Shown here piece after piece: positions 1-46,979 of a DNA stretch of 46,979 bases. The notes beneath the pieces were generated by a model. That model saw nothing but the letters and a program-made list of their open reading frames with translations. It made no database searches and was not told where the DNA came from. This DNA is from an uncultured Alphaproteobacteria bacterium (GTDB taxonomy: Bacteria; Pseudomonadota; Alphaproteobacteria; Micavibrionales; CSBR16-224), in assembly GCA_950054485.1 (NCBI GenBank), contig CATLPD010000008.1, positions 1-46,979 of the forward strand, read 5' to 3'. Position 1 is the first letter of the stretch; every line of letters starts with the position of its first letter. The translations under genes and the position numbers were made by a program.

Positions 1-77
1 TGGCCGAGGCCGATTTACAAGCTGCAACAGCAGGCTCATATGACTCAGAGCTGACAGTTTTGATCGAGCCGGATTGA
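1..77 (+). CDS. 3' end of an unidentified protein gene (partial)
   Basis: A reading frame open from the window edge (first full codon at base 3) ends at TGA 75-77. The last residues read ...AATAGSYDSELTVLIEPD. It is followed 35 bases later by a good rho-independent terminator, which is the main reason to believe that a real rightward gene ends here. Only 24 residues are visible, so no function can be assigned. It could belong to the pilin or secretion-related cluster that follows, but nothing in the tail shows that. Confidence 0.45.
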   Translation, partial: AEADLQAATAGSYDSELTVLIEPD

Positions 78-111
78 TATATTCTTTTAATGGAGCCACA
101 CACATTCTGTG

Positions 112-145
112 CCCCGCTTCTTCATGAGGAGTGGGGTATGTTTTT
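112..145 (+). terminator. Rho-independent terminator
   Basis: A nine-pair stem (CCCCGCTTC with GAGGAGTGGGG, two G-T wobbles) around the loop TTCATGA is followed by TATGTTTTT. It sits just after the stop at base 77 and would end that rightward transcript. The solo IS6 end begins directly after the T-run. Confidence 0.7.
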
Positions 146-164
146 GGTGATGTCAGACTAACGC
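146..164 (+). repeat. Solo IS6-family terminal inverted repeat
   Basis: The 19 bases GGTGATGTCAGACTAACGC are identical to the left ends of the two complete IS6-type elements at 44054 and 45155. No transposase is attached: to the right lies the end of a pilin-like gene whose TAG stop (160-158, minus strand) falls inside the repeat. It may be a scar of IS-mediated deletion or rearrangement. Confidence 0.75.
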
Positions 165-895
165 GCCATAAGTACGTAAACTAATTGGTAAACAACATTA
201 GCAGATCCCGCCTTCCGACAAAAAGCCATTCCAGGTACCCCTGTCCAGACATGTCCGTTTGCAAAGGAACCGTTAACGTAGAAACTTGACGCTCCAGAAG
301 CGGTGACTATCGGTGCATCACCAATTGGATTGTCAACGCCGAGTCCTCTATTGATTGCCATACATGTATCCTTGTTAAGATAATTGCTTATTAGCATTAA
401 ATCATTAGCGGATTCATCACCTGCAGAACCATCTGTTCCTATGGTACTTAATTGAGTGACGACAACTCTTAAATGACCCGCCCGCCAAGCGTTAGGATAT
501 GTTCCCGTGTCCGTTACTTCAACATTGTTTAAATCCAATGCTGCATCGGGTAAAGGTTGTGCAACCACTCCAACACTAGAGCCAAATATATCGCAGCTAC
601 CATCTGTGGGTGAATTGGCATTGTTTTGATTCATTTGGTTACCAGCATTTGTAGTATAAATAGGTGTTTCGAAATTATATTCACTTTCACCGCATCCGTT
701 CAGAAGTCTCATTCTTTGAAAGGTTTGGTTAATAACCTCAAAATATTGTATAACCTGTGAGGCAGCTATTTCGCTTTGTTCTTTCGAGGTGTTACCCACA
801 CCGCGACCAGAAGATGTAATCGCATAAGATAGGGCTGCAAAAAGAGCAACCGCAATTAAAATTAAAAACAGGGCATTTCCAGACTGAGATTTCAT
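158..895 (-). CDS. Pilin-like protein (copy A)
   Basis: A 245-residue protein starting MKSQSGNALF at 895. The frame is open further upstream to 1036, but that extension is intergenic and has no family similarity, so I reject it. The N-terminus has a short basic leader, a glycine and a long hydrophobic helix (residues about 5-25), then S-S-G-R-G. This resembles type IV pilins or pseudopilins, with Gly as the possible prepilin cleavage site, but the usual Glu5 is absent. The rest is soluble, Asn/Gly/Ser-rich, with several Cys. Copies B, C and D share the N-terminal segment and a hydrophobic tail ending in or near Arg, while the middles differ strongly. The stop codon lies inside a solo IS6 repeat, so the last codons may be altered. 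The precise role (minor pilin, surface display) is inference. Confidence 0.7.
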   Translation of the reverse strand: MKSQSGNALFLILIAVALFAALSYAITSSGRGVGNTSKEQSEIAASQVIQYFEVINQTFQRMRLLNGCGESEYNFETPIYTTNAGNQMNQNNANSPTDGSCDIFGSSVGVVAQPLPDAALDLNNVEVTDTGTYPNAWRAGHLRVVVTQLSTIGTDGSAGDESANDLMLISNYLNKDTCMAINRGLGVDNPIGDAPIVTASGASSFYVNGSFANGHVWTGVPGMAFCRKAGSANVVYQLVYVLMAR

Positions 896-1016
896 ATCAT
901 AATTATAGAATAAAAATATGGCAAAAATAAGGCTATATTTAACAAGGTAGTCTAACAATCCCACTGAAATAGATGGAGATTCCTGCGATAGTTTTTCACA
1001 GATATAATTACTTTCT

Positions 1017-1736
1017 CTATCTTGAATAAACGACATGGACTACTCTAGCATCATCAGCCGTTGGAGTAGTTCGCACGCAAAAAGTGTTCTGTCCTTCAAT
1101 CCGACTATCGTCTTTACCAAGTTGGTCAGTGGTAAATCCATCTAGTATTCCAGCTCCTCTGAAATATTGGTAGTCTGTGTTCCACGATCCTAGAGTGCCA
1201 ATGAGAGGGGAATCTCCAGCACTAGTCACGCCAGATACTTGATTAATTTTATCGCAGACCTCGAGCTTAACACACCGCCAAGTCATTATTAACTCACTTA
1301 GGTCAGTGCCATGCCCTAAAACGCTTACAACATCCATTTCCGCCGGTCGCGGCTCAATAACCATTGAAGTACACGCGCCGGTAGTGTTGTATGTGAATTC
1401 TGCCGGTAGATATGGCGAAACGCCACCGCCACCACTATTAAAAACATTACACTCTGGAACGCTACAACCAGTAACATCACCTAATCCAGAACCGCTCATA
1501 TCTGGTGTTCGATAATCAATATTATTAATGTTCCAACCGTTAATAAGAGTCCAGCGCTGTGTAATCGAATTAGTCATACTCAACATCTGCAAAAACTTAG
1601 CAGTTTCGATTTCTAGTGTTTCTTTATCTATTGATGATGAACCTCGACCACTGCTTGTAAGAGCATAAGAGAGGGCCGCGAATAGAGCGACCGCAATTAA
1701 AATTAAAAATAGGGCATTTCCAGATTGGCGTCTCAT
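1017..1736 (-). CDS. Pilin-like protein (copy B)
   Basis: A 239-residue protein, start MRRQSGNALF at 1736. It carries the same hydrophobic N-terminal segment as copy A (almost residue for residue through the S-S-G-R-G end) and then a divergent Cys-containing domain (C-S-V-P-E-C-N, W-R-C-V, C-D-K-I) ending VVHVVYSR. The upstream 50 bases match those of copy D (two GCCATA/TTTT blocks), so B and D probably share a promoter type. The pattern of constant N-terminus and variable body fits minor pilins or an antigenically diversified surface family. No prepilin peptidase or assembly ATPase lies in the window. Function is inference from the N-terminus only. Confidence 0.7.
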   Translation of the reverse strand: MRRQSGNALFLILIAVALFAALSYALTSSGRGSSSIDKETLEIETAKFLQMLSMTNSITQRWTLINGWNINNIDYRTPDMSGSGLGDVTGCSVPECNVFNSGGGGVSPYLPAEFTYNTTGACTSMVIEPRPAEMDVVSVLGHGTDLSELIMTWRCVKLEVCDKINQVSGVTSAGDSPLIGTLGSWNTDYQYFRGAGILDGFTTDQLGKDDSRIEGQNTFCVRTTPTADDARVVHVVYSR

Positions 1737-1738
1737 AA

Positions 1739-1786
1739 GTTAAGTATAAAATAAAAATATGGCGAAAATAAGGCTAAAAAGTATGG
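1739..1786 (-). promoter_or_regulatory. Conserved upstream region of pilin-like copy B
   Basis: In the minus-strand sense this holds GCCATACTTTTTAGCC, then TTATTTTCGCCATA, then an AT-rich block ahead of the start. Nearly the same sequence precedes copy D (3573-3621), and its inner part precedes copy A (about 897-937). Conservation outside the genes suggests a promoter or a co-duplicated cassette boundary. No clear -35/-10 pair with 17-bp spacing could be fixed by eye. Confidence 0.4.
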
Positions 1787-1816
1787 CGTGGATGTAGTCC
1801 ATCGCTAAATTTTCTT
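1787..1816 (+). repeat. 30-bp IS6-end-like repeat, copy 1
   Basis: It reads CGTGGATGTAGTCCATCG then CTAAATTTTCTT. It matches the copies at 2798, 3622 and 19665 in length, order and most bases. It also resembles the first 30 bases of the true IS6 elements at 44054 and 45155 (outer GGTG, inner TTTTCTC). It lies upstream of pilin-like copy B. Confidence 0.65.
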
Positions 1817-1906
1817 TAGTGTTTTAAATCGTTATAAATATTTTTGTCGCTGACAAGCCCCACAGTTTAACAGGTTTTATTAATTTTTAATTGTTATAAT
1901 TTCTAA

Positions 1907-2635
1907 ATGTATAATGCTAAAGGAAACGCTTTATTTTTGATATTAATCGCCGTTGCGCTTTTTGCGGCGCTTTCTTACGCGCTTACACAAAGCAGCCGTG
2001 GAGGATCGAGCGCGGATAAAGAAATTAGAGCTATTTCTGCTTCTACATTTATGCAGTATATTGCTATGATAGAGCAGACGATTACGCGCAATAATGTGCT
2101 CGGATCGTATGATTAAATGACTTTCAATAGTGCGAATTCGACGACAACCACTGTTTATAACCCGGACGGTTCAACAAGTAGTGGAAGTGTTGTGGGATTG
2201 TTCAATTCTGAAGTCGGCATTCCTAAAGAGATTGTCCCACAAGAACTTATCGCATTTTCACCCGGTGATGTAGCGTATGATGATAATAATTGGAGTATGG
2301 TTTACAACGGTATTTTAGAGACCTCCTCTGGTGTGCCATTGGGGTCAGCTTTGGGTGACACATATTTGGAAATTGCTTATCTTGATATAAATTTTTGTGC
2401 CAGCTTAAATGAACAGTATCATAATGACGATACTGTTTTAACGGGTGTAACACCATCAGGTATTACAGGTTCGCGTGCAGGTCATCTTCTCCGTAGAAAT
2501 AATAACGAGGTTTCTAGGTCAGGTGCTTTGGGAAAGAAACCCTTGACTGGTTCAGTTACCTATCCACGGTGTTTTTCGAGTACCTCGAATGGAAAATTAG
2601 TAGGAACTTTTATATACCCCCTCGTGATTAGGTGA
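1907..2635 (+). pseudogene. Pilin-like protein (copy C), inverted and interrupted by an in-frame stop
   Basis: Two stretches, 1907-2116 and 2117-2635, are in the same frame and are separated only by TAA at 2114-2116, followed at once by ATG. The first part carries the family N-terminus (GNALFLILIAVALFAALSYA, then S-S-R-G). The second part carries the variable body and the family tail ending YPLVIR. Together they give a protein of about 240 residues, the family length. It is the only member on the plus strand and does not have the upstream block shared by B and D; an AT-rich TTGTTATAAT lies before it instead. I read it as a pseudogene by nonsense mutation. Readthrough, or re-initiation of the anchorless domain at 2117, is possible but unsupported. 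Confidence 0.7.
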
Positions 2636-2797
2636 TTTTTTAAAAAATATATGTCAGATGTGAATTCACAGGCGCCTCCAAAAAGAGCTTTTTTATATGT
2701 GGATATCATGAAGAGTATTATGCGATAAAGGTTTTTTAGCGGGCCAGTATAACGTGATAAAAATATGCGATGGTGTGCCGTCACTCTCGAGAAAACA

Positions 2798-2827
2798 GGT
2801 GGATGTAGTCCATTGCTAAATTTTCTC
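2798..2827 (+). repeat. 30-bp IS6-end-like repeat, copy 2
   Basis: It reads GGTGGATGTAGTCCATTG then CTAAATTTTCTC. It abuts the 3' end of pilin-like copy D; base 2827 is also the last base of D's TAG stop. It has the same orientation as copy 3 at 3622, so gene D lies between two direct copies about 824 bp apart. Confidence 0.7.
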
Positions 2828-3570
2828 TAACTATATTGAAGTATAGAATAAAAGAGATATCCTCCTATATCTGTAATTCCAGATGCTGGAGATAATGCGC
2901 AGCCGAATAAGTAAGATGGACTGCCAAGCTCAAAGCGGGACCCCCCTGTGGCCAGATTACCTGTAAATTTACTAGGTCCTGCAATAATATTATTATCAGA
3001 AGTAATGATTGCACCTGCTACAGATTCTCTTGCAATGGCTTCACATATGTTTTCATTAACGTATGGCAAAAATATTATCAATGGTGCTATTCCACCGTTC
3101 AAAGGTATATGGCAATCTGAATCCGCGCTGCCTAAATTATCAATACATGTGGCGGCGCTAAAAACAAATTCACCATACAGGGATCCGGCAGATTTAGAAT
3201 TATCTAACCATTCTGATTTTGGTCTTAAATAACTCAAGTTAGCGCCGTTTTTATTAAATAAATAGCAATCAGTAGAACTGCCTGAGTTGTAATAATCGTC
3301 ACTGCCATCTGTTTCTAAATTGCCATCACCGTCGCTATCGTAATGAAATGATAAGTCTTCAGGAATACAATCATTTATGATGTTTAAGCGTGTTATTGCC
3401 TGTTGTAATGAGGTGGCATACTGAACAATCTGTGAAGCGGCAATCTCGGCCTGCTCGCGGTCTATGCCTCCGTCCCCACGCCCTGACGTTGTGATAGCAT
3501 AGGAAAGTGCGGCAAATAGCGCGACGGCGATTAAGATCAAGAACAGAGCATTTCCAGATTGGTGCTTCAT
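2827..3570 (-). CDS. Pilin-like protein (copy D)
   Basis: A 247-residue protein, start MKHQSGNALF at 3570. It has the common hydrophobic N-terminal helix, T-S-G-R-G, then a variable domain with an Asp-rich stretch (D-S-D-G-D-G-N around residues 77-83, possibly calcium-binding by resemblance) and several Cys (C-I-P-E-D, C-Y-L-F, C-I-D, C-H-I-P). It ends YLFYSILQYS. Direct 30-bp repeats flank the gene on both sides, which makes it look like a recombinational cassette. Expression, if any, would come from the conserved region just to its right. The family assignment rests on the N-terminus. Confidence 0.7.
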   Translation of the reverse strand: MKHQSGNALFLILIAVALFAALSYAITTSGRGDGGIDREQAEIAASQIVQYATSLQQAITRLNIINDCIPEDLSFHYDSDGDGNLETDGSDDYYNSGSSTDCYLFNKNGANLSYLRPKSEWLDNSKSAGSLYGEFVFSAATCIDNLGSADSDCHIPLNGGIAPLIIFLPYVNENICEAIARESVAGAIITSDNNIIAGPSKFTGNLATGGSRFELGSPSYLFGCALSPASGITDIGGYLFYSILQYS

Positions 3571-3572
3571 GC

Positions 3573-3621
3573 TTTAAGTATAATATAAAAGTATGGCAAA
3601 AATAAGGCTAAAAAGTATGGC
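3573..3621 (-). promoter_or_regulatory. Conserved upstream region of pilin-like copy D
   Basis: It contains two GCCATACTTTT blocks in the minus-strand sense separated by TAGCCTTATTTTT, then an AT-rich stretch before the start codon. It is nearly identical to the region upstream of copy B. Probably the promoter, but the exact elements are not resolved. Confidence 0.4.
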
Positions 3622-3651
3622 GGTGGATGTAGTCTTTCGCTAAATTTTCTC
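3622..3651 (+). repeat. 30-bp IS6-end-like repeat, copy 3
   Basis: It reads GGTGGATGTAGTCTTTCG then CTAAATTTTCTC, between pilin-like copy D and the end of the sulfide operon. It is the boundary between the pilin cluster and the sulfide locus. Confidence 0.7.
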
Positions 3652-3654
3652 TTA

Positions 3655-5328
3655 TTATTTGTCCTTGCAGATTTCGGGTTTTGCCATCCATTCACGCCCT
3701 TTAAGCATCGCTTTCCAGTAAATGGGCGGCAATATGCGCTCCTTTAAAAGCCATGACAAACGTGATGGTTTGGTGCCATCCAAAACAAATTTGGGAAAAC
3801 TGGGTAATAGTTTACCGCCATAGCCGAATTCGGCCAGAACGATTTTACCGCGTTCGACTGTTAATGGACATGAACCATACCCATCATACAATCCACGTGT
3901 TTCTGATATGCCTATGTCATGAAGAACATTCATCGCGACAACAGGGGCTTGTTTACGCGCTGCCGCAGCCGTTTTGGCATTCGGTGCATTCATGCAATCA
4001 CCTAATGCATAGATGTTTTCGTATTTTTTGTGTTGCAGGGTTGATTGATCGACATCTACCCAACCATTTTCATCGGCCAACGGGCTGACTTTAATGAAGT
4101 CAGGAGCGGATTGCGGCGGTACCACATGGATCATATTAAAGCCAGTTTCAATGATCTCATCTTCGCTGTCATCATTTGCTTTTTTAAACCAGGCCCGTTT
4201 CTCGGGCCCATCAATTCTGACAAGGTTATGACCGAAATTAAGATTAATACCGTATTTTTCGACATACTCCATCAATGGGGGCACGTATTCTTTGATGCCA
4301 AAGATAACGCCGCCCGCATTATTAAAATGAACATCTACATTCTTAAGGCAATTTTTCTTAAGCCAATGGTCGCAGGAAAGATACATAGCCTTTTGTGGTG
4401 CGCCTGCACATTTAATTGGCATTGGCGGCTGTGTAAAAATAGCCTTGCCACCGTTTAAACCTTGAACCAGCTCCCACGTATATGGTGCAAGATCGTAACG
4501 ATAATTTGATGTAACGCCGTTTTTACCAAGGGTTTCTTCCAGCCCTTCAATTGCGTTCCAATCAAGTTTCAGGCCTGCGCAAACAATCAGCCGATCGTAT
4601 TGCACAACACGGCAGCCTTCCAGAATAACTGTATTCTTTTCAGGCTCGAAAGCGGCGACGGCCGACTTTATCCATTTCACATTATCGGGGATCAGTGACG
4701 CCACAGTCTTAACCGTATCACAGGGATCAAAAATTCCGCCGCCTACCATTGTCCATCCAGGTTGGTAATAATGTGTTTCAGCAGGGTCAATAATAGCAAT
4801 ATCAAGTGACTTATCGCGCCCAAGCAGGCTGGACGCTACAGCAATACCGGCTGCCCCTGCGCCCACAATAACTATCTGGTGTTTGGCATCAATTGTATCT
4901 TCTGGAATATGCCCGCCATTTGCAATGCGACGCACAACGCCTGACATATCATATCCTGCATCTTTTGCACGTTTAAGAATTTCAGATGTTTCACACTTTC
5001 CGGCCTGTGATAATGACCACAGAGTAATAGATCGTGTTCCTGAACGGCAATAAGCCAAAACAGGTCCCGGTAATTCTTGAAGCTTATCACCAAATATTTT
5101 GGCGTCCTTGTCAGTAATTTTTCCACCTTCAATAGCCAGATAGAAAGTTTCAATACCTTGAATTTTTGCAGCGTTTTCAATTTCTGCAAATGTGGGCTGA
5201 TCGCCATCTTCCCCGTCAGGGCGGTTACAAATAATCGCGCGAAACCCCGCCTTTTTTATGTCTGGCAAATCGCCAGATAGAATTTGCGGGGATACGGTCA
5301 GGTGATCAGTAACTTTATTAAATTTCAT
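3655..5328 (-). CDS. sqr: Fused phosphatase-like (DUF442) and sulfide:quinone oxidoreductase
   Basis: A 557-residue, two-domain protein. Residues 1-130 are a DUF442/Blh-type protein-tyrosine-phosphatase-like domain with the loop C-R-S-G-T-R-S (94-100). From about 150 it is an FAD-dependent oxidoreductase with G-A-G-A-A-G (155-160). The redox cysteines expected of type II SQR are present in P-I-K-C-A-G-A-P-Q-K (C306) and G-D-C-M-N (C444), followed by K-T-A-A-A. SQR oxidises sulfide at the membrane, passes electrons to quinone and forms a persulfide. The role of the fused phosphatase-like domain is not settled; handling of the sulfur product is often proposed. It lies 8 bases after the dioxygenase gene in the tauE-blh-sqr operon. 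A clear family match; substrate specificity is inferred from motifs. Confidence 0.9.
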   Translation of the reverse strand: MKFNKVTDHLTVSPQILSGDLPDIKKAGFRAIICNRPDGEDGDQPTFAEIENAAKIQGIETFYLAIEGGKITDKDAKIFGDKLQELPGPVLAYCRSGTRSITLWSLSQAGKCETSEILKRAKDAGYDMSGVVRRIANGGHIPEDTIDAKHQIVIVGAGAAGIAVASSLLGRDKSLDIAIIDPAETHYYQPGWTMVGGGIFDPCDTVKTVASLIPDNVKWIKSAVAAFEPEKNTVILEGCRVVQYDRLIVCAGLKLDWNAIEGLEETLGKNGVTSNYRYDLAPYTWELVQGLNGGKAIFTQPPMPIKCAGAPQKAMYLSCDHWLKKNCLKNVDVHFNNAGGVIFGIKEYVPPLMEYVEKYGINLNFGHNLVRIDGPEKRAWFKKANDDSEDEIIETGFNMIHVVPPQSAPDFIKVSPLADENGWVDVDQSTLQHKKYENIYALGDCMNAPNAKTAAAARKQAPVVAMNVLHDIGISETRGLYDGYGSCPLTVERGKIVLAEFGYGGKLLPSFPKFVLDGTKPSRLSWLLKERILPPIYWKAMLKGREWMAKPEICKDK

Positions 5329-5336
5329 TTACGGCC

Positions 5337-6197
5337 TCATTTGGGATCGAACTTGATAGGAATTTTTATGTATTGAACACCATTTGCGCTTTTAGGGCCA
5401 AAACTGCCGAGGCGCATGTTGGTTTGGATAGAAGGTAGCAAAAGCTTTGGAACGGCGAGGGTATCATCACGCTCTTTACGTTTTTTTACAAATTCTTCTT
5501 TGGTCGTGTTGGCCTTGATCATTTTGTTATTGGTCTTTTGTTCACCGACTGTTATTTTTACCAGCGGCGCATCACCATCCTTTGGATAGTCGTGACAAAG
5601 GTACATTACGGTATCGTCAGGCATCTTATAAAATTTTTGGATAGAGTCATATAAGTCCTCTGCACTACCGCCGGGGAAATCACAGCGGGCTGTGCCAAGG
5701 TTTGGATTGAAAATCGTGTCCCCGACAAAAATCGCATTACCTATTTTGAATGTTGCACAGGCGGGTGTATGGCCCGGGGTATGAAGCACTTCTACATCCA
5801 GGTTGCCGATTTTGAATTTCTCCCCATCTTTAAAAAGCTGATCAAATTGTTCGCCCGTCAGGGGGGTGTCGCCATCTGTTTCAAACAAAGGGACCCATGT
5901 CTTTAGAACATCTTTTATGCCTGTACCAATTGCGGTTTTGCCGCCGATGTGATCTTTCAGGTAAAAGGCGCCTGTAATGTGATCCGCATGGATATGGGTT
6001 TCCAACAGCCATTCATTCGTCAGGCCATTGTCTTTGATATATTTTATGACGCGGTCTGCATTCTTTGTTGTGATTTTGCCGGAAAACTGATCATAATCCA
6101 AAACAGAGTCAATAACAGCGCACTTTTTGGTGCTTTCATCAATAACAATATGTGTGAATGTAGAGGTGTCCGTATCGTAAAAACTCTCGACTTTCAT
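5337..6197 (-). CDS. blh: Metallo-beta-lactamase-fold persulfide dioxygenase (Blh/ETHE1-like)
   Basis: A 286-residue MBL-fold protein. The metal motif T-H-I-H-A-D-H lies near residue 86, followed by T-P-G-H-T, G-D-T-I-F and a late C-H-D-Y. These supply the two-His-one-Asp iron site of persulfide dioxygenases, which turn glutathione persulfide into sulfite. Blh proteins of this type sit with SQR and the BigR/SqrR regulator in other proteobacteria. Here the gene is between tauE and the SQR fusion, and all point left. The start MKVESFYDTD is preceded by a GAAAGGACC-type ribosome-binding site. Probably cytosolic, as no signal peptide is seen. Confidence 0.88.
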   Translation of the reverse strand: MKVESFYDTDTSTFTHIVIDESTKKCAVIDSVLDYDQFSGKITTKNADRVIKYIKDNGLTNEWLLETHIHADHITGAFYLKDHIGGKTAIGTGIKDVLKTWVPLFETDGDTPLTGEQFDQLFKDGEKFKIGNLDVEVLHTPGHTPACATFKIGNAIFVGDTIFNPNLGTARCDFPGGSAEDLYDSIQKFYKMPDDTVMYLCHDYPKDGDAPLVKITVGEQKTNNKMIKANTTKEEFVKKRKERDDTLAVPKLLLPSIQTNMRLGSFGPKSANGVQYIKIPIKFDPK

Positions 6198-6209
6198 AGT
6201 AGGTCCTTT

Positions 6210-6998
6210 CTATATCAATTCTTTCAATAAAATTATTGCGGCAATTACCAAAGTAAAGACAGCGAAGATTTTTTGCAATTTTTTGCCATCAAAACTATGA
6301 GCATATTTTGTCGCGATGGCCATACCCAGAAAGGTTGCAGCAAAAAAGTAAGCCAGCATCGGTATTTGCAAATCAATGCCCGCCTGCAAGTCGCCTGTGA
6401 AACCGATTAGGGATTTTAAGGCAATAATTAAAAGGGAGGCCCCGACCGCCTTTTTCATTGGCATACCCATGAAAAGCACCAATGCCGGAATAATCAGAAA
6501 GCCACCGCCTGCGCCCAATATACCCGTTAAAACACCAACAACAGCGCCTTCTGTCAATATAAGGGCTATGGGATGCTCTGCGGTATGAGGCTTTAGCGTT
6601 TGGTTGGCATTGCGCAACATCATGACGGCAGCGACCACCATTAAAATTGCGAATAACACCATGATGGCATCATCACGGCTGATTTCAACAGGGTATGATA
6701 TAAGAACGTCAGGCAAGGCAGGTATCAAATAAGCACGTGTCAGATATACGGCAACGATCGAAGGTATTGCAAAAGTAATTGCAGCTTTTACATTAATCAG
6801 CCCTTGTCGAAAATATTTATATGCTCCAAAGGCTGCCGCTGATCCAACAATCAGTAACGAATAGCCTGTCGCAACTGTTGGCGATACGCCCATCAAATAA
6901 ACAAGTATCGGAACAGTGAGTATTGATCCACCACCGCCAAGGCTGCCGAGAACGGCACCCATTATAAAGGCTGAAATATACCCCAAGATGATAATCAT
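6210..6998 (-). CDS. TauE/SafE-family sulfite or organosulfur exporter
   Basis: A 262-residue integral membrane protein starting MIIILGYISAFIMG at 6998. The frame continues upstream to 7283, but that stretch is antisense to the arsR gene and has no membrane segments, so I reject it. The G-S-L-G-G-G-G-S motif near the start and its repeat G-I-L-G-A-G-G-G-F are typical of TauE/SafE (DUF81) permeases, with about eight hydrophobic segments. It is the first gene of the leftward sulfide operon and shares its promoter region with the divergent regulator. It most likely exports sulfite or thiosulfate made by the dioxygenase and SQR. Substrate is inferred from context. Confidence 0.88.
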   Translation of the reverse strand: MIIILGYISAFIMGAVLGSLGGGGSILTVPILVYLMGVSPTVATGYSLLIVGSAAAFGAYKYFRQGLINVKAAITFAIPSIVAVYLTRAYLIPALPDVLISYPVEISRDDAIMVLFAILMVVAAVMMLRNANQTLKPHTAEHPIALILTEGAVVGVLTGILGAGGGFLIIPALVLFMGMPMKKAVGASLLIIALKSLIGFTGDLQAGIDLQIPMLAYFFAATFLGMAIATKYAHSFDGKKLQKIFAVFTLVIAAIILLKELI

Positions 6999-7030
6999 AT
7001 GAATTTGAACCTTGTGTTTAAAATCGATTC

Positions 7031-7059
7031 TGATATTATAAAAACATGATATTATAAAA
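7031..7059. promoter_or_regulatory. Two 13-bp direct repeats, candidate SqrR/BigR operator
   Basis: TGATATTATAAAA occurs at 7031-7043 and again at 7047-7059, a 16-bp step, between the divergent tauE and arsR genes. AT-rich operators between the regulator and its target operon are normal for BigR/SqrR-type repressors. The repeats could also be part of the promoters, since TATTAT resembles a -10. Binding is inference. Confidence 0.5.
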
Positions 7060-7077
7060 TTGTAAAGTGATAAAGAT

Positions 7078-7389
7078 TTGGATATAGAATTTTCACAAAA
7101 AAGAGCCCAGCAAGTTGCCGAGTTTATGAAGTGCTTCGGTAGCGAGCACCGCCTTCTTATACTGTGCCAGCTGGTTGAAGGTGAAAAATCCGTCACGGAA
7201 TTGATCGAAGCAACGGGCATGGCGCAAACATCAATGTCCCAGCATTTAAATAAATTGCGCAGGGAGGGTTTGATTGATTTCAAGCGGCAACATAGGATTT
7301 TATATTATTCAATTGTCGATCAAAATGCGTTAAAGATAATGCAAACCTTGTATGAAGCTTTTTGCAAAGATATAAAACAGGATAGCTAA
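7078..7389 (+). CDS. ArsR-family persulfide-sensing repressor (SqrR/BigR-like)
   Basis: A 103-residue winged-helix protein with a TTG start at 7078; an ATG at residue 17 would remove part of the first helix and is less likely. The recognition helix region reads M-A-Q-T-S-M-S-Q-H-L-N-K-L. Cysteines at residues 30 (L-I-L-C-Q-L) and 96 (A-F-C-K-D) are 66 residues apart. This is the same spacing as the two sensing cysteines of SqrR (41/107) and BigR (42/108), which form a polysulfide bridge. It would repress both the tauE-blh-sqr operon and its own cydAB operon until persulfide accumulates. It ends one base before the cydA start, so the genes are co-transcribed. Confidence 0.85.
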   Translation: MDIEFSQKRAQQVAEFMKCFGSEHRLLILCQLVEGEKSVTELIEATGMAQTSMSQHLNKLRREGLIDFKRQHRILYYSIVDQNALKIMQTLYEAFCKDIKQDS

Positions 7390-7390
7390 C

Positions 7391-8788
7391 ATGTTTGAAA
7401 TGATAAATCTTGATCCCGTTCTTTTGGCACGTATCCAATTCGCTTTTACGGTATCTTTCCACATTATTTTCCCGGCCTTTACTATTGGTCTTGCCAGTTG
7501 GCTGGCTGTTGTTGAAGGATTATGGCTGAAGACCGGCAAAAATGTCTATCAGGAAATATATCGCATGTGGATCAAGGTTTTTGCCGTTGCTTTTGGTATG
7601 GGCGTTGTATCAGGTGTCGTCATGTCCTACCAATTCGGCACCAATTGGTCGGTGTTTTCGGACAAGGTTGGAAATGTCATTGGGCCGTTGTTGGGATACG
7701 AGGTTTTAACCGCCTTCTTCCTTGAAGCATCTTTCCTTGGCATCATGCTGTTCGGTTGGGGGCGCGTCAGTAAACGTATGCATTTTGTCGCAACGCTGAT
7801 TGTTGCTGTCGGGACGCTCATTTCGGCCTTCTGGATTTTGGCGGCAAACAGCTGGATGCAAACACCACAAGGGTTTGAAATCCGCAGCGAGGGATTGCTT
7901 TATCCAACAAACTGGATGGAAATTATATTTAATCCATCTTTCCCCTACAGATTTTTTCATATGTTGACCGCGGCCTATCTGACAACAGCCTTTTGTGTCG
8001 GCGGTGTCGGTGCCTATTTCTTTTTGAAAAAGAAGTTTAAAGAACACGCAAAAGTCATGATGGCAATGGCGATGTTGATGGCATTTTTTGTCGCGCCATT
8101 GCAAATGCTGATCGGTCATGCACATGGTGAAAATACCTTGCACCATCAGCCGATTAAAGTTGCGGCTATGGAAGGAAACTGGGAAGAGGGGGCAAATATT
8201 CCGCTCTTGTTGTTTGCGCTGCCGAATGAGGAAACGGAAAGTAACGATTACGAATTAAAAGTGCCGGGTCTCGCGAGTTGGGTTTTAACGGGCGATGTAA
8301 ACGGGGTTGTGCCAGGTTTAAAAAATGTTCCTGCGGATGAGCGCCCACCCGTGGCGATTGTATTCTGGTCTTTTCGCATTATGGTTGGCCTTGGTGTTTT
8401 GATGATTTTAACAGGCTTTATGGCGGCCTTTTTGCATTGGCGCAAAACGTTATTCACAAATATATTATTTCATCGCTGGTGCCTTGTCATGGCGCCCAGT
8501 GGATTTATTGCATTATTGGCAGGCTGGTTCGTCACAGAAGTTGGTCGTCAGCCCTACACGGCTTACGGTGTGATTAAAACGGCAGAGTCCATATCACCTG
8601 TGATTGCAGAACAGGTGGCGATTTCACTGGCAGCGTTTGTAATTGTTTATTCAGTTATATTTGGCGCGGGTGTCTATTACATGTTCAAAGTCTTCAGAAA
8701 AGGTCCTTCCTTGATCGGAAACGATGAAAAAGGATATTACGACCATAGTATGGAGAAGTCTGTTGCGCGTGAAGTGACGAAAGATTAG
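7391..8788 (+). CDS. cydA: Cytochrome bd-type (CIO-like) ubiquinol oxidase subunit I
   Basis: A 465-residue membrane protein with the conserved haem and quinol sites of CydA: the early His in F-H-I-I-F-P-A-F (haem ligand), F-L-E-A-S-F-L-G, F-F-H-M-L-T-A-A-Y (haem b558 His) and the Q-loop Q-P-I-K-V-A-A-M-E. It also has a Met in R-I-M-V-G-L-G and the signature G-W-F-V-T-E-V-G-R-Q-P. The short Q-loop and the DUF2474 partner downstream indicate the cyanide-insensitive oxidase branch. It starts one base after the arsR stop, inside the sulfide regulon. Bd oxidases resist sulfide, which explains the location. It probably works in the inner membrane with CydB and the small third subunit. Confidence 0.95.
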   Translation: MFEMINLDPVLLARIQFAFTVSFHIIFPAFTIGLASWLAVVEGLWLKTGKNVYQEIYRMWIKVFAVAFGMGVVSGVVMSYQFGTNWSVFSDKVGNVIGPLLGYEVLTAFFLEASFLGIMLFGWGRVSKRMHFVATLIVAVGTLISAFWILAANSWMQTPQGFEIRSEGLLYPTNWMEIIFNPSFPYRFFHMLTAAYLTTAFCVGGVGAYFFLKKKFKEHAKVMMAMAMLMAFFVAPLQMLIGHAHGENTLHHQPIKVAAMEGNWEEGANIPLLLFALPNEETESNDYELKVPGLASWVLTGDVNGVVPGLKNVPADERPPVAIVFWSFRIMVGLGVLMILTGFMAAFLHWRKTLFTNILFHRWCLVMAPSGFIALLAGWFVTEVGRQPYTAYGVIKTAESISPVIAEQVAISLAAFVIVYSVIFGAGVYYMFKVFRKGPSLIGNDEKGYYDHSMEKSVAREVTKD

Positions 8789-8793
8789 GAGAA

Positions 8794-9822
8794 GTGGAAA
8801 TGATTGATTTTTCTATGTGGCTTGATTTGCCGCTTATTTGGGGGCTTTTGATTGCAACCGCAGTCTTTCTCTATGTCGTTTTGGATGGCTTTGATTTGGG
8901 CGTTGGCATTTTGTTTCCTTTCGCGCCATCAAACAACTGTCGCAGCAAAATGATGAATTCGATTGCGCCGTTTTGGGATGGTAATGAAACGTGGCTGGTT
9001 TTGGGCGGCGGTGGTTTGTTTGCAGCCTTCCCCGTTGCATATGCCATCATTATGCCTGCTTTATACCTTCCGATAATATTTATGTTGATGGGTTTGATTT
9101 TTCGGGGTGTTGCTTTTGAATTCAGGTTCAAAGCCTCAAAGGAAAAGCGCTGGATCTGGGATGCTGCCTTTCACTTTGGATCATTGCTGGCAGCTGTCAT
9201 GCAGGGCATCATTCTAGGGAATTTTATTCAAGGCTTTGAAGTAACGGGCCGTGGCTATACGGGCGGACCATTGGATTGGGCCAATGGTTTTGCTTTGCTA
9301 ACGGGTGTGGCCTTGGTTTTCGGATATGCGCTGCTGGGTGCAACATGGTTGATATATAAGACGGATGATATTACTCAAAAATGGGCGCGTTTGGCAGCGA
9401 AGTATAATGTGATACTTGTTGCCTTTTTTATGGCTGTCGTCAGTATTGCAACGCCTTTTGTGGATGAGCGTATATACAAACTCTGGTTTACGCTGCCAAA
9501 TTTCTATTACTTGCTGCCCATTCCTTTAATGGCGGTCTCCTTGTTCAGCATTGTCGTGCGAGATCTGAACAATCCAAAACGTGAGGCTCGGCCCTTCCTA
9601 TGCTCTCTTGGTCTGTTTCTTTTAGGATACATAGGTTTTGGCATAGGCATGTACCCTTGGATTGTTCCGTTTGAATTCACAATTTGGGATGCGGCTGCTG
9701 TTTCTACATCACAGTCAATCCTGCTGATCGGTACAGCTTTGTTCTTGCCGCTTATATTGGCGTATACAGCTTTTTGTTTCTGGACTTTCAGAGGTAAAAG
9801 TACGCACGAGGCAATGTATTGA
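8794..9822 (+). CDS. cydB: Cytochrome bd-type ubiquinol oxidase subunit II
   Basis: A 342-residue CydB with about eight or nine membrane helices. The N-terminal L-D-G-F-D-L-G-V-G, P-F-W-D-G-N-E-T-W-L and F-R-G-V-A-F-E-F-R motifs are diagnostic. The gene starts 5 bases after cydA, preceded by AGGAGAAG, and its TGA overlaps the ATG of the next small gene (TGATG), so the three are translationally linked. Length is typical of the family. It forms the heterodimeric quinol oxidase with CydA. Confidence 0.95.
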   Translation: MEMIDFSMWLDLPLIWGLLIATAVFLYVVLDGFDLGVGILFPFAPSNNCRSKMMNSIAPFWDGNETWLVLGGGGLFAAFPVAYAIIMPALYLPIIFMLMGLIFRGVAFEFRFKASKEKRWIWDAAFHFGSLLAAVMQGIILGNFIQGFEVTGRGYTGGPLDWANGFALLTGVALVFGYALLGATWLIYKTDDITQKWARLAAKYNVILVAFFMAVVSIATPFVDERIYKLWFTLPNFYYLLPIPLMAVSLFSIVVRDLNNPKREARPFLCSLGLFLLGYIGFGIGMYPWIVPFEFTIWDAAAVSTSQSILLIGTALFLPLILAYTAFCFWTFRGKSTHEAMY

Positions 9823-9959
9823 TGTGGCAAAAATCCTGGAATAATAGATCAAAAAAACAGAAACAATGGCTCTGGTTTTTAGGACTCTGGGTCTTGGGAC
9901 TTTTTAGCGTTTTATGCGTTAGCTATATGATCAAATGGCTAATGTTTTTACAAATGTAG
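9822..9959 (+). CDS. DUF2474-type small membrane subunit of the bd oxidase
   Basis: A 45-residue ORF too short for normal gene calling. It starts with the ATG that overlaps the cydB stop and ends at TAG 9957-9959. The N-terminus is basic (K-K-Q-K-Q) and is followed by one hydrophobic helix with several Trp (W-L-W-F-L-G-L-W-V-L-G-L). Small DUF2474 proteins of this size and layout follow CIO-type cydAB genes, so I assign it on position, size and helix pattern. It would stabilise or assemble the oxidase, like CydX in E. coli. The exact family is from memory of its pattern, not a search. Confidence 0.75.
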   Translation: MWQKSWNNRSKKQKQWLWFLGLWVLGLFSVLCVSYMIKWLMFLQM

Positions 9960-9968
9960 GAGAATAAA

Positions 9969-10481
9969 ATGACAAAAACAGTTGATGTAAAAAAAGCTAA
10001 AGAAATGTTTGAGAAAGGCGCAGCCTTGATTGACGTGCGCACAGGCGCAGAACATCGCGCTGTGCACATACCGCATTCGAAGAACATCCCGCTTCATGAG
10101 ATTGATGAGGATAAAGTAAGAAAAGCTGTCGGCGATACAAGAGATATTCTGGTGCATTGTAAATCAGGCAGCCGGTCTGCCCAGGCGCTTGGAAAATTAT
10201 CCCTGAATGATAAAACGCTTTATTCGGTCAAAGGCGGTATTGAGGCTTGGGAAGGTGCGGGCTTTGATGTTGTTACAAAAGAAACGCATATTAAGCCGTT
10301 AAACCAGCAAGTTCAAATCGGGGCTTCATCAATGATTTTATTAGGTCTAGCCTTATACTTATTTGTGACGCCGTGGGGGTTGCTCTTGCCGTTGTTCGCA
10401 GGTTTGGGTCTGATGAATGCAGGTGTTACCGGCGTATGCGGCATGTCAAAACTGCTGGTGCGTATGCCGTGGAATAAATAG
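9969..10481 (+). CDS. Rhodanese with C-terminal DUF2892 membrane domain (YgaP-like)
   Basis: A 170-residue protein with a strong AGGAG ribosome-binding site 9 bases after the DUF2474 gene. Residues 1-100 form a rhodanese domain with catalytic loop H-C-K-S-G-S-R-S. Residues about 115-170 contain two hydrophobic segments and the V-T-G-V-C-G-M-S motif of DUF2892. It resembles E. coli YgaP, an inner-membrane sulfurtransferase. As the last gene of the arsR-cydAB operon it would accept or pass on sulfane sulfur near the membrane-bound SQR. It converges with the next gene with no spacing: its stop ends at 10481 and the opposite stop begins at 10482. Confidence 0.9.
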   Translation: MTKTVDVKKAKEMFEKGAALIDVRTGAEHRAVHIPHSKNIPLHEIDEDKVRKAVGDTRDILVHCKSGSRSAQALGKLSLNDKTLYSVKGGIEAWEGAGFDVVTKETHIKPLNQQVQIGASSMILLGLALYLFVTPWGLLLPLFAGLGLMNAGVTGVCGMSKLLVRMPWNK

Positions 10482-11831
10482 TTATTTATGTGCCGCTTTC
10501 CACGCGCCCATGGAGCCGAGGTAGATATCAATATTTTTAAACCCTTTGGATTGCAGCCACCCGGCAGCGACTGTTGCGCGCTGACCACTTGCACACATGA
10601 CTGTATAATGTTTTGACGGGTCAAGATCTTTGTATTTTGTGTTTAAATGACCGATATAGATATGTTTTGATCCTTCAATTTTACTTTTTTCAACTTCGTC
10701 CTGTCCGCGAACGTCCAGCAAGATCCAATTATCTTTCTGATTGTCCAAACGGCTTTTAACATCTTCTGTCGAAATGGTCGGTATGGATTCAAAATGTGAA
10801 CCCTTTGCAACGGCTGGTACAAATCCGGTATAGCCGCCCAGAATATTATCAAAACCTGTACGTACCAAGTGCTCGACAGATACTTTCAATTTGCTTTCAT
10901 CATCAGCAATCAGACACAGGCTGTCCTTTTCATCCAAAAACCATCCGGCAAAGGCCGGAATCATGCCTGTCGGCAGACATAGGCTGCCGGGTAGATGTCC
11001 CGATGCAAATGACATGGTTTCACGTGTATCAATAATATAATCGGGGTTTGCGTCTTTTAGATCAGTCAGTGTCATGATTTTCGGGAAATGAATACGTGGC
11101 GCAGAATTTGCGCCTTCGAGATTTAAACGTTCCATCGTCTTGAAATAAGGCGGTTGGTAATGAACCTCGCTCACTTTAGCTTTTATGAATTCATCACGGC
11201 TAAGCTGCAGGCGCGGATTGTTTTTTCGTTCATGTCCGATACTTGAAAATTCACGATCTGCCATTCCGGACCCACACACAGATCCGGCACCGTGGGCGGG
11301 GTATAACAGCGCCTGATCGCCAAGATCCAGAATTTTCTGCAGGCTATCATATAAGGTGGCCGCCATTTCTTCCATTTGGTCAGGGTAAAAGTCAGTGCGC
11401 CCGACATCGCCTATAAATAACGCATCGCCAGTGAAAACGCCGACTGCGCCGTATTTATAATTCTGGTCATATAAGGCATAGGCGATATGGTCTTTTGTAT
11501 GACCCGGCGTTTCAAGTGATTTGATGGTCGCATCGCCGATCTTAAATTCGTCACCATCAATGGTGGTTTTGGCAAACTCTACATCCCCTGCTGCATTCGG
11601 CCCGTGATAAACAGTGGCACCTGTCACATCCGCTAATATGGGCGAGCCTGTAATTAGGTCCTCATTACGGTGGGTTTCAAATATATGCGTGATTTCAAAT
11701 CCGTTCTTTCGGGCAATCTCAACATAGATATCGCAATCGCGCCGTGGATCGATAACGGCAGCTTTGCCCTTTGATCCGATAATATATGACAGGTGGGATA
11801 ATCCCGGGGTTTTGATTTTTTCAAGAAACAT
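10482..11831 (-). CDS. MBL-fold persulfide dioxygenase fused to two rhodanese domains (CstB-like)
   Basis: A 449-residue, three-domain protein. Residues 1-240 are an MBL-fold dioxygenase with the altered motif E-T-H-R-N-E-D-L in place of H-x-H-x-D-H. The first His, T-P-G-H-T-K-D-H and G-D-A-L-F-I-G-D are kept, which is what the mononuclear iron site needs. Residues about 255-345 are a rhodanese-like domain without an obvious active-site Cys loop. Residues about 355-449 are a second rhodanese with C-A-S-G-Q-R. The arrangement matches CstB-type enzymes that convert persulfide to sulfite and then thiosulfate. It has its own promoter region to the right, separate from the arsR operon but still part of the sulfide locus. 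Confidence 0.88.
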   Translation of the reverse strand: MFLEKIKTPGLSHLSYIIGSKGKAAVIDPRRDCDIYVEIARKNGFEITHIFETHRNEDLITGSPILADVTGATVYHGPNAAGDVEFAKTTIDGDEFKIGDATIKSLETPGHTKDHIAYALYDQNYKYGAVGVFTGDALFIGDVGRTDFYPDQMEEMAATLYDSLQKILDLGDQALLYPAHGAGSVCGSGMADREFSSIGHERKNNPRLQLSRDEFIKAKVSEVHYQPPYFKTMERLNLEGANSAPRIHFPKIMTLTDLKDANPDYIIDTRETMSFASGHLPGSLCLPTGMIPAFAGWFLDEKDSLCLIADDESKLKVSVEHLVRTGFDNILGGYTGFVPAVAKGSHFESIPTISTEDVKSRLDNQKDNWILLDVRGQDEVEKSKIEGSKHIYIGHLNTKYKDLDPSKHYTVMCASGQRATVAAGWLQSKGFKNIDIYLGSMGAWKAAHK

Positions 11832-11898
11832 AAGTGTCTGACCTTTTGCAATTCAATATGCATATGAATTTAGGCTATTACAGTTCCATCAAAAACAT

Positions 11899-11916
11899 AA
11901 GAGATATTATCACATT
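11899..11916 (+). repeat. 18-bp repeat, copy 1
   Basis: AAGAGATATTATCACATT is identical to 43666-43683. Here it lies about 70 bases upstream of the CstB-like gene, so it may be an operator. It shares the core GATATTAT with the repeats at 7031 and 7047. Confidence 0.5.
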
Positions 11917-11970
11917 AGATAGGGTTGCCTGTTTATGCATATTATAAATAATTAAAAATTTAGATTAAAG

Positions 11971-12020
11971 AGTGAAGGGCAAACAAAAACCTTTTGTTTG
12001 CCCTTCACTTTATTTTTTTT
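11971..12020. terminator. Strong hairpin terminator
   Basis: A perfect 18-bp stem (11971-11988 with 11992-12009) and a 3-base loop are followed on the plus strand by TTATTTTTTTT. No rightward gene ends close by. It lies 40 bases beyond the end of the leftward yfdX gene and, read leftward, is followed by a weaker T-rich stretch. It probably serves yfdX and insulates the two loci in both directions. Confidence 0.75.
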
Positions 12021-12049
12021 CAATTCTATTTTCTTATCTGCCTCCTTTC

Positions 12050-12982
12050 TCAGTTAGCTTTGTTTTGTGCCGGTTGGCTGTCTGTGGTCATCGAGCCCAT
12101 AAAGCCTTTGATCTTGTCAAAGAACCCTACACCCGATTTCCCGCCAGATGTTTTCTCTTGAATAGCTCCAATTTCATCATAAAAACGCTCGAAGTCTTTT
12201 TTTTGGCCGTAGCCAAGAGCTTGTGCGAATTTTATCTCAACCTCTGCTGCTTCAAGAAGACCTGACAGCCGTTGGTTTTCATCTTCCGTTCGCTCTTTAT
12301 TTTCGGCTAATGTCTCCGCCTCAGCTAATAGAGCTTCGGCTGAAACAACGGGAAGCGGAATAACCTTTTGAGTGATCACCATTGTGTTAAGTGCGGTTTG
12401 CAAAACGTTTTTGGCTTCTTCCGTTTTCCCCTCATCAATCAACTTTGCTGCTGACTTAATGGCAAGTGGATAGGTTGCTAAAGGTATATTGGTGGTACTA
12501 ATCACCGTTTCACTTGCAAGACCTCTTAATAAACGCCTCGCTTCTTGAACCTTGCCATCATCGAGCATATTTTTGGCATCTTTTCTAGCGTCTTTAACTG
12601 CTTTCAAAGAGCCTAAAACGTTTTGAGTTACGGCGGTAACTCCTGTTGGGGCCAGAGCTAGAGTTGGATCGCGCGCCAGAATAATTTCAAGCTTACCGGT
12701 TGCTTTTTCTAATGCTGACAAAGCTTCCTTACTTTTCTCTTCGTCTAAAGCTTTGAGAGCGTTATGCGTTTCGCGCAGGGCTGTAACCGCCTCATTTACT
12801 ATTTCTTTTCGCTTTTCTGCGGTCTGATCTTGTACATTTTGTTCAATCGGCACGTCAGCGTTTGCTGCAACTGTAGTATCCACGTTTTCAGCATATACGA
12901 CTGAACTTGATCCAATAATTAATGTTGCGAGCGCGAATGTGCACACGCCCGTTTTGAGTTTATTTAATATAACGTTTTTCAT
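12050..12982 (-). CDS. yfdX: YfdX-family periplasmic stress protein
   Basis: A 310-residue protein with an N-terminal signal peptide (basic start, hydrophobic core, V-V-Y-A before E-N). It then has a long helical region rich in Ala, Glu, Lys and Leu with the YfdX pattern (E-A-V-T-A-L-R-E-T..A-L, A-R-R-L-L, I-P-L-A-T-Y-P-L-A-I-K, I-P-L-P-V-V-S-A). YfdX proteins are induced by acid and other envelope stress, and their mechanism is poorly known. The C-terminal 60 residues (G-V-G-F-F-D-K-I-K-G-F) extend beyond the usual domain. The leader GCAAACGAAAGGA resembles those of the neighbouring hsp20 and CBS genes. It lies downstream of hsp20, possibly on the same transcript. Confidence 0.85.
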   Translation of the reverse strand: MKNVILNKLKTGVCTFALATLIIGSSSVVYAENVDTTVAANADVPIEQNVQDQTAEKRKEIVNEAVTALRETHNALKALDEEKSKEALSALEKATGKLEIILARDPTLALAPTGVTAVTQNVLGSLKAVKDARKDAKNMLDDGKVQEARRLLRGLASETVISTTNIPLATYPLAIKSAAKLIDEGKTEEAKNVLQTALNTMVITQKVIPLPVVSAEALLAEAETLAENKERTEDENQRLSGLLEAAEVEIKFAQALGYGQKKDFERFYDEIGAIQEKTSGGKSGVGFFDKIKGFMGSMTTDSQPAQNKAN

Positions 12983-13000
12983 TTTTTTTCCTTTCGTTTG

Positions 13001-13043
13001 CTATCGGTCTAGCAAGGGGGCTGCCTGCCACGGGGCAGACAGC
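13001..13043 (-). other. Two hairpins between hsp20 and yfdX
   Basis: In the leftward transcript, GCTGTCTGCC/GGCAGGCAGC (13043-13020, one mismatch) is followed by TTGCTA/TAGCAA just before the yfdX ribosome-binding site. No T-run follows, so these are more likely an mRNA processing or stability element, or an attenuator, than a terminator. Confidence 0.45.
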
Positions 13044-13066
13044 GCACCTTCTGCGAGGGGTCAAAG

Positions 13067-13540
13067 TTAGCTTTTCTTTTTATTTTCGATTTGTTTAGCC
13101 GCACCCTTGATCGGGATCATGCGAGGTTTCTTTTCCTCTGGAATTTCCCTGATCAGGCTAATGGTCAGCAAGCCATCTTTCATGTCTGCCTCAGTCACAT
13201 GAATGTGATCAGCAAGGCGGAATGTGCGTTCAAAGGATCGCGTTGCAATACCGCGGTGCAATACCTGAACCTCTTCCTCGGTCTCTTTTTTATTGCGAAT
13301 GTGACCTTCAACAGTAAGAACACCGTCCTGAAGAACGATATTCAGGTCATTCATGTCAAAACCAGCAACGGCCATGACAATTCTGTAATCGTCTTCGCCA
13401 AGTTTTTCTATGTTGTATGGAGGATATCCATCAAAGCTTTCACTTGTACCGTTAAAAAGGTTTTCGAATAGATCGTTAAATCTATCAAAGCCAATCGTTT
13501 CACGCATCAATGGAGTAGTAAGTGTCATTACGTTTGCCAT
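13067..13540 (-). CDS. Small heat-shock protein (Hsp20/alpha-crystallin family)
   Basis: A 157-residue protein starting MANVMTLTTP at 13540, with AAGGAG 7 bases upstream. A 12-codon in-frame extension has no ribosome-binding site and overlaps the shared leader, so I reject it. The alpha-crystallin domain (about 35-130) has Y-R-I-V-M-A-V-A-G-F, the V-L-T-V-E-G-H region and the late M-K-D-G-L-L-T-I-S-L, ending with I-P-I-K of the I-x-I motif. It binds unfolding proteins in the cytosol without ATP. Its 20-base leader (13548-13567) is identical to that of the divergent CBS gene, suggesting common control. Confidence 0.92.
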   Translation of the reverse strand: MANVMTLTTPLMRETIGFDRFNDLFENLFNGTSESFDGYPPYNIEKLGEDDYRIVMAVAGFDMNDLNIVLQDGVLTVEGHIRNKKETEEEVQVLHRGIATRSFERTFRLADHIHVTEADMKDGLLTISLIREIPEEKKPRMIPIKGAAKQIENKKKS

Positions 13541-13681
13541 TTTCAATCTCCTTTCGTTAAGCAAGACTAAATACAACTTACGCTTGAACTGCTATTTAGA
13601 GCCTACTATAGAGCACCCTACGCAATTCTAAAATTATAATTAGTAAACTGAATAAAAAAATCAATACCATTTTTAAAAAAA

Positions 13682-13722
13682 TTAGCACTCACTTGACAAA
13701 AGTGCTGAGAATCATAGATAAT
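13682..13722 (+). promoter_or_regulatory. Promoter with a degenerate CIRCE (HrcA) operator
   Basis: TTAGCACTC, nine bases, then AAGTGCTGA (13682-13708) matches the CIRCE inverted repeat fully on the left and in seven of nine positions on the right. TTGACA (13693-13698) lies inside it and GATAAT (13717-13722) is 18 bases further on, a good sigma-70 promoter for the CBS gene. HrcA repression is inferred from the operator alone. Confidence 0.6.
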
Positions 13723-13755
13723 AATATTATACCTCAATAACAAGAGGTTACAGGA

Positions 13756-13820
13756 AAAGAAGCAATGCTTCTTTGGCACTTTTAGAGTGTTTTTGTTATG
13801 GTCTTGCTTAACGAAAGGAG
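13756..13820 (+). promoter_or_regulatory. 5' leader with hairpins and the shared GTCTTGCTTAACGAAAGGAG element
   Basis: A perfect 8-bp hairpin (AAAGAAGC/GCTTCTTT, 13756-13774) is followed by a small CACT/AGTG hairpin with TTTTT, which could act as a weak attenuator. Bases 13801-13820 are identical to the leader of hsp20 on the other strand and include the ribosome-binding site. Confidence 0.5.
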
Positions 13821-13823
13821 GTC

Positions 13824-14366
13824 ATGATGACGATACGAAAGAGACCAGAAAAATATGCTCAGACTGTACGCGATATTATTAATGAGCGTGAGTATTTAAC
13901 TTTTAGTCCAAAAGACACAACCCCAGATATGATTGAACGCATGCAAATCCACGGTGGTGGTGCAGCGGGCGTTATTGATGATTCTGGTCGTTTTTTAGGG
14001 CTGATCACAGAAAGGGAAATTGTTCGCAAAGCTTTTGGAACCTCCTTAAGGCTACAAGAGCGATTAGACCAACTTTCCCAGCTAGAAGCATCCGATAACA
14101 TGACGGCCAAGGATATGATGATTGCAAATGCTGACGTCCTGAACCCTCATGATACCGTTGAAGATGCTTTGGATATAATAACTTACTTTGGTTATCGCTA
14201 TATGCCTGTTGTTAACAGCGATCGCACTTTAGCTGGTATAGTTGATGCCAGAGAGTTGAACCTCCATGCATATCTGAAATCACAGGACGCCCTGAAATCA
14301 AAAGATATGTTGCTGTCTTATTACATGGGCTCTGAACCTTATGGCTCTGGGGCTGCAACCATTTAA
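13824..14366 (+). CDS. CBS-domain-pair protein
   Basis: A 180-residue soluble protein, start ATGATGACG with AGGAGGTC just upstream. Two CBS motifs are visible. The first, around residues 20-75, contains G-A-A-G-V-I-D-D-S-G-R-F-L-G-L-I-T-E-R-E-I. The second, around 95-150, contains Y-M-P-V-V-N-S-D-R-T-L-A-G-I-V-D-A-R-E-L. Pairs of this kind bind adenosine nucleotides and usually act as regulatory modules. No catalytic domain is attached. Its neighbours (Hsp20, YfdX), the CIRCE-like site and the shared leader suggest a stress role. What it regulates cannot be told from sequence. Confidence 0.85.
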   Translation: MMTIRKRPEKYAQTVRDIINEREYLTFSPKDTTPDMIERMQIHGGGAAGVIDDSGRFLGLITEREIVRKAFGTSLRLQERLDQLSQLEASDNMTAKDMMIANADVLNPHDTVEDALDIITYFGYRYMPVVNSDRTLAGIVDARELNLHAYLKSQDALKSKDMLLSYYMGSEPYGSGAATI

Positions 14367-14373
14367 TCCATTG

Positions 14374-14414
14374 GCGCGGCTGCACCAAAAACGGTGTGGC
14401 TGCGCTCTTTATTG
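14374..14414 (+). terminator. Rho-independent terminator after the CBS gene
   Basis: A 13-bp stem with wobbles (GCGCGGCTGCACC with GGTGTGGCTGCGC) around AAAAAC is followed by TCTTTATT. It starts 8 bases after the CBS stop codon. Confidence 0.8.
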
Positions 14415-14717
14415 TAAATAACAGATACTGTCTAAAATTATAGCGAGAGTGATATTACACAGTGAATGTGCAAAAGATATTTAATGTTTCTCTAGCTCGG
14501 AAGAAAACGAATACAAATCATGATTAAAAGGTTTATGATTGTTGGACTGGATGCACAATACTTTAATGGATTGTCTCTGGTCATGAATATGAGTGTAACA
14601 TGACGAGCTTAAGAAAAGCTCAAGTTAGTTTGGCAATCTCATAAGACCGAATCGTTGCCACTGTTCCCCTTTCGTTCTAATGTATTATAATTGAGCGGAT
14701 TAAGTGTGGGGAATATC
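14415..14717. other. Gene-free stretch with a possible degenerate IS6 end
   Basis: No convincing gene is seen. At 14621-14636 CAAGTTAGTTTGGCAA matches the right end of the IS6 element at 44841 (CAAGTTAGTCTGACAA) except for two bases, and GACC follows at 14645 after a short extra stretch. A small GAGCTT/AAGCTC hairpin precedes it. This region is the left flank of the methyltransferase-recombinase module and may be its old junction. Confidence 0.35.
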
Positions 14718-16025
14718 ATGAACAAATTTAGCAATAAAATTCAAATTGAATATTGTGCCTTAAAAGATGTTGAGCGCTATCAACGCCAATTGAAAGTGCC
14801 AAAATCGAAACAGGCTGACAAGATAAAGCAGTTTTTACAGGAATTTGGTTTTGTGCTTCCGATCGTCGTCGATCAAAGCGGTATCATTGTGATTGGCGAT
14901 ATCTTCTATGGCGCAGCTAAAGAATTGGGCTGCGACAGCTTGCCGGTTGTACGCATTCATCAACTGACAGATGCGCAGGTTAAGTCTTTACGTATTGCTT
15001 ATGACCGCATCCATGAAGATGCGGAATGGGATAAGGCAGCATTGCGTCTTGAGTTTGAAGAGCTGCAGATCTTAATACCGGATATGGATTTAACGCTCAC
15101 AGGCTTTGATATGCCTGAAATCGAAGCCGTGCTTAACTTTAATATTGAGGCAGATACCGATCCTCTAAACGCTATTCCCGCTATTGATGAAGAACATGCC
15201 CGTGTAAAAGCAGGCGATCTTTATAAACTGGGTGATCATATGCTCTATTGCGGTGATGCCTTGGAGCCAAAAAGTTATGAGATTTTGCTGGGTGATATAA
15301 AAGCTGATATGGTTTTTACCGATGCCCCGTACAATGTCAAAATTGATGGGCATGTCGGTAATTCCGGCAACATTCAACATCGTGAATTTGTCATGGCATC
15401 CGGCGAAATGTCTGCCGATGAATTTACAGTCTTTCTGACCCGTTCCCATCACGAGATGGCAGAGCATTGCCGAGATGGCGCAATTCTATTTTCCTGTATG
15501 GATTGGCGACACATGGAGGAAATGTTAACGGCAGCACGTAAAAATAATCTTGAGTTCAAAAACCTGTGTGTTTGGGCCAAAGATAATGGCGGCATGGGAA
15601 GTTTATACCGCAGTCAGCATGAGCTGGTTTTTGTTTTCAAGAAGGGCAAAGGTAAACACACTAATAATGTCGAACTCGGTCAGCATGGGCGATACCGTAC
15701 AAACGTCTGGACATATCCCGGAGTGAATTCTTTTGCAGGTGAGGGGAATGATTCTTTGAAATTACACCCGACTGTCAAACCGGTGGCGATGATTGCCGAT
15801 GCGATGCTTGATTGCTCAAATCGTAGAGATGTTATTCTTGATCCTTTTGGAGGGTAGGGCACAACATTGATTGCAGCAGAGAAAACTAAACGTAAAGCTG
15901 CTCTTATTGAGCTTGACCCGCTTTATTGTGATGTGATCATAAAACGTTGGGAAGACATGTCAGGTCAAACTGCGGAATTAGTAAATTTGAACGTGATCAC
16001 AAGTGAGGAGGTTTCTCATGGCTGA
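14718..16025 (+). pseudogene. ParB-type/DNA methyltransferase (N6-adenine or N4-cytosine), interrupted by TAG
   Basis: The ATG at 14718 (after GTGGGGA) opens a ParB-like N-terminal domain (residues about 1-110, with P-I-V-V-D-Q-S-G-I-I-V-I-G-D). A DNA methyltransferase domain follows. Motif IV reads T-D-A-P-Y, where D-P-P-Y is usual. The frame stops at TAG 15855-15857 right after D-P-F-G-G. The same frame then continues with G-T-T-L-I-A-A-E and on to a TGA at 16023-16025, overlapping the next gene. D-P-F-G-(G/S)-S-G-T-T is the SAM-binding motif, so one serine codon (TCG or TCA) has become TAG. The truncated product would lack the end of the SAM site. The neighbourhood with DUF5681, DUF2924 and a serine recombinase is typical of alphaproteobacterial mobile modules. 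A sequencing error is possible. Confidence 0.8.
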
Positions 16026-16659
16026 TGATTATGTTGTCGGCTATAAAAATCCGCCGAAAGATAGCCAGTTCAAAAAAGGCCAAAGCGGCAATCCCGGCGG
16101 TCGCCCAAAGGGCAGTAAGAATAAAACAGAGTTTCATCCCATTTCCAAGACAAGCTTTGAGTTCATGAAAATGATTGTCGATATGGGGGAGATTGAAATC
16201 AATATTAAAAAAGAAGGCCAGATGCTTTCGGTCAGCCAAATGGAAGCCCTAGTCATGCAGCTATATAACAAAGCGATGCAAGGGGATCTAGCGGCAGCAA
16301 AAATCTTACTGGAATATACTAAAAAAAGTATGGAAGAATTGGAAGAGGCGGCGTGTCGCGCTCAGAACGTCACAAAAAAAATGCGGGACAGAGAAAGGGC
16401 AAAAATCTTCACCCCGCCGCCTGAGCCTGATAGTTTTGGTATGCTCCTCGAAAGAAAGCACCAGATGTACAGTCATAACTTTGCCATGCGTGAGATGCTT
16501 GGTCCGACTGCGCACCCAAAAATAGACGATGATGAGCCGGAGAACGAATATCAATGGGCTCAGTTTAATCAGAAAATGCGCAAACAATACCTTGAGTTTG
16601 GTAAACATGAAGGCTGGGGAGATCAGATCCTTCCTGAACACAGTATGTATGGGTTATAA
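16018..16659 (+). CDS. DUF5681-domain protein
   Basis: A 213-residue protein. I use the ATG at 16018 (M-A-D-D-Y-V-V-G-Y), preceded by AGGAGG; a GTG at 16003 would use the ribosome-binding site as coding sequence. The N-terminus has the DUF5681 signature F-K-K-G-Q-S-G-N-P-G-G-R-P-K-G-S-K-N (about residues 20-37), a basic, glycine-rich motif likely to contact nucleic acid. The remainder is helical and charged. Its start overlaps the end of the full methyltransferase frame, so the two were co-translated. DUF5681 genes often accompany phage-like methyltransferases and terminases; the function is unknown. Confidence 0.85.
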   Translation: MADDYVVGYKNPPKDSQFKKGQSGNPGGRPKGSKNKTEFHPISKTSFEFMKMIVDMGEIEINIKKEGQMLSVSQMEALVMQLYNKAMQGDLAAAKILLEYTKKSMEELEEAACRAQNVTKKMRDRERAKIFTPPPEPDSFGMLLERKHQMYSHNFAMREMLGPTAHPKIDDDEPENEYQWAQFNQKMRKQYLEFGKHEGWGDQILPEHSMYGL

Positions 16660-16673
16660 ATACCGTTTACGGC

Positions 16674-16707
16674 TTGACTTGCTGGCCTCGGCAAGCCTGT
16701 ATGGACC
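16674..16707 (+). repeat. Module leader repeat, copy 1
   Basis: TTGACTTGCTGGCCTCGGC then AAGCCTGTATGGACC; related to 17787 and 46261. CTTGC/GCAAG can pair. It lies upstream of the small ORF at 16729, while the other two copies precede the recombinase genes. Confidence 0.55.
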
Positions 16708-16728
16708 GACTTTAAAAGGAGGTCCATC

Positions 16729-16914
16729 ATGCAAAATGTCACTGAAACCTGTTATATATTCAAAACAAAATCAAAGCGTCTGGCGAAAGCCATCAAAATT
16801 CTGGAGGGGGACCGAAAGCTGCAAGATATGCTCTTGTCTCTATCAAAAATCAAGAATTGTAAAAAGCGCAATCTGATTATAAAACTTGCAGATTATTTGA
16901 GGGACGTGGCATGA
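16729..16914 (+). CDS. Small basic protein of the recombinase module
   Basis: A 61-residue ORF with an excellent ribosome-binding site (AAAGGAGGTCC). Its TGA overlaps the ATG of the DUF2924 gene (ATGA), so translation is coupled. The sequence is Lys- and Leu-rich (K-R-L-A-K-A-I-K-I-L-E-G-D-R-K-L), predicted to be helical, with two Cys. I do not recognise a family. Its position between DUF5681 and DUF2924 suggests a conserved small accessory of this element, perhaps DNA-binding. Confidence 0.65.
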   Translation: MQNVTETCYIFKTKSKRLAKAIKILEGDRKLQDMLLSLSKIKNCKKRNLIIKLADYLRDVA

Positions 16915-17309
16915 CGGCGATAGAGGATCTTAGTCTGACAGAGTTGCGTGCGAATTGGGGTAAATATTGGGAGATGCCTGCGCACAAAGGGTTGGGCCGC
17001 GCAATGTTGGAAGCGAGCCTTCAATTTAAACAGTGGGAACGTGACAGGGGTGGTCTTCCAAAGTCCGTTCAAAAGAAGCTGTATGAGCTTTTGTCTGAAT
17101 ATCGAAACAACCGTAGCGGTTTTAATCCTAATCAACGCCTGAAGCTGGGTACGCGGCTGGAGCGCATATATAAAGGTGTAAAATATAGCGTTCTCGTGAC
17201 AGAGGGTGGATTTGAATATGACGGAACCAAATGGTCCAGCCTCTCAAAGATCGCGGGTCATATTACCGGATCAAAATGGAACGGCTGGGTGTTTTTCGGC
17301 TTAAAATAA
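16911..17309 (+). CDS. DUF2924-domain protein
   Basis: A 132-residue protein matching DUF2924: L-R-A-N-W-G-K-Y-W near the start, then R-L-K-L-G-T-R-L-E-R-I-Y-K-G and the C-terminal W-S-S-L-S-K-I-A-G-H-I-T-G-S-K-W-N-G-W-V-F-F-G-L. This family nearly always precedes a large serine recombinase in alphaproteobacteria, and does so here. Its biochemical role is unknown; a recombination-directionality or DNA-binding role is a guess. The last 180 bp have a direct second copy at 46069-46248. Confidence 0.9.
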   Translation: MTAIEDLSLTELRANWGKYWEMPAHKGLGRAMLEASLQFKQWERDRGGLPKSVQKKLYELLSEYRNNRSGFNPNQRLKLGTRLERIYKGVKYSVLVTEGGFEYDGTKWSSLSKIAGHITGSKWNGWVFFGLK

Positions 17310-17318
17310 AGAAACGTT

Positions 17319-17702
17319 TTACTTGTCTTTTGCTTTATCCTTAAGTGGGATAACAAAGCTTTGTGGATATTCTCTGTGTTTATCAGTGATAGAATCCACA
17401 ATTCCAAAATCAAGGAAAACAGCACTTGCCACAATCTTTCCACCCATTGTGCTTGGAATTCCGCCTACGCCAACTTTACCGTTATCGCTGATACAGTCGT
17501 ATTGAAGCAGGTCATCAGATCTTCGGATCATCGGGGTGCTTGGGATGTCAACATCATAAAATTCACGTTTGTTTTTGAGCTCACAGTTTCCTTCGCTGCC
17601 ATCACTAAATGATAAAGCTACAGGCTGATGTGAGTCGTTTGTGATAGAAGCACAGGCTGACAAGCTGAGTGCGGCCAAAATAATAAAAACGCTTTTATGC
17701 AT
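17319..17702 (-). CDS. Small lipoprotein, cargo gene in the recombinase module
   Basis: A 127-residue protein with a lipoprotein signal (basic start, hydrophobic stretch, L-S-A-C-A, so the lipid-bearing residue is Cys 17) and GAAAGGA upstream. The mature part has two further Cys (N-C-E-L, Y-D-C-I) and a later G-G-x-P..G-G-K-I-V-A-S-A-V-F-L-D-F-G-I-V-D hydrophobic stretch, reminiscent of small YceK-like envelope lipoproteins. It points against the flanking genes and lies exactly where the second module copy (46249-46260) has only 12 bases. I therefore read it as an inserted passenger. Function unknown. Confidence 0.75.
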   Translation of the reverse strand: MHKSVFIILAALSLSACASITNDSHQPVALSFSDGSEGNCELKNKREFYDVDIPSTPMIRRSDDLLQYDCISDNGKVGVGGIPSTMGGKIVASAVFLDFGIVDSITDKHREYPQSFVIPLKDKAKDK

Positions 17703-17786
17703 GATTATTCCTTTCGATAGTTAAAAGACAATACCTTCAAAAGACTTTATTTATCAAGCATTAAAACAAAAACGGATCAGATTAAA

Positions 17787-17820
17787 CTGGACTTCCTGCC
17801 TACGGTAAGCGTGTATGGAG
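17787..17820 (+). repeat. Module leader repeat, copy 2
   Basis: CTGGACTTCCTGCCTACGG then TAAGCGTGTATGGAG, immediately before the recombinase start; near-identical to 46261-46294 and related to 16674-16707. It contains the GGAG ribosome-binding site. Confidence 0.7.
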
Positions 17821-17822
17821 TC

Positions 17823-19361
17823 ATGAAAAATGCTATTCAAACCAAGACATGCGCAGTATATACCAGAAAGTCCACAGATGAGGGACTGGATATGGAGTTC
17901 AATACGCTTGATGCCCAGCGCGAGGCATGTGAAGCCTACATCATGAGTCAAAAATCAGAGGGATGGCGGGCCGGTGCAGAGCAATATAATGACGGCGGCT
18001 ATTCCGGCGGTACGATGGATCGTCCGGCATTAAATAGGCTCGTTGACGATATTAAGGCCGGGAAAGTCCAGATTGTTGTTGTTTATAAGATTGACCGCCT
18101 GACACGATCGCTAATGGATTTTTCAAAACTGGTGGAGGTGTTTGACGAATATGGCGTCACTTTTGTCAGTGTCACGCAGAGTTTTAATACAACAACATCC
18201 ATGGGGCGCTTGACGCTTAATGTATTGTTGTCCTTCGCCCAGTTTGAAAGAGAAGTCACGGGAGAGCGCATCCGCGACAAGATTGCGGCAAGCAAGAAAA
18301 AAGGTATGTGGATGGGCGGCGCGCCGCCTGTAGGCTATCGTATTGAAAATCGCCAGTTGCATATAAACCTTGATGAGGCGCCGATCGCGGAAGTGATCTT
18401 TGATTGGTATTTAAAGTTAGGCTCTGTTCGCGCTTTGAAACAGGAGCTGGATGTTAAAAATATCCTCAGTCCAAAGCGGGTGTCACAGAAAGGAAAACAT
18501 TCCGGAGGTAAGAACTTCAGCCGCGGTGCGCTCTATTCAACGCTCAGAAACCCTGTTTATATCGGACAGATCAAACATAAAGATAAAGCCTATGATGGAC
18601 TGCACACTGCCATCATCAGCCAAGAAAAGTGGCAGCAGGTGCAAGACATGCTGGAAAACAATAGTATTGAACGATCAGAAGTGACACAAAAAAGACACCT
18701 TCTGACAGGTTTGATATTTGATATGGAGGGCGTGCCTTATAGTCCTACATTTACACAAAAGCGGGATAAGCAATATTGCTATTATATCTCGCAAAATTTG
18801 TTGCAATATAAAGACCATCCGAAAGGTTTAATTGCTCGCCTGCCTGCCCATGAAATAGAACAAGTGGTTGAGTTGAATCTGCGTAAAAACATTGCAAAAC
18901 TTTTAAATAATGCTGATAACCCGCGAGAGGCTCACCTGATAAAGCATCTGGCAGAGATCCCCGGATTGGCCCTAATCAAAAACCTTGTGACCAAAATCAC
19001 AATTGACCTTGAGTGCCTTAAAATCAACATTAACCCAGATGGGCTCAGAACTCCGGCGCAAGAATATCTTCAGATCAGCCTGCCTGAAAACGCGATCTCA
19101 GAAGATCAAATAACCATAAAATATTCTGTTAGACGTGGACGAAATGGAGCCGTCACAATTAATCCCGATCAGAATAAGAACAAAGATATTCTCGATCTGC
19201 CTGCAGATGAATTAAAGCGTCTGATCCAGGGTATCGACTGGCGTGACCGGCATTTTAACGGCGAGCCGTTAAACAAGATTGCCAAAGACGAAAACTACAG
19301 TGAATCCTATATTCGCCATACCATCATGAAAAGCTTCAAATCCCTGATGTGCCAAATGTAA
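17823..19361 (+). CDS. Large serine recombinase
   Basis: A 512-residue protein starting MKNAIQTKTC at 17823, where GGAG lies 3 bases upstream; an in-frame ATG four codons earlier is in the leader repeat. The resolvase domain has the catalytic serine in Y-T-R-K-S (S17), Y-K-I-D-R-L-T-R-S and the later E-R-I-R-D-K-I. A recombinase domain (about 165-290) follows, with N-P-V-Y-I-G-Q-I. The region normally forming a zinc ribbon (L-L-T-G-L-I-F-D-M-E-G) lacks the usual Cys pairs. The C-terminus is helical. It would catalyse site-specific integration and excision. It is the mobility gene of the island, and a second, truncated-by-window copy lies at 46297. Confidence 0.93.
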   Translation: MKNAIQTKTCAVYTRKSTDEGLDMEFNTLDAQREACEAYIMSQKSEGWRAGAEQYNDGGYSGGTMDRPALNRLVDDIKAGKVQIVVVYKIDRLTRSLMDFSKLVEVFDEYGVTFVSVTQSFNTTTSMGRLTLNVLLSFAQFEREVTGERIRDKIAASKKKGMWMGGAPPVGYRIENRQLHINLDEAPIAEVIFDWYLKLGSVRALKQELDVKNILSPKRVSQKGKHSGGKNFSRGALYSTLRNPVYIGQIKHKDKAYDGLHTAIISQEKWQQVQDMLENNSIERSEVTQKRHLLTGLIFDMEGVPYSPTFTQKRDKQYCYYISQNLLQYKDHPKGLIARLPAHEIEQVVELNLRKNIAKLLNNADNPREAHLIKHLAEIPGLALIKNLVTKITIDLECLKININPDGLRTPAQEYLQISLPENAISEDQITIKYSVRRGRNGAVTINPDQNKNKDILDLPADELKRLIQGIDWRDRHFNGEPLNKIAKDENYSESYIRHTIMKSFKSLMCQM

Positions 19362-19497
19362 TTCCCTGTTAATTCCCTGAAGATTTTGTTCTGATTGAAC
19401 TAAACTGGCTTGAATCCAATGTTTTCTTTCATTTTTTTAAAAACACCAATGTCTAGAAAATAAATATTCCCTGTAAAATTCCCTGTTATCAGGGAAT
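19361..19497. repeat. Cluster of ATTCCCTG octamers after the recombinase
   Basis: ATTCCCTG occurs directly at 19361, 19372, 19466 and 19478 and inverted at 19490-19497; the last two form a perfect AATTCCCTG/CAGGGAATT hairpin with a TTAT loop. The first copy overlaps the recombinase stop codon. Spacings are 11 and 12 bases, about one helical turn. Candidate recombinase-binding or attachment site. Confidence 0.6.
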
Positions 19498-19505
19498 TAA
19501 CAGGC

Positions 19506-19579
19506 AAACGCACCGCAAATCTGGCAAAGGAGAATTTAGGGCCAATTTTGCCAGAATTCTCATTCTCCTGAGTGCGTTT
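19506..19579. repeat. 74-bp nested imperfect palindrome
   Basis: Outer arms AAACGCAC (19506-19513) and GTGCGTTT (19572-19579) enclose TCTGGCAAA/TTTGCCAGA and AGGAGAAT/ATTCTCCT arms that overlap, so alternative hairpins can form. It lies between the octamer cluster and a leftward terminator. It may be part of an attachment site or a folded RNA. No gene is seen in 19362-19755. Confidence 0.55.
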
Positions 19580-19593
19580 AGATATGCATGTAC

Positions 19594-19617
19594 AAAAAAG
19601 CCCGCAAGTTGCGGGGC
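19594..19617 (-). terminator. Leftward rho-independent terminator
   Basis: On the minus strand a GCCCCGC/GCGGGC stem is followed by TTTTTT. It would end transcription from the nuclease-like gene at 19756-20562. Confidence 0.75.
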
Positions 19618-19664
19618 GTGGGGCGTATATTCTCTAATGTTCGGAAACTAGCAGACTAGATGGC

Positions 19665-19694
19665 GGTGAAAGTAGTCTGTTGATAAAAATTCTC
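19665..19694 (+). repeat. 30-bp IS6-end-like repeat, copy 4
   Basis: GGTGAAAGTAGTCTGTTG then ATAAAAATTCTC, the same length and frame of matches as the three copies in the pilin cluster, but here next to a nuclease-like gene. The preceding ATGGC is also shared with copy 3. Confidence 0.6.
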
Positions 19695-19755
19695 TAAGAA
19701 CTGATAATATAATATCAGTGTATATGATTTAATTATAATCAGCTTCGAAATCAAG

Positions 19756-20562
19756 TCAGGGATCATATCGAGGGATACTGTAATGTAAATTTCTTTCAAT
19801 ATTGGCAAATTGCGCTAGTTCTTTTAATAACGAGATGGAATAATTGGAATTTGGATGCGCGGCATCTCCCACAGGAAAAAATAACCGCTCATTTTTTGTT
19901 TCCAGAAAAATTAAATCCAAATACGCGCATACTAATCCCATTGAGCTTTCCTTCGGGCGGTTTTTAAGGAGCCGACGGTATGATCTTTGCAAAAGATTGT
20001 ATGGCATTAAATCTTGCTTTGTATTTGATATGAATTTGCACATATCATGATTATCAGCGATTTGCATCATTTGCATGTTTATCCATTCTTCTTCAGGAGA
20101 AACATCAGATACAATAAGATGAATAAGGGCAGTGTAAGGAAATCCCATTTTTTCAAGTCCCTGAGTTTGGCTATATCCAAACTGGTTGGGAGATTTGTGC
20201 TGGCGATCAAACCGGTTACGGGAGATTTTAACTTCTATTGCAAGGCTTTTATGAAGAGCTAATTGAGAACCTTCGTAGGGAATAACAAGCAAATCAATGT
20301 CGCCAGGTTTTCTATGCCACCCTAGGATTTTGCTACATACCATGGTGTATATCACAACACCGCTGTCCTTAGGCATTCTATTAAAATAAAAAGGAAGGAT
20401 TTTTTCATAGGTGCGCCCGAATAGTTGACGATTACAAATAAAAGCATATATAAGCGCTTTTTCGCTTCTCTTTTCTATATCTCTTTTGGGGATATAGGCT
20501 AAAGTTGTTTCTGAAGGAAAAGAACGTAAATTTCTTAGAGGAACATAATAATCTTTTATCAT
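19756..20562 (-). CDS. PD-(D/E)XK nuclease-like protein of unknown function
   Basis: A 268-residue soluble protein with GGAG five bases before the ATG. I do not recognise a named family. Residues about 95-125 read P-G-D-I-D-L-L-V-I-P and, after a loop, L-A-I-E-V-K-I-S-R-N-R-F. The D..E-x-K layout is the core of the PD-(D/E)XK fold, and a Q-T-Q-G-L-E-K motif follows, as in many restriction-type nucleases. Before it, R-S-E-K-A-L-I-Y-A-F-I could be a recognition helix. It stands alone with its own terminator, between the recombinase module and the copper operon. A restriction or defence role is inference from the fold motif; a non-nuclease relative is possible. Confidence 0.6.
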   Translation of the reverse strand: MIKDYYVPLRNLRSFPSETTLAYIPKRDIEKRSEKALIYAFICNRQLFGRTYEKILPFYFNRMPKDSGVVIYTMVCSKILGWHRKPGDIDLLVIPYEGSQLALHKSLAIEVKISRNRFDRQHKSPNQFGYSQTQGLEKMGFPYTALIHLIVSDVSPEEEWINMQMMQIADNHDMCKFISNTKQDLMPYNLLQRSYRRLLKNRPKESSMGLVCAYLDLIFLETKNERLFFPVGDAAHPNSNYSISLLKELAQFANIERNLHYSIPRYDP

Positions 20563-20759
20563 ATCAACTCCATATAATATCTTAAGTATTACAAAAGATT
20601 TTTGCGCTTTTATCTTGAGACGTCAAAATAGATTTTATCCAGTTAAAATCGATGCGCGTATAACTTATGCAGACCGCAGTTTTTAACCGCACCCAGATAT
20701 ACATGACGTATTAACCCTTGATCTGTTATGTCTCTGAAAACCGCTAAGGTCAATTAAGG

Positions 20760-21287
20760 TTACAGCGCATCGCCGTTCACTTTTCCTTCAAATTTTGGTA
20801 ATGGGCGGTTTTGTGCTTCAGCCTCGGTTTCAACCAATCCATTGTCCTTAATGTCATCGATCAACCATTCCATTTCTTTGATTTCTTTACGCTGGGCCTT
20901 GATAATATCATCGGCCAATTGACGGACACGAACATCTTTGATACCGGCACGCTCACTGGTCATGATGGCTATCGAATGGTGAGGGATCATCGCGCTCATA
21001 TACGACGTATCTTCAACAGTAACCTGAGATCGGACAAGAAATAGGGCTAGGGCAAAAACGGCGGTACTGCCAATATATATAAGCATATTTTTTGTTTTGT
21101 CCTTATACATTCCCAGCATAAAACTAAGCATAACAACGGCCATGGCCGCGCCCATAACAAACGCCATATAAAAACGGGTTTCACTCCAAAAGGCATGCTC
21201 AAAGATTGAATATGAATTTAGATACATCAAACCCAGCATAATAACTGTGGATGTTGCAATCATGGCAAAAAATCTTGAATATTTCAT
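20760..21287 (-). CDS. DUF305 membrane protein
   Basis: A 175-residue protein, start MKYSRFFAMI with AGGAG upstream. Three hydrophobic segments fill residues 1-90. The C-terminal half is a DUF305 domain with Y-M-S-A-M-I-P-H-H-S-I-A-I-M and then helices rich in Arg, Lys and Glu, ending near K-E-M-E-W-L-I-D-D-I. The M-I-P-H-H motif is Met/His-rich and DUF305 proteins often lie with copper genes, so periplasmic metal binding is likely. It is the last member of the leftward copper block, separated by 76 bases with perhaps its own promoter. Confidence 0.85.
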   Translation of the reverse strand: MKYSRFFAMIATSTVIMLGLMYLNSYSIFEHAFWSETRFYMAFVMGAAMAVVMLSFMLGMYKDKTKNMLIYIGSTAVFALALFLVRSQVTVEDTSYMSAMIPHHSIAIMTSERAGIKDVRVRQLADDIIKAQRKEIKEMEWLIDDIKDNGLVETEAEAQNRPLPKFEGKVNGDAL

Positions 21288-21363
21288 TTTAATCTCCTGT
21301 ATTTTTTACTGCTTCAATATAGAATACGTTAGTGCTATGAATAGGTTCCCTTTTTGTCATAGT

Positions 21364-21798
21364 TTAGGTCTCATCGTTTAAAAACTTTCCTGCCGTCGAG
21401 TAAAAGAATGTCGCTGACCAGGTAAGCATCATAAAACCTGCTAAAGCTTCTGTAATTGCAAATATTTTAAAATGACCCTGTGGATAAAAGTCACTCATGC
21501 CAAGTGTTGTATAATTTGCGCCTGAAAAATATATATAATCTCGCAAAACAGGTTTAAATTCTGAAGTAAAAGACCCCAAATCAGTGAAGTTTAAAAGCAA
21601 ATAAAAAGCAAAGGCATATAAAATAATTTGTAACAAGTGCAATAAAGCAATACACAAAAGCAATATTAACGCTACAAAGTGTGAAGACGTATCATAGCGC
21701 TTAGCTCCAAACGAAATAAATTTTAAGCCGCTATAATGAATACAAATTGTTGCAAATAACATGATAAGACTTAAGACCGTTGCAATAAACATCATCAT
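21364..21798 (-). CDS. Two-TM ion channel (potassium-channel family)
   Basis: A 144-residue protein with hydrophobic segments at about 5-30 and 40-70, a pore loop and a last helix at about 112-135. The pore loop reads Y-F-S-G-A-N-Y-T-T-L-G-M-S-D, corresponding to the T-V-G-Y-G-D filter of K+ channels but with M-S in place of Y-G, so selectivity is uncertain. It overlaps the flavoprotein gene upstream by one base, so the two are translated together. Its presence in a copper operon is unusual; it could balance charge during metal stress. Confidence 0.75.
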   Translation of the reverse strand: MMMFIATVLSLIMLFATICIHYSGLKFISFGAKRYDTSSHFVALILLLCIALLHLLQIILYAFAFYLLLNFTDLGSFTSEFKPVLRDYIYFSGANYTTLGMSDFYPQGHFKIFAITEALAGFMMLTWSATFFYSTAGKFLNDET

Positions 21799-23225
21799 TA
21801 CTTTAGTATCTCCAAATGGTTCGAATTTAGAAGGCGGGCATGTTTAACCCCGCAAGTGTGGGCTATAGTTTCCACTTCTTTTTGAATTTGTACTACGTAG
21901 TTTTTAACTTTTTCTTTTTTTTCTTGGGGCTTAAGGGCTTTTTGCAGTTTTTTATCATGTGTCGCAACGCCACTAGGACATTTATCCGTATGGCACTTCA
22001 TCGCCATAATACACCCGATAGAAAACATAAAACCCCGTGCCGACACAACAAAATCTGCACCGGATGCGATAGCCCAAGCAACATCACCGGCGGTAATTAA
22101 TTTGCCAGAAGCAATGATAGGCATTCGCTTTTTTAAATGATGCCGCTCCAAAATTTTTACCGCTGCCGGTAAGGCATCAAATATAGACATTGCCGAATTG
22201 TCCATCAACGTGACTGGTGATGCGCCTGTACCACCTTCAGCTCCGTCGATAGTAATAAAGTCCGGAGCTGTATCATTTCCCCGTTTGTTAATTTCATGGC
22301 ACAAATCTTCAAGCCAGTTAATATTTCCAATAGCTGTCTTAAATCCGACCGGCTTACCTGACATGTCGCGCAGTAGATTAATAAAATCCAAAAGTTCTGG
22401 AATGTTAGCTATTTCTTTATGACGATTTGGGGAAACCGCATCCTTACCTTCTTCAATCTTTCTAATTTCAGCAATTTCTGCAGTGACTTTGCATGCTGGC
22501 AGGATTCCACCCTTACCCGGTTTAGCGCCTTGGCTTAATTTTAGTTCAAACATTTTTACAGCCGGGTTTTCAGCAATTGTAATAAACGCTCCCGGATCAA
22601 AATTCCCATCCGTATCCCTTATTCCAAACTTAGCGGTGCCAATTTCAAATACTATGTCAGGGTTTCCCTTTAAATGATGGGGCGCCAGCCCGCCTTCCCC
22701 TGTATTTAACCAGCATTTTGCCATCTCAGCCCCATGTGACAGGGCTTCAATTGCGGGAGCAGATAACGAACCATAACTCATTGCGGATATATTAAAAAAA
22801 GACTCGGGTTGGTAGGGAAACGCACAATTAGGCCCAAGAACGATTGAAGGGCTGAGTTCAGCTTCATTCTCGTTTATAGGAAATATCGCGTTTTTAAAGT
22901 AATATATCCGGTCACGAAAATTAATTTTCGTCCCAAAGCCTTGGATATTTGCATTGCCATCGGCGGCTTCGTAAACCCATTTGCGCGTTGCTCGGGAAAA
23001 AGGCTGAGCCTCACGATCTCCGAAGGAGATATAGCGTCTAAAAAACTCTCCCAATCTTTCAGATATAGGGCGTAACCAAGCCAAAACAGGATAATTACGT
23101 TTTACAGCATTTGATGATTGAAACTTATCATGGATAAATACCCCGATAATCAAAAGAGCGATGCATCCTGCCAAAAAAATAAAAAGAGTGGATAAAAAAT
23201 CCATATGAAAAAAAGAATTTTCCAT
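21798..23225 (-). CDS. FMN-binding glutamate-synthase-like protein with N-terminal membrane anchor
   Basis: A 475-residue protein. Residues about 8-30 form one hydrophobic helix (L-S-T-L-F-I-F-L-A-G-C). From about 80 it is a GltB-type FMN/Fe-S barrel: S-A-M-S-Y-G-S-L-S, G-E-G-G, K-L-S-Q-G-A-K-P-G-K-G-G, I-D-G-A-E-G-G-T-G-A-S-P. It also has the 3Fe-4S motif G-C-I-M-A-M-K-C-H-T-D-K-C-P-S-G-V-A-T. It lacks the glutaminase and the C-terminal GXGXG domains of full glutamate synthase. Stand-alone domains of this kind are annotated as glutamate synthase-like, but their substrates are mostly untested. It starts 2 bases after copB and is clearly part of the copper operon. A flavin/Fe-S redox role in copper stress is inference. 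Confidence 0.85.
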   Translation of the reverse strand: MENSFFHMDFLSTLFIFLAGCIALLIIGVFIHDKFQSSNAVKRNYPVLAWLRPISERLGEFFRRYISFGDREAQPFSRATRKWVYEAADGNANIQGFGTKINFRDRIYYFKNAIFPINENEAELSPSIVLGPNCAFPYQPESFFNISAMSYGSLSAPAIEALSHGAEMAKCWLNTGEGGLAPHHLKGNPDIVFEIGTAKFGIRDTDGNFDPGAFITIAENPAVKMFELKLSQGAKPGKGGILPACKVTAEIAEIRKIEEGKDAVSPNRHKEIANIPELLDFINLLRDMSGKPVGFKTAIGNINWLEDLCHEINKRGNDTAPDFITIDGAEGGTGASPVTLMDNSAMSIFDALPAAVKILERHHLKKRMPIIASGKLITAGDVAWAIASGADFVVSARGFMFSIGCIMAMKCHTDKCPSGVATHDKKLQKALKPQEKKEKVKNYVVQIQKEVETIAHTCGVKHARLLNSNHLEILK

Positions 23226-23227
23226 TT

Positions 23228-24121
23228 TTAAAACCAGAATTTTATGCCGCCAACCATAAATGTCTTGCTGGTATCCTCGCCATCAGCTTGCATCAAATCG
23301 GCCGTTTCACCAACAGCTTGTTCCCAACTGACGCCGATATAAGGTGCAAATTTACGGCTGAATTCATAACGGGCACGAATCCCTGTTTCAAAGCCTGTGA
23401 TGCCAGAGCCGATATTATATTCAGGCACATCATTTAATGACACTTCTGTTTCAAAGCGCGGCTGAATAATAAAACGTTGCGATAACAGCAGGTCATATTC
23501 TGCCTCCAGCACTGCAGACACATCGCCTTCATCACTCAGGTAGGACGTGGCTTCCACTTCAAACCAGTACGGCGCCAGCCCCTGCACGCCGAAAGCCGCA
23601 AAATTTCGATCATCTTCGTCATTTATAAAGTCGTGCCTTAAACCGGCCTGTACATCCCAGAAAGAGGCAATGTTGCGGCTGTAAAGCGCCTCGAGCGAGG
23701 TTTGTTCATGTTCATTTTCACTGGTATTATATTCACCCTCGGCTTTTATCCATGCCTTATTGTAATCATTACCATACCAGCCCTGTATATCGTAAAGAGC
23801 CATATTATCACCATCCTGATAGCGCATTTCCAAGCGGTCGCCCATTATACGATAGAAGTTTTCATTATCGTGAACCTGCTGAACACCAAAGTTTTCCTGT
23901 GGGCCTGGCTGACCATCCGGTACGGTTTTAACAATCGGTTCATTAACTTGTGGTTCCGTTGTTACGTCGTAATAGTCCTCGGGCATGTTATGATCGTTTG
24001 GATCAGCATATTCAATCTGATGTTGCATCTGTGTATTATGCATATTGTGCATGTCATGGCCTTGTGCATTTGCCGCACTAGGCAAAATCATCACCGCCAG
24101 AATCAGGGTTTTAAATTTCAT
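23228..24121 (-). CDS. copB: Copper resistance protein B (outer-membrane)
   Basis: A 297-residue CopB with a signal peptide (ending A-N-A-Q), a Met/His-rich N-terminus (H-D-M-H-N-M-H-N-T-Q-M-Q-H, about residues 22-34) and a beta-barrel-like C-terminus. The barrel shows alternating hydrophobic and aromatic residues and ends in K-F-W-F, a classical outer-membrane final strand. CopB accompanies the multicopper oxidase CopA in periplasmic copper resistance and may bind copper or allow its release. The gene follows the oxidase at 21 bases with GAAAGGAT before the start. Confidence 0.9.
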   Translation of the reverse strand: MKFKTLILAVMILPSAANAQGHDMHNMHNTQMQHQIEYADPNDHNMPEDYYDVTTEPQVNEPIVKTVPDGQPGPQENFGVQQVHDNENFYRIMGDRLEMRYQDGDNMALYDIQGWYGNDYNKAWIKAEGEYNTSENEHEQTSLEALYSRNIASFWDVQAGLRHDFINDEDDRNFAAFGVQGLAPYWFEVEATSYLSDEGDVSAVLEAEYDLLLSQRFIIQPRFETEVSLNDVPEYNIGSGITGFETGIRARYEFSRKFAPYIGVSWEQAVGETADLMQADGEDTSKTFMVGGIKFWF

Positions 24122-24142
24122 TTTTTTATCCTTTCTAAAAAA

Positions 24143-25972
24143 TCAAGCAACGCGAACGGCCTGCATCATGCCAGCCTCCATGTGATACAAAAGATGACAG
24201 TGAAATGCCCAGTCGCCTCTTTCAACCGGCGTAATCAGAACAGAAAGTTTTTCACCGGGTTTCATTAAAAGCGTATGTTTAAACGGAAGATTTTCATGTG
24301 TGTTGCCGTTTTCCAACTGCATCCACATTCCGTGCAGATGTATGGGGTGTTCCATCATGGTGTGGTTAACCATGTATAGTCGCAGGCGTTCGTTGTGCCG
24401 GAACAAGTACGGTCCATCCTGTTCAGTAAATTTCTTGCCATCGAATGAGAACATATAACGCTCCATATTGGCGGTCAGGTTAATGCTCATCTCTCTGTCA
24501 ACATGAGGGCTGTATGGCTGAGGTTCATTAGACGACAAATCTTTATAGGTCAAAACCTTCCACCCGTCCTGACCTAAGCCTATGCCGGGGTCAGCCAGAC
24601 GGTCTTGAGGGTCGGTGATCACCATCACAACATTTGTATTTGATTTGTCGGGCTGGAATGGCTTTTCCCCGTTGGGGCCGGGAATGCTGGGGTTTTCCAT
24701 CTGCTCAGAACCGTGGTTCATTCCATGATGCATGCCGCCATGGCCCATCGCTGTCATGGCCATATCTGCATCATTCATCTTCATCATTTCGCCCGTATCC
24801 ATATCCATACCGGCCATCATACCCATATCGTGCATTTTACGCACCGGGCGCGCTCGCAACGGCGGAACCGCCGCGCTTAATCCGGCCTGCGGGGAGAGGG
24901 TCCCTCGTGCAAACCCGCTGCGATCAAGGCTTTCGGCAAAAATGGTAAAAGCTTTGTCCTGTGTGGGGCGTACCAATACATCATAGGTTTCTGCGACTCC
25001 AATTCTAAATTCATGAAATTTAACGGGTTTGACTTTTTTCCCGTCAACCATAACTACCGTCATATCAAGCCCCGGAATGCGTACATCAAAGTTGCTCATG
25101 GCGGCCGCATTAATAAAGCGGAGGCGTATCGTTTCACCCGGGTTAAAAATGCCTGTCCAGTTCATATTGGGTGAATTGCCGTTCATCAAGTACGTATATG
25201 TAGCTCCCGTCACATCCGCCAGATCAACGGGCGACATGCGCATTTTTCCCCACATCATGCGGTCTTTTATAGTTTTTCCCAGTCCTTTGTCTGCCGCATC
25301 ATCAAAAAAGTCCCAAACGGTTCGTTTTTGGAAATTATAATAATCACCTTCACGCTTGATATTGGCAAAAACCTGTTCAGGGTCTGTAAAAGACCAGTCT
25401 GATAAAACGACCACATAATCACGATCATATTTAAAAGGCTCAGGTGTTTTCGGTTCAATCACTAATGGGCCGTAGGTCCCCGTTTGCTCTTGAAAACGGG
25501 AATGGCTGTGATACCAATATGTCCCCGCTTGCTTTAATTCAAATTCATACTCATAGGTTTCGCCGGGTTGGATGCCATTAAAGGTAAGCCCCGGAACACC
25601 GTCCATGCGGAAGGGCACCAATAGCCCGTGCCAGTGAATAGAGGAATGTTCGGTATCCATCATGGAATTTGTGACGTTCAGACGGACTTTGTCGCCTTCG
25701 CGCAATTTGATGAGAGGGCCGGGAACCGTTCCATTGATAGCCGTTGCGCGGCCTGTCCTGCCGCCCAGCTTAAAAGGTGCATACCCGATATCCAGATTAT
25801 ATAAAGATTGCGGGGCTATATTTTTGATCCCGTTCAAATCAATATTTCCAGCAACTTGCGGAATTTGTGCCCAAGCAGGAAGCGGTAATCCCATGTTAAG
25901 GCCCGTTACAAAAGCCGCACCCGCGGCACCGCCAATAAATTGCCGCCGGGTCAAATTTTTAAATTTCTTCAT
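24143..25972 (-). CDS. copA: Multicopper oxidase of the copper resistance system (CopA/PcoA type)
   Basis: A 609-residue cupredoxin protein with a Tat signal (T-R-R-Q-F-I-G-G). Copper ligand motifs are all present: H-W-H-G, H-S-H, H-P-I-H-L-H-G and the C-terminal H-C-H-L-L-Y-H-M-E-A-G-M. A Met/His-rich insert (about 385-425, M-G-M-M-A-G-M-D-M-D...M-H-H-G-M-N-H-G) is typical of PcoA/CopA and binds extra copper. It probably oxidises Cu(I) to Cu(II) in the periplasm. It is exported folded by Tat. The gene precedes copB and follows the P-type ATPase in the same leftward operon. Confidence 0.95.
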   Translation of the reverse strand: MKKFKNLTRRQFIGGAAGAAFVTGLNMGLPLPAWAQIPQVAGNIDLNGIKNIAPQSLYNLDIGYAPFKLGGRTGRATAINGTVPGPLIKLREGDKVRLNVTNSMMDTEHSSIHWHGLLVPFRMDGVPGLTFNGIQPGETYEYEFELKQAGTYWYHSHSRFQEQTGTYGPLVIEPKTPEPFKYDRDYVVVLSDWSFTDPEQVFANIKREGDYYNFQKRTVWDFFDDAADKGLGKTIKDRMMWGKMRMSPVDLADVTGATYTYLMNGNSPNMNWTGIFNPGETIRLRFINAAAMSNFDVRIPGLDMTVVMVDGKKVKPVKFHEFRIGVAETYDVLVRPTQDKAFTIFAESLDRSGFARGTLSPQAGLSAAVPPLRARPVRKMHDMGMMAGMDMDTGEMMKMNDADMAMTAMGHGGMHHGMNHGSEQMENPSIPGPNGEKPFQPDKSNTNVVMVITDPQDRLADPGIGLGQDGWKVLTYKDLSSNEPQPYSPHVDREMSINLTANMERYMFSFDGKKFTEQDGPYLFRHNERLRLYMVNHTMMEHPIHLHGMWMQLENGNTHENLPFKHTLLMKPGEKLSVLITPVERGDWAFHCHLLYHMEAGMMQAVRVA

Positions 25973-26016
25973 GTTAATCCTCTCTTTTAATTATTACGTT
26001 ATTTATGGGTAAAAGT

Positions 26017-28197
26017 TCAGGTCTTTTTCCAATTAAGCCGCAATGCATTTAAAACGACACTGACGGAACTTAACGACATGGCTGCCGCAGCAAAAATAGG
26101 CGAAAGCAGAATGCCGAAAAATGGATAAAGAATACCTGCCGCAATCGGTACACCGGCCGCATTATAGAAAAATGCAAAAAACAGGTTTTGACGGATATTT
26201 CGCATCACGGCTTTGGATAAATTTATCCCATCACAAATCGCTTGCAGATCACCTTTAAGCAGTGTCATGCCTGCGCTTTCCATCGCAACATCGGTGCCTG
26301 TGCCCATAGCAATACCCACATGTGCGGCCGCCAAAGCCGGGGCATCATTAATACCGTCACCGGCCATGGCAACGATAGCACCTTTATCGCGAAGTTCAGA
26401 CACAATGCGGTTTTTGTCTGCGGGCAGTACATCTGCATAAACCTGATCAATACCAAGTTTATTTGCAACCGCATGGGCTGTTGTTTCATTATCACCTGTC
26501 AACATAATGACCGTAAGCCCCATATTTTTAAGGCGCGCCAATGCGTCAGGCGTGGTTTCTTTAATAGGGTCAGAAACTGCGATAACACCAGCGGCCTTAT
26601 CATCTACAGATAAATACATAGCTGTGGCACCTGATTTTCTAAAGCTTTCGGCCTTATGTTGCAGTTCAGAAAGCTCAACATTGATATCCGCCATCATCTT
26701 ACTATTTCCCAATGTAACCGTATGTCCTTCTACAATGCCTTTTACACCTTTGCCGGTTACGGCTTTAAAATTTTCGTTGTCAGGTATTTTTATATTTCTA
26801 TTTTCCGCACCTTTTATAATAGCCATGGCTAAGGGGTGTTCACTTCCTTTTTCTAGTGAAGCTGCATAGCGCAAAATATCTTCTTCACTATAACCTGCGG
26901 TAGAAAAAACATCTGTTAATGCCGGATGTCCTTTTGTTAAAGTCCCTGTTTTATCAACAATCAAAGTATCAATTTTCTCAAGTGTTTCCAGCGCCTCGGC
27001 ATTTTTAATGAGTATGCCTTGTTTGGCAGCGCGGCCGACACCAACCATAATGGACATCGGTGTAGCCAGCCCCAACGCGCAGGGGCAGGCGATAATCAAA
27101 ACGCTTACCGCTGCAATCAATCCATAGCCAAACCCTTGGGTTTCGGCAAAAATGATCCAGGCTATAAAGGCAATAACAGCAATGCTGATAACAAGCGGTA
27201 CAAACCAGCCAGATACCTTATCCGCCATACGCTGAATTGGTGCGCGGCTACGCTGCGCATTGGCGACCATCTGGACAATTTGCGACAGCATCGTTTCACT
27301 GCCGATTTTATCAGCGCGCACAATAAGAGAGCCATTGCCGTTAACGGTACCACCAATCACATTGCTGCTTTCTAATTTTTCGATGGGCATAGGTTCACCC
27401 GTAATCATGGATTCATCAACATGGCTTTCGCCCTCAATCACAACACCATCAACAGGTAGTTTTTCCCCAGGACGAATACGCAGCAGATCGCCTTTTTGGA
27501 TGTCTTCAATTGAAATTTCTTCTTCACTACCGTCTTTAAGCCTATGCGCAGTTTTGGGCGCCAAGCCTAAAAGCGCCTTAATTGCGCCGCCGGTTTTTTC
27601 ACGGGCTTTCAATTCCATGATCTGACCAAGAAGAACGAGTACAATAATAACTGCGGCGGCCTCAAAATAAACGGGCACAATACCCTGTTCACTGCGGAAA
27701 CCGTCTGGAAAAATCCCTGGAAGGAAAGTGGCCACCACGCTATAAATCCATGCAACGCCTGTTCCCATTGCAATCAAAGTAAACATATTAGGTGCGCGGT
27801 TTTTGACGGACTGCCAGCCACGCTCAAAAAACGGCCATCCCGCCCATAATACAACAGGTGTTGCAAGGGCCATTTGAACCCAATTGGAAATACTTTCATC
27901 AATAAGATGCAGATCGGTAAAATGACCACCCATTTCCAATACCACCAAGGGCAGGGTCAAAATAAGACCAAGCCAGAACCGGCGGCGAAAGTCCGTTAGT
28001 TCCGGATTTTCTTCTTCCTCACCGGATATTGTTTCAGGCTCCAACGCCATGCCGCATTTCGGGCAGGTGCCGGGACCTGTTTGGCGGACTTCCGGGTGCA
28101 TGGGGCATGTATAGATTGCCCCCTCATTGGAAATATCTACGGTTTCATTTGTATGAGAGCCATCGTGATGGCAGCAGTTTTTTTGGCTATCTTTCAT
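26017..28197 (-). CDS. Copper-exporting P1B-1 ATPase
   Basis: A protein of about 726 residues starting [13 protein letters not shown] at 28197 (GGAG 9 bases upstream), overlapping the end of the outer-membrane factor gene by 11 bases. Longer starts lie inside that gene. It has no HMA domain but a heavy-metal-binding segment [18 protein letters not shown]. It also has the membrane motif [24 protein letters not shown] and the late Y-N..M-S-L-S-S that marks Cu(I)-type pumps. It would pump cytosolic Cu(I) or Ag(I) to the periplasm, where the oxidase and RND pump act on it. Confidence 0.93.
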
Positions 28198-29590
28198 CTT
28201 TAAAATCTCCATTTCTTTCATTAGCGCCCCATCCGCCGCCCATCGCTTTGAATAATTCAATACTGGCAGAGAGCGTTTCATATTGTGCATTTATATAATT
28301 ATCTTCGGCTTGCAACACCGTGCGCTCCGCTTCAAGAACATTTTGAAAATCGACAACACTGACATCATATTGCTGATTTGCTATTTTGTATGATTGGCGG
28401 GATTTTTCTGCAGCGTCATGGAAGGCTTCTTTTTGCTTTATTGCTATTGCCAGTCCTGACATTGAATCTGTGGATTCTTTAAAAGCCTTCAAAACGGTTT
28501 GCTGGTATTTTTCTACCAATTCTTTTTGGCGTGCAGTAATTTTATTCAGATTACCTTTGAGCTTTCCCCCTTGAAAAATCGGGGCATACACGGATGAGGC
28601 GATAATCAAAGCGGTTGCCGCGGGATCAAAAACGGTAATGAGATTCGTTCCAAGATTGATATCTGGATAGAATGCGGCCCGCGCCGCACCTATATCCGCA
28701 TTGGCCGCCATTAGCTGCGCCTCCATGTTTTTGATGTCAGGCCGTCTTTCTAAAAGGTCTACTGGCTGCAATACCGGAACTTCGGGCACCTTTATATGTT
28801 CAAGACGATCCACGTTAACCTGAAAACTTTGCGGCGGTTCCCCAACTAATAAGGCAAGTGCCGATTTGGCAATATTAATTTCATGTTCAAGCGTGAGAAT
28901 TTCCGCCCTGCGGTTTGCCAGAATGGTTTCCTGCTGCGTCATATCATAGGATGTAAGGCTGCCAGTTTGAAAGCGCGCGGTGATAAGTTTTAAACTATCC
29001 TCTGCCAGATCAATATTTTTTTCAGCAAGTTCATAGCGCTCTTGCAGTCTTAATACATTAAAATAAGTTTGGGCCACATCACCAATTAAAACAAGTGTCA
29101 TGGCATCATAGGCATATTCTGTTCCTTGTAAGGAAAATGCAGCAGAGGCTTTTTTTGCCTGATTTGCGCCAAATAAATCCAATTCATAGGAAATACCTGC
29201 ATTAGCCGTGTATTTTGGAATGCCATTGTTACGCATATCCGTAATATTCATGGGAATGGTCGAGCCGCTCATATATGCCGCAGTTGCGGAAGCAGATGGA
29301 AGCAAATCTGCGCCGGCAATTTGCAGACCGCCTCTAGCCTGTTCAATTCGATATAGAGCGGCCTGTAAATCATTGTTATTAGCCAGCGCTTTTTCAATGA
29401 GCCGGCTTAATTCCGGTGAATTATAATTTTTCCACCATAGTTGTGAAATTTGTAAATTTTCATCTGATTTATAATCAGTTTGCCATGCCGGGGTTTTAAC
29501 ATCCGGTCGCATATATTCAGGTGTGAGCGAGCAGCCTGATAAAATCAGGGCTGCTGCTAGACTGGAAAAGATGAAACCAATTTTTTTCAT
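28187..29590 (-). CDS. Outer-membrane efflux factor (NodT/TolC family)
   Basis: A 467-residue lipoprotein-type outer-membrane factor: signal with L-S-G-C-S lipobox (Cys 20), then [16 protein letters not shown] and G-A-D-L-L-P-S-A, standard for NodT. The second half repeats the helical pattern ([24 protein letters not shown]). It supplies the outer-membrane exit duct for the CusBA pump encoded upstream. Its start is preceded by AAGGA; its 3' end overlaps the ATPase start. Confidence 0.9.
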
Positions 29591-29600
29591 GCGAAAATCC

Positions 29601-30197
29601 TTAATGCGGGTGACTTGAATGATCGTGTTCTATATCGACTGAATCATTATGATCATCTGCAATTTTAGTTACATTTGCTTCTCCTTCATGGTGAGGCATG
29701 TCGGCCATATCTTCTGTTTCAATGCCATGTGCGTGTGCACTGTGATCATGTGTGCCTGTATCCGGTAATGACATTACACCTGTACCATGGCGATATACTA
29801 ACTCGGCCCCTTTAAAGCCTGTAATAGCAATCATGCTAGATGCTAAAAACAATACAATTGTGAAAAGGGCTGTGGGTGTGGATCTTTGATGTTTTAAAAA
29901 GCTCCACAAGCCCAGTGCGCCAAAAACACCTGCCGTTGTTAAGGCCCAGTTCCTATGGTCCATCATAGCGGCATGGCTTTCGGCATCATGGTCTACCGTT
30001 CCCGCCGCTTGCAGGCCTGCCAGCACAGTTCCAATTGTGATGGCAACCCCAACCCACAGGTTCCATTTTCCAACCGTATAAAAAACGTCTTTTTTTGTCA
30101 CCAGTCCCGCCATATAAAACAAAGCGGAGATGCCCAGCAAACCGATTGTAAAATGAACAAAAACAGGATGCCAATTTGGAATGATTTCAAAATTCAT
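29601..30197 (-). CDS. DUF2231 membrane protein with His-rich tail
   Basis: A 198-residue protein with four hydrophobic segments (about 10-30, 43-63, 83-100, 108-127). The H-P-x-x-V-H-F-x-I-G-L-L start (H-P-V-F-V-H-F-T-I-G) is characteristic of DUF2231. The C-terminal 50 residues are very rich in His and Asp (H-D-H-S-A-H-A-H-G, H-D-H-S-S-H-P-H) and likely bind metal. It sits between the CusF-like protein and the outer-membrane factor with AAGGAG upstream. The family may bind haem or metals; the function here is not established. Confidence 0.87.
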   Translation of the reverse strand: MNFEIIPNWHPVFVHFTIGLLGISALFYMAGLVTKKDVFYTVGKWNLWVGVAITIGTVLAGLQAAGTVDHDAESHAAMMDHRNWALTTAGVFGALGLWSFLKHQRSTPTALFTIVLFLASSMIAITGFKGAELVYRHGTGVMSLPDTGTHDHSAHAHGIETEDMADMPHHEGEANVTKIADDHNDSVDIEHDHSSHPH

Positions 30198-30209
30198 TTT
30201 TATGTCTCC

Positions 30210-30869
30210 TTAATGTTTATGTTCCTGATGATCTTCGTGATAATGATCATCTTTAGCTTCTATTTTATCAATGACATAGTTATAGCCATCCTGTTTAAAG
30301 AAAAAGACAATTTCATCGCCTTGCTTAACGTTAGAAAGGTCAATATTTTCTGAAGTTTGAAAGTCCATCGTCATGTCCGGCCATTTTAAAGCGGGTATCG
30401 GCCCATGTGTAATATTCACTTTATTTTCTTCAGGCTTAACAGTGTTTAAAACACCGGTTCCCTTAATAAGGTCATCAGATGCAGGCATCATATTTTCGTG
30501 TATCATATGAGAAGATTTTACATTGGGACCAGCTTCAAACTTTCCAAAATTTTCCGCGCTTTCGAAATAATAGACTTTGCCGTTTGCATCGGCGCCGATA
30601 ACAGCCTCAGACTTATCAATCTTATTCCCGCTAACCGGATCAATTGCTGTTCGTACGGCCGCATCTTCTTTTAAGCGCGCTTCACACATGGAACAGCACC
30701 CAAAGTATGTTTTGCCTTCTACATTGACCGATATTTGTTCTTTTTCAAAAGCTGTGTCATTGACCATGCAAATGTATTTTGCCTCGACAGGTTTTAATGT
30801 CTGCATTGGCTCGGCTCCTGCGGGTAGCGCGAAAATTAACATTAAAATAAGTGGAATTATATGTTTCAT
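30210..30869 (-). CDS. TRASH-domain and CusF-like copper chaperone fusion
   Basis: A 219-residue periplasmic protein with a signal peptide (ending P-A-G-A). Residues about 30-110 hold a TRASH/YHS-like metal site (Y-I-C-M-V-N-D, Y-F-G-C-C-S-M-C-E-A-R-L, then D-P-V-S-G). Residues about 145-205 are a CusF fold with I-T-H-G-P-I-P-A-L-K-W-P-D-M-T-M-D-F, which contains the His, Trp and two Met copper ligands known from E. coli CusF. The C-terminus is His-rich. It would deliver Cu(I)/Ag(I) to the RND pump. Its start overlaps the CusA stop (ATGA), so it is translationally coupled. Confidence 0.9.
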   Translation of the reverse strand: MKHIIPLILMLIFALPAGAEPMQTLKPVEAKYICMVNDTAFEKEQISVNVEGKTYFGCCSMCEARLKEDAAVRTAIDPVSGNKIDKSEAVIGADANGKVYYFESAENFGKFEAGPNVKSSHMIHENMMPASDDLIKGTGVLNTVKPEENKVNITHGPIPALKWPDMTMDFQTSENIDLSNVKQGDEIVFFFKQDGYNYVIDKIEAKDDHYHEDHQEHKH

Positions 30870-33800
30870 AGGACTTTCCTTTCATTTGAGTTTGAGGTTG
30901 GTAGTTTTAAATGCCATTGCATATAAATGACATATAGAACGGGAATTAAAATCAGCGTTAAGATTGTTGTGGTAATCATGCCACCAATCATCGGCAGGGC
31001 TATGCGTCGCATGACATCCGCACCTGGGCCATTGGTTAGGAAAATAGGCACCAGACCCAGTATAATAGTGCTGACTGTCATTAATTTCGGGCGAAGTCTT
31101 TGTATCGCGCCATTGCGAACATTTTCTATCAAGCCCTTATGTGTGTCTGGCCAATGTTCACGCATCTCATGGTCTATATAAATCAACATGACAATGGCCG
31201 TTTCAACGGCAATACCAGCCAAAGCGATAAAACCGACGGCAACAGCAACGGACATATTATATCCCGCCAGCCACGTCCACCAGATGCCGCCAATAACGCC
31301 AAAAGGAACAGAAAGCATTATAAGAAGCGTCCTGTCCCATGTGCCGAAATGTAGGTATAACAAGATTAGTATGATCAGTAAGGTCGCGGGAACCGCAATT
31401 TTAAGCCGTTCGTTGGCAGCCTGCATTTGTTCAAATTGACCTGAAAGTTTTAAAGTGTACCCGGAGGGCAATTCCAGACTATTAAGCTGATTTTGTAATC
31501 TGGAAATATATGTGCCGATATCTGTTCCTTCAATATCGACAAAGACCCAGCCGTTCAGGCGGGCATCTTCACTTTTAATCATAGATGGGCCTTCAGCAAT
31601 CCGTATGTCCGCAAGGTTTGCAAGCGGAATATGTTTTCCGTCGGGGGTGGATACAAGGATATTATCCAGATCAGAAACATGCTCGCGATAGGGCCGGTCA
31701 TAGCGAACCATAATCGGATAGCGCTCACGTCCTATGACAGCATCATCAACTGCCATTCCGCCCAAGGCTGTTTGTATCACTATTTGCACGTTCGAAAGCG
31801 AAATGCCATAGCGCGCAATTTCCCGGCGGTCAGGAATGATTTCTATATATTTCCCTCCAACGACGCGGTCGGCTATCGCGCTGCGCGTTCCATCAATATT
31901 GCGGGCGGCAGTTTCAACATCTTTTGCAATTTTATCAATTATTTTTAAATCAGGGCCGGCTATTTTAATGCCGACTGGTGTTCTAATACCGGTTGTCAAC
32001 ATATCCAGCCTGATTTTAATCGGATAGCCCCAGCTATTCATCATACCGGGTAAACGTACTTTCTTATCCAATTCTGCGATCAACTTTTCAGGTGTTAAAC
32101 CCGGACGCCATTCAGTTTGGGGTTTTAATTCAACCCATGTTTCAATCATTGCCAGGGGCGCAGGATCTGTTGCAGTGTCGGCCCGGCCGGCTTTGGCAAA
32201 AACCTGTTTGATTTCCGGCACACTCATCAGCTGGCGATTTGTGACCTGTAGAATTTCACGAACTTTGGCAGGGGAAACACCCGGCACTGTCATTGGCATA
32301 TAAAGCAATCCACCTTCGTATAAGGGCGGCATGAACTCATGACCGATTTTACTTAAGGGGATCGCCGTACTAAGTAATGCCACAAGTGAAAACGCGACAG
32401 TTATTCTGCGCCACTTCAGAGCCAAATTAAGAATGGGTTTGTAGAGCGAGATAAAAAAGCGGTTTACAGGGTTTTCATCTTCCCTTCGAATTTTTCCGCG
32501 TACCAGCCATAACATCAAAACCGGCACAACAGTCACAGATAAAAATGCTGCTGCCGCCATTGCATATGTTTTTGTAAAGGCCAGTGGCGTGAAGAGTTTT
32601 GCAGATTGTCCTGTTAGCGCAAATACAGGCAGAAAAGACACCGTAATAATTAAGAGAGAGAAAAATAAGCCCGGTCCAACTTCCTTAGCGGCCTGAATCA
32701 TAACATTGCGCTTTTGCACCGCTGAAGAATTGACGGGCAACGAGGATAGCTTCCTGTGCGCGTTTTCAACCATAACGATTGACGCATCCACCATCGCGCC
32801 AATCGCTATTGCGATTCCGCCAAGCGACATGATATTGGCTGTAATGCCTTGTCCGGCCATAACCATAAAAGCGGCCAGAATGCCTAAAGGCAACGTGATT
32901 ATTGCGACCAATGCGCTTCGGGCATGCAATAGAAAGATAAATGTAACCAAGGCCACCATCAAGCTTTCTTCCAGCAATTTACTCTTCAAGTAATCGACCG
33001 ACCCCGTAATCAGCTTACTTCGATCATAAACAATGTCGAGTTCAACTCCATCTGGTAAACCTTGTTTGACAGACTGCAGTTTGGCCTTAATATTCTCTAT
33101 CACATTCAAGGCGTTGCCGCCCGGGCGCATAACGACAATGCCGCCAACAGCTTCACCCTTGCCGTTTAGTTCTGTAATGCCGCGGCGGATTGAGGGTCCC
33201 TCAACAATGCGGGCGACATCACCTAACACAACAGGTGTACCGTTTTCAGACTTTAAAACGGCCTGACTTAGATCTTGTGTATTATTAATGTAACCAAATG
33301 AACGAATTAAATATTCAGTTTCGGCCATTTCCAAAGTGCGCCCACCTGTTTCCTGATTGGCTGAACGCGTTGCCTGCATGACTTCATTCAAGGAAACGTT
33401 ATATGCGCGCAGCTTATTGGGATCGACCAACACCTGAAATTCTTTTACAAAACCGCCAACACTTGCGACTTCGGCAACGCCATCAACTGTGGCCAGTTCA
33501 TATTTTACGAACCAATCCTGCAGGCTTCGCAACTCTGCCAGATCATGTTGGCCAGTTGGATCAGAAAGCGCATATTGAAAAACCCAGCCGACACCTGTTG
33601 CATCAGGCCCCAATTGCGGGTCTGCCCCATTGGGCAAGGTGGCGCGCACCTGGGACAAGGCTTCCAAAACCCGGCTGCGGGCCCAATACATATCAACATT
33701 GTCTTGAAAAACAATATAGACAAAAGAAGTGCCGAACATTGAATATCCACGTACAACTTTGGTTTTGGGCAGCCCCAGCATTTGTGCGGACAGGGGAAAT

Positions 33801-34045
33801 GTAATCTGGTCTTCTACCACCTGCGGCGCCTGCCCTGAAAAATCGGTGCGTATAATAACCTGTGTATCCGAGAGGTCAGGGATAGCATCCAGCGGGATTT
33901 CTTTAATGGATAATATCCCCGCAGATAAAATGACAAGCGCACCCAAAAGAACAAAGAAACTGTTTTTGACAGACAAATCAATGATTTTGGCGACAAAACT
34001 TGTCGACGGGTCATGGGAAAGTCCTGTTTCAGGTTTAATGGACAT
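30866..34045 (-). CDS. cusA: Heavy-metal RND efflux pump (CusA type)
   Basis: A 1059-residue inner-membrane transporter with 12 predicted membrane helices and two large periplasmic loops. It is of the HME-RND class: proton-relay region G-A-M-V-D-A-S-I-V-M-V-E-N-A-H-R in TM4. Met-rich sites M-M-N-S-W-G-Y-P-I and M-L-T-T-G-I-R-T-P-V-G correspond to the Cu(I)/Ag(I) path of CusA. It works with the CusB-type adaptor upstream (overlap 11 bases) and the outer-membrane factor downstream. The Met pattern distinguishes it from the Zn-type CzcA encoded at 39847. Confidence 0.93.
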   Translation of the reverse strand: MSIKPETGLSHDPSTSFVAKIIDLSVKNSFFVLLGALVILSAGILSIKEIPLDAIPDLSDTQVIIRTDFSGQAPQVVEDQITFPLSAQMLGLPKTKVVRGYSMFGTSFVYIVFQDNVDMYWARSRVLEALSQVRATLPNGADPQLGPDATGVGWVFQYALSDPTGQHDLAELRSLQDWFVKYELATVDGVAEVASVGGFVKEFQVLVDPNKLRAYNVSLNEVMQATRSANQETGGRTLEMAETEYLIRSFGYINNTQDLSQAVLKSENGTPVVLGDVARIVEGPSIRRGITELNGKGEAVGGIVVMRPGGNALNVIENIKAKLQSVKQGLPDGVELDIVYDRSKLITGSVDYLKSKLLEESLMVALVTFIFLLHARSALVAIITLPLGILAAFMVMAGQGITANIMSLGGIAIAIGAMVDASIVMVENAHRKLSSLPVNSSAVQKRNVMIQAAKEVGPGLFFSLLIITVSFLPVFALTGQSAKLFTPLAFTKTYAMAAAAFLSVTVVPVLMLWLVRGKIRREDENPVNRFFISLYKPILNLALKWRRITVAFSLVALLSTAIPLSKIGHEFMPPLYEGGLLYMPMTVPGVSPAKVREILQVTNRQLMSVPEIKQVFAKAGRADTATDPAPLAMIETWVELKPQTEWRPGLTPEKLIAELDKKVRLPGMMNSWGYPIKIRLDMLTTGIRTPVGIKIAGPDLKIIDKIAKDVETAARNIDGTRSAIADRVVGGKYIEIIPDRREIARYGISLSNVQIVIQTALGGMAVDDAVIGRERYPIMVRYDRPYREHVSDLDNILVSTPDGKHIPLANLADIRIAEGPSMIKSEDARLNGWVFVDIEGTDIGTYISRLQNQLNSLELPSGYTLKLSGQFEQMQAANERLKIAVPATLLIILILLYLHFGTWDRTLLIMLSVPFGVIGGIWWTWLAGYNMSVAVAVGFIALAGIAVETAIVMLIYIDHEMREHWPDTHKGLIENVRNGAIQRLRPKLMTVSTIILGLVPIFLTNGPGADVMRRIALPMIGGMITTTILTLILIPVLYVIYMQWHLKLPTSNSNERKVL

Positions 34046-35231
34046 GGCCGCCCTCCATATCCATAGCAGGCGTATCGGCGTCCATATTCATATCGCCCAT
34101 GCCCGACATACCACCGCGCAAACTGCTTTCGGCATCAATCATGAATTGGCCCGATCTGACAATTTTTTGCCCGGCCATAAGGCCGCCTAATATTTCTGTA
34201 TACCCGTCTGTGGTAATACCCGTTTTAACATTCACGGGCTTAAACATCCCATCACCTAAACTTTCAATGACCTTTGCCCCCTCGCTGCCGTATAATACAG
34301 CTTCGGCAGGGATGGCTAAACGATCGGCCACATTCGCATTAAAAACAACATCAACATAAATGCCGGGTTTGGGCTCCAGATGCTCGTGCGGCAGAACGAG
34401 GCGAACCATTCCTGTGCGCGTATCTGGATCGGCGACATGATGAATAAAGTCGATTGACGAGTTAAAGGTTTTTCCTGTTTCGGGGACTATAATTTCAGCA
34501 GGCTGGCCCTCGGATAGAAATTGTAAATCGCGTATCGGAACATCGGCATTAACCCAAACTTCACTAAAATCTTGGAACGCCAGAACAGGATCACCTACCT
34601 TGACAAAAGATCCTTTCCGAACTTTAAGGTCAATTACCGTACCATCAGCAGGCGCATAAAAAGGCGTTGCTTTCATCATGCGGCCTAGTTTTTTAAATTC
34701 GGCAATTGCCTTATCGTCCATACCGTACAAACGAAGACGTTCTTCAGCATTCCTGACGCGACTGCCAATCAGATAGTCAGATTGCGCATTCATAAGATCA
34801 GGGCTGTAATAAGTGAAAAGAAGATCACCTTTTTCTACCGTGTCACCCACGGCGTCTGTAGCAAGATCCACGATCCAGCCTTCGGTTCGCATGTTTATCA
34901 GCGTTTCATTCCGGGTGCTGGGAATAATTTCACCATAAGCGCGGATGTTGCGGCCAAAATTATAATAGGAAACCGTTGTCGTTTTGACTCCCAACGTCTG
35001 CATAAAGGTTGGGTTTATATAAGTCGTATTCTTGTCTGGCATAGAATCCATTTCTGGCGGCATGGACATCGGAGCCGAACTTTCTTTTGGCACTAAGGCC
35101 ATCCCGCAGATAGGGCAGGTTTCCCCAGCTTCCCCTTCGATATGGGGGTGCATAGGGCAAATATAAATCACATCGGCCGCAATGGCGGGCATGGAAAATA
35201 TGATCAGAATTAAAAACGCAAAAACGCGCAT
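34035..35231 (-). CDS. cusB: RND periplasmic adaptor with heavy-metal-binding domain (CusB type)
   Basis: A 398-residue membrane-fusion protein. A signal peptide (ending I-A-A-D) is followed by a heavy-metal-binding domain Y-I-C-P-M-H-P-H..C-P-I-C-G-M-A-L-V-P. Beta-barrel and lipoyl-like domains follow (G-D-L-L-F-T-Y-Y-S-P-D, P-A-D-G-T-V-I-D-L-K-V-R-K-G). The C-terminal tail is Met/Asp-rich (M-G-D-M-N-M-D-A-D-T-P-A-M-D-M-E-G-G-H-V-H). It binds Cu/Ag and bridges CusA and the outer-membrane factor. Its AAAGGAG ribosome-binding site is predicted to be paired in a hairpin (see 35240-35275). Confidence 0.92.
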   Translation of the reverse strand: MRVFAFLILIIFSMPAIAADVIYICPMHPHIEGEAGETCPICGMALVPKESSAPMSMPPEMDSMPDKNTTYINPTFMQTLGVKTTTVSYYNFGRNIRAYGEIIPSTRNETLINMRTEGWIVDLATDAVGDTVEKGDLLFTYYSPDLMNAQSDYLIGSRVRNAEERLRLYGMDDKAIAEFKKLGRMMKATPFYAPADGTVIDLKVRKGSFVKVGDPVLAFQDFSEVWVNADVPIRDLQFLSEGQPAEIIVPETGKTFNSSIDFIHHVADPDTRTGMVRLVLPHEHLEPKPGIYVDVVFNANVADRLAIPAEAVLYGSEGAKVIESLGDGMFKPVNVKTGITTDGYTEILGGLMAGQKIVRSGQFMIDAESSLRGGMSGMGDMNMDADTPAMDMEGGHVH

Positions 35232-35239
35232 GGAAAAAT

Positions 35240-35275
35240 CTCCTTTTATTCAGGTTAAAACCGTTAATAAAGGAG
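35240..35275 (-). promoter_or_regulatory. Hairpin masking the cusB ribosome-binding site
   Basis: In the transcript CTCCTTTATT pairs with AATAAAAGGAG (one bulge) around a 15-base loop; the AAGGAG in the right arm is the Shine-Dalgarno of cusB. It sits in the 50-base gap after the small upstream gene. Suggests control of translation. Confidence 0.5.
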
Positions 35276-35280
35276 GTTAA

Positions 35281-35685
35281 TCAGATGCGCAGGCGCTGTG
35301 TCGTTAAGAAAACGGGTGGGAAATTAGAATCAGATACTATGAGTTCGTGCGGCGGACCCCGTGGAAAATGCTGTGTCTGGATTGCCGTCGTTTCCAATTG
35401 TTCAACCCCAAACAGATTCCAGTCTACTTTGCTGATATCATGCTTCGGTGTTAAATCAAGAGCCTGCACACTATGTACAAAATCCTGATCCAGACAATCC
35501 ATCATGGACATGTCGGATGTATCTGGAAGGGTGTTTTCCTGATCCATCATTTCATGGCAGGGTACTTCCATAGCGCTATTCTGGGCGCTCGTCGCTTCGG
35601 CCTTTTTAGAGCATAACGGCATTAAGCACGCCAAGGACAGCGAGAAAACAGCCAAAATTAAAAATGTGGATATAATCCGTTTCAT
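35281..35685 (-). CDS. Small Cys/Met-containing periplasmic protein, first gene of the copper operon
   Basis: A 134-residue protein; I use MKRIISTFLIL at 35685 rather than five codons upstream. The N-terminus is a signal sequence (L-A-V-F-S-L-S-L-A-C-L). The mature part has P-C-H-E-M-M-D, M-S-M-M-D-C-L and a C-terminus with R-G-P-P-H-E. It resembles DUF2946-like or CopL-like short metal-binding proteins at the head of copper operons, but the match is from pattern only. A -10-like TATAAT lies a few bases upstream of its start. Confidence 0.65.
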   Translation of the reverse strand: MKRIISTFLILAVFSLSLACLMPLCSKKAEATSAQNSAMEVPCHEMMDQENTLPDTSDMSMMDCLDQDFVHSVQALDLTPKHDISKVDWNLFGVEQLETTAIQTQHFPRGPPHELIVSDSNFPPVFLTTQRLRI

Positions 35686-35776
35686 ACTATCATTATACAC
35701 AAAAATTATAAGAGAAGGTTAATTTTTTTATATAAGATGTTATATTTCTTAAATTCTGAACGACCAAGGAAAAGCA

Positions 35777-36982
35777 ATGGAACAATTTTTAGAACTTTAT
35801 AGTAAGGCCGCAATAACGAGCTTGGGTTTATTCTGGATGGCTTTTTGGGCATTTGGGTTGGGATATTTAATAAGCTCTATGATTCAGGTCTTTGTCACGC
35901 GTGAACGTATGAAACAAACTATGGGCGAGGCTGGCGCAAAAAGTGTCGCGCTCGCAACATTTTTTGGTTTTATTTCCAGTTCGTGCAGTTTTGCCGCCCT
36001 TGGCACGACACGCTCCTTATTCACAAAAGGTGCTGGCCTTATCCCGTCTTTGGCGTTTCTTCTGTCCTCAACAAATTTGGTTATAGAGCTTGGAATTATC
36101 ATTGGTGTTTTTCTGTCATGGCAATTCGTCGTCGGAGAATATTTGGGCGGTTTATTATTAATAATTCTTATGTGGGGCATTGTAAAATTAACTTTGCCAA
36201 AAAAATTAGAAGAACAGGCACGTCAGCACGCGCAGGAACAAGCAAATGAAAAGCAGGCATCAGATGTCCCTGATTGGAAGAAATTAATTACATCAAAAGA
36301 AGGTTGGCAAAAAGTCGCAAGCCGTTATGTCTCCGAATGGATGATGGTATGGAAAGATGTAACGGTCGGATTTACAATTGCAGGTATCATTGCCGTTTTT
36401 GTTCCTCAAAGCTTCTTTCAAACCTTATTCGTAGGCTCTGGTACAGATGATCCAGCCTTTTGGCAAATTCTTGTGCAGACAATTGTGGGGCCAGTCGCCG
36501 CCTTTTTTACGTTTATCGGCTCTATGGGCAATATTCCCTTAGCAGCAGTATTATACGGTAACGGAGTCGCCTTTGCAGGTATCATGGCCTTTATATTTAG
36601 CGATCTCGTTGTGTTTCCTGTTTTAAGAATACAGGCAAAATATTATGGCTGGAAACCCGCATTGTATATTATGGCTGTGTTTCTAGTCGTTCTAATAGGT
36701 GCGGCCTTGATAATGCACTATGGTTTTGCGACTTTTAATATGTTGCCTGATTCTTCTGCCACCAAAAGCATTGCTGAACGTAATTTTTTTAAAATTGACT
36801 ACACCATGTTTTTAAATGTTGCCTTTATTATAACAAGTATTGTTTTTGTTTGGTGGAAGATAAGACAGAATCAGTCTACAGGTATGGAATCTAAAAAGCT
36901 TTCAGAGAAAATACTTACTGTTTTGTCAGTCATAGCTTTTGTTTGGTTGATTGGAGGATTGGGGTGCACATTTTTTGTTTAA
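35777..36982 (+). CDS. Permease of the DUF318/ArsP-like family
   Basis: A 401-residue membrane protein with about eight to ten hydrophobic segments. The S-S-S-C-S-F-A-A motif (about residues 70-77) and the repeat-like G-S-M-G-N-I-P-L-A-A-V-L match the permease family that includes ArsP (organoarsenical) and uncharacterised metal-linked permeases. The substrate cannot be read from sequence. It is the first rightward gene opposite the copper operon, with a divergent promoter region of about 90 bases, and it heads the czc block. Confidence 0.85.
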   Translation: MEQFLELYSKAAITSLGLFWMAFWAFGLGYLISSMIQVFVTRERMKQTMGEAGAKSVALATFFGFISSSCSFAALGTTRSLFTKGAGLIPSLAFLLSSTNLVIELGIIIGVFLSWQFVVGEYLGGLLLIILMWGIVKLTLPKKLEEQARQHAQEQANEKQASDVPDWKKLITSKEGWQKVASRYVSEWMMVWKDVTVGFTIAGIIAVFVPQSFFQTLFVGSGTDDPAFWQILVQTIVGPVAAFFTFIGSMGNIPLAAVLYGNGVAFAGIMAFIFSDLVVFPVLRIQAKYYGWKPALYIMAVFLVVLIGAALIMHYGFATFNMLPDSSATKSIAERNFFKIDYTMFLNVAFIITSIVFVWWKIRQNQSTGMESKKLSEKILTVLSVIAFVWLIGGLGCTFFV

Positions 36983-36996
36983 AAGGAACAAGGATA

Positions 36997-37035
36997 ATGA
37001 AGTTGAAGTTTTTTAAGAAGCGTGTTATTTCTTAA
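36997..37035 (+). CDS. 12-residue mini-ORF upstream of the small czc-linked gene
   Basis: MKLKFFKKRVIS with an AAGGAT ribosome-binding site. Its TAA ends 2 bases before the ATG at 37038, which has no visible ribosome-binding site of its own. It may act only to couple translation to the next gene. Low certainty. Confidence 0.35.
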   Translation: MKLKFFKKRVIS

Positions 37036-37037
37036 AA

Positions 37038-37358
37038 ATGAGAAAGTTCATAATGATATTTTCTGTGTTTGCAATGTTGCTGGGTATTACAGCAGACATC
37101 GTGCATGCGCATGATTTTTCATCCGGCGAAACGCATACGGCTATATCTGCAGTTGACTCTTCAGACAGTCAACACAATCAGGCTGATATGGACTGTGATA
37201 TGGCGTGTTCCAGTTGCTGTGCCCACACGCATAATTTATCAACAGATAGTAAGTTTATAAATGCGCCGATAATCTTATCAAACAAGATAATGCCTGAGGC
37301 AAAAGACTTACATGCCGCTGATTTTATTTACGGCCTCAAACGACCTCCAAAAGCATAG
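37038..37358 (+). CDS. Small Cys/His-rich periplasmic protein of the czc locus
   Basis: A 106-residue protein with a signal peptide (ending V-H-A-H). The mature part has D-M-D-C-D-M-A-C-S-S-C-C-A-H-T-H, a dense Cys/His/Met site, and it ends G-L-K-R-P-P-K-A. Proteins of this length and end pattern precede czcCBA genes in other proteobacteria. It probably binds metal in the periplasm. No ribosome-binding site is visible, and translation may be coupled to the mini-ORF before it. Confidence 0.7.
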   Translation: MRKFIMIFSVFAMLLGITADIVHAHDFSSGETHTAISAVDSSDSQHNQADMDCDMACSSCCAHTHNLSTDSKFINAPIILSNKIMPEAKDLHAADFIYGLKRPPKA

Positions 37359-37416
37359 TTAAAACAGGTGAAGTGCGTCTGCGTTTTTAGCGTAGCCATA
37401 TACCCTGCTTTTTAAT

Positions 37417-37436
37417 CGTATGACGAACATCATACG
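37417..37436. promoter_or_regulatory. 7-bp inverted repeat upstream of czcC
   Basis: CGTATGA-CGAACA-TCATACG, 35 bases before the czcC start and in front of TTGTGACTATATAAC, which could be a promoter. Candidate operator for a metal-responsive regulator, or a short hairpin. No regulator gene for this locus lies in the window. Confidence 0.4.
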
Positions 37437-37470
37437 TATTGTGACTATATAACTATGCTTTGAGGAAAAA

Positions 37471-38738
37471 ATGAATATTTTAACGAAGATAACAACCCTT
37501 GCGGTGGGCATTTTATGTGCGCTGCCAGCACAGGCAGGCACTATTGATAAGGATACGGCCCTACAAAAAGCCCTTAAAAACAACCCATCTGTTTTAATTG
37601 GTTTAGCAGATGTTTCCAAAGCTATAGGGCGTCATATTCAAGCGGGGCTTGTGCCAAACCCTGAGGCTGTATTTGAAATCGAAAACTTTGCAGGTGATGA
37701 AGATTTTTCAGGATTTGATGCGACAGAGACGACAATCGGCCTTGAACAAAAAATAGAGATGGGCGGCAAACGTCAAAAGCGTCAAGCTGTGACGGAGCAG
37801 TCTTATCAAATAACTTATCAAAATGCTTTGGCCCAAACAGTAGGACTGTTGGCAGAAACGGATATCTATTTTATAAGGGTCGCGGTTGCGCAAGAACGAC
37901 TAAAGCTTGCTGAAAAACGTCTGTCACTGGCCGACAAAACACATGCGACTGTAAAAGAACGCGTAAGCGCGGCAGCAGCATCTGATATTCAGCATACTAA
38001 AGTTGATATTGAACAGTCTGCAGCAAAGCTGGCCAAGACACGGGCTGAGGTTGAATTGGCAGTAGCGCAATCACAGCTTGCTAAGTTAATCGCAGACGAA
38101 AATATAGATGATGTTGATACGGCTTTAAACGATATTCCCGACGTGCCTGATCGCACAAAACTTTTAACCGCGATTGAAAATTTACCGCAAGTTAGGGCTT
38201 TTGCGATTGCTAGTGCGCAGTCTCAATCTGAGCTAAACCTTATAAAAGCCGAAGCCATTCCCGACCCCACAATCGGTCTTGGGGTTCGGCGTTTTAATGA
38301 GACAGATTCAACGGCTTTGGTTGCAGGGATTTCATTTCCTATACCTGTGTTCAATAGAAACCAAGGTGCCATTTACGAGGCCAATGCCAATGTAGCGTCG
38401 ATGGAAGCGCAAAGTAAGTTGCAAGACTTGTCATTGCGACAATCTGCGGTGTCTGCATGGGATAAACTATCATTAGCCCATGATGAGGTGACAGCTTATC
38501 AAAATGATATTATTCCGAGCGCTCAAAGAGCTTATGATCAAGCCTCCAAGGGGTATTCTGCAGGGCGATTCTCGTTCTTAGATTTACTCGATTCCCAACG
38601 CACATTGTATCAGGTTCAAAGCGCATATCTCGATAGCATTTTAATATTGCATGAGGCCAAATCTGAAATTGATGTGCTTATGGGCGCATACGAGCGAATT
38701 ATTATGGATCACCTATCTTCAACACAAGGAAACATCAA

Positions 38739-38742
<4 letters not shown>
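37471..38742 (+). CDS. czcC: Outer-membrane efflux factor of the Czc system
   Basis: A 423-residue TolC-family protein with a signal peptide (ending A-Q-A), GAGGAAAA upstream, and the CzcC pattern N-P-E-A-V-F-E-I-E-N-F-A-G, E-Q-K-I-E-M-G-G-K-R and later F-P-I-P-V-F-N-R-N-Q-G. It forms the outer-membrane duct for CzcBA. Its TGA overlaps the ATG of the next gene (ATGA). It differs from the NodT-type factor of the copper operon. Confidence 0.9.
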
Positions 38743-42992
<4,250 letters not shown>

Positions 42993-42993
<1 letters not shown>

Positions 42994-43628
42994 TGGATCA
43001 ATTAGAAAAAATGACTAAAACAGATTGTTGCGGAAACGTTCCCTTTGAAGGAATGACCGAATCTTACAAAGCGATTCTGAAATATATTATTGCTATTAAC
43101 TTTATCATGTTTGTGATTGAAATGATGTCCGGCTATTTTGCAGAATCTATGGCGCTTAAGGCTGATGCGTTGGATTTTTTAGGCGACACATTCACATATG
43201 CCCTTAGTTTTGTCGTTATCGGACGGTCAATTCAAACGCGCGCAAAAGCATCTTTGTTTAAAGGTATTAGCCTAGCTTTCATGGCTGTAGGAGTTCTGGG
43301 ATTTACAGTTTACCGTACCATTGTTGGTTCCGCGCCGGATCCTTTGACAATAGGCTTAATCGGGGTTTTAGCTTTTTGTGCGAACATGGCGAGCGTAATG
43401 CTTTTAAGGCGCTATAAAGATGGCGATTCCAATGTGCGCTCCGTTTGGCTTTGCAGCCGTAATGATGCGATAGGTAACATTCTGGTTATTTTTGCAGGTA
43501 TCGCTGTTGCATATACAGGGCTTTTCTGGCCTGACATCCTCGTCGCATTCTTAATTGCAGGGTTGTTTATGCATTCCGCGATTCAAATTATTCGGCAGGC
43601 ATTGAAAGAAATGAGGGAATGTTCTTAA
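42993..43628 (+). CDS. Short cation diffusion facilitator (CzcD-like)
   Basis: A 211-residue transporter with six hydrophobic segments but no cytoplasmic C-terminal domain, typical of a short CDF subfamily. The metal sites read A-D-A-L-D-F-L-G-D in TM2 and S-R-N-D-A-I-G-N in TM5. The second site has Asp/Asn where CzcD has His, so metal choice is uncertain. An N-terminal D-C-C-G-N may also bind metal. It overlaps czcA by one base and would pump cytosolic cations to the periplasm. Confidence 0.82.
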
Positions 43629-43665
43629 AATAAACGGTCTTAAACATAATTCACTTTATTTTCGC

Positions 43666-43683
43666 AAGAGATATTATCACATT
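43666..43683 (+). repeat. 18-bp repeat, copy 2
   Basis: AAGAGATATTATCACATT, identical to 11899-11916. Here it lies between converging gene ends (43628 and 43688), so a simple operator role is less likely at this position. Confidence 0.5.
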
Positions 43684-43687
43684 TAAG

Positions 43688-44053
43688 TTAATAAGAATGA
43701 CAATTAAAAACATTGCCAGCTGCATGACAGCTTGTCATTGTGTTTTGAATTGGTGAAGGTCTTGTCATCGCGTCTAGGAGTTTATTTTCATTGCGCCGCT
43801 GTCTCTGAATGTTATCGAATTCAGCAATTTTTTCAGCAATTAAATATTGACCTTCAGTTTCCGTTATTTTGCCGCTTTCAACGGACTGTTTGACCATATC
43901 CATATAAGGAATAATCGCATTGACCATCGCTGAATTTACAGGAATGTGAGAGCGTGGATCATTATTTATTTTCTGTTGAGTACAGGTCACTGCATCTTGA
44001 AAATTTATATTTTGTTCAAAACATGCGTTTTGATATGAGGCCGCCGTGCAGCT
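43688..44053 (-). pseudogene. Lipoprotein gene cut by IS6 insertion in its signal peptide region
   Basis: The frame is open from the IS end at 44054 leftward to the stop at 43688. It begins S-C-T-A-A-S-Y-Q-N-A-C-F, which looks like a lipobox cysteine and the mature start, so the signal peptide and start codon have been lost. The remaining roughly 120 residues contain several Cys, a helical K-I-T-E-T-E-G-Q-Y-L-I-A-E-K-I-A-E-F segment and end C-H-S-Y. A GTG at 43990 could still start a shorter product, but without export. I do not recognise the family. Confidence 0.6.
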
Positions 44054-44860
44054 GGTGATGTCAGACTAACGCGAACTTTTCTCCGGGGGGCGAATTGCGT
44101 CAAATATCAAGCCACAAGAACTTCATTCCAGACATCTACTGATGACTGGCGTAAGTTTTTAAAATGTTCTCTTTTTTCAATATGTCTTTGATGGTTAAAG
44201 TGGTTTTGAAATTGTGATTGAATGGCTGTGAATTTTTCCAAGGATTGCATTGATCGAAAACGATTCATTATCTTTTCCCGCCGCCTGAAATGCAAATGAG
44301 AATTCTCAATTTGGTTGTTTTTGTAGCGTTTGGTTTCTTGTATATGTATCAAATTCAGCTCTTTTAAAGCGGCGCGGTAAGAGCCTAATTTGTCGGTTAC
44401 AATTTGTTTTGGCGGCTGATAGTTTTTAAGCGCTTTTCTAAGAAACTTAAGAGCTGCCCTGCGATTGCGGCGTTTTGAAACATAACAGTCTATAACAACA
44501 CCTTCATGATCGACAGCGCGCCAAAGGTAATGGTTTTCACCCTTGATTTTGACGAAAACCTCATCAATATGCCACCGCCATTTTGACGGTGCATGTGTTC
44601 TCTTTTTCTTCAATTCTTTCGCAACAACCGGGCCTAGTTTATTCCACCAGTATCGAATAGTTTCATGACAAATATCAATTCCGCGCTCATGCAAAATATC
44701 TTCGATGTTTCTTAAGCTGAGCGGATATCGAACATAGTACATGATCGCGAGTTTGATAATTTCGGGGCTGGATTTATAATATTTGAAGTGATTTATTTTG
44801 GACATGAAGTTATCATATCAGCACAATATTAAAAAATCACCAAGTTAGTCTGACAAGACC
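44054..44860 (-). mobile_element. IS6-family insertion sequence, copy 1 (about 807 bp)
   Basis: The left end GGTGATGTCAGACTAAC and the right end, read inward, GGTCTTGTCAGACTAAC form the terminal inverted repeats; one transposase gene lies between. No 8-bp target duplication is seen: the left flank is GTGCAGCT and the right flank GGCGTAAA. That points to rearrangement after insertion. Confidence 0.88.
44107..44805 (-). CDS. IS6-family DDE transposase, copy 1
   Basis: A 232-residue transposase: N-terminal helix-turn-helix (R-N-I-E-D-I-L-H-E-R-G-I), then the catalytic region W-R-W-H-I-D-E-V-F (D81), I-V-T-D-K-L-G-S-Y-R (D138) and N-Q-I-E-N-S-H (E167), followed by R-R-R-E. Length and order match IS26-like enzymes. 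It is a diverged relative of the copy at 45207 (several substitutions per line), so the two elements arrived separately or long ago. Confidence 0.92.
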   Translation of the reverse strand: MSKINHFKYYKSSPEIIKLAIMYYVRYPLSLRNIEDILHERGIDICHETIRYWWNKLGPVVAKELKKKRTHAPSKWRWHIDEVFVKIKGENHYLWRAVDHEGVVIDCYVSKRRNRRAALKFLRKALKNYQPPKQIVTDKLGSYRAALKELNLIHIQETKRYKNNQIENSHLHFRRREKIMNRFRSMQSLEKFTAIQSQFQNHFNHQRHIEKREHFKNLRQSSVDVWNEVLVA

Positions 44861-44904
44861 GGCGTAAAACTCATTTTTGTTTTATATTATGCTTACCATC
44901 GCCC

Positions 44905-45154
44905 CTACCTGAAAATCTCCGGGCATTCCCGGCAGCATTTATTATGAACGATGATATAAATCAAATGCAGCGTCGCCGCGCCTGCCAGTAGGCAGAAAAA
45001 TGAGATATAGGCGTAGGACAGGAATACCCAAACCACGGCGATCACAGCAATCAGCGTCAGGCCGAACAGCCGCATATGAAAATAGGTCGAAATCAGTGGC
45101 GGCGTAACAATTAGAAACACGTAAATCAGATATGTCAGCTCACGCGGGATAAAA
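44905..45154 (-). pseudogene. C-terminal fragment of a membrane protein cut by IS6
   Basis: The remaining 83 residues start inside the protein at the IS boundary (45155) and run R-E-L-T-Y-L-I-Y-V-F to a C-terminal C-C-R-E-C-P-E-I-F-R. Three hydrophobic segments are visible. The open frame continues into the IS for 13 codons, but those are IS sequence. The layout resembles the C-terminus of DUF6629-type proteins, a weak match from memory. The 5' part is not in the window. Confidence 0.5.
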
Positions 45155-46067
45155 GGTGATGTCAGACTAACGCAAACTTTTCTCTGTTTGCTCACTACGT
45201 CAAATCTTAAGCAACAAGTAGCTCGTTCCAGACATCAACAGATGTCTGTCTCAAATCTTTAAAATGTTCTCTTTTTTCGATATGCCTCTGATGATTAAAA
45301 TGGTTCTGAAATGTTGCCTGAATTGCTGTAAATTTTTGTAAGGATCGCGCCAGCCTGAATTTGTTCATCATCTTCTCCCGCCGTCGAAAATGAAGATGGG
45401 AATTCTCAATTTGATTGTTTTTATATTGCTGTGTTTCGTGGATATCGACCATGTTTAAATCGCGCATTCCGGCCCGGTATGATTTCAATTTATCAGTGAC
45501 AATTTGTTTAGGTTTCCCGTAGCTCCGCACTAGTTTTCTTAAGACTCTCTTGGCGGCCTTTTTATCTCGTCGTTTTGTAACGAAACAGTCCAAAACTGTT
45601 CCCTCATGGTCGATTGCGCGCCATAGGTAATAAAGCTCGCCGTTTATTTTTACGAAAACTTCATCGATATGCCAGCGCCAATTTGATGGTGAGTGCGCAC
45701 GCTTTTTCTTCAGCTCTTTCATGATTACCGGACCCAATTTATTCCACCAGTAACGGATGGTTTCATGCGTGATATCAATCCCGCGATGATGCAAAATATC
45801 TTCAACTTGCCGCAGGCTGAGCGGATATCGAACATAAAGCATGATCGCGATTTTGATGATTTCGGGGCTGGATTTGTAGTATTTGAAGGGGTTGGTTTTT
45901 GTCATGGTTTAATCATAGCAAAAATGATCATTTACTGTCCAATAACGGCTTGCTTAAAATTGGTTAAAAGGGTCTTTTGGTGGCAGATTAAATTTTAGGG
46001 TCAAAACCAGTGCAAAAATGCGATTTCTGAGAAAATCCAGAAAAAGTAGTTTTAGTCTGACAAGACC
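45155..46067 (-). mobile_element. IS6-family insertion sequence, copy 2 (about 913 bp)
   Basis: It has the same left 19 bases as copy 1 and a right end with TTAGTCTGACAAGACC. It is about 100 bp longer than copy 1 because of extra sequence between the transposase start and the right end. It lies in the same orientation as copy 1, 294 bp away. Flanks (GGATAAAA and CAATCAAC) show no target duplication. It cuts the DUF2924 gene on its right. Confidence 0.87.
45207..45905 (-). CDS. IS6-family DDE transposase, copy 2
   Basis: A 232-residue transposase equal in length to copy 1 and with the same motifs (W-R-W-H-I-D-E-V-F, I-V-T-D-K-L-K-S-Y-R, N-Q-I-E-N-S-H). It is intact, so it could be active and act on both elements, on the solo end at 146 and perhaps on related ends. 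The two transposases agree throughout but differ at many positions in the middle. Confidence 0.92.
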   Translation of the reverse strand: MTKTNPFKYYKSSPEIIKIAIMLYVRYPLSLRQVEDILHHRGIDITHETIRYWWNKLGPVIMKELKKKRAHSPSNWRWHIDEVFVKINGELYYLWRAIDHEGTVLDCFVTKRRDKKAAKRVLRKLVRSYGKPKQIVTDKLKSYRAGMRDLNMVDIHETQQYKNNQIENSHLHFRRREKMMNKFRLARSLQKFTAIQATFQNHFNHQRHIEKREHFKDLRQTSVDVWNELLVA

Positions 46068-46248
46068 CAATCAACGCCTCAAGCCCGGCACGCGGCTGGA
46101 ACGTATCTACAAGGGTCAAAAATATAGCGTCTCTGTCACCGCAAACGGATTTGAATTTGGCGGAGAAATTTGGTCCAGCCTCTCAAAAATCGCAAATCAT
46201 ATTACCGGGTCAAAATGGAATGGCTGGGTGTTTTTCGGCCTGAAATAA
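46068..46248 (+). pseudogene. 3' fragment of a second DUF2924 gene, cut by IS6
   Basis: The fragment begins right at the IS end and matches the last 180 bp of the gene at 16911 base for base with scattered changes: R-L-K-P-G-T-R-L-E-R-I-Y-K-G through G-S-K-W-N-G-W-V-F-F-G-L-K. The frame seen from 46018 starts inside the IS and is not a real start. The 5' two-thirds of the gene is missing from the window. Confidence 0.88.
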
Positions 46249-46260
46249 TATCACTATTGA

Positions 46261-46294
46261 CTGGACTTCCTCGCCACGGCAAGCGTGTATGGAG
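46261..46294 (+). repeat. Module leader repeat, copy 3
   Basis: CTGGACTTCCTCGCCACGG then CAAGCGTGTATGGAG, just before the second recombinase. Nearly identical to 17787-17820, with only 12 bases between it and the DUF2924 stop. Confidence 0.7.
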
Positions 46295-46296
46295 CT

Positions 46297-46979
46297 ATGA
46301 AGAATACAAATCAAACCATGACATGCGCGATATATACCAGAAAGTCTACAGACGAGGGGCTGGATATGGAGTTCAATACCCTTGATGCCCAGCGCGAAGC
46401 GTGTGAAGCCTACATCATGAGTCAAAAATCAGAGGGATGGCGCGCCAGCGCCGAGCAGTATAATGACGGCGGCTACTCCGGCGGAACGATGGATCGACCC
46501 GCATTAAATAGGCTTGTTGAAGATATCAAGGCCGGGAAAATCCAGATTGTGGTCGTTTACAAGATTGACCGGCTGACCCGGTCGCTGATGGATTTTTCAA
46601 AGCTGGTGGAGGTGTTTGACGAATATGGCGTCACCTTTGTCAGTGTTACGCAGAGTTTTAACACGACAACCTCAATGGGGCGGTTGACGCTCAATGTACT
46701 GTTATCCTTCGCCCAGTTTGAACGGGAAGTCACGGGCGAACGTATTCGTGACAAGATCACGGCAAGCAAGAAAAAAGGTATGTGGATGGGCGGAGCCGCG
46801 CCTGTCGGTTACCGTATCGAAAATCGCCAGTTGCATATAAATCCGGATGAAGAGCAATTGGCTCAAATGATCTTTGACTGGTATTTGAAGCTCGGCTCGG
46901 TACGCGCCTTAAAACAGGAGCTGGATGTTAAAAATATCCGCAGCCCAAAGCGGATATCACAAAAAGGCAAACATTCCGG
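46297..46979 (+). CDS. Large serine recombinase, second copy (5' part, runs off the window)
   Basis: Start MKNTNQTMTC at 46297 after GGAG. The frame stays open to the last base. The catalytic motif Y-T-R-K-S, K-I-D-R-L-T-R-S and E-R-I-R-D-K-I are all present. The protein agrees with the copy at 17823 at most positions (for example K-S-E-G-W-R-A then S for G), so the two are recent paralogues in direct orientation about 28.5 kb apart. Whether this copy is complete cannot be seen. Confidence 0.9.
   Translation, partial: MKNTNQTMTCAIYTRKSTDEGLDMEFNTLDAQREACEAYIMSQKSEGWRASAEQYNDGGYSGGTMDRPALNRLVEDIKAGKIQIVVVYKIDRLTRSLMDFSKLVEVFDEYGVTFVSVTQSFNTTTSMGRLTLNVLLSFAQFEREVTGERIRDKITASKKKGMWMGGAAPVGYRIENRQLHINPDEEQLAQMIFDWYLKLGSVRALKQELDVKNIRSPKRISQKGKHS

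What the first reader, a model, noticed from the sequence alone, without database searches (positions are those of the whole stretch)
1787..3651. Pilin-like gene cassettes separated by a 30-bp IS6-end-like repeat
Four genes share an almost constant N-terminal segment and have very different bodies. Three direct 30-bp repeats (1787, 2798, 3622) lie between them. Gene D is flanked on both sides, with the repeat abutting its stop. The repeats have the same length and the same outer and inner ends (GGTG...TTTTCTC) as the first 30 bases of the IS6 elements at 44-46 kb. Crossing over between repeats, or transposase action on them, would delete, duplicate or invert cassettes, giving a surface-variation system.
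Basis: partly seen in the sequence, partly recalled or inferred. Interest (0 to 1): 0.65.

Follow-up and report, generated by a model that had tools for sequence, protein, structure and literature searches.

The report
Left ends of tRNA-targeting genomic islands
The repeat between these pilin-like genes is the left landing scar of mobile DNA islands that insert at the 3' ends of tRNA genes, apparently moved by a serine recombinase (an enzyme type that reviews say does not use tRNA genes), and not a pilin-shuffling repeat.

Summary
The repeats are real (26-27 of 30 bases alike), but they are not IS6 ends, and nothing shows that they shuffle pilins. Searched across the order (Micavibrio relatives), the 30-mer is part of a 34-bp site, TGGCNGTGNNNGTAGTCTNTCGCTAACTNTTCTC. 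It occurs in 20 of 142 genomes, with no reversed-pattern control hits, in diverse intergenic places. A fourth window copy (19661) lies 300 bp after a DUF2924-associated large serine recombinase, joined to a conserved block ending GACTAGA. In relatives the same recombinase is followed by that block and then by a tRNA gene whose 3' end faces it: 22 of 27 loci in the order and 17 of 24 in other Alphaproteobacteria (eight tRNA types). The repeat is therefore the left end of islands inserted at tRNA 3' ends. The shared core is only TGGCNG; its variable base matches the tRNA, and GACT/AGTC arms are symmetric around it, as in serine-integrase sites. The window carries one 16-kb sulfide/cytochrome-bd island and part of a second. 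Pilins B and D are probably old neighbours of tRNA-Ser genes. That the serine recombinase is the enzyme is inferred. Closest precedent: Dehalococcoides tmRNA islands.

The parts
1783..1816 (+). Site U1: left-end attachment sequence next to the promoter of pilin B (ATGGCG then GTGGATGTAGTCCATCGCTAAATTTTCTT, one G lost in the core)
2798..2827 (+). Site U2: left-end sequence abutting the stop of pilin D; TGGC core replaced by AACA
3618..3651 (+). Site U3: complete 34-bp left end (attL) of the 16-kb island, TGGCGG core
19661..19694 (+). Site U4: left end of the next island, directly joined to the right end of the first
19629..19660 (+). Block V: right end of the first island (ATTCTCT...AGACTAGA), the block that abuts tRNA 3' ends in relatives
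19601..19615 (+). CCCGCAAGTTGCGGG inverted repeat before block V; a similar hairpin precedes many island right ends in relatives
17823..19361 (+). Large serine recombinase (Pfam Resolvase + Recombinase), the probable integrase
16911..17309 (+). DUF2924 protein upstream of the recombinase
16003..16659 (+). DUF5681 protein of the mobility module
14691..15857 (+). N6/N4 DNA methylase of the mobility module
3655..13576 (.). Island cargo: phosphatase-like domain/pyridine-nucleotide-disulphide oxidoreductase (sulfide:quinone reductase-like), metallo-beta-lactamase-fold, TauE, ArsR-type regulator, cytochrome bd I and II, rhodanese, MBL-rhodanese, YfdX, Hsp20
158..895 (-). Pilin-like gene A
1017..1736 (-). 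Pilin-like gene B, probable former neighbour of a tRNA-Ser 3' end (47 bp from core to ATG)
1907..2635 (+). Pilin-like gene C, interrupted by TAA at 2114-2116
2736..2772 (-). Remnant of another pilin 3' end (AYFYHVILAR*)
2827..3570 (-). Pilin-like gene D; model resembles type IV pilins
46297..46979 (+). Second serine recombinase, cut by the contig end; C-terminal pieces on contigs C3 and C7 are each followed at 301 bp by tRNA-Ser
44054..44860 (-). IS6-family element, not part of the att system
45155..46067 (-). IS6-family element, not part of the att system

Best explanation
The 30-mer is the element-side half of a left attachment site (attL) of genomic islands that insert at the 3' ends of tRNA genes. 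The islands are moved by a DUF2924-associated large serine recombinase. The island circle carries block V, the core TGGCNG and block U; the chromosome offers the last bases of a tRNA gene (CNGCCA, read on the other strand). After insertion the left junction is old flank + TGGCN + U, and the right junction is V + TGGCN + intact tRNA. Later islands insert at the regenerated tRNA end, so islands stack up in tandem with their U ends in the same direction. In the window, U3 to V (3618-19660) is one island, U4 starts a second, and U1 and U2 are relics of older left ends. Pilins B and D carry U at the exact position where a third pilin, on contig C2, still has a tRNA-Ser; they are probably flanks pushed away from their tRNA, not cassettes. 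Shown: the site, the junctions, the tRNA link, the core match, the symmetry. Inferred: that this recombinase is the enzyme, that islands still move, and the order of past insertions.
For: (1) 34-bp site with sharp edges in 20 of 142 genomes, zero control hits. (2) The recombinase has a tRNA 3' end facing it, mostly 166-420 bp downstream, in 22 of 27 testable loci of the order and 17 of 24 elsewhere in the class, over 8 tRNA types; chance is about 1% per locus (my estimate). Four short relatives of about 430 residues have none. (3) In 19 of 22 order loci GACT stands at -6..-3 from TGG, against 1 in 256 by chance, mirroring AGTC at +14..+17 of U around TGGCN|G. (4) V, core and U stand joined at window 19629-19694 and in L118. 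(5) Base 5 of the core matches a facing tRNA further along the same contig: G112 and G099 T/Gln, G138 and G042 G/Ser, G056 and G027 A/Trp; in G099 and G027 another tRNA lies nearer. (6) Only 6 bp are shared by the two junctions, too few for the 25 bp or more of tyrosine integrases (PMC9262239). (7) C3 and C7 recombinase ends lie 301 bp from tRNA-Ser. (8) B, D and the C2 pilin have CCGCCA or CGCCA exactly 47 bp before the ATG; in C2 it is a tRNA-Ser.
Against: Most loci that carry U lack a recognisable recombinase within 10 kb; they may be islands that lost it, or the enzyme may differ. Several recombinase loci have no tRNA downstream. U1, U2 and U3 are not preceded by block V, so the leftmost modules are not intact islands and their history is unresolved. 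The right tRNA junction of the second island is off the contig. No excision circle, empty site or activity has been seen. The likeness between U and the IS6 right end (18-20 of 30) is unexplained.
Confidence: 0.77

Rival explanations
1. The 30-mers are ends or scars of an IS6-family element, and transposase acting on them moves the pilin genes.
For: 18-20 of 30 identities to the right end of the IS6 copies at 44054 and 45155, including TTTTCTC. An IS6 copy interrupts a pilin gene on C2.
Against: No element with the 34-mer at its end and a transposase was found. The order-wide copies have no IS6 gene in the held flanks. True IS6 ends read TGTCAGACTAA, not GTAGTC. The 34-mer is joined to tRNA-directed island ends.
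Confidence: 0.07
2. Pilin genes are mobile cassettes, each bounded by U, shuffled by the serine recombinase so that surface pili vary.
For: D lies between two U copies with its stop on one and its promoter on the other. B has U at the same promoter distance. A C11 pilin has U 95 bp past its stop. The family is hugely expanded (42 matches).
Against: Block V is missing at the pilin modules. About 26 other scanned pilins have no U, and relatives' U sites have no nearby homologue of A, B or D. C is a pseudogene. No arrangement variants are known.
Confidence: 0.12
3. The sites belong to tRNA-directed islands, but the enzyme is another integrase and the serine recombinase is a passenger.
For: Many U-bearing loci lack the serine recombinase nearby. 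Most tRNA-targeting integrases known are tyrosine recombinases (PMC4383910).
Against: The recombinase sits at a near-fixed distance from the tRNA end across divergent genomes. The shared core is only 6 bp with symmetric arms, as for serine integrases. No tyrosine recombinase was among the window proteins scanned.
Confidence: 0.12

Closest known systems
Dehalococcoides ssrA-specific genomic islands (integrase DsiB), PMC3146451
   Same: Serine recombinase of about 540 residues near one island edge; islands in tandem array behind an RNA gene; repeated fragments of the RNA 3' end; ParB- and modification-type genes in the module; large cargo variety
   Different: Target is tmRNA only, cut in the T-loop, with 20-bp direct repeats and a second small recombinase DsiA. 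Here many tRNA types are used, the core is 6 bp at the CCA end, and the partner gene is DUF2924
tRNA-directed islands of tyrosine integrases (Islander, PMC4383910; Micavibrio aeruginosavorus islands, PMC3189940)
   Same: Insertion at a tRNA 3' end that leaves the tRNA intact, tandem arrays, heavy-metal cargo
   Different: Tyrosine enzyme and a long tDNA fragment at the far end. The Islander paper states that serine integrases are not known to use tRNA genes
Phage large serine integrases (Bxb1 and others, PMC9262239)
   Same: Resolvase + Recombinase domains, very short common core, half-site symmetry
   Different: Reviewed as not integrating into tRNA genes; use protein genes
SCC elements (CcrA/CcrB)
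   Same: Serine recombinase, tandem cassettes at one gene 3' end (comparison made in PMC3146451)
   Different: One protein-coding target, two recombinases
IS6 family elements
   Same: Partial likeness of the right end
   Different: Other terminal repeats and transposase; no link to tRNA
Integron cassettes
   Same: Arrays in one direction bounded by a repeat
   Different: No integron integrase was seen among the window proteins, modules reach 16 kb, and the site does not look like attC (from memory, not tested)

Membership tests
Large serine recombinase islands | Recombinase with Resolvase and Recombinase domains inside the element | tested here: met
   PF00239 and PF07508 in window 17823-19361
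Large serine recombinase islands | Short common core shared by attL and attR | tested here: met
   6 bp TGGCNG shared in G112, G138, G042, G056
Large serine recombinase islands | Dyad-symmetric half-sites around the core | tested here: met
   GACT at -6..-3 in 19 of 22 and AGTC at +14..+17
Large serine recombinase islands | Recombination activity on these sites | not testable with these tools
   needs a bench assay
tRNA-gene-directed genomic islands | Element end abuts a tRNA gene 3' end | tested here: met
   39 of 51 long recombinase loci have a facing tRNA
tRNA-gene-directed genomic islands | Displaced tDNA fragment at the far end | tested here: met
   only the last 6 bases (TGGCNG), base 5 matching the tRNA
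tRNA-gene-directed genomic islands | tRNA in the window itself | tested here: not met
   no tRNA in the window; the contig ends inside the second recombinase, and C3 and C7 supply candidates
Dehalococcoides-type ssrA islands | Insertion at the tmRNA gene | tested here: not met
   all facing RNA genes found were tRNAs
IS6 family element ends | 30-mer is a terminal repeat of an element with an IS6 transposase | tested here: not met
   no transposase beside U copies; IS6 ends differ
Type IV pilins (genes A-D) | N-terminal hydrophobic helix after a G-x processing site and a pilin-like fold | tested here: inconclusive
   model pLDDT 78, best matches all type IV pilins but Z only 6.5, 4.6 and 4.5; Pfam matches only below the cutoff

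The most novel reading that the evidence does not exclude
Pilin genes have been recruited as non-autonomous modules bounded by the U site. A tRNA-reading serine recombinase can excise, stack and exchange them, giving a surface-variation system tied to tRNA-Ser loci.
Probability: 0.12. Interest if true: 0.8.

Novelty: new variant of a known kind. Interest (0 to 1): 0.6.

Why it matters
Two of the papers consulted state that serine integrases do not, or are not known to, use tRNA genes (PMC4383910, PMC9262239). Here a whole family of them appears to do so across Alphaproteobacteria, on at least eight tRNA types. The core base that varies is the one that matches the target tRNA, and it lies at the symmetry centre where serine integrases read their central dinucleotide. 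If confirmed, this gives island finders a new rule (6-bp core, not 25 bp or more), explains tandem islands in Micavibrio relatives, and offers recombinases with natural, predictable tRNA-end targets.

Tried and rejected
IS6-end origin: rejected as above; the apparently solo IS6 end at C1:504 is a longer decayed IS6 copy by eye. dif/Xer site, integron attC, conserved RNA: considered because relatives often have one copy; no Rfam or tRNA match in the window, and the site has no dif-like arms by eye. The 34-mer in viral contigs: no exact match. The 34-mer downstream of every recombinase: not found in relatives, which first argued against a link until the tRNA junctions were seen. A decayed U copy between A and B: shuffle support only 29 of 2000, not claimed. 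No same-genus genome is held, so strain comparison was impossible. A GTDB-wide exact scan found 13 stretches, mostly Alphaproteobacteria MAGs, two of them labelled Micavibrio. Limit: pilins could not be tested for arrangement variants.

Full report
Observation. The three repeats exist at the stated places and are far beyond chance. The pilin-like genes share a nearly invariant N-terminal segment (24-26 of 27 residues) with divergent bodies. C is broken by an in-frame TAA, and a further pilin 3' end survives at 2736-2772. The first repeat copy lacks the exact GGTG and TTCTC ends.

Pilins. Gene D finds 42 matches in its own 2.28-Mb genome and matches in 38 of 55 genomes sampled from the order; most have up to 10, one 26. 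No Pfam or NCBIfam family matches above its cutoff. A model built on 23 paralogues (pLDDT 78, pTM 0.76) has a long N-terminal helix, and its best solved-structure matches are type IV pilins (6t8s Z 6.5, 8uhf Z 4.6, 9iuf Z 4.5). This supports 'pilin-like' without proving it. Many share a promoter block of the form GCCTTATTTT[TC]GCCATATTTTTATnnTATA.

The repeat is not confined to pilins. A tolerant scan over 142 genomes of the order found a 34-bp site, TGGCNGTGNNNGTAGTCTNTCGCTAACTNTTCTC, in 20 genomes with no control matches (first hits). Thirty-two aligned copies show sharp edges, with near-zero information outside 34 bp plus a few A/T bases. Flanking genes differ from genome to genome. Where one locus holds several copies they all point the same way: L118 three, L121, L122, L126, L131 and L133 two each, window four. 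A GTDB-wide exact scan returned mostly Alphaproteobacteria MAGs, two labelled Micavibrio. In the window the fourth copy, at 19661, follows a large serine recombinase with DUF2924, DUF5681 and DNA methylase partners.

The tRNA link. In front of the array-internal copies stands a second block, TTCTCT...GACTAGA. Behind serine recombinases on contigs C3, C7 and C5 of the same genome lie tRNA-Ser(gct), tRNA-Ser(gga) and tRNA-Gln, with the 3' end (TGGC...) towards the recombinase. In relatives the block abuts the tRNA's TGG directly: 22 of 27 testable loci in the order and 17 of 24 in the rest of the class have a facing tRNA, usually 170-420 bp downstream. Types: Ser 14, Gln 7, Tyr 6, Trp 4, Met 4, Asn 2, Val 1, Ala 1. 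With roughly 40 tRNA genes per 2 Mb, about 1% would be expected (my estimate). Four shorter relatives, about 430 residues long, have none; three further short relatives, scored with the long class because of upstream open frame, also have none. Outside the order the GACT arm is seen in only 6 of 17 junctions, so the arms there differ.

Site anatomy. The two island ends share only TGGCNG with each other. Base 5 follows the tRNA: T where tRNA-Gln lies beyond (G112, G099), G where tRNA-Ser lies beyond (G138, G042), A where tRNA-Trp lies beyond (G056, G027). In G099 and G027 another tRNA lies nearer to U than the matching one, so those two are weaker. GACT at -6..-3 and AGTC at +14..+17 are equidistant from the point between core bases 5 and 6 (19 of 22 loci in the order). 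This is the layout expected of a serine-integrase site whose central dinucleotide must match its target (established knowledge of serine integrases; inference here). At window 19629-19694 the right end of one island, the core and the left end of the next stand joined, as they would on an excised circle.

The window re-read. U3 at 3618 to block V at 19660 is a 16-kb island carrying a sulfide:quinone-reductase-like protein with phosphatase-like domain, metallo-beta-lactamase-fold and rhodanese proteins, TauE, cytochrome bd, YfdX, Hsp20 and the recombinase module. U4 begins a second island (metal efflux, multicopper oxidase, P-type ATPase by inspection; two IS6 copies), and a second recombinase runs off the contig. 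U1 and U2 are left ends without their islands. D, B and a third pilin on contig C2 all have CCGCCA or CGCCA exactly 47 bp before their ATG. On C2 this is the 3' end of tRNA-Ser(tga); in B and D it is the core of U. The simplest reading is that B and D once lay directly behind tRNA-Ser genes and were separated from them by island insertion. How two such units came to lie in tandem, and why U2 abuts D's stop, is unresolved; homologous recombination between the similar promoter-U segments is possible.

Literature. The Islander paper says only tyrosine integrases are known to target tDNAs (PMC4383910); [quoted passage not shown] The nearest precedent is the Dehalococcoides tmRNA islands with serine integrase DsiB, also in tandem (PMC3146451). 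Micavibrio aeruginosavorus has islands beside tRNAs, seven of nine with lambda-type integrases (PMC3189940). DUF2924 next to a large serine recombinase is known in Wolbachia prophages (PMC11376236). Searches for an earlier report of serine recombinases in tRNA genes found none in the held library; subscription papers are not covered, so novelty is provisional.

Verdict. A real repeat, misread as an IS6-derived pilin shuffler; it is an attachment-end relic of tRNA-directed, probably serine-recombinase-driven islands.

Noticed in passing
whole genome G000; L007-L048: 42 matches to a pilin-like family in a 2.28-Mb genome (26 in G017, up to 10 in most relatives), with an invariant N-terminal segment and a shared promoter block GCCTTATTTT[TC]GCCATATTTTTAT.
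   Followed up: partly
window 146-165: A 20-bp exact copy of the IS6 right end (GGTGATGTCAGACTAACGCG) overlaps the stop of pilin A and then stops abruptly; a relic of an IS6 insertion or deletion.
   Followed up: partly
L044, contig C2:14654-15577: An IS6 copy interrupts a pilin gene after about 23 codons; that pilin starts 47 bp behind a tRNA-Ser(tga).
   Followed up: partly
window 44054-44083 and 45155-45184: The IS6 right end resembles the island left end U (18-20 of 30 bases, ending TTTTCTC) more than shuffles do; no explanation.
   Followed up: partly
L046, contig C11: A pilin gene with a U site lies beside a usher/periplasmic-chaperone/spore-coat-U-like cluster (named by eye); a tRNA-Ser fragment with block V lies at 4844-4892.
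   Followed up: no
L118 (G087 contig C18): Two modules of about 8 kb bounded by three same-direction U sites and no serine recombinase: candidate non-autonomous islands.
   Followed up: no
L203, L208, L213, L220: Relatives of the recombinase about 430 residues long have no tRNA downstream; the C-terminal part missing from them may carry tRNA-end recognition.
   Followed up: partly
window 959-1019: Weak trace of a further decayed U copy between pilins A and B (29 of 2000 shuffles as good).
   Followed up: partly
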